DNA of 43,151 nucleotides from Candidatus Aminicenantes bacterium JdFR-78 (GCA_002010665.1 MTON01000003.1:72839-115989); one strand, 5' to 3'; numbered from the stretch's first letter, positions 1-43,151 are shown. Numbers and translations are program-made. The notes: generated by a model from the sequence alone, not told the origin.

Positions 1-1
1 G

Positions 2-1825
2 ATATTCACATTACCAGCCATGATTTTTCTGGGTTTTCCACTTGATATATTGAGAATTTTCCTTATAGCACTGGCCGGAGGACTACTTGGGGTATGTTTT
101 CTTATTCCTCTCAGGAGTTATTTAATTGAAAGAGAGCATGGGATACTTCCTTATCCTGAGTCAATTGCATGCGCTGAAGTATTGAAAAGCGGAGAGAAGG
201 GAGGATTGCAGGCAGTAAATGTTTTCCTTGGTGCAATAATTGGTTTTATTTATAAAATACTAATGGGGGTTCTGAAATTCTGGAAAGAGATACCATCTTG
301 GGAGCCAAAATGGTATAGAGGTTCTACAGTGACTGGTGAACTTTCCCCTGAACTTTTAGGAGTAGGTTATATCATTGGACCTCGCACAGCATCTATAATG
401 GTTGCTGGTGGCTTTATCTCCTGGTTGGTATTTATTCCTTTTATCAAGCTTTTTGGTAGTTCTCTTCAGGGAATATTATATCCAGGAACAAAACTTATTT
501 CAGATATGACTCCTCATGAAATTTGGAATTCCTATATAAGATATATTGGAGCAGGCGCTGTTACAGCTGGTGGTGTGATCAGAATCTTCAAAGCATTTCC
601 AACAATAGTAAATTCCTTTAAGGCAAGTATGATTGATTTGAGAGCAAACATGAAAAAGGGGAGTGGAAAAATCGATGAAAAATTAAGAACAAGACTTGAT
701 TTACCTATAACTTTTGTAATAGTCGGGTTGATTGTTGTTTCAATTGTAATCTGGGGTGTTTTGAGCTTTAATATTCATGTCGGACAATATGGAAGTAATC
801 TTGTGTCAACAATATTAATAATAATTTTTGGATTCTTTTTTGCTGTTGTATCTGCTCGACTTGTTGGAGAAATTGGTGTTTCTTCAAATCCAACATCTGG
901 AATGACTATTGCAACTTTAATGGCAACATGTCTGATATTTTTAGCAATTGGGTGGAAAGGAGGCGCCTATGCAGCAGTTGCCCTTGGTATAGGTGCAGTA
1001 GTTTGTATTTCTGCTTCTAATGCTGGAAATGTTTGTCAGAGTCTTAAAACAGGATATTTACTTGGAGCTACTCCAAGAAAGCAGGAATATGGTTATATTA
1101 TTGGAATTTTGACCTCTGTTCTAATTGTTGGATTTACTGTTCTTGCAGTGAATAAGTGGTATACGAGAACTGAACCTTTCAAAGCTCCTGGTTTTCAGAT
1201 TACAGAAGACATGAAATTTGAAAAACAAATAGAATATAATGGAAAGAAATATAATGTTTTGAATATCATAGGTCATGATAAATTACCTGATGGTAAATAC
1301 TTGGTTGGAATTGATGACAATAAAATACATTATTATCAATCATCAGGTATTGGCTCAGAAAAGCTTCCAGCGCCACAGGCAAGATTGATGTCAATTGTTA
1401 TAAATGGTCTGCTTAATCAAAAATTACCCTGGGAACTTGTGCTTCTCGGTATTTTTATAACAATTGCTGTGGAATTAATGGGAATAAGAGGACTTCCATT
1501 TGCTGTTGGTGTTTATCTTCCCCTTTCCACAACAGCACCTATTTTTCTTGGTGGTCTGATTAGATTTTATATTGATAAATATGTCTATAAAGGAAAAAAA
1601 GAAGAGAGTGAATCAGGTCCAGGTATGTTATTCAGTTCAGGATTGATTGCTGGAGGAGCTCTTGCTGGACTTGGTATAGCTGCGATTGCTGGATTTGATT
1701 TAGAGGATGCATTTGCAATAGGACCGAAATTACTAGGAGCCCTGACTGAAAATGAGTATTTTGCACTTTTTATGTTTTTAATTCTCTGTGGAATTTTAAT
1801 TAAAATAGCGAGAACCAGAAAATAA
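2..1825 (+). CDS. OPT-family oligopeptide transporter (5' partial)
   Basis: Polytopic inner-membrane protein of the OPT (oligopeptide transporter) family, expected to import small peptides with a cation gradient. The frame is open from base 2, before the first ATG at 20, and the first residues (I-F-T-L-P-A) look like the middle of an early membrane segment, so the true N-terminus lies outside the window; 607 residues are visible. OPT features seen are the early segment ending L-P-Y-P-E-S-I-A-C-A-E-V-L, the S-S-N-P-T-S-G-M-T region, and about a dozen hydrophobic segments split by a soluble loop near residues 395-460. It is followed 38 bases later by cstA, another peptide/pyruvate carrier. The substrate cannot be read from sequence; metal-chelate transport (YSL branch) is the alternative. 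Confidence 0.9.
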   Translation: MFTLPAMIFLGFPLDILRIFLIALAGGLLGVCFLIPLRSYLIEREHGILPYPESIACAEVLKSGEKGGLQAVNVFLGAIIGFIYKILMGVLKFWKEIPSWEPKWYRGSTVTGELSPELLGVGYIIGPRTASIMVAGGFISWLVFIPFIKLFGSSLQGILYPGTKLISDMTPHEIWNSYIRYIGAGAVTAGGVIRIFKAFPTIVNSFKASMIDLRANMKKGSGKIDEKLRTRLDLPITFVIVGLIVVSIVIWGVLSFNIHVGQYGSNLVSTILIIIFGFFFAVVSARLVGEIGVSSNPTSGMTIATLMATCLIFLAIGWKGGAYAAVALGIGAVVCISASNAGNVCQSLKTGYLLGATPRKQEYGYIIGILTSVLIVGFTVLAVNKWYTRTEPFKAPGFQITEDMKFEKQIEYNGKKYNVLNIIGHDKLPDGKYLVGIDDNKIHYYQSSGIGSEKLPAPQARLMSIVINGLLNQKLPWELVLLGIFITIAVELMGIRGLPFAVGVYLPLSTTAPIFLGGLIRFYIDKYVYKGKKEESESGPGMLFSSGLIAGGALAGLGIAAIAGFDLEDAFAIGPKLLGALTENEYFALFMFLILCGILIKIARTRK

Positions 1826-1863
1826 TGAAAAATTTCCACTTAAATTTTAATTAGGGAGTAAAA

Positions 1864-3522
1864 ATGAATACCCTAATTTTAGCTTTTATTCTTCTCTTCT
1901 GGTTAATTTTAGCTTATAAGTTTTATGGCGGTCATTTAGAAAAAAGATTAATAAAACCTAATGATAGTCGTCCAACCCCATGCATGGAACTTCATGATGG
2001 AATAGATTATTCTCCTGCAAGAACTCCTCTTCTCTTTGGTCATCACTTTTCATCAATTGCAGGAGCAGGACCAATAGTGGGACCATTAATTGGAGTTCTT
2101 TATTTCGGATGGCTTGGAGCAATATTATGGGTTGCCTTAGGAAGTGTTTTTCTCGGAGCTGTTCATGATTATACTTCATTAATGGCTTCAGTTAGAAACA
2201 AGGGGCGTTCAATTGCTGATATTTCTGAAAAATATCTTGGTTATCGTTCCAAGGTAATTTTCTCAGTATTTTTATGGTTAGCTCTTCTATTAGTTGTTGC
2301 TGTTTTTGCAATTGTAGCTTCCCAAACTTTGGTTAAACAGCCTGAAATTGTTATACCAACATTCGGTCTTATTTTTATTGCAATGCTATTTGGATGGCTG
2401 GTATATAGAAAAGGAGTAAGTGTATTTGCAGGAACTGTTATTTCTCTCATCTTTTTATTTTTTCTAATATACCTTGGTGAACAAATTCCAATAAAAACCC
2501 CTGAAACAATTCTTGGTATGTCTAATGTGACTTTCTGGTTTTTTATTTTGCTTATTTATAGTCTCTTTGCTTCATCCCTTCCTGTATGGTTTCTTCTTCA
2601 ACCAAGGGATTATATAAGCACATGGATATTGTTCCTTGGGCTTGGATTAGGTTATTTGGGATTGATTTTTGCACATCCAAAAGTAAATGCTCCTGCCTTT
2701 GTTTCCTTTACAACTCCTCAGGGACCGTTCTGGCCGATGCTTTTTGTTCTCATAGCATGCGGGGCAATATCAGGATTTCATTCATTAGTAGCAGGGGGTA
2801 CCACTTCAAAACAGCTCCCTAAAGAATCCAATGGCAAATTAATAGGTTATGGTGCCATGCTAACAGAAGCAGGTCTAGCTGGTCTGGTTATACTTATTGC
2901 TAGCGGAGCTTTAATGTGGGACCCTTCAGGTATTAAAACTCGATTTGGATTTCAATATCTAATGAAAGCAGTTGAACAAGGAGGTGGTGGAGGACCTATA
3001 GTTGCATTTGCAACTGGATTCGGAAGATTTGTGAGTTCAATTCCAGGACTTACCTTTAATATTGGATTATTTTTTGGAATGATTATGCTGAATGCCTTTG
3101 TTTTGACTACCCTAGATACATCCACAAGATTAACAAGATTCATAATTTCTGAATTGCTTGGCAAGAAGATAACAATTTTTAATAACCGATGGATTAGTTC
3201 AGCGATAGTTATTATTTTCGCAGGCTTTTTAGGAGTGACCGAGGGATACAAAGCAATCTGGCCTGTTTTTGGAGCAAGCAATCAGTTAGTTGCAGCTTTA
3301 GCTCTTGTTGTGGTTTCTGCCTATTTTGTTGGAGTAAAAAAACCTAAGAAATATACTATTTATCCTGCATATTTTATGCTATTAACTACAATCGCTGCTC
3401 TTTGCTATCAAGGATACAATTTCTTTATCAGGGAAAGTTATCTGCTTGGTTTAATATCATCTGCACTTGTTCTTTTGGCTATTTTTATAGTTTATGATGC
3501 GCGAAAGATTTTATTCACATGA
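1864..3522 (+). CDS. cstA: carbon starvation protein CstA, peptide/pyruvate transporter
   Basis: 552-residue polytopic membrane protein of the CstA family, which takes up peptides or pyruvate under carbon limitation. The N-terminal half carries family signatures: the D-Y-x-P-A-R-x-P-L-L-F-G-H-H-F block around residues 48-62, followed by I-A-G-A-G-P-I-V-G-P, then V-H-D-Y near residue 100. About sixteen hydrophobic segments are apparent. The shorter C-terminus resembles the bacterial and archaeal short forms rather than E. coli CstA (about 700 residues). The start has an AGGGAG ribosome site eight bases upstream. It lies just after the OPT transporter on the same strand, so the two are probably co-transcribed as a peptide-uptake unit. 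Confidence 0.93.
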   Translation: MNTLILAFILLFWLILAYKFYGGHLEKRLIKPNDSRPTPCMELHDGIDYSPARTPLLFGHHFSSIAGAGPIVGPLIGVLYFGWLGAILWVALGSVFLGAVHDYTSLMASVRNKGRSIADISEKYLGYRSKVIFSVFLWLALLLVVAVFAIVASQTLVKQPEIVIPTFGLIFIAMLFGWLVYRKGVSVFAGTVISLIFLFFLIYLGEQIPIKTPETILGMSNVTFWFFILLIYSLFASSLPVWFLLQPRDYISTWILFLGLGLGYLGLIFAHPKVNAPAFVSFTTPQGPFWPMLFVLIACGAISGFHSLVAGGTTSKQLPKESNGKLIGYGAMLTEAGLAGLVILIASGALMWDPSGIKTRFGFQYLMKAVEQGGGGGPIVAFATGFGRFVSSIPGLTFNIGLFFGMIMLNAFVLTTLDTSTRLTRFIISELLGKKITIFNNRWISSAIVIIFAGFLGVTEGYKAIWPVFGASNQLVAALALVVVSAYFVGVKKPKKYTIYPAYFMLLTTIAALCYQGYNFFIRESYLLGLISSALVLLAIFIVYDARKILFT

Positions 3523-3548
3523 AAGGCTGAATAATTAATTTGAAATCA

Positions 3549-4106
3549 TTATTTATGGAAATCCTTTTCTGAGAAAACCTGAGCAGAAAAAATTTCGATT
3601 TTTACTCCCTTTTTCCACTCATCAGGGGATAAGCCTGCTTTCATACAGCCGTGAGAAAGATAAGTTTCCAAATCCCAGTTATATTCAACTGGGACTTGAG
3701 GAAGGAGTAAACCCTGATATGGTCCTTTCGAAATAATAATGCCGTGTTTCCCAATCTCAATTTCTTCTATATCTTTGATTTCCCTTGGTAAGGATAAAAC
3801 TGAAATTTCGATTTCAGTTCTGTCGAGTTCTGACAATGATAAAGGAGGGAAACGAAAATCTGAAGTTGCAGCAGAAATTGCTGTTTCTATAATTGTTTCA
3901 TAAAGGGGTTTATAAGGGAGGGGATAACCTATGCATCCTCTCAGTTGATTTTCAACCTTCAATGTTACAAAAGCTCCCCTTTTCTTCTTAAGTTCCTCGT
4001 CATCAATTTCTATTTGAATTTTTTCTCCTTTTTCAAGATAATGGCTTATTGCTTTTCTTGCTAAATCAAGCAAAAACTTTTGTTGTTCTTCATTTAATTC
4101 TCTCAT
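3549..4106 (-). CDS. AMMECR1 domain protein
   Basis: 185-residue soluble protein of the AMMECR1 family, found in all domains of life with no established biochemical role. The hallmark L-R-G-C-I-G motif lies near residue 58, and the downstream block T-S-D-F-R-F-P-P-L (near residue 85) also fits. I chose the ATG at 4106, which has GGAG about eight bases upstream; an in-frame TTG at 4118 would add four residues and is less likely. It is the last gene of the leftward run from the ECF sigma factor and converges with cstA. In archaea the family often pairs with radical SAM or MEMO-like genes; none is adjacent here. Confidence 0.92.
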   Translation of the reverse strand: MRELNEEQQKFLLDLARKAISHYLEKGEKIQIEIDDEELKKKRGAFVTLKVENQLRGCIGYPLPYKPLYETIIETAISAATSDFRFPPLSLSELDRTEIEISVLSLPREIKDIEEIEIGKHGIIISKGPYQGLLLPQVPVEYNWDLETYLSHGCMKAGLSPDEWKKGVKIEIFSAQVFSEKDFHK

Positions 4107-4119
4107 GAGTCTCTCCAAA

Positions 4120-4485
4120 TTATAAGGTTTTTAATTCTATAGTCGAAAAAAACATTTTATTTCCATCAAAATCTATTAGAAAAGCTTTCATTTCATTTTT
4201 ATCGATTTTTAGGATAATATTTCCAGCAAAAAAAGGATTTAGGAATTTATTAATTGAAGTTTCTCCATCATTGAAAATGAAAAAACCTATTAATTTATTT
4301 TCAAATATCCTATTTATTTCTAAGAACTTATCTTCTGATGGAAAATCTGAACCAATAGGAATCATTTTTTCCACTACAATTCCATTTCCTCTTAAATGTC
4401 CTATTAATATTCCTTTAATTTTCAGATTGATTTTTCTTAGTAAATTTAATGTATCAGGAATTTCATGTGTAAGGAAAACTCTCAT
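4120..4485 (-). CDS. hypothetical protein, 121 aa
   Basis: I do not recognise this gene with confidence. It encodes a soluble alpha/beta-looking protein without signal peptide or membrane segment. The frame continues upstream to a TTG at 4521, which would overlap the transporter gene; the ATG at 4485 avoids the overlap and begins with a typical beta strand (M-R-V-F-L-T-H-E), so I prefer it although no strong ribosome site is visible. The pattern G-I-L-I-G-H-L-R-G-N-G-I-V-V-E-K recalls the core strands of JAB/MPN-fold domains, but the metal-binding His-x-His and Asp of JAMM peptidases are absent, so any such relationship is speculative. It sits between the DASS transporter and AMMECR1 genes in one transcription direction. 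Confidence 0.6.
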   Translation of the reverse strand: MRVFLTHEIPDTLNLLRKINLKIKGILIGHLRGNGIVVEKMIPIGSDFPSEDKFLEINRIFENKLIGFFIFNDGETSINKFLNPFFAGNIILKIDKNEMKAFLIDFDGNKMFFSTIELKTL

Positions 4486-4507
4486 CACTGGAATTATATA
4501 TAAAATT

Positions 4508-5953
4508 TTAATATATGCCAAGTAAAGGTATAAGATATGCTATGACTATCCAGATAATAATTATTCCAAAATTATTTAACCAAAAGCCAGTTTTTATCAT
4601 TCGCATTAGAGGAACCATTCGAGAGCCATATATAATTGCATTTGGAGGAGTTGCCACGGGTAACATGAAAGCAAAACTTGCTCCAATTGCACTTCCTAAA
4701 ACAGGTGGTAATGGATTAATATTAGCTGCTTCTGAGATGGCAATAATAATTGGAATTATCATATTTGCAGTGGCTGTATTTGAGGTTACCTCAGTGAAAT
4801 AAACACCTAATATTATTGCAAGTAAGGTAATTAGGGAGGAACTTCTTGATGAAAATAAACTTATAAATCCATTTCCAATTATTTTAGCAAGACCTGTTTC
4901 AAACATTTGAAATCCAAGAGATAATCCTCCACCAAATAAGATTAGTGTTCCCCAATCAATTTTTAATGCCTCGGAAATTGATAAAGTAAATTCTCCTTTT
5001 TTCCAGTTAACAGGCAATAAGAAAAGAACGCAGACTCCAATTAAAGCAGCAACTGATTCTGGTAGATGCTGGGATAACCATATATAAATGTTTGAATTCT
5101 TCCCGTAAATTAAAGCCACTATCCCAGGAGTTACCCATAGGGAAACTGTAATTGAGAAAGCAATGATAACATTTATTTGAGCTCTTGAGAGTTTTGTTTT
5201 TTTGTTTAAAGGAATTTTATATTCAAATTTATCCTTAGGAAGTTTTGACTTCAGAAGGAAAATCAAAAGGAAAAACATTGGGATCAGAATAAAAAAATTA
5301 ATGATCATCCACTGAAAAAATGTAATTTTATATTTTACGAATTTCTCGAGCATTCCAATTGCTATAAGATTAGGCGGACTTCCAATTGGAGTCCCTATTC
5401 CTCCTATCGAGGAGGAATAGGCTGCAAGAAGCATTAATACTATACTTAATTCTTTAAGACTTTTCTCTTTTAAACTTGATCGATAAGCGGTTAATAAGCC
5501 GAGTCCGATTGGATACATCATGGCAGTAGTTGCAGTGTTTGAGAGCCACATGGAGAGGAACAAAGTTACTCCACCAAATGCAAACAAAATACGAACAGGA
5601 CTTATGGAAATTGCTTTAAGAGATAATATTGAATTGGCGAATTTTTCATCCAGCTGGTGAACTCTCATTGCTCTTGCAAGAATAAAACTTCCAAGAAAGA
5701 GAAATATAATAGGATGAGCAAATGGAGAGAAGGCTTCCTTAGGCGAAGTTATTCCAAATGCTATAATTAATACAGGTATGAGTATTGCTGTAAGAGGAAT
5801 TGGTATTGCTTCAGTTATCCACCAGCATACCACTAAGAGAAATATGCATAAAAGATTATGAGCAGACGGTTTTTCCTTTAAAATTGGAGAAAAATAAGTT
5901 AATAGAAAGAGAAATGGACCCAAAAATAAACCTATTTTTTTTCTAAGTTCCAT
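4508..5953 (-). CDS. DASS-family (SLC13) sodium/dicarboxylate symporter
   Basis: 481-residue membrane protein of the divalent-anion:Na+ symporter family, importing succinate, malate, citrate or a similar anion. Both family S-N-T signatures are present: S-N-T-A-T-T-A-M-M near residue 138 and S-N-T-A-T-A-N-M-I near residue 394, each in a re-entrant hairpin. The G-G-I-G-T-P-I-G-S-P-P-N-L block near residue 186 is also typical. Eleven to twelve hydrophobic segments are visible and the length is normal. The start at 5953 lies inside the end of the methyltransferase gene (22-base overlap), implying translational coupling. The exact substrate cannot be assigned from sequence. Confidence 0.9.
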   Translation of the reverse strand: MELRKKIGLFLGPFLFLLTYFSPILKEKPSAHNLLCIFLLVVCWWITEAIPIPLTAILIPVLIIAFGITSPKEAFSPFAHPIIFLFLGSFILARAMRVHQLDEKFANSILSLKAISISPVRILFAFGGVTLFLSMWLSNTATTAMMYPIGLGLLTAYRSSLKEKSLKELSIVLMLLAAYSSSIGGIGTPIGSPPNLIAIGMLEKFVKYKITFFQWMIINFFILIPMFFLLIFLLKSKLPKDKFEYKIPLNKKTKLSRAQINVIIAFSITVSLWVTPGIVALIYGKNSNIYIWLSQHLPESVAALIGVCVLFLLPVNWKKGEFTLSISEALKIDWGTLILFGGGLSLGFQMFETGLAKIIGNGFISLFSSRSSSLITLLAIILGVYFTEVTSNTATANMIIPIIIAISEAANINPLPPVLGSAIGASFAFMLPVATPPNAIIYGSRMVPLMRMIKTGFWLNNFGIIIIWIVIAYLIPLLGIY

Positions 5954-6744
5954 TTTTTTTCAGCAAGAACTAAATTGGCATAGCCTTTTTTAAAAAACAG
6001 GAGCTTGTCGAATTTAGTAATTAGAAGCAAAACAGGATATAATAAAGAATAAAATTTAAAGAATTTATCGTGCTCTTTTACTTCTGCTTCAGAAGAAGGG
6101 GATATTAATCCAGTTCGCGATTTTATAGATTTTCTCTTTGAGATCAATTTTATATAAAGAAAATTAAGGAAAAGCTCTATTAACTCAGTAAAAAACTTGG
6201 AATAAGTATCAAAAACAAGTATTTTAAAGCCGTTTTTTTTCAATTTTTCCTTTAATTCTTTATAGGTATATCCCTCCCTTTTGTGCCCATAAATCTCAGG
6301 CTTCATTCCAAGTAATTTGCGTAGTTTATTTATAAGAAAAAATTTCCCGGTTGTTGGAGTAGAAATCAGGAATTTACCCCCTGGTTTTAATATTCTAAAG
6401 ACTTCCCTCAAACAGATTTCATCATTTTCAAGATGTTCGAGATAATCAAGACAGATAACCGCATCAAAACTATTACTAAGAAAAGGAATTTTGTGCTCGC
6501 TTATCTGGATAATATTTTCTTTTAAAATAGACTTGGCATTCTTTATATTCAATTGATCAAAATCTACATGAATCCATCTACCTCCATTTTTCTTTAAAAA
6601 ATAACTGATTGTGCCTTGTGAGCAACCCAGGTCCAAAATTAATGAGTCTGGATTTATTCGAAAGTATTTATTAATTAATTTTAACTTTTCCTTTTTTTTA
6701 AAAGATTTTTTAAATAGTATTATTTGCCACGGAATTTCTTTCAT
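5932..6744 (-). CDS. class I SAM-dependent methyltransferase
   Basis: 270-residue methyltransferase with a Rossmann-type SAM-binding core. Motif I reads L-I-L-D-L-G-C-S-Q-G-T-I-S around residues 36-48; the acidic end of strand beta-2 is V-D-F-D, and the motif before the catalytic loop is F-D-A-V-I-C-L-D-Y-L-E-H-L, typical of the methyltransf_11/UbiE-like group. The C-terminal 100 residues are Lys-rich and partly hydrophobic (residues 180-200 and 230-250), suggesting membrane association or a lipid-linked substrate. It overlaps the DASS transporter gene by 22 bases. The substrate is unknown. Confidence 0.85.
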   Translation of the reverse strand: MKEIPWQIILFKKSFKKKEKLKLINKYFRINPDSLILDLGCSQGTISYFLKKNGGRWIHVDFDQLNIKNAKSILKENIIQISEHKIPFLSNSFDAVICLDYLEHLENDEICLREVFRILKPGGKFLISTPTTGKFFLINKLRKLLGMKPEIYGHKREGYTYKELKEKLKKNGFKILVFDTYSKFFTELIELFLNFLYIKLISKRKSIKSRTGLISPSSEAEVKEHDKFFKFYSLLYPVLLLITKFDKLLFFKKGYANLVLAEKKWNLEKK

Positions 6745-6764
6745 AAAAAGTTTTATCCAAAATT

Positions 6765-7646
6765 TTATTCTTCTGAAATGAGCTTAAATATGGCTTTTCT
6801 TAATTTTTCTCCTCTTAATCCAAAGTATCTTAGAATACCTTTTTTATCAACAAGCCAGAAGGAGGGGATAGAATTTACATTATAAAGTTTTGCTGTATCG
6901 TCGTCCCATCCTTTTCCAGTAAAAGATATTTTCCATTGTATATTTTTTTCTTTTATAAAATCCTCAAGAGCCTTTCGGTCAGTATCAAGACTAATACCGA
7001 TTATATCAAATCCCTTATCTTTGAATTCTTCATAATATTTTTTAAGATTGGGAATTTCTCTTCTGCAAGGACCACACCAGCTGGCCCAGAAATCAACTAA
7101 TATAACTTTACCCTTTTGAGATGAAAGAGTGAATTTTTCTCCATTAAGGAGAGTTACAGTGAAATCCTTGGCTTCTTTTCCTATTCCAATTTTTTCTTTA
7201 ATACGGGAGATAATTTGCTTGAATTCTTCCTCTTCTCTTAATGAGCTAAAGTCCTTGGTATAAAGCTGATTATAGATTATAAATCCTCTGTTTACAGCTT
7301 CATTTAACCATTCAAATGCTTTTTCTTTTTGATTTAGTTTTACATAAATTGATGCTATATCAATGCAAGGCCAAGGGGATTTTCTTTTTGAGTTTTTCTC
7401 AATTTTCAAAGCAACATCTAATGCATTTTCAAATTTTCCCAATTTTTTTAAAAGGATGAGCTTAGCTGAAAGTAAACTTTTTGTTTCGCCATACTGCTCA
7501 ATTCCTTTATCAATTAATTCAAGGGCTTTAATATAATTACCTTCATTATATAATTCCCGAGCCTTTTTTAATACCTCCCACTCGTCTGAATGCAACAAAA
7601 GATAAATGGAAAAAATCAATAATACTAAAACTACAATTTTTTTCAT
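6765..7646 (-). CDS. TlpA-like thioredoxin-fold protein with N-terminal TPR-like region
   Basis: 293-residue secreted or membrane-tethered thiol-disulfide oxidoreductase. Residues 1-20 are a signal anchor. Residues 22-150 are helical repeats of TPR character (A-R-E-L-Y-N-E-G-N-Y-I-K-A-L-E-L-I is a classic TPR helix pair). Residues 157-293 form a TlpA/AhpC-type domain with W-A-S-W-C-G-P-C-R-R-E near residues 187-197, so both redox cysteines (C191, C194) are present, and a cis-Pro in N-S-I-P-S-F. A strong GGAGGTAGGG ribosome site precedes the ATG. It follows the ECF sigma gene by 68 bases and is probably co-transcribed with it. It may reduce periplasmic disulfides or act in stress response. Confidence 0.88.
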   Translation of the reverse strand: MKKIVVLVLLIFSIYLLLHSDEWEVLKKARELYNEGNYIKALELIDKGIEQYGETKSLLSAKLILLKKLGKFENALDVALKIEKNSKRKSPWPCIDIASIYVKLNQKEKAFEWLNEAVNRGFIIYNQLYTKDFSSLREEEEFKQIISRIKEKIGIGKEAKDFTVTLLNGEKFTLSSQKGKVILVDFWASWCGPCRREIPNLKKYYEEFKDKGFDIIGISLDTDRKALEDFIKEKNIQWKISFTGKGWDDDTAKLYNVNSIPSFWLVDKKGILRYFGLRGEKLRKAIFKLISEE

Positions 7647-7714
7647 CCCTACCTCCTATTTCTCGAATTTCATTAATTTTTCTCTAAAAGATTAACAAAA
7701 AATTGGTATTTTTT

Positions 7715-8203
7715 CTATAGATTTAATTTCTTTTTCAAAAGCCTTATTGCATAGTTTATTCTCGCATCTACCTGGTTTAGAGATAGATTTAAAATTCGAG
7801 CAATTGTTTCTCTGGGAAGTGCTTGATAATAATAAAGATAGAGGATTTGTCTATATTTGAAATCGAGTTTTTTTATAGCCTCTGCAATAAGATCAAGATT
7901 TTCTTTTGCTTCGTATAATCTCCCGACATCCTCTGTTGATAAATCTAATGGAATATTTTCGCTTTTTTTTCTTTCAATCATTTTTTTGTATTTGTATTTT
8001 CTAATTACATTTTTAGTTATTCCATAAATATATGTTCCAAGCCGAGATTTTTCCTTAAATTTCTTTTCTTTTAAAGATTCAAAAACTACTGTAAGAACTT
8101 CATTTGTTAAATCCTCCCAGTCAGGGTTACTTGCGCCAATTTCTTTTTTTATTTTTAAACTAACTACTGGTCTATAAAATTTAATTATGGTTTTGATATC
8201 CAT
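7715..8203 (-). CDS. ECF-type RNA polymerase sigma factor
   Basis: 162-residue sigma-70-family protein of ECF size. Region 2 spans about residues 10-75, with the T-Y-I-Y-G-I-T-K-N-V-I-R-K-Y helix that recognises the -10 element. Region 4 spans about residues 105-162, with helix-turn-helix L-P-R-E-T-I-A-R-I-L-N-L-S-L-N-Q-V-D-A-R-I. No anti-sigma gene is adjacent; the next gene downstream is a TlpA-like redox protein, which hints at an envelope or thiol-stress regulon. The start ATG at 8203 is the first possible; no strong ribosome site is visible. Confidence 0.88.
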   Translation of the reverse strand: MDIKTIIKFYRPVVSLKIKKEIGASNPDWEDLTNEVLTVVFESLKEKKFKEKSRLGTYIYGITKNVIRKYKYKKMIERKKSENIPLDLSTEDVGRLYEAKENLDLIAEAIKKLDFKYRQILYLYYYQALPRETIARILNLSLNQVDARINYAIRLLKKKLNL

Positions 8204-8364
8204 TTGTTGATTTTTAGTCTTTTAATATACTACTTATTCGCGCTTGAGGGAAGATTTTTTTAATCCTCCTTTAAAACAATTTAAATTTTCTTAAATTTTA
8301 AATAAATTTAATATTTTTTGCAAGCCAGTACTCAATTTTAAAAAATTTTACTCAAATAAACATC
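8204..8364. other. intergenic, AT-rich
   Basis: This is the upstream half of the 373-base gap between the divergent ECF sigma gene and the small unknown gene at 8577. It is very AT-rich with T and A runs. It presumably holds the sigma factor promoter, but I see no clear -35/-10 pair. The other half of the gap is the composite palindromic element described next. Confidence 0.5.
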
Positions 8365-8558
8365 TTATTACTATGTAAACAAATGTTTACATTAATGACA
8401 AAATTTGTCATTTAGGGAGAGATTTTAGGATAATTTTTCAATGATTGAGTAAAAAATTTTTAAAATTTTTACTTACAATATTTTCTAACACCTTGATATT
8501 ATTGAATTTCTAAAATCTTAAAAATTTTTTCAAGTTTTTTGCCTTTTTTAGTACTAAA
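8365..8558 (+). promoter_or_regulatory. composite palindromic control element, copy 1
   Basis: Three perfect palindromes lie in a fixed array: TGTAAACAAATGTTTACA at 8374-8391, TGACAAAATTTGTCA at 8396-8410 (four bases later), and TTTAGTACTAAA at 8547-8558. The block starts with TTATTACTATG at 8365. The same array recurs inverted at 29445-29639 with the same four-base spacing and nearly the same distance from first to third palindrome (173 versus 174 bases). A shared TTTTCAAGTTTTT segment lies just before the third palindrome. Both copies point at a small gene 18-30 bases downstream (here 8577). I infer operators for one or more dimeric regulators; the identity of the regulator is unknown. Confidence 0.75.
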
Positions 8559-8576
8559 TTATATGGAGGGATAAAA

Positions 8577-8930
8577 ATGGAGGAAAAATTAAGATTAAGG
8601 GGGCTGACAACAGCAAATGATAAATTCAGTTTTTTACTGTTTAATTATTCCAAACAGCCGTATTTTATTCATTATATAAAATTTAAATGGTGGATAAAGA
8701 ATGGGGTTGGTAAAAAATATTTCACTCTGAGCAAAATAATAAATAAATGGATTAATAATTTTATATATGAATTTGCAGATTATTATTTTAATATTTTAGA
8801 ACCAAAAGAAGTAATATCTAAGGAAATAAAAGAAGGAAAAGATATAAGGGATGTTCTAGGTATTGAAGCACAAGTTTACTACTATAAAGATTATAGAGAA
8901 AAAAGAGTATTAAAGTTCAGAATACTTTAG
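8577..8930 (+). CDS. hypothetical protein, 117 aa, downstream of the palindromic element
   Basis: I do not recognise this protein. It is 117 residues, rich in Lys, Tyr, Phe and Trp, with no signal peptide, membrane segment or Cys motif. The middle (residues 45-75) looks helical, and the end may be beta. A strong ribosome site (GGAGGG, eight bases before the ATG) supports it as a real gene. It stands alone, preceded by the composite palindromic element and followed by a hairpin, so it appears to be a single-gene transcription unit under that control. The gene behind the other copy of the element encodes an AraC-type regulator; I see no sequence relation between the two proteins. Confidence 0.65.
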   Translation: MEEKLRLRGLTTANDKFSFLLFNYSKQPYFIHYIKFKWWIKNGVGKKYFTLSKIINKWINNFIYEFADYYFNILEPKEVISKEIKEGKDIRDVLGIEAQVYYYKDYREKRVLKFRIL

Positions 8931-8939
8931 CCCCCTCTG

Positions 8940-8992
8940 CCCTCTCCCTTCTACTAGGTATCCATAGTCCTCCCTCCAAAGAAGGGAGGGGG
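8940..8992 (+). terminator. long GC-rich hairpin, possible terminator
   Basis: The arms 8940-8952 (CCCTCTCCCTTCT) and 8980-8992 (AGAAGGGAGGGGG) pair over 13 positions with one T-G wobble, around a 27-base loop. This is very GC-rich for the window. It starts ten bases after the stop of the 8577 gene. The tail after the stem (TAAAATCT) has no long T tract, so termination is plausible but not certain. Confidence 0.5.
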
Positions 8993-9032
8993 TAAAATCT
9001 CTATTACACTCGTATTTAGATTATTTACATAT

Positions 9033-9061
9033 TTGTCTTGGAATCTTTTGTCTGATATATT
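9033..9061 (+). promoter_or_regulatory. predicted sigma-70-like promoter for the glycyl radical operon
   Basis: TTGTCT (9033-9038) and TATATT (9056-9061) are separated by 17 bases, 51 bases before the activase ATG. This is a pattern match only. Confidence 0.45.
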
Positions 9062-9112
9062 AAATATGAATTTTTGATAGCTATTTTATAGATTGAAAAT
9101 TCTAATTAAAAA

Positions 9113-10015
9113 ATGAATAAAGGTTTCATTTTTGATATTAAAAGATATGCAGTTCATGATGGGCCTGGAATACGGACAACGGTTTTCCTTAAAGGATGTA
9201 GTCTACGGTGTTGGTGGTGCCACAATCCAGAAGGACAGCTCTTTGAACCTGAACTGGTTTATAATATGAACAGATGCAGGGAATGCAAAGAATGTATTGC
9301 TATTTGTAAGGAAGATGCTCTTTCTTGGAGAAAAAAATTGGTTATTAATAAAGGGAAATGCAACTTGTGTGGAAAGTGTGCAGAAAACTGTGCAAGTGAA
9401 GCTCTTGAAATAATAGGGAGAGAGATGAGCGTAAAGGAAATAATAAGAGAAATTGAGAAAGATAGAATTTTTTATGAAGAGTCCAACGGAGGTGTAACTT
9501 TTTCAGGGGGAGAACCTCTTTCCCAACCTGATTTTTTGAAAGTCATTCTTAGAGAATGCACAAAAAGAAAGATTCATACAGTAGTCGATACATGCGGTTA
9601 TGCTCCTCAAAAAATTATAGAAGATATATATAGTTTTGTGAATCTTTTTTTGTATGACATTAAAATTATGAATGATGAAAAGCACAGGAAGTATACTGGA
9701 GTTTCGAATAAAATCATCCTTGAAAATTTAAAATATTTGGTGAAAAAAGGAGCAAGTATTGAGGTTCGTTTACCGATTATCCCAGGCATAAATGACGATA
9801 CGAATAATATCAATGAGATTGCGGATTTTTTGTCCTCACTTGGCAGGATAAAAATTATAAGCATACTTCCTTATCATGGAGCAGGAAGCGAAAAGTATAC
9901 GAGACTTAACAGGAGATATAGGATGAGAAATGTGAAAAATGTGGAAAAAGAGAAAATACAAGAAATAAAAGAAATCCTTGAAGAGTATAAATTTAAAGTA
10001 AAAATTGGGGGTTGA
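9113..10015 (+). CDS. glycyl radical enzyme activating enzyme (radical SAM)
   Basis: 300-residue radical SAM activase that installs the glycyl radical on the partner enzyme encoded next. The G-P-G-I-R-T-T-V-F-L-K-G-C signature leads to the cluster motif C29-x3-C33-x2-C36 (C-S-L-R-C-W-W-C). An inserted bacterial ferredoxin domain follows, with C55/C58/C61/C65 and C83/C86/C89/C93 for two extra 4Fe-4S clusters; this insert marks activases of the non-PFL type (HpdA, CutD, BssD group). S-G-G-E-P-L is at about residue 130. The ATG at 9113 lacks a clear ribosome site but starts at the usual N-terminus of the family. The gene ends four bases before the enzyme ATG. Confidence 0.93.
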   Translation: MNKGFIFDIKRYAVHDGPGIRTTVFLKGCSLRCWWCHNPEGQLFEPELVYNMNRCRECKECIAICKEDALSWRKKLVINKGKCNLCGKCAENCASEALEIIGREMSVKEIIREIEKDRIFYEESNGGVTFSGGEPLSQPDFLKVILRECTKRKIHTVVDTCGYAPQKIIEDIYSFVNLFLYDIKIMNDEKHRKYTGVSNKIILENLKYLVKKGASIEVRLPIIPGINDDTNNINEIADFLSSLGRIKIISILPYHGAGSEKYTRLNRRYRMRNVKNVEKEKIQEIKEILEEYKFKVKIGG

Positions 10016-10019
10016 TAAA

Positions 10020-12383
10020 ATGAATGAGAGAATTGCAAAATTAAGAGAGCAGAGCATAAATACAAAGCCATATATAACGCCTGAAAGAGCAATCCTAATA
10101 ACAAAATTCTATAAAAGTGATGTCGCAGATAGAGTTTCTCTTCCAGTAAAAAGAGCTCTTGCTTTTAAATATATTCTTGAAAATAAAGAAATCTGCATAA
10201 ACAATGGAGAACTTATAGTGGGAGAACGGGGGCCGGCTCCAAAAGCAACACCTACCTATCCTGAGATTTGTTGTCACAGTATAGAGGATCTTGAAATTTT
10301 GAACTCAAGAAAGAAAATACCTTATAAAGTTGATGAATTCACATTTGAAGTTTATAAAAAAGAGATTATTCCATTTTGGAAAGGTAAATCCATAAGGGAT
10401 AAAATATTTGAAGAAATGTTACCTGAATGGAAATTAGCCTATGAGGCAGGAATTTTTACAGAATTTATGGAACAGAGAGCACCAGGCCATACTGTTTTAG
10501 ATAATAAGATTTATAAAAAAGGATTTCTTGATTTTAAGAAAGAAATAAGAAAGAGTATGGAAAAACTTGATTTTTTAAATGATCCCGAGGCTTATGATAA
10601 GCTCGAGGAACTTAGAGCAATGGAAATCGCAGTGGATGCATTAATCATTTATGCGAAAAGGCATGCTGAAAAATTAAAGGAGTTGTCTAAACAGGAGAAA
10701 AATCCTGAAAGAAGAAAAGAATTAGAAAGAATGGTAGAAATTTGTTCTCGTATTCCTGCTTATCCACCTCGTGATTTCTGGGAAGCACTCCAATATTACT
10801 GGTTTGTTCACTTAGGGGTGATAATAGAACTTAATGGATGGGATTCCTTTAATCCTGGTAGACTCGATCAGCATTTGTATCCCTTTTATAAAAAAGGGCT
10901 TGAAGAGAGAACATTAACTGTGGAAAAAGCAAAAGAGCTCTTAGAGGCCTTCTGGATAAAATTTAATAATCAGCCTGCGCCTCCAAAAGTGGGAGTAACT
11001 GGAGAGGAAAGTAGTACCTATACAGATTTTGCTCTTATAAATCTGGGAGGAGTTAAGGAAGATGGTTCAGACGCAGTAAATGAACTCTCCTATCTCATTC
11101 TTGATGTTATAAAAGAAATGAAATTGGTTCAGCCAAGTTCAATGGTTCAGATAAGCAAGAAGAATCCTGATAGTTTCTTGAAAAAAGCATTAGAAGTTGT
11201 AAGAATTGGATTCGGTCAGCCTTCTATTTTTAATACAGATGCAATTATTCAGGAACTTCTAAGACAGGGTAAGTCGATAGAGGATGCAAGAAATGGAGGA
11301 GCAAGTGGATGCGTGGAGGCAGGAGCTTTTGGCAAAGAGAGTTATATTCTTACAGGTTATCTCAATTTCCCGAAAATATTTGAAATAACTTTAAATAATG
11401 GTTTAGACCCTCGTACAGGTAAAAAAGTTGGGCTTGAAACTGGAGATCCGGTATCTTTTAAAACATTTGATGAATTGTTTGAGGCTTTTCAAAAACAAAT
11501 GAAATATTTTATTGATATTAAAATCAGAGGTAATAATATAATCGAAAGATTATATGCAGAATATGTACCTGCACCTTTTCTCTCAGTTCTTATTGATGAT
11601 TGCATTTTAAAAGGAAAGGATTATCACAATGGCGGAGCTCGATATAATACTTCATATATTCAGGGAGTTGGTTTAGGAACTATAACAGATTCTTTGACCG
11701 CAATAAAATACCATGTTTATGACAAAAAAAATATAACAATGGAGGAAATGCTTAAAGCACTTAAAAATAATTTTAGAGGATATGAGAAATTCCGATTGAT
11801 TCTTCTAAATAAAACCCCAAAATACGGAAATGATGATGACTATGCAGATTATATAATGAAAAATGTTTTTGATGTTTTCTTTAATGCAGTGGATGGGAGA
11901 CCAAATACCAGAGGAGGAACGCACAGAATAAATCTTCTTCCAACCACAGTTCATATTTATTTTGGCAAGGTCACTGGAGCAACACCTGATGGTAGGGAAG
12001 CCCAAGAACCCCTTTCAGAAGGAGTCTCTCCTGTTCAGGGGGCAGATAGAAAGGGTCCAACTGCAGTAATAAAATCTGTTGCAAAAATTGACCATGTTAA
12101 GACAGGGGGAACATTATTAAATCAGAAATTTACTCCAAGCATTTTACAGGATGATGAGGGTCTGGATAAACTTGCAAAATTGATAAGAACTTATTTTAAA
12201 TTGGATGGACATCACGTGCAATTCAACGTTGTAACTGCTGAGACTCTTCGTGATGCTCAAAAACATCCTGAAAAATACCGGGATTTAATAGTGAGAGTCG
12301 CGGGGTATAGTGATTATTTTGTAGATTTAAAAACCGAACTACAAAACGAAATTATTAAAAGAACCGAGCATAAATCTATTTGA
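10020..12383 (+). CDS. glycyl radical enzyme, substrate unassigned
   Basis: 787-residue glycyl radical enzyme of the pyruvate formate-lyase-like superfamily. The thiyl cysteine is C431 in G-A-S-G-C-V-E-A-G, and E433 is the general-base position found in the dehydratase/lyase branch (glycerol, propanediol, choline, hydroxyproline enzymes), unlike the Cys-Cys pair of true PFL. The radical glycine is G762 in R-V-A-G-Y-S, 26 residues from the end. I chose the ATG at 10020 (ribosome site GGGGG before it) rather than an in-frame TTG at 10005 inside the activase gene. There are no microcompartment genes nearby, which argues against choline or propanediol use. The substrate is open. Confidence 0.9.
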   Translation: MNERIAKLREQSINTKPYITPERAILITKFYKSDVADRVSLPVKRALAFKYILENKEICINNGELIVGERGPAPKATPTYPEICCHSIEDLEILNSRKKIPYKVDEFTFEVYKKEIIPFWKGKSIRDKIFEEMLPEWKLAYEAGIFTEFMEQRAPGHTVLDNKIYKKGFLDFKKEIRKSMEKLDFLNDPEAYDKLEELRAMEIAVDALIIYAKRHAEKLKELSKQEKNPERRKELERMVEICSRIPAYPPRDFWEALQYYWFVHLGVIIELNGWDSFNPGRLDQHLYPFYKKGLEERTLTVEKAKELLEAFWIKFNNQPAPPKVGVTGEESSTYTDFALINLGGVKEDGSDAVNELSYLILDVIKEMKLVQPSSMVQISKKNPDSFLKKALEVVRIGFGQPSIFNTDAIIQELLRQGKSIEDARNGGASGCVEAGAFGKESYILTGYLNFPKIFEITLNNGLDPRTGKKVGLETGDPVSFKTFDELFEAFQKQMKYFIDIKIRGNNIIERLYAEYVPAPFLSVLIDDCILKGKDYHNGGARYNTSYIQGVGLGTITDSLTAIKYHVYDKKNITMEEMLKALKNNFRGYEKFRLILLNKTPKYGNDDDYADYIMKNVFDVFFNAVDGRPNTRGGTHRINLLPTTVHIYFGKVTGATPDGREAQEPLSEGVSPVQGADRKGPTAVIKSVAKIDHVKTGGTLLNQKFTPSILQDDEGLDKLAKLIRTYFKLDGHHVQFNVVTAETLRDAQKHPEKYRDLIVRVAGYSDYFVDLKTELQNEIIKRTEHKSI

Positions 12384-12440
12384 TTTTTTAATCTTATTTT
12401 CGTTCCTTATCTCGAATCAGCAGGGGTCTTTGTATAAAAA

Positions 12441-12529
12441 TGGTGCCGAAGAGGGGACTCGAACCCCTACGAGCAAATATGCTCACTAGCCCCTCAAGCT
12501 AGCGTGTCTACCAATTCCACCACTTCGGC
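12441..12529 (-). tRNA. tRNA-Leu(GAG)
   Basis: The minus strand folds as a class II tRNA. Acceptor arm GCCGAAG pairs with CTTCGGC, followed by discriminator A and encoded CCA. The anticodon stem CTAGC/GCTAG closes the loop TTGAGGG, giving anticodon GAG. A long variable arm (GAGCATATTTGCTC) and T arm GGGGTTCGAGTCCCC follow. The long variable arm and anticodon both indicate leucine. It lies just downstream of secG. Confidence 0.96.
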
Positions 12530-12539
12530 ACCAATTAAA

Positions 12540-12899
12540 TTAATTTTTATTTTGATTCTGAGTCTCTGTTTTCTCTTGAGCTGATTTCTGAGGCTTTGTC
12601 TGTTTTTGGACCTCAGTCTGTGCAGGTTTGGACTTTTCTGTTTCAAGTCCTTTTACAACTGATTTTCCTTCTTTTCCCGAGAATATCCATAAGCCCAGCG
12701 AGGTTATCATAAACAAAATTGCACATACTGTTGTTATTTTTGATAACAAGGTTGCAGCACCTCGCGGTCCAAAAACAGCCTGACTTCCAGCTCCTCCAAA
12801 GGCACTTGCCAGATCTGCTGCTTTACCTGATTGAAGCAAAACAGCAAGAATTAGTATTATACTGATAATAACATGGACTATAACAAGTAACGTAAACAA
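12540..12899 (-). CDS. secG: preprotein translocase subunit SecG
   Basis: 119-residue SecG, the small membrane subunit of the SecYEG channel. Two membrane helices (about residues 2-20 and 52-71) flank a loop containing L-L-Q-S-G-K-A-A-D-L-A-S-A-F-G-G-A-G-S-Q, the SecG signature. The C-terminal 40 residues are a Lys/Glu/Gln-rich cytosolic tail longer than in E. coli. The start is TTG, supported by AGGAGG five bases upstream; no ATG fits the family N-terminus. It is the last gene of the gap-pgk-tpiA-secG unit, a common bacterial arrangement. Confidence 0.93.
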   Translation of the reverse strand: MFTLLVIVHVIISIILILAVLLQSGKAADLASAFGGAGSQAVFGPRGAATLLSKITTVCAILFMITSLGLWIFSGKEGKSVVKGLETEKSKPAQTEVQKQTKPQKSAQEKTETQNQNKN

Positions 12900-12913
12900 C
12901 TTATCCTCCTAAT

Positions 12914-13684
12914 CTATTTTTCCCTGAAGGCTCTCCATCCTTCCTCTATTATTTTACCAAAAGATTCTGCCTCAAGGGAAGCCCCACCCACTAAAACTCC
13001 ATCAATATCTTTCTGTTTAATTAATGAATGCGCGTTTTCCGGCTTCACGGAACCGCCATAAAGAATTATAGCACAATTTGCAATTTCATTTCCATATTTT
13101 TTTCTTAATTTTGTTCTAATAAATGAGTGAACCTCCTGGGCTTGTTCAGGAGTTGCAGTTCTTCCAGTGCCAATTGCCCACACAGGTTCATATGCGATAA
13201 CTATTTTTCTCGCTTTGCTCTCATCTATTCCTGATAGACCTCCCTCAAATTGCCTTTCGATTACATTAAGGGTTTCTCCTTTATCTCTTTGTTCAAGTTT
13301 CTCCCCAATGCAAAAGATGGGAATAAGAGAATTCTCTAAAGCTGCCTTGATTTTCAGATTTACTATTTCGTCTGTCTCATTAAAATGCTGTCTTCTTTCT
13401 GAATGTCCTACTATCACATATTTACATCCGATATCTTTCAACATCAAAGGGGAAATCTCTCCAGTAAATGCTCCTTTCTCTTTCCAGTATAAATTCTGAG
13501 CACCAAGTTCAATTCTACTCCCAGAAATAATTTTTTTGACCTCAAACAGAGCAGTAAAAGGAGGTATAACCACTATCTCTCCTCTTTCGTCTTTCACAAT
13601 TTCTTTTAACTTTGCGACCAATTCAACAGCCTCAGAGACTGTTTTATTCATTTTCCAGTTTCCTGCAATAAATGGCTTTCTCAT
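12914..13684 (-). CDS. tpiA: triosephosphate isomerase
   Basis: 256-residue glycolytic enzyme interconverting dihydroxyacetone phosphate and glyceraldehyde 3-phosphate. All catalytic elements are visible: K12 in G-N-W-K-M-N-K, His in I-V-G-H-S-E-R-R, Glu in A-Y-E-P-V-W-A-I-G-T-G, and the phosphate-binding loop Y-G-G-S-V. Normal length for the family. It starts one base after the pgk stop codon and is part of the gap operon. Confidence 0.98.
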   Translation of the reverse strand: MRKPFIAGNWKMNKTVSEAVELVAKLKEIVKDERGEIVVIPPFTALFEVKKIISGSRIELGAQNLYWKEKGAFTGEISPLMLKDIGCKYVIVGHSERRQHFNETDEIVNLKIKAALENSLIPIFCIGEKLEQRDKGETLNVIERQFEGGLSGIDESKARKIVIAYEPVWAIGTGRTATPEQAQEVHSFIRTKLRKKYGNEIANCAIILYGGSVKPENAHSLIKQKDIDGVLVGGASLEAESFGKIIEEGWRAFREK

Positions 13685-13685
13685 T

Positions 13686-15901
<2,216 letters not shown>

Positions 15902-15927
15902 TCATAATATTGTTTTATTGCTCATCT

Positions 15928-15956
15928 ATTATAAAATTTAAAATGCAAAATATCAA
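15928..15956 (-). promoter_or_regulatory. predicted promoter of the gap operon
   Basis: Read on the minus strand, TTGATA (15956-15951) and TATAAT (15933-15928) are 17 bases apart, 45 bases before the gap start codon. The -35 box overlaps the last bases of the FakB-like gene. Confidence 0.65.
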
Positions 15957-16804
15957 ACAATAAGATAAGAAACCCCCCAGGTGCCTGGACCTGTATGAGT
16001 TCCTATTAAAGGGGATAATTCAACTTCCCAAATTTCTTCACATTCAAAATTTTCCACTATTTTTGATTTCAAAAGGCTTATCATTTCTTTATTATCAACA
16101 TCATGGATAAAGCATTTTATTTTATTTGAATTGAATTTCCTAAGGTCAGATTTGATCCTGTTAATTATCCAGTTTAAAGCTTGATTGTGAGATAAAGTTT
16201 TACCTGCTGGAACTGCCACACCTTCTTTTGTTGTGATTATTGGTTTAATGGGAAGCGTTGAACCCAACAATGCTTTTACTTTTCCTATTCTTCCTCCTTT
16301 TGCAAGATATTTTAATGTATCAACAACTAAAAATAATTCACTTCTCTTCTCAAGATAAAAAATTTGTTCAATTATTTCATCAATGGTTCTCCCTTCTTTT
16401 GCCATTTTATTTGCCTCAAGTGCTATTAATCCAAGCTTTCCAAGAGCACTCCCTATGTCGCACAATTCAATTCTCATATTTTTAAATTTTTCTCTCACTT
16501 GGCAGGCGATATTATATGTTTCTGTCCATTTGGGAGAAACTACAAGATAAATAATTTCCCTTGTTATTTTGCTTAAACGAGAGAATATTTCTTCTATATC
16601 CCTATAAGTTGGATGAGAAGTAGTCGGCCATGTTTTGGTTGTTCTTAATTTTTGATAAAAAACTTTTAAGTCAAATTCAGGCCCTTCTCTTATACTTTCG
16701 TCCTCAAAATTGACATAATATGGAACCAGTTCTATTCCCAGTTCTTCTGCTTTTTTCCAAGGAATCGTTGAAACTGAATCAACAACAATTTTGACTTTAT
16801 TCAT
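15953..16804 (-). CDS. DegV/FakB-family fatty-acid-binding protein
   Basis: 283-residue DegV-family protein. FakB proteins bind a fatty acid and present its carboxylate to the kinase FakA. Features seen are the opening V-V-D-S strand, the T-S-H-P-T loop (residues 61-65, equivalent to T-S-Q-P-S) that contacts the carboxylate, the D-T-L-K-Y-L-A-K-G-G-R-I-G block near residue 162, and the terminal I-G-T-H-T-G-P-G. Its ATG overlaps the stop codon of the FakA-like gene (TAATG), so the two are translationally coupled. That coupling supports a FakA/FakB pair rather than an isolated DegV protein. Confidence 0.9.
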   Translation of the reverse strand: MNKVKIVVDSVSTIPWKKAEELGIELVPYYVNFEDESIREGPEFDLKVFYQKLRTTKTWPTTSHPTYRDIEEIFSRLSKITREIIYLVVSPKWTETYNIACQVREKFKNMRIELCDIGSALGKLGLIALEANKMAKEGRTIDEIIEQIFYLEKRSELFLVVDTLKYLAKGGRIGKVKALLGSTLPIKPIITTKEGVAVPAGKTLSHNQALNWIINRIKSDLRKFNSNKIKCFIHDVDNKEMISLLKSKIVENFECEEIWEVELSPLIGTHTGPGTWGVSYLIV

Positions 16805-18381
16805 TAAAAAACTCCCACAATTATGTGATAGAAAAACTGGCCTCCATAATAATATTGAATTTCCTTATCAGGAAAATTTGATTCTATTATATTTTTTAAT
16901 TTTTCCATTTTTTTCTCTTTTATATCTTTTCCTCTATAAATAAGTATTACTTCATTTTCTGGGGAAACCATTTTAGAGAGAAGCTTTATAAGAACTTCTT
17001 CTAATTTTTTCCCTTTGGCATAGATTTCATTATTAAAAATTCCAATGAAATCCCCCTTTTTGATTGTGAAATCCCTAGTTTTCATCTGACGGATAGCTTT
17101 TGAAATCCTTCCACTTTTAACTTGGGGTATAATTTCTTTCATTAAATTTAAATTTTCAGATAAAGAGCATTCTCTGTTAAAACTGAGTAATGCAGATATT
17201 CCTTCTGGAATAGATTTAGTTGGTAGAACTTCAATTTTCTTTGAAGATAAATTAGCTGCTTCAATTGCAGTGGGTATGATGTCAGGGTCATTTGGTAGAA
17301 GAATAATTGGATTCGAATTTAATTTTTCACATGTTTCCACAAGTTCTTTAACAGAAGGCTTTGATTTTGAATAGGTAATTACAGCATCTGCTCCATTTTC
17401 AAAAAGAATTTCAGTAAATCCTTCACCTGGGGAAGTGGTAACTACCCCTATGCTCTCTTGTTGGAGAAAATCTTTTTGTTGGACGGACATATCGTCCTTA
17501 CATACAAGTACAAATTTTCCAAAAGATGAGGAAACTTCTTTTACTTGCTCAGGAGAATTGGTGTGAATATGAACACGCACCCTGTCTTTCACCTTTGTAA
17601 CCACGAGTGAATTGCCAAGATTAGATAGAGCTGAACTCACTTCCTCAGGGCGAGTAGATTCTCCTTCTATAAAGAATTCAAGAGAGAATTTATAATTGAG
17701 TGGTTCATAAAAAACAGAGGCGAGTTTTGGAGCTTTTTTCCTTTTAGAGAATTCTATTTTTTTTCCCTTTATAACAAAAGTAAAGGCTTTTAATATGTTT
17801 ACAAAACCTTCTCCACCCGCATCAACCACACCTGCTTTCTTTAATTGTGGGAGTAATTCCGGGGTTCTCTTTTGAACCTGTATCGCAGTTTCTAATAATT
17901 TTTCAAAAAAAGAGATTAAGCTTTCCTTTGGAGAAAATTCCTTTACTTTTTTAGCAACTGCATTCATAACAGTGAGTATAGTTCCCTCGACGGGATTTCT
18001 AACAGCTTGATAGGCAGTCTGAGCACCCTCTACAATTGCTCTTGCCAAACTGTTAATGTCGAGTTTATCAATGAATTTTAAACTTTTAGCAAAGCCTTTA
18101 AAGAAATTTGCTAATATCATACCCGAATTTCCTCTTGCCCCCAGGATACAATGGTCTGCAACAAGCTCCGAAAGCTCTGAAATATTTGAACAAGGATGTT
18201 TGTCCAGTGCATCAACAGCTGCTTTCATTGTTAGGGTCATATTTGTTCCAGTATCTCCGTCTGGAACAGGGAATACATTCAGAGAATTAATATATTCCTT
18301 TTCTGCTTCTAATAATTGATAGGCTGCAGTAATCATTTCTTTAAAAAGATATGGAGATATTTCTGTATGTTGGTCACTCAT
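16804..18381 (-). CDS. FakA/YloV-like fatty acid kinase (DAK2 domain)
   Basis: 525-residue kinase of the YloV/FakA family, which phosphorylates FakB-bound fatty acids to acyl-phosphate. The N-terminal DhaL/DAK2 domain (about residues 1-200) has the nucleotide/Mg site F-P-V-P-D-G-D-T-G-T-N-M and the G-A-R-G-N-S-G block. The second helix-rich part contains V-D-A-G-G-E-G-F, and residues 310-525 form the C-terminal domain that binds FakB in known members. Length is slightly below the usual 550. Eight bases overlap with the plsY gene upstream and one with the FakB-like gene downstream, so the unit is tightly coupled. Confidence 0.92.
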   Translation of the reverse strand: MSDQHTEISPYLFKEMITAAYQLLEAEKEYINSLNVFPVPDGDTGTNMTLTMKAAVDALDKHPCSNISELSELVADHCILGARGNSGMILANFFKGFAKSLKFIDKLDINSLARAIVEGAQTAYQAVRNPVEGTILTVMNAVAKKVKEFSPKESLISFFEKLLETAIQVQKRTPELLPQLKKAGVVDAGGEGFVNILKAFTFVIKGKKIEFSKRKKAPKLASVFYEPLNYKFSLEFFIEGESTRPEEVSSALSNLGNSLVVTKVKDRVRVHIHTNSPEQVKEVSSSFGKFVLVCKDDMSVQQKDFLQQESIGVVTTSPGEGFTEILFENGADAVITYSKSKPSVKELVETCEKLNSNPIILLPNDPDIIPTAIEAANLSSKKIEVLPTKSIPEGISALLSFNRECSLSENLNLMKEIIPQVKSGRISKAIRQMKTRDFTIKKGDFIGIFNNEIYAKGKKLEEVLIKLLSKMVSPENEVILIYRGKDIKEKKMEKLKNIIESNFPDKEIQYYYGGQFFYHIIVGVF

Positions 18382-18988
18382 TTTTGCCTAGTTTCTTTTT
18401 AATAATCAAATGTATTTGCTTTACGCCCACAGGGAAAATAATAAATAAAGGGCATATTTTTATATTCATTGGATTCTTAAAAAACCATGGAAGGACTATA
18501 ACCAGAGGAATTCCTATTAAAGCACCAAAATGAATTTTGGAAGAAAACCATCCTTTTAATTTAAAAACAGGGCTCAAGAATCCAAATATAACACCTGTAA
18601 TTGCGGACATTAAAAATTCTTTTGGTAAAAAGTAGAGAAGAAGCCCGGCGCTTGTTCCCAAACCTTGACCTCCCTCGAATTTAAGAAAAATTGGCCAATT
18701 ATGACCAGCAACAGCCGCCGAGCCAATTAAGAGAAGGGAGAGCATTGGTAAACCAAGATTCTTGGCAAGTATTACAAAAGGTAATCCCTTTATCAGATCT
18801 AAAATAATTGCAATTATGCCTGGACCAGGCCCTGCATTTAAAAAAACATTTGCTCCACCAACATTTTTTGAACCAACCTTTCTTACATCTATACCCTTAG
18901 ATATATAACCTGCCAAGTAAGAGAAAGGGATTGAGCCAGAGAGATACCCGGCTATCATTAAGATTATTGTTAAGAGTATTATTTTCAT
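18374..18988 (-). CDS. plsY: acyl-phosphate:glycerol-3-phosphate acyltransferase PlsY
   Basis: 204-residue five-helix membrane enzyme that transfers an acyl group from acyl-phosphate to glycerol 3-phosphate. The first conserved loop reads G-S-K-N-V-G-G-A-N-V-F-L; the glycine-rich loop is G-H-N-W-P-I-F-L-K-F-E-G-G-Q-G. In typical PlsY this loop reads G-G-K-G, so Lys is Gln here, as in the fused paralogue next door. It overlaps the FakA-like gene by eight bases, consistent with channelling acyl-phosphate made by FakAB. Confidence 0.9.
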   Translation of the reverse strand: MKIILLTIILMIAGYLSGSIPFSYLAGYISKGIDVRKVGSKNVGGANVFLNAGPGPGIIAIILDLIKGLPFVILAKNLGLPMLSLLLIGSAAVAGHNWPIFLKFEGGQGLGTSAGLLLYFLPKEFLMSAITGVIFGFLSPVFKLKGWFSSKIHFGALIGIPLVIVLPWFFKNPMNIKICPLFIIFPVGVKQIHLIIKKKLGKNE

Positions 18989-19035
18989 TTTCGGTGTAAT
19001 AATTTATTATCAAAAATTTTTATATAAGACAATAA

Positions 19036-20232
19036 TCAACCAAAAAGATTCTTCAGGATATACATTATTGAACCACTTACTATTGATACACTGAAGTTGT
19101 CGTCTAATCCAAAAGGAAGAATTTCTACCATTGTTGCAACAAGTGCTCCAATAATGAATATAGAAAAGGAAAAATTAATAAAATGAAAAAGCACGTAGCC
19201 CCCCACAAGACAGGCATTAAAAAAAGCAATACTCCCTTCCAAGGTTTTTTCGAAGATTTTATTTCTTCCAAATCTCATGCCAAAATATTTACTGAAAAAA
19301 TCGCCAAAAATAATAAAAGTCACAGCTAATGAAGCTATATTTCTTTCAAAGAGCAAGAATGAAAGAAAACATGCAATTAAAAATAGAGTTATAGAAGAGA
19401 ATTTTTTATACTCTTTACTTTTAAATATTTCCCTGGTTTTAAATAAAAGGACATTAAATTTACTATAAATTAATCTTACTGTATCAATTAGAAGAAAGAA
19501 CAAGGTTACCCCACCTACAAGATAAAGAGATGTCTTTTTTTCCTGTGTTAAATGGAAATAGACTAGTAAAATAGCTGCTGGTCTAATGAGTAAACGCCAA
19601 GGGATATAGTGCTTTCCAGTATCTGAGTCTAAATTTAATTTCAAGAAACCAGTTTTTGTGAGATTTAAAAGGGCAATAAAAATTATATAAATTATTATTA
19701 TTCCCAAAAAAACAGTTATTCTGTCTAATGGAGAATTCAGAAATATGAACACTCCAAATAAAGGTAAAACGACTAATCCAACCATTTCTCCTTTTCTAGT
19801 AATATATGAAAAGGAAATAACTACAATTGTCAAAATGAGAAGATCACTTATTGTTAACCAGCCATTTTTTAATATAAGAAAAAGATAATAAAGAAGCATT
19901 CCAACTGCAGTAGCTACTCCCTGTCCTCCCTTGAATTTTAAATAAAAGGGAAAAACATGCCCTCCAATTGCACTTAAACCTGCAAGACTATAGCATATAG
20001 GAGAGGCGCCTAATTTTTTAGCAATAAACATTGATAATAAACCCTTACTAACATCAATTAGGGCTGTGAAAAAAGCAGGGACAAAACCTAAAACTTTGTA
20101 AGTATTAACTGTTCCAGCATTACCATCTCCATGTTCTCTAATATCAATATTTTTTAATAATCTTCCAAATATATAAGAAGGGGAAAGAGAACCAATTAAA
20201 TATCCTATTATAATTGCCAATAAACAAAACAT
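19036..20232 (-). CDS. PlsY fused to dolichol/phytol-kinase-like membrane domain
   Basis: 398-residue fusion. Residues 1-200 are a PlsY domain with S-P-S-Y-I-F-G-R near the start, the H-G-D-G-N-A-G-T-V-N-T loop and G-H-V-F-P-F-Y-L-K-F-K-G-G-Q-G-V-A-T. Residues 205-398 form a separate polytopic domain with S-K-Y-F-G-M-R-F-G-R, K-T-L-E-G-S-I-A-F-F, V-A-T-M-V-E-I-L-P and D-D-N-F-S-V-S-I-V-S-G, the pattern of the dolichol kinase/phytol kinase/CDP-DAG-synthase-like family. It heads the operon with plsY, fakA and fakB. I infer two lipid-head reactions in one protein; the substrate of the second domain is unknown. Confidence 0.85.
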   Translation of the reverse strand: MFCLLAIIIGYLIGSLSPSYIFGRLLKNIDIREHGDGNAGTVNTYKVLGFVPAFFTALIDVSKGLLSMFIAKKLGASPICYSLAGLSAIGGHVFPFYLKFKGGQGVATAVGMLLYYLFLILKNGWLTISDLLILTIVVISFSYITRKGEMVGLVVLPLFGVFIFLNSPLDRITVFLGIIIIYIIFIALLNLTKTGFLKLNLDSDTGKHYIPWRLLIRPAAILLVYFHLTQEKKTSLYLVGGVTLFFLLIDTVRLIYSKFNVLLFKTREIFKSKEYKKFSSITLFLIACFLSFLLFERNIASLAVTFIIFGDFFSKYFGMRFGRNKIFEKTLEGSIAFFNACLVGGYVLFHFINFSFSIFIIGALVATMVEILPFGLDDNFSVSIVSGSIMYILKNLFG

Positions 20233-20594
20233 AAATTACTCCTTTTTATTATCAAAAATCTATTTTATAAGCAAGAATTTTGAAAGCTTTTAAAGGAGGG
20301 AGAATAAATACTCTTTTAAAGATTGAATTTCCAAAAAGATTTCCTTTTTCTTAAGTTCTTGTTGGAGACTCCAAGAAAGATTATTTTATTTACCCCTTTT
20401 AGATCTGCTTGTTGCTAATCAAATAAGAGCTTAAATACATTTTTAAGAGGAGATTATCCTTGTTTCATGTCATGTACTTCTTGAAAAAGTGATAGACCAT
20501 CAATTGCAGGAAATTATAAATATCAAATTTTGACATTGACTTAGAAATTTAAAATGAAATATTTTTAAACAAAAATTTTATTTAGGAAGTCAGC
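20233..20594. other. intergenic, divergent promoters likely
   Basis: This 362-base gap separates the leftward lipid operon from the rightward RiPP-like locus. An AAAGGAG ribosome site serves the leftward gene, and TTGCTT and TAATAA 17 bases apart on the minus strand could be its promoter. On the plus strand, TTGACT (20536-20541) and TATTTT (20560-20565) are 18 bases apart and could serve the precursor gene. I see no gene, long repeat or RNA here. Confidence 0.4.
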
Positions 20595-20744
20595 ATGTTT
20601 GAAATTCTTTACAGCTTGGAGAGAGAAACAGCAAAAAACGAATTGGGTCCATCAATTGGAGTCGAACCGTGCATTAAGTTGTATTATGGTTTTATTGTCC
20701 CATGTTGGTATTGTATTGTGACTGGAGGATGCTCCGCCGCTTGA
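20595..20744 (+). CDS. putative RiPP precursor peptide, 49 aa
   Basis: Short ORF starting at an ATG with AGGAAG seven bases upstream. The first 25 residues are leader-like with charged residues (E-R-E-T-A-K-N-E). The rest is Cys-rich and hydrophobic: C26, then C37-x2-C40 and C46 in P-C-W-Y-C-I-V-T-G-G-C, ending S-A-A. A perfect hairpin follows 13 bases after the stop, then a PqqD-like remnant and a radical SAM/SPASM maturase remnant on the same strand. Size, composition and neighbours fit a ribosomally made, post-translationally modified peptide precursor. No homologue is known to me. As the maturase is broken, the locus may be inactive unless another maturase acts in trans. Confidence 0.6.
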   Translation: MFEILYSLERETAKNELGPSIGVEPCIKLYYGFIVPCWYCIVTGGCSAA

Positions 20745-20757
20745 AGATTTGATTGAC

Positions 20758-20784
20758 AAAGGGGGATTTTTTTTCTCCCCCTTT
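20758..20784 (+). terminator. hairpin between precursor and maturase remnant
   Basis: AAAGGGGGA (20758-20766) pairs perfectly with TCCCCCTTT (20776-20784), a nine-base stem with a T-rich nine-base loop, followed by a pyrimidine tract. It could end the precursor transcript or act as an attenuator so that less maturase than precursor is made, an arrangement common in RiPP loci. Confidence 0.65.
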
Positions 20785-20816
20785 CTTTTCTTTGGTGGTC
20801 AAAAAACATTAAATTT

Positions 20817-21893
20817 TTGGAGAAGAATGATAAGGCAATTATTATAAATTTAGAAACTAAAGAGTTTATAAAAATAAAACGTGATGGTCTGGAATTTTTG
20901 AATAAAGCGAGTAAAAAAGTATTAAAACATTGAAAAAAGAAATAAATAATAGAGCAGAGCAGGCTCAGTTTATCAGACTAATCAAATATTTGAAGAAAAG
21001 AAAGTATATTCTTCACTCACCAAATAGCCCACAAAAGAAAAAATATACAGATTTTCCTAAAATGGCGTATTACGAAGCTTCTGAAAGATGTAATTTGAAT
21101 TGTCAATTCTATTATGCTAATCCCAAAATACAAAGCCCTCCCTATCAAGGAAATACTTTTTTTATCCAAACGAATTATAGACAAATTATATGAGTTAAAT
21201 ATAGACTATATCCAGGTAAGCATAGAATCTTATGAAGAAAGAACTCATGACGCTTTAAGAGGTAAAGGAAATTTTAAAAAGTGCTTGAAAGCAATTGAAT
21301 ATCCAAAAGATGCAGGGTTTACAAAGGAACAATTGTATATTACTGTGACGATCACTAAACTTAATGAGAATGCTTTAACAAGATTTTCAGAATTTGCCAA
21401 AAAGTTAGGAGTAAAGTCAAGTTTTAGCTTTTTCCAGCCAGTTGGTAGAGCTTTTAAAAATGAGAAATGTGCTTTAGGGAGGAAAAAACTTCTGAGATTT
21501 TTCTATGAAAGTATAAAAAAGGGAGTAATGGTAGAACTTAATGAAAGTTGTCTGAGTGTTCCGAATCTAAGAGTAACAAATGAAATAGTTCCTTCCATCA
21601 AAAATCATTGTGGAATGGTAATAAAAACTCTTGGAGTTAAGGAAAATGGAGACATAGTTCCTTGTCATCTATTCTTTTCTTCAAAAGAATTTGTTTTAGG
21701 GAATATTTTAAATGAGGGAATAATTAAAAAACTTGTGCATTTTTTGAATACTTTGCCAACAATAGATGAAATTGAAGAATGTAATAAATGTGATATTAGA
21801 TACTTTTGCGGAAATGGTTGTTGGGCAAGTGTATATTGGCGCCATGGGCACTTCAAAGGGAGAAACCCTTATTGCAGAGCTCTTTATGATTAG
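20817..21893 (+). pseudogene. decayed radical SAM/SPASM peptide maturase with N-terminal PqqD-like segment
   Basis: The remnants of one maturase are spread over three frames. At 20817-20933 a 38-codon piece (D-K-A-I-I-I-N-L-E-T, then D-G-L-E-F-L) looks like a PqqD/RRE peptide-recognition segment. From 20930 the frame gives a linker and the radical SAM motif C-N-L-N-C-Q-F-Y-Y-A-N-P, in which the third cluster cysteine is Tyr. After about 21140 the homology moves to the frame of 21114-21893, and the early barrel strands, including the G-G-E-P segment, are missing. The C-terminal half is well kept: a full SPASM pattern with C-x12-G-x4-C, then C-x2-C-x5-C-x3-C and a final C. A missing Cys, frameshifts and an internal deletion make activity unlikely. 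Confidence 0.8.
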
Positions 21894-22022
21894 TTTTCCT
21901 CTATAATATGGAATTTAGGAGAAGAAAATGAAGCACAGAAAATTTATCTCTCCCTTCAAAAAATGGTGAGTTCTTTATGATGTGAACAGACATGGGTAAA
22001 AAAGGGATAAAACTACCAACAT

Positions 22023-22561
22023 TTATTTTTCTTGTACTATTATGCTATCAAAATATTTTAGTTGAATTAACCATAATTGTGAAAGTATCCAATCAACCAT
22101 CAAGAAAGAAGGTCTCGGTTCCTCTCCTGCTGTGGCTCTGTAACTACTCCACTTCCACTCTTCTGGTCTCTTTACTAATCCTGCTCTCACAGGATTTAAA
22201 ACTACATAACGACATAATGTTAAAAAATAATCTCCTTCTCTACAAGTAATGCTTTGAGTCTCCCTTGAAAAAGATGCCCAATACGCTCATGTCTTCGATT
22301 AAACCTCTGTGTATAGACATCATTTAACTGCCTCATCCCTCTTGATAAGTTACCTTCTAGACTCTCAATTATTAAATGATAATGATTTTCCATAAGACAA
22401 TATGCATGACAAAGCCAGTTGAATCTCTCCACTACTAAACTCAATACTTCAAGAAAATTCCTTTTATCTTCTTCATCAAGATAAATATTTTGTTTCGCAT
22501 TACCTCTGGAAGTAATATGATAAACTGCACCAGGAAATTCTATGCGCAATGGTTTTGCCAT
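22023..22561 (-). pseudogene. REP-associated tyrosine transposase (RAYT), frameshifted
   Basis: An IS200-like Y1 transposase of the REP-associated group, broken. The first 113 codons (22561 to 22220) carry F-P-G-A-V-Y-H-I-T-S-R-G-N and the His-x-His metal site in M-E-N-H-Y-H-L-I-I-E, then G-H-L-F-Q-G-R. Near 22228 a one-base deletion moves the frame; the shifted frame continues with L-C-R-Y-V-V-L-N-P-V-R-A-G-L-V and W-K-W-S-S-Y, the conserved second half, until homology fades and the frame stops at 22023. Such proteins mobilise REP palindromes and are usually single-copy domesticated genes; this one looks dead. Confidence 0.85.
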
Positions 22562-22631
22562 GAGATAATCCCAACAAATTTAATGTTATATTGCAAGACC
22601 TGACCCTATTACCTGATTACCCAAACATTCT

Positions 22632-22827
22632 AAAATTGTTGGTCTTTCTTTAAAAGAAGCAGATATTAGAAAAAAAATCTAATGTAATTGTAGTAGCTGT
22701 AAGAAAACCAGGAAAAGAAATCTCTTTTAATCCTGAATCAGAAATGAGAATTGGAGTGGGAGATACTTTACTAGTTCTCGGAAATGGAAAAGGAATCCAA
22801 GATTTTAAAACCAATTTTTTAAGTTAA
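22632..22827 (+). pseudogene. TrkA-C (RCK C-terminal) domain remnant
   Basis: A frameshifted fragment whose translation in two frames gives S-L-K-E-A-D-I-R-K-K followed by S-N-V-I-V-V-A-V-R-K-P-G-K-E-I, then G-V-G-D-T-L-L-V-L-G. This is the TrkA-C/RCK_C regulatory domain found at the end of potassium channels and uptake subunits. The rest of the gene is absent; the RAYT pseudogene lies directly upstream, so insertion and deletion may have removed it. Confidence 0.7.
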
Positions 22828-23031
22828 TATTTTGACTCTTATCGAAGAAAACAAAAGTTTATTCTTAGATTAAAAACCTAAATTTCTTTTTTTATTAAAA
22901 TTCTAAAACTTTAAAATTAATAATTTTTTGTTCACCAAATCTAATACTTAAAAGGCTAAATTCCCTTAAAATTTCTGTTAAATTCTAAAAATTAAATTCA
23001 GCCCTAATTGAATTAAAATAGAAATTCCTAA
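22828..23031. other. intergenic, AT-rich
   Basis: No gene, RNA or terminator-like hairpin is visible in these 204 bases, which lie beyond the 3' end of the leftward peptide/propeller cluster. Confidence 0.5.
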
Positions 23032-23274
23032 TTATCCAGGGAATTCCATACAAAATACTCTGTAATACCAATCTCCTCTCCAACACTCTATATAACATTC
23101 ATCAAACTCTATTAAATCACCACTACATGACCAACTTGGATTTGGGCAAAGAAGCTCTGCACAGCTAAGTTCATAATTATAGGAATATTCGATAAACAGA
23201 GACAAGAATGTCAAAATTCCTGTAATTAATGAGCAAATAATGAGGAATTTTTTAAAATATTTTTTTTGAAACAT
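23032..23274 (-). CDS. secreted six-Cys peptide A, 80 aa
   Basis: Small exported peptide. Residues 1-10 are basic and 11-30 form one hydrophobic segment (signal peptide or anchor). The exported part has six cysteines at 38, 43, 50, 60, 64 and 75. Peptide B next door has the same layout: C-x4-C-x5/6-C-x9-C-x3-C-x10/11-C. I chose the ATG at 23274, which has GGGAGG eight bases upstream; an ATG at 23295 overlaps peptide B and lacks one. It is the last gene of the cluster, 17 bases after peptide B. Three disulfides are likely in the exported form. Function unknown. Confidence 0.75.
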   Translation of the reverse strand: MFQKKYFKKFLIICSLITGILTFLSLFIEYSYNYELSCAELLCPNPSWSCSGDLIEFDECYIECWRGDWYYRVFCMEFPG

Positions 23275-23291
23275 TTTAATACCTCCCATAT

Positions 23292-23513
23292 TCATACTTT
23301 AATAGGGCATTGTATTTCTCTCCAGCCGACTCCGCTACTCCAGCAACGAATTGTACAGCCCTTTACTTCTATAACATCAGCAATACAGCCTCTAATATAT
23401 GGACAGGCCGTCCACATACAACTCCATTCAGCAGAAAAAATAAAGAAATTTAAAGAACCCATGAATATAAATGTAGCCATTACCAACAGAATGAATTTTT
23501 TGATTTTCCTCAT
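23292..23513 (-). CDS. secreted six-Cys peptide B, 73 aa
   Basis: Small exported peptide with a basic N-terminus (M-R-K-I-K-K), a hydrophobic segment at residues 7-26 and a plausible signal peptidase region around S-A-E. The mature part has cysteines at 32, 37, 43, 53, 57 and 69, matching peptide A in spacing although other residues differ, which points to a disulfide-held scaffold with variable surface. A GGAGG ribosome site lies seven bases upstream. It follows the propeller gene at 23550 by 36 bases and is probably co-transcribed. I know of no named family for it. Confidence 0.78.
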   Translation of the reverse strand: MRKIKKFILLVMATFIFMGSLNFFIFSAEWSCMWTACPYIRGCIADVIEVKGCTIRCWSSGVGWREIQCPIKV

Positions 23514-23549
23514 TTAAAACCTCCATTTTAAAAATTTTTAATAAAAAAA

Positions 23550-24638
23550 TTATACTTTTCTAATAGTAAATACTTCTATTTTTTCTTTAGGAAAACATCG
23601 TAAAATGTAAAATAATAATTGTCCATTACTTTCTTCTAACACAAAAAAATCCCTTATTAAATCTTGAGGCCCTGTTTCAGCCCAAAATACTTTTCTCAGT
23701 TGAAAATTGTTATCAAATTCCAAAATTTCAATTCGAGGATAAGTTATAAGAACATAAATTGCATTTTTTGTAGAATAAATATTTGTAATTGTCTCATAGA
23801 AACTCCTTACCCCTTTTATGAATTTTGATTTCATATTTATCTTGGATTTTTCATTTACATATTTATGTTTTAGTTTTATCTCTAATAGAAGCTTTCCGTC
23901 TTTTGAATATTTTCTTAAATAATCAAAACGGGTCCATGCAACTATTAATTCTTCATTAGGTGACATCGTTAATATAACATCATTGGGAGTATTATTTCCG
24001 AAATTAAGCCTCTTTCCAAAAGATCTCACCAATTCTCCTTTCATATTAAGAACTTCAATAAGAGGATATTGAGGGTCATAACTATGAGGATTTGTATATA
24101 TAAAACCATCCTTGTCAGCAACCATAGAGAAAATAGCTTTAAAACATTTAAAACCACCTAAATACTTTCCATCAGAATTAAAGATTTGAATTCTTCTATT
24201 CCCATCATCTTCAACAAATAAATGACCCTTTCCGTCAACACTTATTTCACTTGGCAACCAAAATTCCCCTGGTCCTTTTCCTTTTTTACCTATTTGTTTT
24301 AAAAATTTCCCATTTTTATCAAATTTTAGAACTCTGTGTCCAAATTGATTCAATACATAAATATTTTTATCTTTATCTATACACATCCAAAAAGCATTAT
24401 AAAAATATATTCCTTTCTCTTCTAATTCCTTAGACGGAAATGAAAATAATTTGCGTAATTTAATTGCACCTTTTGGCACAGGATATCGTTTCAAATCTTC
24501 TCTCCATTGTTTCATCCTTTTTTTTGCACCTTTTGTTAAATCGATCATTTGAGAATGGATTGAATTGAAATTTATTAATATAATTGAAAAAATACAGAAA
24601 GCGATTAAATAGTAAATATTCCTTTTCTTGAACATCAT
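23550..24638 (-). CDS. secreted six-bladed beta-propeller protein P1 (NHL-like)
   Basis: 362-residue exported protein. Residues 5-28 are a signal or anchor segment. The rest repeats an NHL-like blade pattern: D-K-x-x-N-I-Y-V-L, R-V-L-K-F-D-K-N-G-K-F-L-K-Q-I-G-K-K-G-K-G-P-G-E-F, then G-H-L-F-V-E-D-D-G-N-R-R-I-Q-I-F-N-S-D-G-K-Y-L, consistent with a six-bladed propeller of the 6-bladed beta-propeller family. It is a close paralogue of the gene at 24790, from tandem duplication. Such propellers usually bind peptides or other ligands; no catalytic motif is visible. An AGGAGG ribosome site precedes ATG-ATG at 24638. A leaderless peptide remnant lies just upstream. Confidence 0.85.
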   Translation of the reverse strand: MMFKKRNIYYLIAFCIFSIILINFNSIHSQMIDLTKGAKKRMKQWREDLKRYPVPKGAIKLRKLFSFPSKELEEKGIYFYNAFWMCIDKDKNIYVLNQFGHRVLKFDKNGKFLKQIGKKGKGPGEFWLPSEISVDGKGHLFVEDDGNRRIQIFNSDGKYLGGFKCFKAIFSMVADKDGFIYTNPHSYDPQYPLIEVLNMKGELVRSFGKRLNFGNNTPNDVILTMSPNEELIVAWTRFDYLRKYSKDGKLLLEIKLKHKYVNEKSKINMKSKFIKGVRSFYETITNIYSTKNAIYVLITYPRIEILEFDNNFQLRKVFWAETGPQDLIRDFFVLEESNGQLLFYILRCFPKEKIEVFTIRKV

Positions 24639-24641
24639 TAT

Positions 24642-24782
24642 TTAAAACCTCCTATTTTTAAATAAAAAATTATAAGGGCATGATATTTCTCCCTTGAGTT
24701 CTTTTACTATAGCAATAAATCTTCCACGATTATTTATACAAGATTTAACATCTGAACAAGATGAAATTACAAAACAACTCAT
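24642..24782 (-). pseudogene. leaderless remnant of a Cys-rich peptide gene
   Basis: A 46-codon ORF between the two propeller genes. It starts S-C-F-V-I-S-S-C-S-D-V-K-S-C, resembling S-C-M-W-T-A-C-P-Y-I-R-G-C of peptide B, and has E-I-S-C-P where peptide B has E-I-Q-C-P. The signal peptide is missing: upstream sequence runs straight into the 3' end of propeller P2. The two central cysteines are also missing. I read it as the mature part of a duplicated peptide gene whose leader was lost by deletion. Its end overlaps the ribosome site of the next propeller. Confidence 0.6.
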
Positions 24783-24789
24783 TTTAAAA

Positions 24790-25890
24790 TTACATTTTTT
24801 TCTTTGTTGAATTTGTAAATACTTCTATCTTATTTTCAGGAAAACATTGTAAAATATAAAATAACAATTGCCCATTGTCTTTCTCTAATACAAAAAAATC
24901 AAACCCTAAATATCGAGGAACTACATCAGCCCAAAATACATTTTCTAAATGAAAATTGTTATCAAATTTTAAAATTTCAATTCGAGGATAAGTTATAAGA
25001 ACATAAATTGCATTTTTTGTTGAATAAATATCTGTAATTGTTCGGTAGAGCCCCATCATCATGCTTTTAAATTTTGTCTCCATGTTAATTTTGGATTTTT
25101 CATTTACATATTTGTGTTTTAGTCTCGTTTCCAATAGTAGCTTTCCATCTTTTGAATATTTCCTTAAATAGTCAAAAGATTCCCATGCAACTATTAATTC
25201 CCCATTTGATGATATTGTCAATATAGCCTTACTATGAGCAAATGAGTAATTTCCAAAGTTAATTCTCTTGCCAAAAGATTTTACTAATTCTCCTTTCATA
25301 TTAAAAACTTCAATAAGAGGATATTGAGGATCAAAGCTTTGAGGGTTTGTATATATAAAACCATCTTTATCAACAACCATAGAGTAAATGGTTTTAAAAT
25401 ATCTAAAACTACTTAAATACTCTCCTTTAGAATTAAAAATTTGAATTCTTCTATTTATCACATCTCTGACATATAAATGACCTTTTCCATCCACATCTAT
25501 ATCCTTTGGACCTAAAAATTCTCCTGGTCCTTTTCCTTTTTTACCTATTTGTTTTAAAAATTTCCCATTTATATCAAATTTTAAAATTCTATGCTCAAGT
25601 TGACTTGATACATAAATATATTTGTCATTATCTACACATATGCGTAAGGCATTATATAAATATATTCCTTTCTCTTCTAATTCCTTAGATGGAAATGAGA
25701 ATAATTTGCGTAATTTAACTGCACCTTTTGGCACAGGATATCGTTTCAAATCTTCTTTCCATTTTTTAATTCTCTCTTTCACATCTTGCCTTAGATCTAC
25801 TACTTGAGAATTAGTTGAATTGAAATTTATTAGTATGATTAGAAAAATAAAAGAAGCAATTAAATAATAAATATTTTTCTTTTTAAACAT
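24790..25890 (-). CDS. secreted six-bladed beta-propeller protein P2 (NHL-like)
   Basis: 366-residue exported propeller, closely similar to P1 along its length (same R-Y-P-V-P-K-G-A and P-S-K-E-L-E-E-K-G-I-Y blocks, same G-K-K-G-K-G-P-G-E-F blade turn). A hydrophobic signal segment spans residues 8-24. The ATG overlaps the stop of the redoxin gene upstream (TAATG), so both are made from one message. The divergence between P1 and P2 is spread through loops, as expected after a moderately old tandem duplication. Confidence 0.85.
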   Translation of the reverse strand: MFKKKNIYYLIASFIFLIILINFNSTNSQVVDLRQDVKERIKKWKEDLKRYPVPKGAVKLRKLFSFPSKELEEKGIYLYNALRICVDNDKYIYVSSQLEHRILKFDINGKFLKQIGKKGKGPGEFLGPKDIDVDGKGHLYVRDVINRRIQIFNSKGEYLSSFRYFKTIYSMVVDKDGFIYTNPQSFDPQYPLIEVFNMKGELVKSFGKRINFGNYSFAHSKAILTISSNGELIVAWESFDYLRKYSKDGKLLLETRLKHKYVNEKSKINMETKFKSMMMGLYRTITDIYSTKNAIYVLITYPRIEILKFDNNFHLENVFWADVVPRYLGFDFFVLEKDNGQLLFYILQCFPENKIEVFTNSTKKKM

Positions 25891-26909
25891 TATTTACTAC
25901 CTCCCATTTTTTTATATAAAAAATCAAAAAAATCTTTAAAACATTGACAATTGGGTTCTGCTACTTTGATAATTTCTCCTTTTTTATTAACTAAAAAAAC
26001 TATATTTGTTAAATCAGATATTCTAAATTCTTTAATTAACTGATTCCATTTATGACTTAGATTCTCATCTGCGATAATAATTTTGAAATTTATTCTCAAT
26101 TGATTTTTAAGATTCTTAATATCTTGCTTTGTGAAAGTAGTGGGCAATATTGTTAGAAAAAAGAAGTTGCTATTATTTAATTTATGTAATTCATTTAATT
26201 TATTGATTATTTGACCACTTAAGCATGTCATACATATATCAATAAACATAGATATCACAAAATATTCAGCTTTTTCATTCATAATAATATCACTAATTTG
26301 CTTAAACCACTTAAAATTTTTAGTGTTTTCTCCTTCCTTAATAAAATAAGAAATTGAGAATTTTTTATTTTCTAAGATATTCATTAAGTATGGCTTAACC
26401 CCTTCTTCATAACCAACAATATTTATATTACTTTTAATTAATTTTCCTGTTTTATCAAAAATATAAAAGCTTTCACAACATTGAGAAGCACGAAAAATTC
26501 TCTTTAATTTTTCATAATCTTCTCTGACTACAAATATATTATTTCCAAACAATAAGAAATTTTTTAAAAATTTTTTAAAATCTTTCACGAATGCAATAAT
26601 TATAAAATTTTTATAATCATGATATTTAAAGTAAACTTTTTTTAATAATTCAATATCATTTGATGATATTGGATTTACAAATTGTATATAAATAAAATTT
26701 CCTATAAGATTATTTGACTTTATTTCGTTTCCATAAATATCCTTTACAGTAAATGTTGGTAGAAAAGTAATTTCTTTTAAAGTAGTAGATTTTAGTGCAA
26801 AAAGATTTAATTTTTCTTGTTTAAAGAATAACACTATTCCAAATAATATTATGAAAAATACTAAATGGAAGAGAAACTTTCTATCTTTAGCAATGTTTTT
26901 GCAAATCAT
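25890..26909 (-). CDS. membrane-anchored double thioredoxin-like protein
   Basis: 339-residue protein with one N-terminal anchor (residues 11-30) and two thioredoxin-fold halves facing outwards. The first half (about 45-185) starts F-T-V-K-D-I-Y-G-N-E-I like TlpA/AhpC proteins but has no CxxC in the expected place; C144-C145 come later, before F-Y-I-F-D-K-T-G. The second half (about 205-335) has C226-M-T-C229, a CxxC redox pair, and ends with N-C-Q-C (C321, C323). It is coupled to propeller P2. I infer a thiol-disulfide role on envelope or secreted proteins, possibly the Cys-rich peptides of the cluster. Confidence 0.72.
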   Translation of the reverse strand: MICKNIAKDRKFLFHLVFFIILFGIVLFFKQEKLNLFALKSTTLKEITFLPTFTVKDIYGNEIKSNNLIGNFIYIQFVNPISSNDIELLKKVYFKYHDYKNFIIIAFVKDFKKFLKNFLLFGNNIFVVREDYEKLKRIFRASQCCESFYIFDKTGKLIKSNINIVGYEEGVKPYLMNILENKKFSISYFIKEGENTKNFKWFKQISDIIMNEKAEYFVISMFIDICMTCLSGQIINKLNELHKLNNSNFFFLTILPTTFTKQDIKNLKNQLRINFKIIIADENLSHKWNQLIKEFRISDLTNIVFLVNKKGEIIKVAEPNCQCFKDFFDFLYKKMGGSK

Positions 26910-27002
26910 GTCTATCCTCCGAACCGAAGCTATCTCTTTGAAAAAATACTTTTAACTTCCATTATAGTTAATTCTCTTATAAGAAAATTTATTTATCAAA
27001 AA

Positions 27003-27060
27003 TCAGGAAGTCAAGAATTTTTTGTTAGTAAATTTTGGAAATTTGTTGGTAAATCTTTTT
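27003..27060 (-). other. short block resembling the 3' end of the AraC gene
   Basis: Read on the minus strand, this block encodes F-T-N-K-F-P-K-F-T-N-K-K-F-L-T-S-stop, resembling the end of the AraC-type gene (F-N-N-K-I-G-K-F-N-N-K-K-F-L-T-L-stop). The DNA identity (GTCAAGAATTTTTTGTTA) also carries the TTGAC that is a possible -35 box in both places. It may be the relic tail of a second AraC gene, or a shared promoter segment. The rest of the 207-base gap 26910-27116 shows nothing else. Confidence 0.4.
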
Positions 27061-27116
27061 ATAAAATTTATATAAAAAATGTGATTGTAAAATTTCAAGA
27101 AAATTATTAATAAATG

Positions 27117-27650
27117 CTATAGCGTATTCTGAATAAGTATTTTAAGTTTACTCTCGGTTTTCCAATTAGAAAGAGGACCTTCCACATAGTAAATTTGATT
27201 TTTATCATTTAAAAGTATTTTTATAGGAGTTTTTCTTATTCCAAAATTATAGCCCCAAGGGCTCTTTCCTGTAATATAAATTGGAAAATCCCATTTCATA
27301 TTTTTTATAAATTTCTCGACTAATTCTTTATATGGATGGCTTACTAATCCAAAACATTTCACATTTTTCATTTCACATAAATTCGCTAAATAAGAAATCT
27401 CCTCCAAGCAGTAAGGACAATCTTCCGGTGAAAAAATAATAACTAAAGTCCATTTAGATTTGTTGTTCATTAAATGCTTTAATAAATATGTTGATAGAAT
27501 TTGTTTTATTTTGGGATAATTTATATCTAAGCTCTTGTATTTATCATATTTCCTAAGTTTTTCTCTTAATTTATAATTTTGGAATGTAAGAAAAATACTT
27601 AATAAGATAATCAGAATCAAAATTATTAAATAAAATGCTTTATTTTTCAT
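27117..27650 (-). CDS. membrane-anchored thioredoxin-like protein with CPYC motif
   Basis: 177-residue redoxin. Residues 5-23 form a membrane anchor; a short basic linker follows, then a thioredoxin-like domain with I-F-S-P-E-D-C-P-Y-C-L-E-E (C78, C81), a CPYC centre as in glutaredoxins, and a cis-Pro region R-K-T-P-I-K-I-L-L. It overlaps the end of propeller P3 by four bases (ATGA type), so the pair is translationally coupled. It may donate or remove electrons from disulfides of secreted proteins. Confidence 0.78.
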   Translation of the reverse strand: MKNKAFYLIILILIILLSIFLTFQNYKLREKLRKYDKYKSLDINYPKIKQILSTYLLKHLMNNKSKWTLVIIFSPEDCPYCLEEISYLANLCEMKNVKCFGLVSHPYKELVEKFIKNMKWDFPIYITGKSPWGYNFGIRKTPIKILLNDKNQIYYVEGPLSNWKTESKLKILIQNTL

Positions 27651-28699
27651 TTCATTTTAAATTTGTAAATTTCAATGATGTATTGTATTTTTCCCTTTTT
27701 TTCAAGAATTTTCAAAAAGTAAAATTTCCCATTTTTTACCCTATGAAGATTTAAATCTGTCCTAATTCCGCTTGCTATTAACTTTCCACTATTATGATTA
27801 TAAATATCAATGAAATATTCCCAATTATTTGAACCGAGATAATTTTTAGAAATCACTGCTACTTTATCATCAAAAACAAAAACACCTTTAACATAAGTAA
27901 AATTCTTTTCCCATTCTTCCATTTTATTTTTATCTCGTTCAATTTCTTTGGTAAGTCTTTTGGGTTCTTTATAATATTTATGTCTCTTTCCAAAACTTTT
28001 TAGAAATTTTCCATTCTTATCAAACACTTTAACCAAATAGTTTACAGGTTGAACAGTATAAATATTGTCATATTCGTCTAAGTCAAAATATATGGAACGA
28101 TAGCGTCCAAGGCCTAATCGAATTACTTTTTCATCTATTGGGCAAAAAGACTTAAGATATTTTCCTTCACGACTATACATATGAATCATTTGCGCAGTAT
28201 ATGAATCTCCTCTCCATCTTTTCTTTGGTCCTCCAATTAAAACGTTGCCTTCGCTGTTTACTGCAATGCAAGTAGAAGGAATGTGACCATCGGTCGTAAT
28301 AAATGAGTTAACATACTTACCATTTGAGTCAAATTCTGTAACCCTATTAAATAATGTAACTACGAAAACATGATCTTCCTCATTTATAAAAATGGATTCA
28401 GGCATCATTGGCAACTCGCCCGGCCCTTGTCCTTTTCTTGCAATTAAAACTGGAAAATTTCCGTTTCTGTCAAATCTGTACAACTCACTATTAGTCCAAT
28501 CTATAATCCATATATTTCCTTTACTGTCAATATCAATATCTTCGATGGATGATATTATAACTCTCTTGTCTTCTTTTAAGATAATAGTTTTTTCTTTTGA
28601 AAAAAATTTTTGAAAGTCTTCCGCTAAGCAGATTCTAAATTCCAAGAATCTTAAAATAATATATAATATAACTATAATTCTTATATTTTTCACGAACAT
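27647..28699 (-). CDS. secreted six-bladed beta-propeller protein P3 (NHL-like)
   Basis: 350-residue exported propeller. Residues 5-26 form a signal segment ending near C-L-A-E-D. Blade motifs include G-N-I-W-I-I-D-W-T-N-S-E-L-Y-R-F-D-R-N-G, A-R-K-G-Q-G-P-G-E-L, and V-K-V-F-D-K-N-G-K-F-L-K-S-F-G. It is more divergent from P1 and P2 than those are from each other. It lies 97 bases after peptide D and overlaps the CPYC redoxin gene, so one module reads peptide, propeller, redoxin. Confidence 0.85.
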   Translation of the reverse strand: MFVKNIRIIVILYIILRFLEFRICLAEDFQKFFSKEKTIILKEDKRVIISSIEDIDIDSKGNIWIIDWTNSELYRFDRNGNFPVLIARKGQGPGELPMMPESIFINEEDHVFVVTLFNRVTEFDSNGKYVNSFITTDGHIPSTCIAVNSEGNVLIGGPKKRWRGDSYTAQMIHMYSREGKYLKSFCPIDEKVIRLGLGRYRSIYFDLDEYDNIYTVQPVNYLVKVFDKNGKFLKSFGKRHKYYKEPKRLTKEIERDKNKMEEWEKNFTYVKGVFVFDDKVAVISKNYLGSNNWEYFIDIYNHNSGKLIASGIRTDLNLHRVKNGKFYFLKILEKKGKIQYIIEIYKFKMK

Positions 28700-28796
28700 C
28701 CCTTCTTTTCTTTCTAAACTTCGAAAAAATTTGTTAATTGTACTCTTTTTTACATTTATTCTCTATAAATTAATAAAGGAATTCTCTAATGTCTCT

Positions 28797-29006
28797 TTAT
28801 GGAATTATTATACAGGGAGCACAATCTTTTTCAGTTGGATCGCATACGCAAATTATTTTACCTTCGTCATTAGTATATTTATCACCCCATGCTCCGGCAA
28901 AAGCAGGTCTGGGATTAAAGAACAAATTTTGAACTACTGTCCATGCGAGAAAACACACAAATAAAACCAAGAAAAGGTTTGCTATTAAAATCACTCCTTT
29001 TTTCAT
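28797..29006 (-). CDS. secreted Cys-rich peptide D, 69 aa
   Basis: Small exported peptide: basic start (M-K-K), hydrophobic residues 5-30, then the processing-like motif P-R-P-A-F-A-G (residues 32-38), which matches P-E-K-A-I-A-G in peptide E as P-x-x-A-x-A-G. The mature part is about 32 residues with C53-x-C55 and C62-x2-C65. A strong AAGGAGGG ribosome site precedes the ATG. The layout recalls the NVEALA-type leader peptides found next to six-bladed propellers in Bacteroidetes, but the N-V-E-A-L-A string itself is absent. A promoter is predicted just upstream in the AraC gene end. Confidence 0.75.
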   Translation of the reverse strand: MKKGVILIANLFLVLFVCFLAWTVVQNLFFNPRPAFAGAWGDKYTNDEGKIICVCDPTEKDCAPCIIIP

Positions 29007-29033
29007 TTTATACCCTCCTTTGCAATTTTTTGC

Positions 29034-29062
29034 ATTTTAAAATTAAATCTTCACAATGTCAA
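29034..29062 (-). promoter_or_regulatory. predicted promoter of the peptide D/propeller P3 unit
   Basis: On the minus strand TTGACA (29062-29057) and TAAAAT (29039-29034) are 17 bases apart. The -35 box lies inside the last codons of the AraC gene, and transcription would start about 20 bases before the peptide ATG. Confidence 0.55.
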
Positions 29063-29428
29063 GAATTTTTTGTTATTGAATTTTCCGATTTTATTATTAA
29101 AGTTTCCGATTTGATATTTTGCTCTGTATTCAGAAGGAGTAAGACCAATGAATCTCTTAAAATCATTACAAAAAGTCGACTTGGATTTATACCCTACCTC
29201 GTATGAAACCTCTTTTATGCTCAACGAATCATCTTTTAAGAGCTTCTTTGCCTTTTCGATTCTCCTCCGTTTTAAATAAGCTTTAAAGGTCATTCCAATC
29301 TCCCTTTTAAAAAGCTCACAGAAACGAGAATGCCCAAGACAACAATGCCTCATAAGAATCTTTAAACTTAAATTCTTTTCTAAATTTTCTTCTATGAACT
29401 TAAGAGCCTTTCTGACTCTTGAGTCCAT
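29051..29428 (-). CDS. AraC-family HTH regulator, DNA-binding domain only
   Basis: 125-residue protein consisting of little more than an AraC/XylS DNA-binding domain. The first helix-turn-helix covers about residues 20-45, and the second shows the conserved S-I-K-E-V-S-Y-E-V-G-Y-K-S-K-S-T-F-C-N-D-F-K-R-F-I-G, then L-T-P-S-E-Y-R, the classic C-terminal signature. There is no sensor domain, so control must come from a partner, abundance or a ligand-free mode. It sits in the middle of the peptide/propeller cluster and is itself behind composite palindromic element copy 2. It is a likely regulator of the cluster. Confidence 0.9.
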   Translation of the reverse strand: MDSRVRKALKFIEENLEKNLSLKILMRHCCLGHSRFCELFKREIGMTFKAYLKRRRIEKAKKLLKDDSLSIKEVSYEVGYKSKSTFCNDFKRFIGLTPSEYRAKYQIGNFNNKIGKFNNKKFLTL

Positions 29429-29444
29429 TTTCCCTTTTCATTAA

Positions 29445-29639
29445 TTTAGTACTAAAAACAGAGAAAAACTTGAAAATTTTTTTAACTTTTTTAAAAGCTC
29501 AGGAATAATAAGGATTCTGGAAATAGTCCAAATCAAGGGTAAATTAAAATTTTTATTGAAATTATATGAAACTAATCCAAAAATCTAAATTTTTGACAAA
29601 ATTTGTCAATAATGTAAATAAATGTTTACATAGTAATAA
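29445..29639 (-). promoter_or_regulatory. composite palindromic control element, copy 2
   Basis: Inverted second copy of the element at 8365-8558. It contains TGTAAATAAATGTTTACA at 29613-29630 (one base off copy 1), TGACAAAATTTGTCA at 29594-29608 (identical) and TTTAGTACTAAA at 29445-29456 (identical), oriented towards the AraC gene, whose ATG is 17 bases further on. This element makes up most of the 322-base gap 29429-29750; the remaining part (29640-29750) shows nothing I can name. The arrangement suggests autoregulation of the AraC gene or control by a shared unknown regulator. Confidence 0.75.
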
Positions 29640-29750
29640 TCAAGAAAATATAAGAAACTTAGAGCAAAAAGTAGAAATTATAAGTTAAGAATAAGACCTG
29701 AGGTATATTTAATGTTTAGTCTTAATTTATTTAAAATTCAATCTTATATC

Positions 29751-30782
29751 CTAAAATTTTATATGGTTCATTAAAGAAAGCAAATCTACCAAATCTTTTT
29801 TTAAATTCCATATCATCATTTTGAATATTTGGAATATAAATTCTTTATCACGGCTTGAATTCCAGGCATATATTCTTCCATTATCAATATTTATCCCAAA
29901 TATGGCTGGAAAATACTTCTGATTCCCTTTTAATTTACTCAATACCACTTCGGGTAAACTAATAATTTCATCTCCTCTGAAAGTTGGAAAAACTAAATCT
30001 TTTTTGGTAATCTTGTATTTTTTAAATTCTTTCTCATATATTTTAATTAAATCACTTTTGGGGGAGTAAACGTATATTTTATAGTCAACCGTATCAGTTA
30101 TGTAAAGATTATTATTTTTATCAAAATCAAAATCTGGTATAAATAATCCTATTGCATTAGGAATGGAGGTATCTCGAAACTCTCTTTTATTATCTTGATG
30201 AATGATTGAAAATTTAATTAGATTCTTATCACTTTTTACTAAAATAAATTTATTTCTTCTAGTAATTAAAAAATAAATATTATCCATATAATCAATTTTT
30301 ATCCGCATAACATACCATCTTTTAAATTTATCTGGAAAATGAGAAATTCTGTAAAAACTTCCATCTGGATTAAAAATTGTAACGATATCGATAAATGAAG
30401 CATATAAAAATCCTTTCGAATCTACTGCAAATGGAGGAATGAAATTCAAGAATTCCCCCGGTCCCTGTCCTTTTCTTCCGAAAGAATATAAAAACTCACC
30501 ATTTTTATTAAATTTATCAATTTTCATTTCAGAGATATCACCTACATAAACATTATTTCGCTCATCAATATAATATTCATCAATTATTTGATAAATGAGT
30601 GGTGAAACTAATTTATTTTCTTCGTCAGAACCAATTTCAATAAATAACTTAGTATCATCAAAAAGTTGAAAATAAGGTTCGGAAGAATTAGAACAATTAA
30701 TGAAAATTAATAAACAAAGGAAAAAAATAAATATTAAAAACTCTTTTAGCTCTTCCCTTATTTTCCTATCTTTCCAAAACAT
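29751..30782 (-). CDS. secreted six-bladed beta-propeller protein P4 (NHL-like)
   Basis: 343-residue exported propeller, possibly a lipoprotein: the hydrophobic stretch 15-29 ends in F-I-N-C-S-N-S-S, an imperfect lipobox with Cys30. Blade motifs include N-V-Y-V-G-D-I-S-E-M-K-I-D-K-F-N, G-R-K-G-Q-G-P-G-E-F and N-N-L-Y-I-T-D-T-V-D-Y-K-I-Y-V-Y. It follows peptide E by 71 bases, with a small hairpin just before its ATG and no evident ribosome site. It is the most divergent of the four propellers. Confidence 0.82.
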   Translation of the reverse strand: MFWKDRKIREELKEFLIFIFFLCLLIFINCSNSSEPYFQLFDDTKLFIEIGSDEENKLVSPLIYQIIDEYYIDERNNVYVGDISEMKIDKFNKNGEFLYSFGRKGQGPGEFLNFIPPFAVDSKGFLYASFIDIVTIFNPDGSFYRISHFPDKFKRWYVMRIKIDYMDNIYFLITRRNKFILVKSDKNLIKFSIIHQDNKREFRDTSIPNAIGLFIPDFDFDKNNNLYITDTVDYKIYVYSPKSDLIKIYEKEFKKYKITKKDLVFPTFRGDEIISLPEVVLSKLKGNQKYFPAIFGINIDNGRIYAWNSSRDKEFIFQIFKMMIWNLKKDLVDLLSLMNHIKF

Positions 30783-30787
30783 ATGAT

Positions 30788-30809
30788 AATCTCTATTTTC
30801 TTAGAGATT
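30788..30809 (-). repeat. hairpin between peptide E and propeller P4
   Basis: AATCTCTA and TAGAGATT form a perfect eight-base stem with a six-base loop, ending five bases before the propeller start codon on the minus strand. There is no T tract, so it is more likely an mRNA processing, stability or translation-control hairpin than a terminator. Confidence 0.45.
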
Positions 30810-30853
30810 TATTTAACCTTAATGTAAAAATGTGTCATAGATTTTATTTGTCT

Positions 30854-31072
30854 TTAAAGTTCTTCTTTAACTATACAAAAAAGATAGAAAGTACATACAC
30901 AAGAACCACCTTTTTTACAAGGGTCACCTATTTTGAAACAATCCCAATCTGTAGTTGGACACAATGTTTCTTCTTCCCCGGCTATTGCTTTCTCTGGAAT
31001 AATTTGAAATAAACCAAAAAGTAACACACATAAAATAGATACAATTAGTAAAAATGTTAGAAATTTTTTCAT
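30854..31072 (-). CDS. secreted Cys-rich peptide E, 72 aa
   Basis: Small exported peptide. Basic start (M-K-K), hydrophobic residues 4-25, then P-E-K-A-I-A-G (26-32), the same P-x-x-A-x-A-G motif as peptide D and a good A-x-A signal peptidase site. The mature part of about 41 residues has cysteines at 38, 45, 52, 58, 60 and 66. An AAGGAGGG ribosome site precedes the ATG, similar to that of peptide D. It starts 25 bases after the truncated redoxin and lies upstream of propeller P4. Confidence 0.75.
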   Translation of the reverse strand: MKKFLTFLLIVSILCVLLFGLFQIIPEKAIAGEEETLCPTTDWDCFKIGDPCKKGGSCVCTFYLFCIVKEEL

Positions 31073-31097
31073 TTGATTTTACCCTCCTTTCAAAGAT

Positions 31098-31389
31098 TTA
31101 TCCCAATGAATCCACCAAGGACTCATTGAATTCTCCTATTATAGATTGAATTATTCTTCCATCTGATAAAGTAATTAATGTAATCGGTAAAGACGAAAAT
31201 TTGATTCTCTCTTTATCTTTTTCTTCTAAACAAAAAACAGGAAATTTTATTATGATATTATTAATAAACTTTTTTGTCTTTGATATAGATGCAGTAGATA
31301 TACCAATAATTTCGTATTTTGATTTATATTTTTCATAAATCTTGTTCATTTTTCTATCATTTGAATACAACTCCAACAATCAATAGCAC
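31098..31389 (-). pseudogene. truncated thioredoxin-like gene, cut by the IS
   Basis: C-terminal part of a redoxin. The open frame gives K-I-Y-E-K-Y-K-S-K-Y-E-I-I-G-I-S and F-S-S-L-P-I-T-L-I-T-L, with the usual cis-Pro. Just upstream a second frame (31378-31367) reads C-W-S-C, a CxxC centre followed by I-Q-M-I-E-K, so a frameshift near 31350 separates the redox site from the rest. Upstream sequence stops at the IS boundary near 31390, which removed the N-terminal anchor. It was probably the third redoxin of the cluster. Confidence 0.7.
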
Positions 31390-32715
31390 GACTGTTCAAA
31401 ATTAATTAACATGTTGGTAGTTAAGAAAATATCTATTATATTTTTTATCTATCATCTCCTCTAAGAAGAGATTCCAATGAGAGGACAACTTAGTTTTGCT
31501 GATTGAATTATATCTCAGAATATTTCCAAGGATGACCCTTTGAGGAGAATTTTTTCCTCCATAGATTTCTCCTTTATTAAAACTCTTCTGCCTCAAGCCT
31601 CTGTGGGAAGAGAAGGATTTGACCCTGTGAGTCTTTTTAAAGCTCTTTCGCTTATTCCTCTTGGTAAGGCTCGTTCTCAGAGAGAACTTGCCCGTAAACT
31701 CTGCTTTGATGGGCGTTTGTGTTATCTCTGTGGATTTACTTATGGTCGAACACCATCTCATAACACCTTCACTGTATTCAGAAAAAGAGTTGGTGAGAGA
31801 AAATTCAAAGAGATTTTGAAGCATCTTATCTCTCAAGCTCTTTCCCTTAAAGAGAAAAAGAATACTTCCACTGTTATAGATTCTACTTCTATTAACGCTT
31901 ATTCTACTTGTGATAAAGATGCTCGATGGGGTGTAAAACCTGATGGTAAATTCTTTAAAAAGCTTCTCAAAGCTACTTTGAGAAAAACTAAAGTAAAAGA
32001 AGCTACTGCAGATGCAGGTTACGATAGTGTGGAGAATATCTCTTACTCTAAAAACGAAAAATACAACTTTATATTGCTTCTAATCCAAGAAACTCTAAAC
32101 AGATGAGTTTCCTCTCTCAGCTCTCTGTGACTCCAGAAGGTGAGGTTTTTTGTCCAGGAGGAAGAAAACTTATTTATTGGGGCATGCGAAAAGAAGACAT
32201 AGATTTAAATTTAGATGCCCTCTGTTTAGAGAAGAAAGGAGAATGTATTTTTCAAAAAACTTGTTGGAAAGGAAAATATGGGAGCGCTTTTTATATTAGT
32301 GAGTTTCGTAATCTTTCTCAAGAAATGAAAATCTTTAGAGCAACTGAGAAATTTAAAAAGGTTTATAAGAAAAGACAAGCTGTGGAAGGTTCTTCTCCCT
32401 CCTTAAGGAGAAGTTTTCTTTGGAAAGGAAACTCAAAGTAAGAGGAAGAGAAAATGTTAGAATCTATGTCTATATTGTACTTTCTGCTTATGTTGCTTCT
32501 CTTTTTAGCAAAGGATCTGGATAGAGAATAATTTTTTGGCTCTTTGAGATAGAAAAAGCAAAAAGGATGAATTTTCTCAAAACTGTAATTTAAAGCAAGA
32601 ATATAAGAATTTTCAATGAAAGGAGTAAAAACTCTTGAGTAAATCATTGCTCTTTTAAATTGATTTTTTCTTTCCTGAATTCCTTTCCTTCAAACTCTAT
32701 CATTTTTGAACAGTC
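31390..32715. mobile_element. decayed IS (DDE transposase, IS1182-like), about 1.3 kb
   Basis: Bounded by 12-base inverted repeats: GACTGTTCAAAA at 31390-31401 and its complement TTTTGAACAGTC at 32704-32715. It contains one broken transposase gene on the plus strand. I see no clear target duplication at the edges. It interrupts the 5' end of a redoxin gene in the peptide/propeller cluster. Confidence 0.75.
31477..32523 (+). pseudogene. DDE transposase pseudogene, IS1182/DUF772 type
   Basis: From the ATG at 31477 the frame meets a TGA at 31504 but homology continues: N-terminal DUF772-like region (F-D-P-V-S-L-F-K-A-L, S-Q-R-E-L-A-R-K-L, P-S-H-N-T-F-T-V-F-R-K-R), then the first catalytic Asp in V-I-D-S-T. 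After D-A-R-W-G the central part of the catalytic domain is shortened, with A-D-A-G-Y-D-S following too early. A frameshift near 32100 and another near 32390 precede the end, where the shifted frame gives F-S-L-L-K-E-K-F and V-L-S-A-Y-V-A-S-L-F. One stop, at least two frameshifts and a deletion show it is dead. Confidence 0.82.
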
Positions 32716-33027
32716 TCATAAAATCAATACATTTAACAACAAATTTATGGACTGTGTGGAAAGGGAAGGATTGTTTGAGGAATGCATAGGAATGTGACAT
32801 GATTACCTTTTTCCAAAATGTTTACTTTTCCTTGAGGCTATTGAGAGACTTACAAAAGAAAAATAAAACTTCATTACCAAGGGAAAAATAATTTTTTAAA
32901 TTTTTAGGTTTCTTTGATGCCTTGGGAGTGTAATTTATAAAAAGTCTTGCTTTCTGATTGATACTATAATTAAATAAATTATACTTGATAAATTATATTA
33001 ATGATTATGAAGATACGGAGGTAAAAA
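32716..33027. other. intergenic, AT-rich
   Basis: These 312 bases separate the IS from the isoaspartyl dipeptidase gene. A TATAAT at 32965-32970 could be a -10 box, but no -35 box at proper spacing is visible. No further part of the truncated redoxin is recognisable on this side of the IS. Confidence 0.45.
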
Positions 33028-34197
33028 ATGTTAATTCTGATTTCTGGAGGGGAGGTTTTTTCTCCGGATTATCTGGGTAAAAAAGAAATTTTGATTGCAG
33101 GAGGAAAAATTGTTGCGATTGAAGAGATGGGAAAAATAAAAATCACTGGTTTAGAAATTAAAGAAATTAATGCAGAAGGGAAAAAGATTATTCCAGGATT
33201 CATAGACCCTCACGTTCATATCATTGGAGGAGGTGGAGAAGGAGGTCCAGCCACTCGTGCACCAGAAATTACATTGAGTCAAATTGTTATGAATGGAGTA
33301 ACAACTGTAGTGGGATGCCTGGGGACAGATGGGATTACTCGCCATATGGAATCGCTATTGGCAAAGGCATATGCTCTTGAAGAAGAAGGAATCACTACAT
33401 TTATTTACACTGGTTCATATCAATTGCCTGTAAAAACAATTACAGGGAGTGTCTGTTCCGATATAACACTCATAGAAAAAGTGATTGGCGCAGGAGAAAT
33501 AGCCGTATCAGACCACCGCTCTTCTCAGCCAACATTTGAGCAAATAGTGAAATTAGCTGCAGAATGCAGAGTAGGGGGAATGTTAGGAGGGAAAGCAGGA
33601 GTTCTCCATCTTCATATTGGAGATGGAGAAAGACGTTTAGATTTTCTATTTAGACTTGTGAAGGAAACAGAAATTCCCATAACCCAGGTATTTCCAACCC
33701 ACGTGAACAGGAATCCATCCCTCCTTGAACATGCTATTCAGTTTGCAAAAAAAGGAGGATACATTAATATAACAGCAGAAGAAAGTCCTCCTAAGGGCTC
33801 ATCAATGTTGTCCACAAAAGAGGCTATAAAATATTGTCTGGAAAATGATGTTCCAATTGATAGAATAACAATAAGTTCAGATAGTAATGGAAGTTTGCCT
33901 AGATTTGATGAAAAGGGTAATCTCATAGGTTTAACTATTGCGACTCAGGAAACTTTAAGAAAAGGCTTTCAAACCCTTGTTAAAGAAGGAGTTCTTGATT
34001 TATCTCAAGCGATTAAGATTTTTTCCACAAACTTGGCGAATTATCTAAAACTTAAAGGGAAGGGAGAAATCAAGGTGGGAAATGATGCTGATATCCTTAT
34101 TTTGGATAAGAATTTAGAAATTACAGATGTATTTGCAAAAGGAAAAAGAATGATTGGCGAAGGGAAATTATTAGTTAAGGGAACTTTTGAAGAATAA
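33028..34197 (+). CDS. iadA: isoaspartyl dipeptidase
   Basis: 389-residue amidohydrolase-fold enzyme cleaving beta-aspartyl dipeptides from aged proteins. Metal ligands H62 and H64 are in F-I-D-P-H-V-H; E71, Y131 and R164 (S-D-H-R) match the E. coli residues E77, Y137 and R169. P-T-H-V-N-R-N supplies a further His and Arg, and S-S-D-S the catalytic Asp. The residue seven before R164 is E157, where E. coli has the carbamylated K162, so the bridging ligand appears replaced by Glu. The length equals the E. coli enzyme. It lies 11 bases before the NhaC-type antiporter gene, and the two are likely co-transcribed. Confidence 0.92.
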   Translation: MLILISGGEVFSPDYLGKKEILIAGGKIVAIEEMGKIKITGLEIKEINAEGKKIIPGFIDPHVHIIGGGGEGGPATRAPEITLSQIVMNGVTTVVGCLGTDGITRHMESLLAKAYALEEEGITTFIYTGSYQLPVKTITGSVCSDITLIEKVIGAGEIAVSDHRSSQPTFEQIVKLAAECRVGGMLGGKAGVLHLHIGDGERRLDFLFRLVKETEIPITQVFPTHVNRNPSLLEHAIQFAKKGGYINITAEESPPKGSSMLSTKEAIKYCLENDVPIDRITISSDSNGSLPRFDEKGNLIGLTIATQETLRKGFQTLVKEGVLDLSQAIKIFSTNLANYLKLKGKGEIKVGNDADILILDKNLEITDVFAKGKRMIGEGKLLVKGTFEE

Positions 34198-34208
34198 AGG
34201 AGGAAATC

Positions 34209-35633
34209 ATGGAAAAAGGAAAGGATAGGAAAAGAGAAAAAAGAAAACCAAATTTAGCAATTGCTCTCACACCATTAATAATTATGGGAGTTCTTTTAGG
34301 AGTTGGGTATGGAGTTTATCATATTCGAGCACAGGTATTACTTGTAGCAGCAGCATTTATAACTGGAGGCATTGGTCTTTATTTAAGATTTTCATGGCAG
34401 GAAATGGAGCGTGGAATAGTGGACAGTATTCATAAGGCAATGCCTGCAATTTTAATTATGCTATGCGTTGGTATCCTGATTGGAACTTGGATTGCATGTG
34501 GAACTATTCCTATGGTTATTTATTATGGCTTAAAACTTATTTCTCCGAAATATTTTCTTTTAACAGCATGTTTTGTTTGCAGTATTACTTCCCTTGCAAC
34601 AGGAACATCATGGGGGACAATAGGAACTTTAGGAGTTGCTTTTATGGGGATAGCAATGGGTCTTGGAATTCCAATTGGTCCAGCAGCAGGTGCTATAGTT
34701 GCAGGTGCATATTTTGGTGATAAAATGTCACCTTTTTCAGATGTTGCAAATCTTGCTCCTATTGCAGCTGGAACTAATCTTTTTGACCATATTAAGCATA
34801 TGTTATGGTCAGCAACTCCAGCATGGCTTTTGGGATTATTCATTTACTTTTTAGCAGGTTTAAGATATGAAGCTAAAGCAGTAGAATCCGAAAAAATGAT
34901 TCTAATAATGAATACGCTTAAGGAAAATTTTAATTTTAATATTCTTCTTCTCTTACCAATGATTATTGTTTTTTATTATGCTTTTACTAAAAAACCAACA
35001 ATTCCAGGAATGCTTATTTCCTCTTTGGTTGCTTGTATATTAGCAGCAGTTTTTCAAAAAGCCTCCCTCACAGAAATTGCAACTGCAATCAATACTGGAT
35101 ATAAAGCTAATACAGGTATTCCAGAAGTAGATAATTTGATTTCAAGGGGAGGAATGATGAGCATGATGGAAACTCAATTAGTAGCTTTTACTGCTTTCAG
35201 TTTTGGTGGTATAATGCAAAGAACAGGATTGCTATCTGTTATTCTTGATAAGGTTATGAAGTTTGCACAAAAAACGTGGAGTATTGTCCTCACAACAATT
35301 GGTTCTTCCCTTGTAACAGCGGTTGTAACAGGGAGTTCCTATCTTTCAATGATTATTCCAGGAGAATTACTCTCTCCAATTTATGAGAAGAAAGGATTAG
35401 CTGCTAAAAACTTATCCCGGATAATCGAAGAATCTGGAGCAATTATGGTTCCTCTAATACCTTGGAGTATGGCTGGAGTTTACATCACTGGAACAATTGG
35501 TGTTCCAACCTTTGAATATTTACCATGGGCAATTATGAACTACGCATCTGTAATAATACTCGCAATATATGGATTTACAGGATTTACAATGGCACCGAGA
35601 ATAAAAGAAGATGAAACTCAGGTAGGAAGTTAA
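34209..35633 (+). CDS. NhaC-family Na+/H+ antiporter
   Basis: 474-residue membrane antiporter of the NhaC family with about twelve hydrophobic segments. Family motifs seen are the G-T-W-I-A-C-G-T-I-P segment, T-G-T-S-W-G-T-I-G-T, and G-A-Y-F-G-D-K-M-S-P-F-S-D near residue 175, plus the duplicate-like T-G-S-S-Y-L-S-M-I-I-P-G later. A very basic 20-residue N-terminus precedes the first segment. An AGGAGG site lies upstream. Coupling with a peptidase may mean it in fact exchanges an amino acid or organic acid, as some NhaC relatives do (lactate/malate type). It converges with the gene at 35634 with no gap. Confidence 0.88.
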   Translation: MEKGKDRKREKRKPNLAIALTPLIIMGVLLGVGYGVYHIRAQVLLVAAAFITGGIGLYLRFSWQEMERGIVDSIHKAMPAILIMLCVGILIGTWIACGTIPMVIYYGLKLISPKYFLLTACFVCSITSLATGTSWGTIGTLGVAFMGIAMGLGIPIGPAAGAIVAGAYFGDKMSPFSDVANLAPIAAGTNLFDHIKHMLWSATPAWLLGLFIYFLAGLRYEAKAVESEKMILIMNTLKENFNFNILLLLPMIIVFYYAFTKKPTIPGMLISSLVACILAAVFQKASLTEIATAINTGYKANTGIPEVDNLISRGGMMSMMETQLVAFTAFSFGGIMQRTGLLSVILDKVMKFAQKTWSIVLTTIGSSLVTAVVTGSSYLSMIIPGELLSPIYEKKGLAAKNLSRIIEESGAIMVPLIPWSMAGVYITGTIGVPTFEYLPWAIMNYASVIILAIYGFTGFTMAPRIKEDETQVGS

Positions 35634-36650
35634 TCAACGTGTGAAATAGAAATAAAAATAGGTTGCTTGCGCAATTTCAGCAATTATATTTTCAATTTTT
35701 TCAATTCCTCCTTGAGTATTTTTAGAAAAAACTGTTATTGCTATATGACCTAAATTGTCGGGAAGGAAGATTATTCCACTATCATTGATTGTTCCTCCAA
35801 TCGTTCCTGTTTTATGTGCAACTTTGATTCCAGCTGGTAACTTTCCTTTTATTCTTCTTTCTCCTGTCTGGCACTTTAACATTGTAGAAATAATAAAATC
35901 ACAACTTTCTTCATCCAGAATCTCGTGACGAAAAATTTTCTCCAGCAAAGTATTCATTGCTCTTGGAGTAGCGACATCTTTCATTTCTAAAGAGAATCTT
36001 TTTCTCGCTTCCTCAAAAGCTTTAGGATTTTTTTCTCTTTCTTTACGATAGAATTTGCTAAATTCCTGGGGACTTAAATTTTTATATTTTTCGTAATCTA
36101 ATCCGAGATAATCAAGTATGAGGTGCTGACACGAACGGCTTATTATAATATTTTTTATTCCGTATTCTCTCAATCTCTTGTTCACATTCTCAATCCCAAC
36201 CTTTGAGAGAAGAATGTCAGTTGCAGAATTATCACTGATCATCATCATTAAATTAATCAAATTCTCGAGAGAAAGCTTTATTCCAGGTGCTTTTAAATCT
36301 GAAAGTATACCACTTCCCAGATGTTGGTCATATGGTGTGATACTATATTCATCTTCGAGTGACATTTTGCCTTCTTTTATTTGTGCCATAACCTCAACCA
36401 AAATGGGAATTTTGAAAACACTCGCCATTGGAAAGAATTCGTCTCCATTGATATAAAGCTCCTCTTTAGTTTCTAAATGCTTTATAGCTATTCCTATTTC
36501 ACCCTTTACAGGCTTTATAATATTTTTAATCACATTTTCTAATCTCGTAATTTTTTCTTGGGAATAAGTTAAACCAGAAGTATGTAATGTGAAAAACAAG
36601 ATTAAGCCAATAAAAAAAAGTATTTTTTTCAATCCCTTAGTATCCATCAT
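35634..36650 (-). CDS. beta-lactamase-fold serine hydrolase (class A-like)
   Basis: 338-residue exported protein with signal segment 7-29. All three penicillin-recognising motifs are present: S77-V-F-K80, S139-D-N141 and K280-T-G282. The region between S-D-N and K-T-G does not show the E-x-x-L-N of class A beta-lactamases that carries the deacylating Glu166; instead there is a charged helical stretch (residues 185-222) before A-T-P-R-A-M. It may therefore be a peptidase, a slow-turnover penicillin-binding protein or an atypical lactamase. An AAGGAGG site precedes the ATG-ATG start. Confidence 0.85.
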   Translation of the reverse strand: MMDTKGLKKILFFIGLILFFTLHTSGLTYSQEKITRLENVIKNIIKPVKGEIGIAIKHLETKEELYINGDEFFPMASVFKIPILVEVMAQIKEGKMSLEDEYSITPYDQHLGSGILSDLKAPGIKLSLENLINLMMMISDNSATDILLSKVGIENVNKRLREYGIKNIIISRSCQHLILDYLGLDYEKYKNLSPQEFSKFYRKEREKNPKAFEEARKRFSLEMKDVATPRAMNTLLEKIFRHEILDEESCDFIISTMLKCQTGERRIKGKLPAGIKVAHKTGTIGGTINDSGIIFLPDNLGHIAITVFSKNTQGGIEKIENIIAEIAQATYFYFYFTR

Positions 36651-36772
36651 TACTACCTCCTTAATTAAATTGATTGTTGTTTTTTAATTTTAAGAATTTG
36701 GATTTTGACATTTAACATTTCAAAATTATCATTTCTTCCAAAAATTAGCAATAATAAATTAATTTATTGCAT

Positions 36773-36801
36773 TTGACAAAAAAATTATCCTATGGTGTAA
36801 T
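36773..36801 (+). promoter_or_regulatory. predicted promoter of the korAB operon
   Basis: TTGACA (36773-36778) and TGTAAT (36796-36801) are exactly 17 bases apart, 56 bases before the korA ATG. Confidence 0.65.
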
Positions 36802-36857
36802 AAAGCACACTAAATTTATTGGAAAAGTGAATCTTAAGTATTTTAGGATAATGTAAA

Positions 36858-38606
36858 ATGATAAAAAGAGATTTATCTATTATGATAAGTGGTTTAGCCG
36901 GAGATGGAATCTTTTTTACAGGAAATGTTCTGGCTAAAGTTTTCAAAAGGAATGGGCTTGAAGTTTTTACCTTTAGAGATTTTCCATCCAATATACGTGG
37001 AGAACCTACAGCATATACTATACGAGCAAGTGGAGAGGAAATTTTTGGCCCATCTCAGGAAGTTGACATTTTAGTAGCTTTTGATTGCGATTCAATTTTT
37101 CGTCACATTGATAAGCTCAATGATGGAGGGTTCGTGATATGTGATAGCACAGAGCTAAAAGAAGTTAATTCAGCTCTTGAAAAAGGAAAAAAGTTTTTTA
37201 ATATTCCAATTAAAAGATTAGCAAAAGAAAATTTTGGAAGCGAAATATATAAAAATGTTATAACAATTGGAATTCTTCTTCATATTTTAAACTTAGAATT
37301 GAATTTAATAGAGGAAATACTAAATGAGACTTTTTTAGCTAAAAAAGGGAAGGAGGTTGTTGAAAAGAATTTTAAAGCTGTGAGTCTTGGAAAAGAAGTG
37401 GCAAAGAATGTAATAGATAGCAAATCTCAGATAATTCTCCCAGGAAAAAAGGATGAGAACCGTCTTTTTATTACAGGTGATGAGGCAATTGCAATTGGAG
37501 CACTTTCTGCAGGGTGCAGATTTTTTGCTGGATATCCAATATGTCCTGCATCTGAAATAATGGAATGGCTTGCAAAGCATCTTCCTGATTATAATGGTGT
37601 AGTTGTTCAAACAGAAGATGAAATTTCTGCTATTCATATGGCTCTTGGAGCATCATATGCAGGAGCACGTGCTATGACAGCTACCTCAGGTCCTGGATTC
37701 TCTTTAATGAGTGAAGGTTTAAGTCTTGCTGGAATGACAGAGATACCAATTGTAATCGTGTATGTTCAGAGAGTCGGGCCCAGCACTGGAATGCCAACAA
37801 AGAGTGAGCAGGCGGATTTACTCCATTCAATTTTTGCAGGACACGGAGATTTTCCAAAAATTGTTATTTCTCCTGCAACAATCGAAGATTGTTTCTACCT
37901 GACCATTAAAGCATTTAATCTTGCGGATAAATTCCAATGTCCTGTAATAATTTTAACCGAAGAATTATATGGGCAGAATTATCAGACTGTTAAAGAATTC
38001 GATTTTTCTAAAATAGAAATAGATAGGGGAAAATTTGTAATTTCTAACGAATCAATCAACAAGATACCCTTTTTAAGATACAAATTCACTAAGGATGGAA
38101 TTTCTCCTCGGGTTATTCCCTCTGTTCCCAGGGGCATCCATATGGTAGAGGGGAATGAACATGGAGAGACAGGATACAGAGATGAAACTCCTTTAATTAG
38201 AGAAAAAATGGTCAAAAAAAGAATGAAAAAATTAGAATCAGTCCTTCCTTATTTGCCTAAACCCATTTTCCATGGCTCAGAAAATGCTGAGATTGGAATC
38301 GTAGGATTTGGATCAACATTTGGAATTATTCAGGAAACAAGAAAAGCTCTTGAGGAGAAAGGAATTCCTATACAGACAATGCATATTATCACTCTGTGGC
38401 CACTTCAATTCCAAATTTTAAAGGACTTTATTAATTCTAAAAAACAGATATTTGTAGTTGAAAATAATGCAAGTGGACAATTGTACTTTTTGCTCAGAAA
38501 ATTTGAAAAGCAAGGAATAAGAATGAAAAGCATCAGAAAATTTAACAGTCAGCCTTTTTTCAAATCAGAACTTTTAAACATTCTTGAAAGGGAAATAGAG
38601 CAATGA
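36858..38606 (+). CDS. korA: 2-oxoacid:ferredoxin oxidoreductase, fused gamma-alpha subunit
   Basis: 582-residue fused subunit of a 2-oxoacid:acceptor oxidoreductase. Residues 1-190 form the gamma domain (G-L-A-G-D-G-I-F-F-T-G, F-P-S-N-I-R-G-E-P). Residues 200-582 are the alpha domain, with G-D-E-A-I-A-I-G-A and the TPP-region T-S-G-P-G-F-S-L-M-S-E-G. This gamma-alpha order is typical of KorA-type 2-oxoglutarate or general 2-oxoacid enzymes; it oxidises a 2-oxoacid to acyl-CoA with ferredoxin as acceptor. It overlaps korB by four bases. No ferredoxin-like delta gene follows. Substrate choice (2-oxoglutarate or branched-chain 2-oxoacid) is not decided. Confidence 0.9.
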   Translation: MIKRDLSIMISGLAGDGIFFTGNVLAKVFKRNGLEVFTFRDFPSNIRGEPTAYTIRASGEEIFGPSQEVDILVAFDCDSIFRHIDKLNDGGFVICDSTELKEVNSALEKGKKFFNIPIKRLAKENFGSEIYKNVITIGILLHILNLELNLIEEILNETFLAKKGKEVVEKNFKAVSLGKEVAKNVIDSKSQIILPGKKDENRLFITGDEAIAIGALSAGCRFFAGYPICPASEIMEWLAKHLPDYNGVVVQTEDEISAIHMALGASYAGARAMTATSGPGFSLMSEGLSLAGMTEIPIVIVYVQRVGPSTGMPTKSEQADLLHSIFAGHGDFPKIVISPATIEDCFYLTIKAFNLADKFQCPVIILTEELYGQNYQTVKEFDFSKIEIDRGKFVISNESINKIPFLRYKFTKDGISPRVIPSVPRGIHMVEGNEHGETGYRDETPLIREKMVKKRMKKLESVLPYLPKPIFHGSENAEIGIVGFGSTFGIIQETRKALEEKGIPIQTMHIITLWPLQFQILKDFINSKKQIFVVENNASGQLYFLLRKFEKQGIRMKSIRKFNSQPFFKSELLNILEREIEQ

Positions 38607-39460
38607 GATCAATTAATGAGTTTAAACTTTTAAAGCCTACTTGGTGTAGAGGATGTGGAAATTATGGGATTCTAAATGCATTGATGAAAGCCTCTGCTGA
38701 GTTGGATCTCGAACCCCATAATATTGTAATAATAAGTGGGATAGGATGTTCAGGGAGAATTAATAATTATTTTAAATGCTATGGAATTCATGGGACACAT
38801 GGTCGCCCACTTCCAATTGCTTCAGGTGTTAAAATTGTAAATCCAAGATTAACAGTAATTGCAGTAAGTGGGGATGGAGATGCCTATTCTATTGGTATTA
38901 GCCATTTCATCCACTCCATTAGAAGAAACACAGATGTACTATATTTAGTGGTAAATAATTATGTTTTTGCATTAACAAGGGGGCAGGCTTCTCCAACAAG
39001 TAAGTTTGGATTCGTATCTGTATCCACCCCTTATGGAACTAAAGAATATCCAATTGATGGCGTAAGACTAGCTCTATCAGTAGGGGGAACATATATAGCA
39101 AGGGGATTTGCTGGAAATATCCCTCAGCTTGTTAATTTGATAAAGGAAGGAATTAAGCATAAGGGATTTTCTTTTATTGATATCCTCAGCCCGTGTGTAG
39201 TCCATAATAAGAGTCAGGATTATGAATGGTATAGAAAGAATATAGTTAATTTGGATGAGGATCCTTCCTATGATTTTAATGACATAAATAGAGCATGGGA
39301 AAGAGTGAATACCAGTGAAAAGATTCCAACTGGATTAATTTACAGAGTGGAAAGGCCATCTTGGGAAGAGTTGATTCTTAATGGTAAGAGGGAAATAGTA
39401 TTTACTGATTTAAAAATAAATAAAAATCAATATAAATCCCTCCTCGAAAATTTTTACTGA
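38603..39460 (+). CDS. korB: 2-oxoacid:ferredoxin oxidoreductase, beta subunit
   Basis: 285-residue TPP-binding beta subunit. Cluster cysteines are C15 and C18 in W-C-R-G-C-G, C49 in G-I-G-C-S-G-R, and a later one in S-P-C-V-V-H-N, the four ligands expected for a proximal 4Fe-4S cluster. The TPP/Mg motif begins G-D-G-D-A and ends with V-V-N-N-Y. Its ATG overlaps the korA stop (ATGA), so the pair is translationally coupled. Confidence 0.92.
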   Translation: MRSINEFKLLKPTWCRGCGNYGILNALMKASAELDLEPHNIVIISGIGCSGRINNYFKCYGIHGTHGRPLPIASGVKIVNPRLTVIAVSGDGDAYSIGISHFIHSIRRNTDVLYLVVNNYVFALTRGQASPTSKFGFVSVSTPYGTKEYPIDGVRLALSVGGTYIARGFAGNIPQLVNLIKEGIKHKGFSFIDILSPCVVHNKSQDYEWYRKNIVNLDEDPSYDFNDINRAWERVNTSEKIPTGLIYRVERPSWEELILNGKREIVFTDLKINKNQYKSLLENFY

Positions 39461-39472
39461 AAATTGATTAAC

Positions 39473-39502
39473 TTGATTTATATTTTGAATTACATGTATA
39501 CT
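39473..39502 (+). promoter_or_regulatory. predicted promoter of the sulfur/Fe-S gene run
   Basis: TTGATT (39473-39478) and TATACT (39497-39502) are 18 bases apart and lie just before the AGGAGG ribosome site of nfu, implying a short leader. Confidence 0.5.
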
Positions 39503-39519
39503 AAAAGGTAGGAGGAAAA

Positions 39520-39738
39520 ATGGAAGAAAAAGTAATCAAGGTTTTAGATAAAATCAGACCGAGACTTCAGGCAGATGGAGGAGACGTAGAACTTATTGAG
39601 GTTAAAGATGGAATAGTTAAATTGAAATTAACAGGAGCATGTGGTGCATGCCCGATGTCTCAGCTCACCTTAAAGATGGGAATAGAAAATATTCTAAAGA
39701 AGGAAATTCCTGAAATTAAAGAAGTAGTTGCAATTTAA
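39520..39738 (+). CDS. nfu: NifU C-terminal-domain protein (Nfu-type Fe-S carrier)
   Basis: 72-residue protein consisting only of the NifU C-terminal domain, which carries a 4Fe-4S cluster between dimer halves and hands it to apoproteins. The motif G-A-C-G-A-C-P-M-S (residues 43-51) provides the CxxC. The opening P-R-L-Q-A-D-G-G-D-V-E-L is typical. An AGGAGG site precedes the ATG. It begins the run of sulfur-related genes that includes an IscS-like protein and IscU. Confidence 0.93.
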   Translation: MEEKVIKVLDKIRPRLQADGGDVELIEVKDGIVKLKLTGACGACPMSQLTLKMGIENILKKEIPEIKEVVAI

Positions 39739-39759
39739 AAGCATAAAGTAAATAAGTAC

Positions 39760-40152
39760 ATGTCGCTCGATAAAGAGAAAATATATGTAATTCAAAAGCA
39801 TTATGCTTCCCATGTTCATTATGATTTAAGATTAGAGGAGAATGGAGTTTTAAAAAGCTGGGCAATTCCAAAGGAACCACCATTAAAAACCGGAGTGAAG
39901 AGATTAGCTGTTCAAACAGAGGATCATCCCGTTGGATATGAGAATTTTGAAGGAATAATACCAGAGGGATTGTATGGCGCAGGTAGAGTTGAGATATGGG
40001 ATAAGGGCTATTATAGGGAAATAGAGTCTGATAGGCAGAAAAAAGTAATAGAGATATTTGGGGAAAAATTAAAGGGAAAATATGTTCTCGTAAAACTAAA
40101 GCAAAAAGGTGATAAAAATTGGTTATTTTTTAAAAAGAAGGATGAAAAATGA
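39760..40152 (+). CDS. stand-alone LigD-type 3'-phosphoesterase domain
   Basis: 130-residue protein equal to the phosphoesterase domain of bacterial DNA ligase D, which trims 3'-phosphates and ribonucleotides at DNA ends. The signature H-Y-D-L-R-L-E (near residue 24), W-A-I-P-K-E-P-P, E-D-H-P-V-G-Y-E-N-F-E-G and I-P-E-G-L-Y-G-A-G are all present. No ligase, polymerase or Ku gene is in the window; stand-alone forms exist in archaea and some bacteria. It overlaps the IscS-like gene by four bases, so it is co-translated with Fe-S genes, an unusual partnership. Confidence 0.9.
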   Translation: MSLDKEKIYVIQKHYASHVHYDLRLEENGVLKSWAIPKEPPLKTGVKRLAVQTEDHPVGYENFEGIIPEGLYGAGRVEIWDKGYYREIESDRQKKVIEIFGEKLKGKYVLVKLKQKGDKNWLFFKKKDEK

Positions 40153-41330
40153 AACAAATATATTTTGACGCAATTGCAGGAACCCCCATTTATCCTGAAG
40201 TATGGAGGGAAATGGAGCCATTTATAAAAAATGAATTTGGCAATCCTCAGAGTCTTCATTCTTTTGGAGAAGGACCGAGAGCTGCAATAGAAAAAGCAAG
40301 GGAAAGGATTGCTAAGTTAATAGGTGCTAACAAGGAAGAAATTTATTTCACTTCAAGTGGGTCTGAAGCAAATAATTTTGCGATCAAAGGTTTAGCTTTT
40401 GCCTACCAGAATAAAGGTAAGCACATTATATTATCTTCAATTGAACATCAGTCCATTCTAAATTCTGCAAAATTTCTTGAAAAATTAGGGTTCAAATTTT
40501 CCTATGTACCTGTGGATAAATATGGCATAGTAGACCCAGACGATGTAAGAAAATTTATCAATAAGGAAACTATATTGGTTTCTGTAATGTTAGCTAATAG
40601 TGAGATTGGAACAATCCAGCCAATAGAGGAAATTGCAAGAATCTGTCATGAAAGGGATGTTTTATTTCACACAGATGCAGTAGGAGGAATTGGTTATTTG
40701 CCAATAGATGTTTCAAAGCTTGGAGTGGATTCTATGAGTTTATCAGCTACACAAATGTATGGCCCAAAAGGAGTTGGCGCCCTTTACTTAAGAAAGGGGA
40801 CAAGAATTATTCCCTTAATTCACGGTGGAATACAGGAAGAGGGTAAACGAGCAGGAACTGAGAATGTTGCAGGGATAGTTGGTTTTGGAAAGGCGGCTGA
40901 ATTAGCCCTTGAGAAAATGGAGGATAGAAATAAAAAATTGATAAGACTGAGAGACAAAATTATTGCAGAATTCCCTCAGAAGGTTGAGAATGTCTATTTG
41001 ACCGGCCATCCTAAGAAACGTCTGCCTTATCATTCCAGTTTCTGTGTTGAATACATCGAAGGTGAGGCTATGCTATTAAGTTTAAATATGAAAGGTATAG
41101 CTGCATCCAGTGGTTCTGCCTGTACTTCCCGTACATTAAAAGCATCACATGTTTTACTGGCTATGGGTTATTCCCATGCATTAGCCCAGGGCTCAATAGT
41201 TTTTAGTTTTATAGAGGATAATAAAGAGGAGGAGATAGATTATTTGCTTGAGGTTTTTCCCCCTATTATAAAAAGACTTAGAGAGATGTCTCCATTATAC
41301 AATAAACAAATTACTAAGGAGGATAGATAA
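40149..41330 (+). CDS. IscS/NifS-like cysteine desulfurase homologue lacking the PLP lysine
   Basis: 393-residue fold-type I aminotransferase-like protein of the IscS/NifS family, which normally pulls sulfur from cysteine for IscU. Retained: H100 in S-I-E-H-Q-S, D176 in H-T-D-A, the G-T-E-N block and the sulfur-accepting C325 in S-S-G-S-A-C-T-S-R. Lost: the PLP-binding Lys, since the usual S-x-H-K-x-Y-G-P-K-G reads S-A-T-Q-M-Y-G-P-K-G (Q202); the PLP-contacting Gln after H-T-D-A-V (G179); and the substrate Arg in G-S-I-R-F-S (V351). Archaeoglobus fulgidus IscS also lacks the Lys. It lies directly before iscU, so it may act as a scaffold partner that receives sulfide or persulfide from elsewhere. 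Confidence 0.85.
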   Translation: MKQIYFDAIAGTPIYPEVWREMEPFIKNEFGNPQSLHSFGEGPRAAIEKARERIAKLIGANKEEIYFTSSGSEANNFAIKGLAFAYQNKGKHIILSSIEHQSILNSAKFLEKLGFKFSYVPVDKYGIVDPDDVRKFINKETILVSVMLANSEIGTIQPIEEIARICHERDVLFHTDAVGGIGYLPIDVSKLGVDSMSLSATQMYGPKGVGALYLRKGTRIIPLIHGGIQEEGKRAGTENVAGIVGFGKAAELALEKMEDRNKKLIRLRDKIIAEFPQKVENVYLTGHPKKRLPYHSSFCVEYIEGEAMLLSLNMKGIAASSGSACTSRTLKASHVLLAMGYSHALAQGSIVFSFIEDNKEEEIDYLLEVFPPIIKRLREMSPLYNKQITKEDR

Positions 41331-41331
41331 A

Positions 41332-41742
41332 ATGCAGTACAGTGAAAAAGTAATGGAACATTTTCTTAATCCGAGAAATGTTGGGAAAATAGAAGATGCG
41401 GATGGAATTGGTGAAGTGGGAAATCCTGTATGCGGGGATATGATGACATTTTACATAAAAGTAAAAGATAACAGAATAATTGATGTTAAATTCCAGACTT
41501 TTGGATGTGGAGCTGCAATTGCAGTATCGAGTATTGTAAGTGAAATGGCAAAAGGGAAAACAATCGAGGAAGCTTTAAAAATTACAAATAAAAAGGTAGC
41601 AGAGGAACTGGGTGGACTTCCTAAAAATAAGCTTCATTGTTCCAATCTTGGGGCAGATGCTCTTCACAAGGCAATTGAAGATTATTTAAAGAAAAAGGGT
41701 AAGAAATTACCAAAGGAGGAAAAAAATAATGCAAGAAAATAA
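41332..41742 (+). CDS. iscU: Fe-S scaffold protein IscU/NifU-like
   Basis: 136-residue scaffold on which 2Fe-2S clusters are built. The three ligand cysteines and the Asp are intact: G-N-P-V-C-G-D (about residue 35), F-G-C-G-A-A-I-A (about 62) and L-H-C-S-N-L-G (about 103). The C-terminus is Lys-rich and a little longer than usual. It starts one base after the IscS-like stop codon. In a normal operon it would take sulfur from that protein, whose active site appears degraded here. Confidence 0.94.
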   Translation: MQYSEKVMEHFLNPRNVGKIEDADGIGEVGNPVCGDMMTFYIKVKDNRIIDVKFQTFGCGAAIAVSSIVSEMAKGKTIEEALKITNKKVAEELGGLPKNKLHCSNLGADALHKAIEDYLKKKGKKLPKEEKNNARK

Positions 41743-41908
41743 AAGTAAATGTTTATGCCCCTATTGTAACTATACTATTTCCTATGATATGCCTTTCTGC
41801 AAAAGATGTGAGGTTGAGTTTATAATTTGTGAAAAGTGTGAAGAACTGGTAAGAAAAGAGGAAGAAATTTGTCCATATTGTGGCTCAGAATTAAAAAAAC
41901 AAAAATGA
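41729..41908 (+). CDS. small zinc-ribbon protein, 59 aa
   Basis: A short gene overlapping the end of iscU by 14 bases, with AGGAGG upstream. It encodes four Cys pairs: C8/C10 with C13, C24-x2-C27, C34-x2-C37 and C48-x2-C51, arranged as a double zinc ribbon (C-P-Y-C-N near the start, I-C-P-Y-C-G-S near the end). The stop codon overlaps the next ATG (ATGA), so it is translationally linked on both sides. It could bind zinc or be a sulfur or metal chaperone; function unknown. Confidence 0.75.
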   Translation: MQENKSKCLCPYCNYTISYDMPFCKRCEVEFIICEKCEELVRKEEEICPYCGSELKKQK

Positions 41909-42381
41909 AGGATAAGTTAACCTTAATAATTTTTAGCGATAACCTTGATAGAGCGCTGGCTGCTTTTAATCTTGCAACTGGTGCAGCTTCAATGGGTATT
42001 GATGTATCAATGTTTTTCACATTCTGGGGCCTCAATATATTAAGAAAGAAAAAAGAAATTTCTAAATCAAAAAATTTTATTAAAAGAATTTTTAAGAAAA
42101 TAAACAGAGGCGGGGCAGACAGACTTAAATTATCAAAATTTCACATGTTTGGAATAGGCACATTTTTAATGAAAAATTTTATGAAGGAATTGAATATACC
42201 ATCAATAAAAGAAATGATTTCTTTGGCTAAGAATCTTGGGATTAATATAATAGCCTGCAATACTACAATGGAAATAATGGGTTTAAAAAAGGAGGATTTA
42301 ATATCAGAGGTTGATGAGATAGCTGGGGTTGCCACATATCTTTCAAAGGCAAAAGATAGCAGAATAAATCTGTTTATTTAA
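41905..42381 (+). CDS. DsrE-like sulfur-relay family protein
   Basis: 158-residue protein of the DsrE/DsrF-like (peroxiredoxin-like DrsE) superfamily. It begins K-L-T-L-I-I-F-S-D-N-L-D-R-A-L-A-A-F, has G-I-D-V-S-M-F-F-T-F-W-G-L-N-I-L and a conserved Cys in I-I-A-C-N-T-T-M-E-I-M-G near residue 114, the position that carries persulfide in relatives. The ATG at 41905 overlaps the previous stop and fits the family start better than the upstream in-frame codon. It is followed after one base by a TusA-like gene, its usual partner. Confidence 0.88.
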   Translation: MKDKLTLIIFSDNLDRALAAFNLATGAASMGIDVSMFFTFWGLNILRKKKEISKSKNFIKRIFKKINRGGADRLKLSKFHMFGIGTFLMKNFMKELNIPSIKEMISLAKNLGINIIACNTTMEIMGLKKEDLISEVDEIAGVATYLSKAKDSRINLFI

Positions 42382-42382
42382 A

Positions 42383-42610
42383 ATGAAAACTGATAAAAGT
42401 TTAGATTGTTATGGTTTATTTTGTCCTATGCCCATTATTAAAGCAGCTGAGAAATTGAAAGAAATGGCAAGTGGAGAAATTCTTGAGATAATTTCAACTG
42501 ATGAGGGTATAGAAAGGGATATGCTTGCATGGTGTGAGATGACAGGAAATGAGTTTATTAATATAGAAAGGGAGAATGACATTATCAAAGTTTATGTTAG
42601 GAAAAAATAA
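42383..42610 (+). CDS. TusA/SirA-like sulfur carrier protein
   Basis: 75-residue TusA-family protein that carries sulfur as persulfide on a conserved Cys. The signature D-C-Y-G-L-F-C-P-M-P-I (residues 8-18) contains the C-P-x-P motif, and the fold pattern D-E-G-I-E-R-D-M, W-C-E-M-T-G-N-E matches. Adjacent to the DsrE-like gene, it probably forms a sulfur relay with it. The last codons overlap the start of the next gene by 17 bases. Confidence 0.92.
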   Translation: MKTDKSLDCYGLFCPMPIIKAAEKLKEMASGEILEIISTDEGIERDMLAWCEMTGNEFINIERENDIIKVYVRKK

Positions 42611-43151
42611 TTTTGTAGCCCTTCAAACAGACCTTTATCAATTAACAATGGCTGCCGGGTATTTTAATTTTAATAGGGATCTGATAGCAACCTTTGAAAT
42701 GTTTATAAAAAGAATGCCTCCTAATAGAGGGTATTTCATAGCTTGTGGACTTGAACAGGTAGTTGAATATTTATTAAATTTAAAATTTAAAGAAGAAGAA
42801 ATCGAATTTTTAAGGAAACATCCATCTTTTAAGAATGTTGATCAGGATTTTTTTAAATATTTAAGGGATTTTAAATTTAATGGAGAAGTATGGGCGGTTC
42901 CTGAGGGTACAATAATATTTCCAGATGAGCCAATAATTCAAATTACTGCTCCAATTATAGAAGCTCAAATTATTGAGACATATCTTCTTTCTGTTGTTCA
43001 TATTCAAACATTAGTTGCTACTAAAGCAAGCAGAGTGGTGCATGCTGCAACAAAAGATGGAAAAAAGAGAGTAGTTGTCGATTTTGGTTCAAGAAGAGCT
43101 CATGGTCCTCAGGCAGGTATTTTAGCAGCAAGAGCCTCTTTTATTGGAGGA
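42594..43151 (+). CDS. pncB: nicotinate phosphoribosyltransferase (3' partial)
   Basis: The first 186 residues of NAPRTase, which makes nicotinate mononucleotide for NAD salvage. It opens with L-Q-T-D-L-Y-Q-L-T-M-A-A-G-Y, the family start. F-E-M-F-I-K-R-M-P and R-G-Y-F-I-A-C-G-L-E follow, and near the cut end D-F-G-S-R-R-A-H-G-P-Q-A-G is present, which holds the catalytic His region of the bacterial and archaeal type. The frame stays open to the last base, so the C-terminal half is outside the window. The start ATG lies inside the TusA-like gene. Confidence 0.93.
   Translation, partial: MLGKNNFVALQTDLYQLTMAAGYFNFNRDLIATFEMFIKRMPPNRGYFIACGLEQVVEYLLNLKFKEEEIEFLRKHPSFKNVDQDFFKYLRDFKFNGEVWAVPEGTIIFPDEPIIQITAPIIEAQIIETYLLSVVHIQTLVATKASRVVHAATKDGKKRVVVDFGSRRAHGPQAGILAARASFIGG

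What the first reader, a model, noticed from the sequence alone, without database searches (positions are those of the whole stretch)
23032..31389. Repeating module of secreted Cys-rich peptide, six-bladed propeller and thioredoxin-like protein
On one strand lie four propellers, four intact Cys-rich exported peptides, one leaderless peptide and three redoxins (two intact, one cut), with an AraC-type regulator in the middle. Peptides or their remnant sit directly 5' of propellers P4, P3 and P1; redoxins are translationally coupled to P2 and P3. Families involved: NHL/6-bladed beta-propeller, TlpA/thioredoxin fold, AraC HTH_18. I infer that the redoxins handle the peptides' disulfides and the propellers bind or carry the peptides. 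The layout resembles NVEALA-peptide/propeller neighbourhoods of Bacteroidetes but the peptides differ.
Basis: partly seen in the sequence, partly recalled or inferred. Interest (0 to 1): 0.87.

Follow-up and report, generated by a model that had tools for sequence, protein, structure and literature searches.

The report
Exported disulfide-peptide, propeller and redoxin cassettes
An uncultured bacterium of the class Aminicenantia carries many copies of an undescribed gene cassette that makes an exported cysteine-rich peptide together with its own matching propeller protein and thioredoxin-like protein, and the same cassette recurs in distant relatives, so it is a real system whose purpose is still unknown.

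Summary
The window holds four propellers, four intact signal-peptide/Cys-rich ORFs, one decayed peptide, two intact and one cut redoxin, and an AraC-type regulator, all on the minus strand. The same cassette occurs on five other contigs of this genome and in at least five other families of its class. Such peptides are nearly absent elsewhere (1 in 400 kb of background) but lie within 1 kb, same strand, of 13/30 propellers here and 20/71 in class relatives. Peptide and redoxin co-occur around propellers (Fisher p=0.0016 and 2e-5). Mature peptides have even Cys numbers in 33/37 cases (p=5e-7); ortholog pairs show dN/dS 0.3-0.5; peptide, propeller and redoxin types co-vary between families (r=0.50/0.51/0.81, p=0.0002). 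A peptide-only profile led to a complete new cassette in a family not used to build it. Best explanation: a disulfide-bonded exported peptide, matured by its own membrane-anchored redoxin (sometimes with MauE) and bound by its cognate six-bladed NHL-type propeller. Maturation, binding and end use (effector, signal or complex subunit) are inferred, not shown. The peptides match no Pfam or NCBIfam family and are not NVEALA.

The parts
31098..31379 (-). cut redoxin (C-terminal half of a thioredoxin-like fold)
   Evidence: AhpC-TSA 18.4 bits, below cut-off; an IS transposase lies directly upstream
31540..32441 (+). IS-type transposase (two frames), probably the cause of the cut redoxin
   Evidence: PF05598 45.4 bits; PF13751 24.8 bits, just below cut-off
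30854..31072 (-). exported Cys-rich peptide p4 (72 aa; A-x-A-like signal site; 6 Cys in mature part)
   Evidence: AGGAGG ribosome-binding site
29751..30782 (-). propeller P4 (lipoprotein-like N-terminus)
   Evidence: PF17170 19.2 bits, below cut-off; propeller profile built here
29429..29640 (-). conserved upstream region of the AraC gene with two palindromes (GTAAACATTTATTTAC, TTGACAAATTTTGTCAA)
29051..29428 (-). AraC-type regulator, DNA-binding domain only
   Evidence: HTH_18 86.7 bits; all five relatives in the genome lie in cassette loci
28797..29006 (-). exported Cys-rich peptide p3 (69 aa; 4 Cys in mature part)
27647..28699 (-). propeller P3 (signal peptide)
   Evidence: PF17170 42.7 bits
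27117..27650 (-). membrane-anchored redoxin R3, CPYC
   Evidence: Redoxin 31.2 bits, over cut-off
25890..26909 (-). membrane-anchored two-domain redoxin R2, CMTC
   Evidence: Redoxin 17.8 bits, below cut-off; its homologue L020 34-1032 passes the cut-off at 30.9 bits and is 41% identical
24790..25890 (-). propeller P2
   Evidence: PF17170 47 bits
24642..24782 (-). decayed, leaderless peptide of P2
   Evidence: tail DNA matches that of peptide 23292-23513
23550..24638 (-). propeller P1 (73% identical to P2)
   Evidence: PF17170 52.4 bits; AlphaFold2 pLDDT 87.3, NHL six-bladed propellers as best matches
23292..23513 (-). exported six-Cys peptide A
   Evidence: family alignment A4
23032..23274 (-). 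exported six-Cys peptide B
   Evidence: family alignment A4

Best explanation
Each cassette is a co-inherited unit of three exported products. A short Sec-type precursor is exported, losing its leader at an A-x-A-like site, and its 4-12 cysteines are paired by the cassette's own membrane-anchored thioredoxin-like protein, in some loci together with the membrane protein MauE. The folded peptide is then held or assembled by the cognate six-bladed NHL-type propeller, which is matched to the peptide type. Expression is set locally: an AraC-type gene with a conserved upstream region heads several cassettes in this genome, and sigma-54 activators neighbour others. Shown by computation: recurrence, linkage, co-variation, even Cys counts, purifying selection, propeller fold prediction. 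Inferred: export, disulfide formation by the redoxin, propeller-peptide binding. Open: the end use.
For: Cassette on six contigs of this genome and in families f4, f5, f6, f7, f8 and named Aminicenantes/Saccharicenans genomes. Peptides near propellers far above background. Even Cys number in 33/37 mature peptides, p=5e-7. Cross-family similarity correlations peptide-propeller 0.50, peptide-redoxin 0.51, propeller-redoxin 0.81, p=0.0002 with permutation inside families. CxxC in 19/26 redoxins and a hydrophobic N-terminal segment in nearly all. MauE in L021, L042, L050. dN/dS 0.31-0.51 in the peptide pairs where it could be computed. A peptide-first search found a complete new cassette in family f7. 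P1 predicted as an NHL six-bladed propeller.
Against: Seven of 26 cassette redoxins lack CxxC, and one (C22b) has no Cys at all. Co-variation may reflect only inheritance as a linked block, not physical contact. Some propellers with a peptide have no redoxin within 1 kb, and the reverse. No experiment; the peptide model is of modest confidence (pLDDT 75, pTM 0.41). Signal peptides were judged by a simple hydrophobicity and A-x-A rule, not by a trained predictor.
Confidence: 0.55

Rival explanations
1. Secreted effector: the peptides are bacteriocin-like or otherwise antagonistic disulfide-rich peptides with a dedicated oxidoreductase, and the propeller is the immunity or carrier protein.
For: Many copies per genome, great sequence diversity with conserved Cys frameworks, tandem unlike peptides beside one propeller (window, L016, L042, L193). 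Dedicated thiol-disulfide oxidoreductases are known from glycocin clusters such as sublancin (own knowledge; papers located, not read). ABC-2 permeases or ABC proteins beside some cassettes (L032, L101).
Against: No recurrent exporter, leader peptidase or small immunity gene; the peptides look Sec-exported; no match to bacteriocin families.
Confidence: 0.3
2. Subunit of a periplasmic or surface complex: the peptide is the small Cys-rich subunit of the propeller, in the manner of the methylamine dehydrogenase light and heavy chains, whose maturation needs MauD and MauE.
For: Same set of parts: Cys-rich small protein, propeller, thioredoxin-like protein and, in three loci, MauE; close pairing and co-variation.
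Against: The propeller is a six-bladed NHL type, whereas the methylamine dehydrogenase heavy chain is seven-bladed (own knowledge); no invariant Trp in the peptide family; frameworks differ too much between types for one shared cofactor.
Confidence: 0.3
3. Peptide signalling or sensing: the peptide is a secreted signal and the propeller its binding protein, under AraC-type control.
For: An AraC-type gene with conserved upstream palindromes heads cassettes; all five relatives in the genome are in cassette loci.
Against: The AraC proteins are bare DNA-binding domains without a sensor domain; none was noticed beside the cassettes of other genomes; the palindromic element also occurs away from cassettes (window 8365-8410).
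Confidence: 0.12
4. Coincidence: a large paralogous propeller family with unrelated small ORFs nearby.
For: Most propellers in these genomes have no peptide.
Against: Background of 1 per 400 kb, cross-family co-variation, even Cys counts, dN/dS below 1.
Confidence: 0.02

Closest known systems
NVEALA (PF14055) and DUF6520 (PF20130) small exported peptides of Bacteroidota, said to lie near six-bladed propellers or MauE (neighbourhoods from own knowledge, not tested here)
   Same: Short exported peptide, often Cys-containing, in multi-copy loci
   Different: PF14055 and PF20130 match none of these peptides in this genome; no NVEALA motif
Methylamine dehydrogenase maturation (MauA/MauB/MauD/MauE)
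   Same: Cys-rich small exported protein, propeller partner, thioredoxin-like protein, MauE
   Different: Six-bladed NHL propeller, variable Cys frameworks, no invariant Trp, most loci without MauE
MauE(+MauD)-associated Cys-rich precursor families predicted by decRiPPter in Streptomyces (PMC7794033)
   Same: Precursors with at least 8 Cys beside MauE/MauD homologues, proposed to be modified by them
   Different: The passages read mention no propeller; other phylum; not compared by sequence here
NHLRC2 / SOQ1 (thioredoxin-like domain fused to a six-bladed NHL propeller; PMC6107167)
   Same: Thioredoxin-like fold next to an NHL propeller, with a cleft between them; same propeller class
   Different: Here separate proteins and with a peptide; no CC(I/V)NC motif; the NHLRC2 Trx-like domain lacked oxidoreductase activity in an insulin assay
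Glycocin/bacteriocin clusters with dedicated thiol-disulfide oxidoreductases (sublancin SunA-BdbAB; own knowledge)
   Same: A disulfide peptide with its own oxidoreductase
   Different: No glycosyltransferase or dedicated peptidase-exporter in the window; Sec-type leaders

Membership tests
DUF5128 / PF17170 six-bladed propeller | Pfam gathering score 22.9 bits | tested here: met
   P1 52.4, P2 47, P3 42.7 bits; P4 at 19.2 is below
DUF5128 / PF17170 six-bladed propeller | six-bladed propeller fold | tested here: met
   P1 model pLDDT 87.3; best PDB matches are NHL domains, target-normalised TM 0.71-0.81 in the top 13; P2-P4 not modelled
NVEALA peptides | PF14055 match over 27 bits | tested here: not met
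   own genome: 3 hits of 11-14 bits, none at a peptide
NVEALA peptides | propeller neighbourhood (feature from own knowledge) | tested here: met
Methylamine dehydrogenase system | heavy chain as nearest structural relative | tested here: not met
   NHL domains head the list; it is not among the 50 best PDB matches shown
Methylamine dehydrogenase system | light chain with conserved Trp pair for the quinone cofactor | tested here: not met
   no invariant Trp in A4
Methylamine dehydrogenase system | MauE and a thioredoxin-like MauD | tested here: inconclusive
   MauE in three cassettes, redoxins in most; orthology to MauD not tested
NHLRC2/SOQ1 | Trx-like domain and NHL propeller in one chain with CC(I/V)NC | tested here: not met
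   separate genes; window motifs CPYC and CMTC
Disulfide bacteriocin cluster | antimicrobial activity | not testable with these tools
   needs an assay
Disulfide bacteriocin cluster | dedicated exporter or leader peptidase | tested here: inconclusive
   none in the cassette; ABC-2 permeases at L032, ABC proteins at L101 and a C39-like protein at L060 only
TlpA/Redoxin | Redoxin profile and CxxC | tested here: met
   R3 over cut-off with CPYC; R2 17.8 bits (below cut-off) with CMTC, homologue L020 30.9 bits

The most novel reading that the evidence does not exclude
A class-wide, previously undescribed peptide system in which each disulfide-rich exported peptide type has its own cognate NHL-type propeller and its own redoxin, i.e. 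a three-part, type-specific peptide maturation and binding machine, duplicated and diversified within genomes.
Probability: 0.4. Interest if true: 0.85.

Novelty: new variant of a known kind. Interest (0 to 1): 0.68.

Why it matters
The peptides are short and match no Pfam or NCBIfam family, so they are probably missed by annotation, yet they are the recurrent partners of a subset of a very large propeller family of unknown function (PF17170). The cassette gives a concrete partner set (peptide, propeller, redoxin) that can be tested, and may connect these propellers to the Cys-rich peptide/MauE loci reported elsewhere. Type-matched sets allow direct cognate versus non-cognate binding tests.

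Tried and rejected
Two-domain redoxin scan of named genomes found nothing. The first broad propeller alignment was too diverse to scan with. Plasmid search with P3 gave one distant propeller record only. The iterative redoxin search drifted into propellers in its last round through one bad seed (L095); those hits were removed before counting. Profile search of the six-Cys family against the PDB: none. Pfam and NCBIfam at loose thresholds: only noise. Anti-phage library: nothing. c-type cytochrome CxxCH motifs were looked for by eye in the peptides and not seen. Literature searches for NVEALA, DUF6520 and Aminicenantes with propellers: no papers in the held library. Bacteroidota neighbourhoods could not be fetched, so the NVEALA comparison rests on absence of a profile match and own knowledge. 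The palindromic element is not exclusive to cassettes. Two weak out-of-class hits of the peptide profile (L183, L184) have no propeller and are taken as chance.

Full report
What is there. The window is C4:72839-115989 of a 2.53 Mb, 42-contig genome. Its class is taken to be Aminicenantia: a same-class relative, G298, has a contig C174 of 28,428 bases, and a record found (L121, Candidatus Aminicenantes bacterium isolate A3_metabat2_scaf2bin.042, contig 174) has the same length; many of the named propeller relatives, among them the closest, are also Aminicenantes. One refinement: the leaderless ORF shares tail DNA with peptide A, and in relatives of this type the order is redoxin-propeller-peptide (L020, L050, L052). 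It is therefore best read as the lost peptide of P2 rather than as a 5' partner of P1.

Recurrence in the same genome. PF17170 gives 33 matches, in about 28 genes, in this genome. Cassettes with peptide, propeller and redoxin occur on C4 (window), C8, C11, C19, C22 and C38. Propellers with and without cassettes are clustered but not cleanly separated in the tree, which has few well-supported branches. The AraC gene has exactly five matches in the genome at E<=1e-5, itself included, and all five lie in cassette loci: C4, C8 (two, each with a stop inside the extended match) and C22 (two). A conserved upstream region with two palindromes precedes it on C4 and C22 and stands beside a decayed copy on C5. 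A copy also occurs at window 8365-8410, away from any cassette, so it is not exclusive.

Recurrence in relatives, and statistics. Loci around PF17170 hits in class relatives were fetched and scanned. The strict scan found 26 exported Cys-rich peptides, the window's included; all but one lay within 1 kb of a propeller, on its strand. In 400 kb of background from the same genome the strict scan found none and the loose scan one, without a ribosome-binding site. Within 1 kb and on the same strand, a peptide accompanies 13/30 propellers of this genome, 20/71 of class relatives, 5/127 in the named genomes (one of these, L121, duplicates G298), and 1/269 background genes. Peptide and redoxin co-occur around propellers: Fisher p=0.0016 (own) and 2e-5 (relatives). 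Most PF17170 propellers have neither, so the system concerns a subset of the family, chiefly those with a linked redoxin (8/9 own, 14/22 relatives have a peptide). The regions were chosen around propellers, and the background is from this genome only.

The peptides are real and disulfide-type. A simple cut of the leader leaves even Cys numbers in 33 of 37 peptides (p=5e-7); two of the four odd ones look mis-cut. Paralogues are not independent, so the p-value is generous. Homologous peptide pairs have dN/dS of 0.31-0.51 where it could be estimated; synonymous sites were saturated for one pair. One family (A4) has a shared framework with four invariant Cys columns across f1, f4, f5, f6 and f8. 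A search of 396 genomes with this profile alone found, beyond the sequences used to build it, a locus in family f7 (G102) with two six-Cys peptides, a CRPC redoxin and a propeller in a row, a second G102 locus with peptide remains and a propeller, and a second copy in G216 near a propeller fragment. Two weak hits outside the class have no propeller.

The three parts travel together. For 26 triplets chosen by adjacency, similarity between peptides tracks similarity between propellers and between redoxins. Restricting to pairs from different families and permuting within families gives r=0.50 (peptide-propeller), 0.51 (peptide-redoxin) and 0.81 (propeller-redoxin), p=0.0002 each. For example C19 is nearest to G111_C61 in all three parts, and C22a is nearest to the G298/G297 loci in all three. 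This shows old, block-wise inheritance. It does not by itself prove contact.

How it may work. P1 is predicted with high confidence as a propeller (pLDDT 87.3, pTM 0.84), and its best PDB matches are six-bladed NHL domains. The redoxins carry an N-terminal hydrophobic segment (weak only in the partial G186 row) and CxxC in 19 of 26. MauE stands in three cassettes. Proposed sequence: Sec-type export of the precursor; oxidation of its Cys by the anchored redoxin, with MauE where present; binding by the cognate propeller. All three steps are inferred from sequence. The seven redoxins without CxxC argue that some have lost or changed a catalytic role. The end use is open between a secreted effector and a small subunit of a surface or periplasmic complex.

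Compared with what is known. No member tested matches a Pfam or NCBIfam family above its cut-off, and neither NVEALA nor DUF6520 finds the peptides in this genome. A survey of Streptomyces predicted MauE/MauD-linked precursors with at least 8 Cys and proposed that these proteins modify them (PMC7794033); the passages read mention no propeller. NHLRC2 joins a Trx-like domain and an NHL propeller with a conserved cleft, though that Trx-like domain lacked activity in an insulin assay (PMC6107167). Searches of the held library found no paper describing this set in Aminicenantia. I therefore call it a new variant of a known kind (Cys-rich exported peptide with dedicated redox partner), with the type-matched propeller as the novel element.

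Noticed in passing
window 20595-21893 +: Small Cys-containing ORF (49 aa) followed by a radical SAM/SPASM gene that looks frameshifted; resembles a decayed RiPP pair.
   Followed up: partly
L014 (C36) 267-5400: Propeller beside a transglutaminase-like protein, a radical SAM/SPASM protein with an extra N-terminal domain, and ABC transporter genes; the contig ends before any peptide could be seen.
   Followed up: partly
window 8365-8410 +: Copy of the palindromic upstream element found before the AraC genes, here upstream of an unknown 117-aa ORF; partial copies also at C3:210419 and C21:109.
   Followed up: partly
L054 (G298 C174): Cluster of ten propellers in 20 kb with several peptides; next to one peptide type (8451-8660) sits a ~315-aa protein, also in L062, instead of a redoxin.
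   Followed up: partly
L052 17838-18050: Second near-copy of the G216 peptide with changed Cys/Trp positions and only a propeller fragment nearby; looks like a decaying duplication.
   Followed up: no
L101 9301-10886 and L032 15070-17823: Peptide-propeller-redoxin followed by an ABC ATPase and a membrane protein in L101; two ABC-2 permeases after the peptide in L032.
   Followed up: partly
window 22220-22561 -: IS200-like (Y1) transposase fragment close to the 3' end of the cassette.
   Followed up: no
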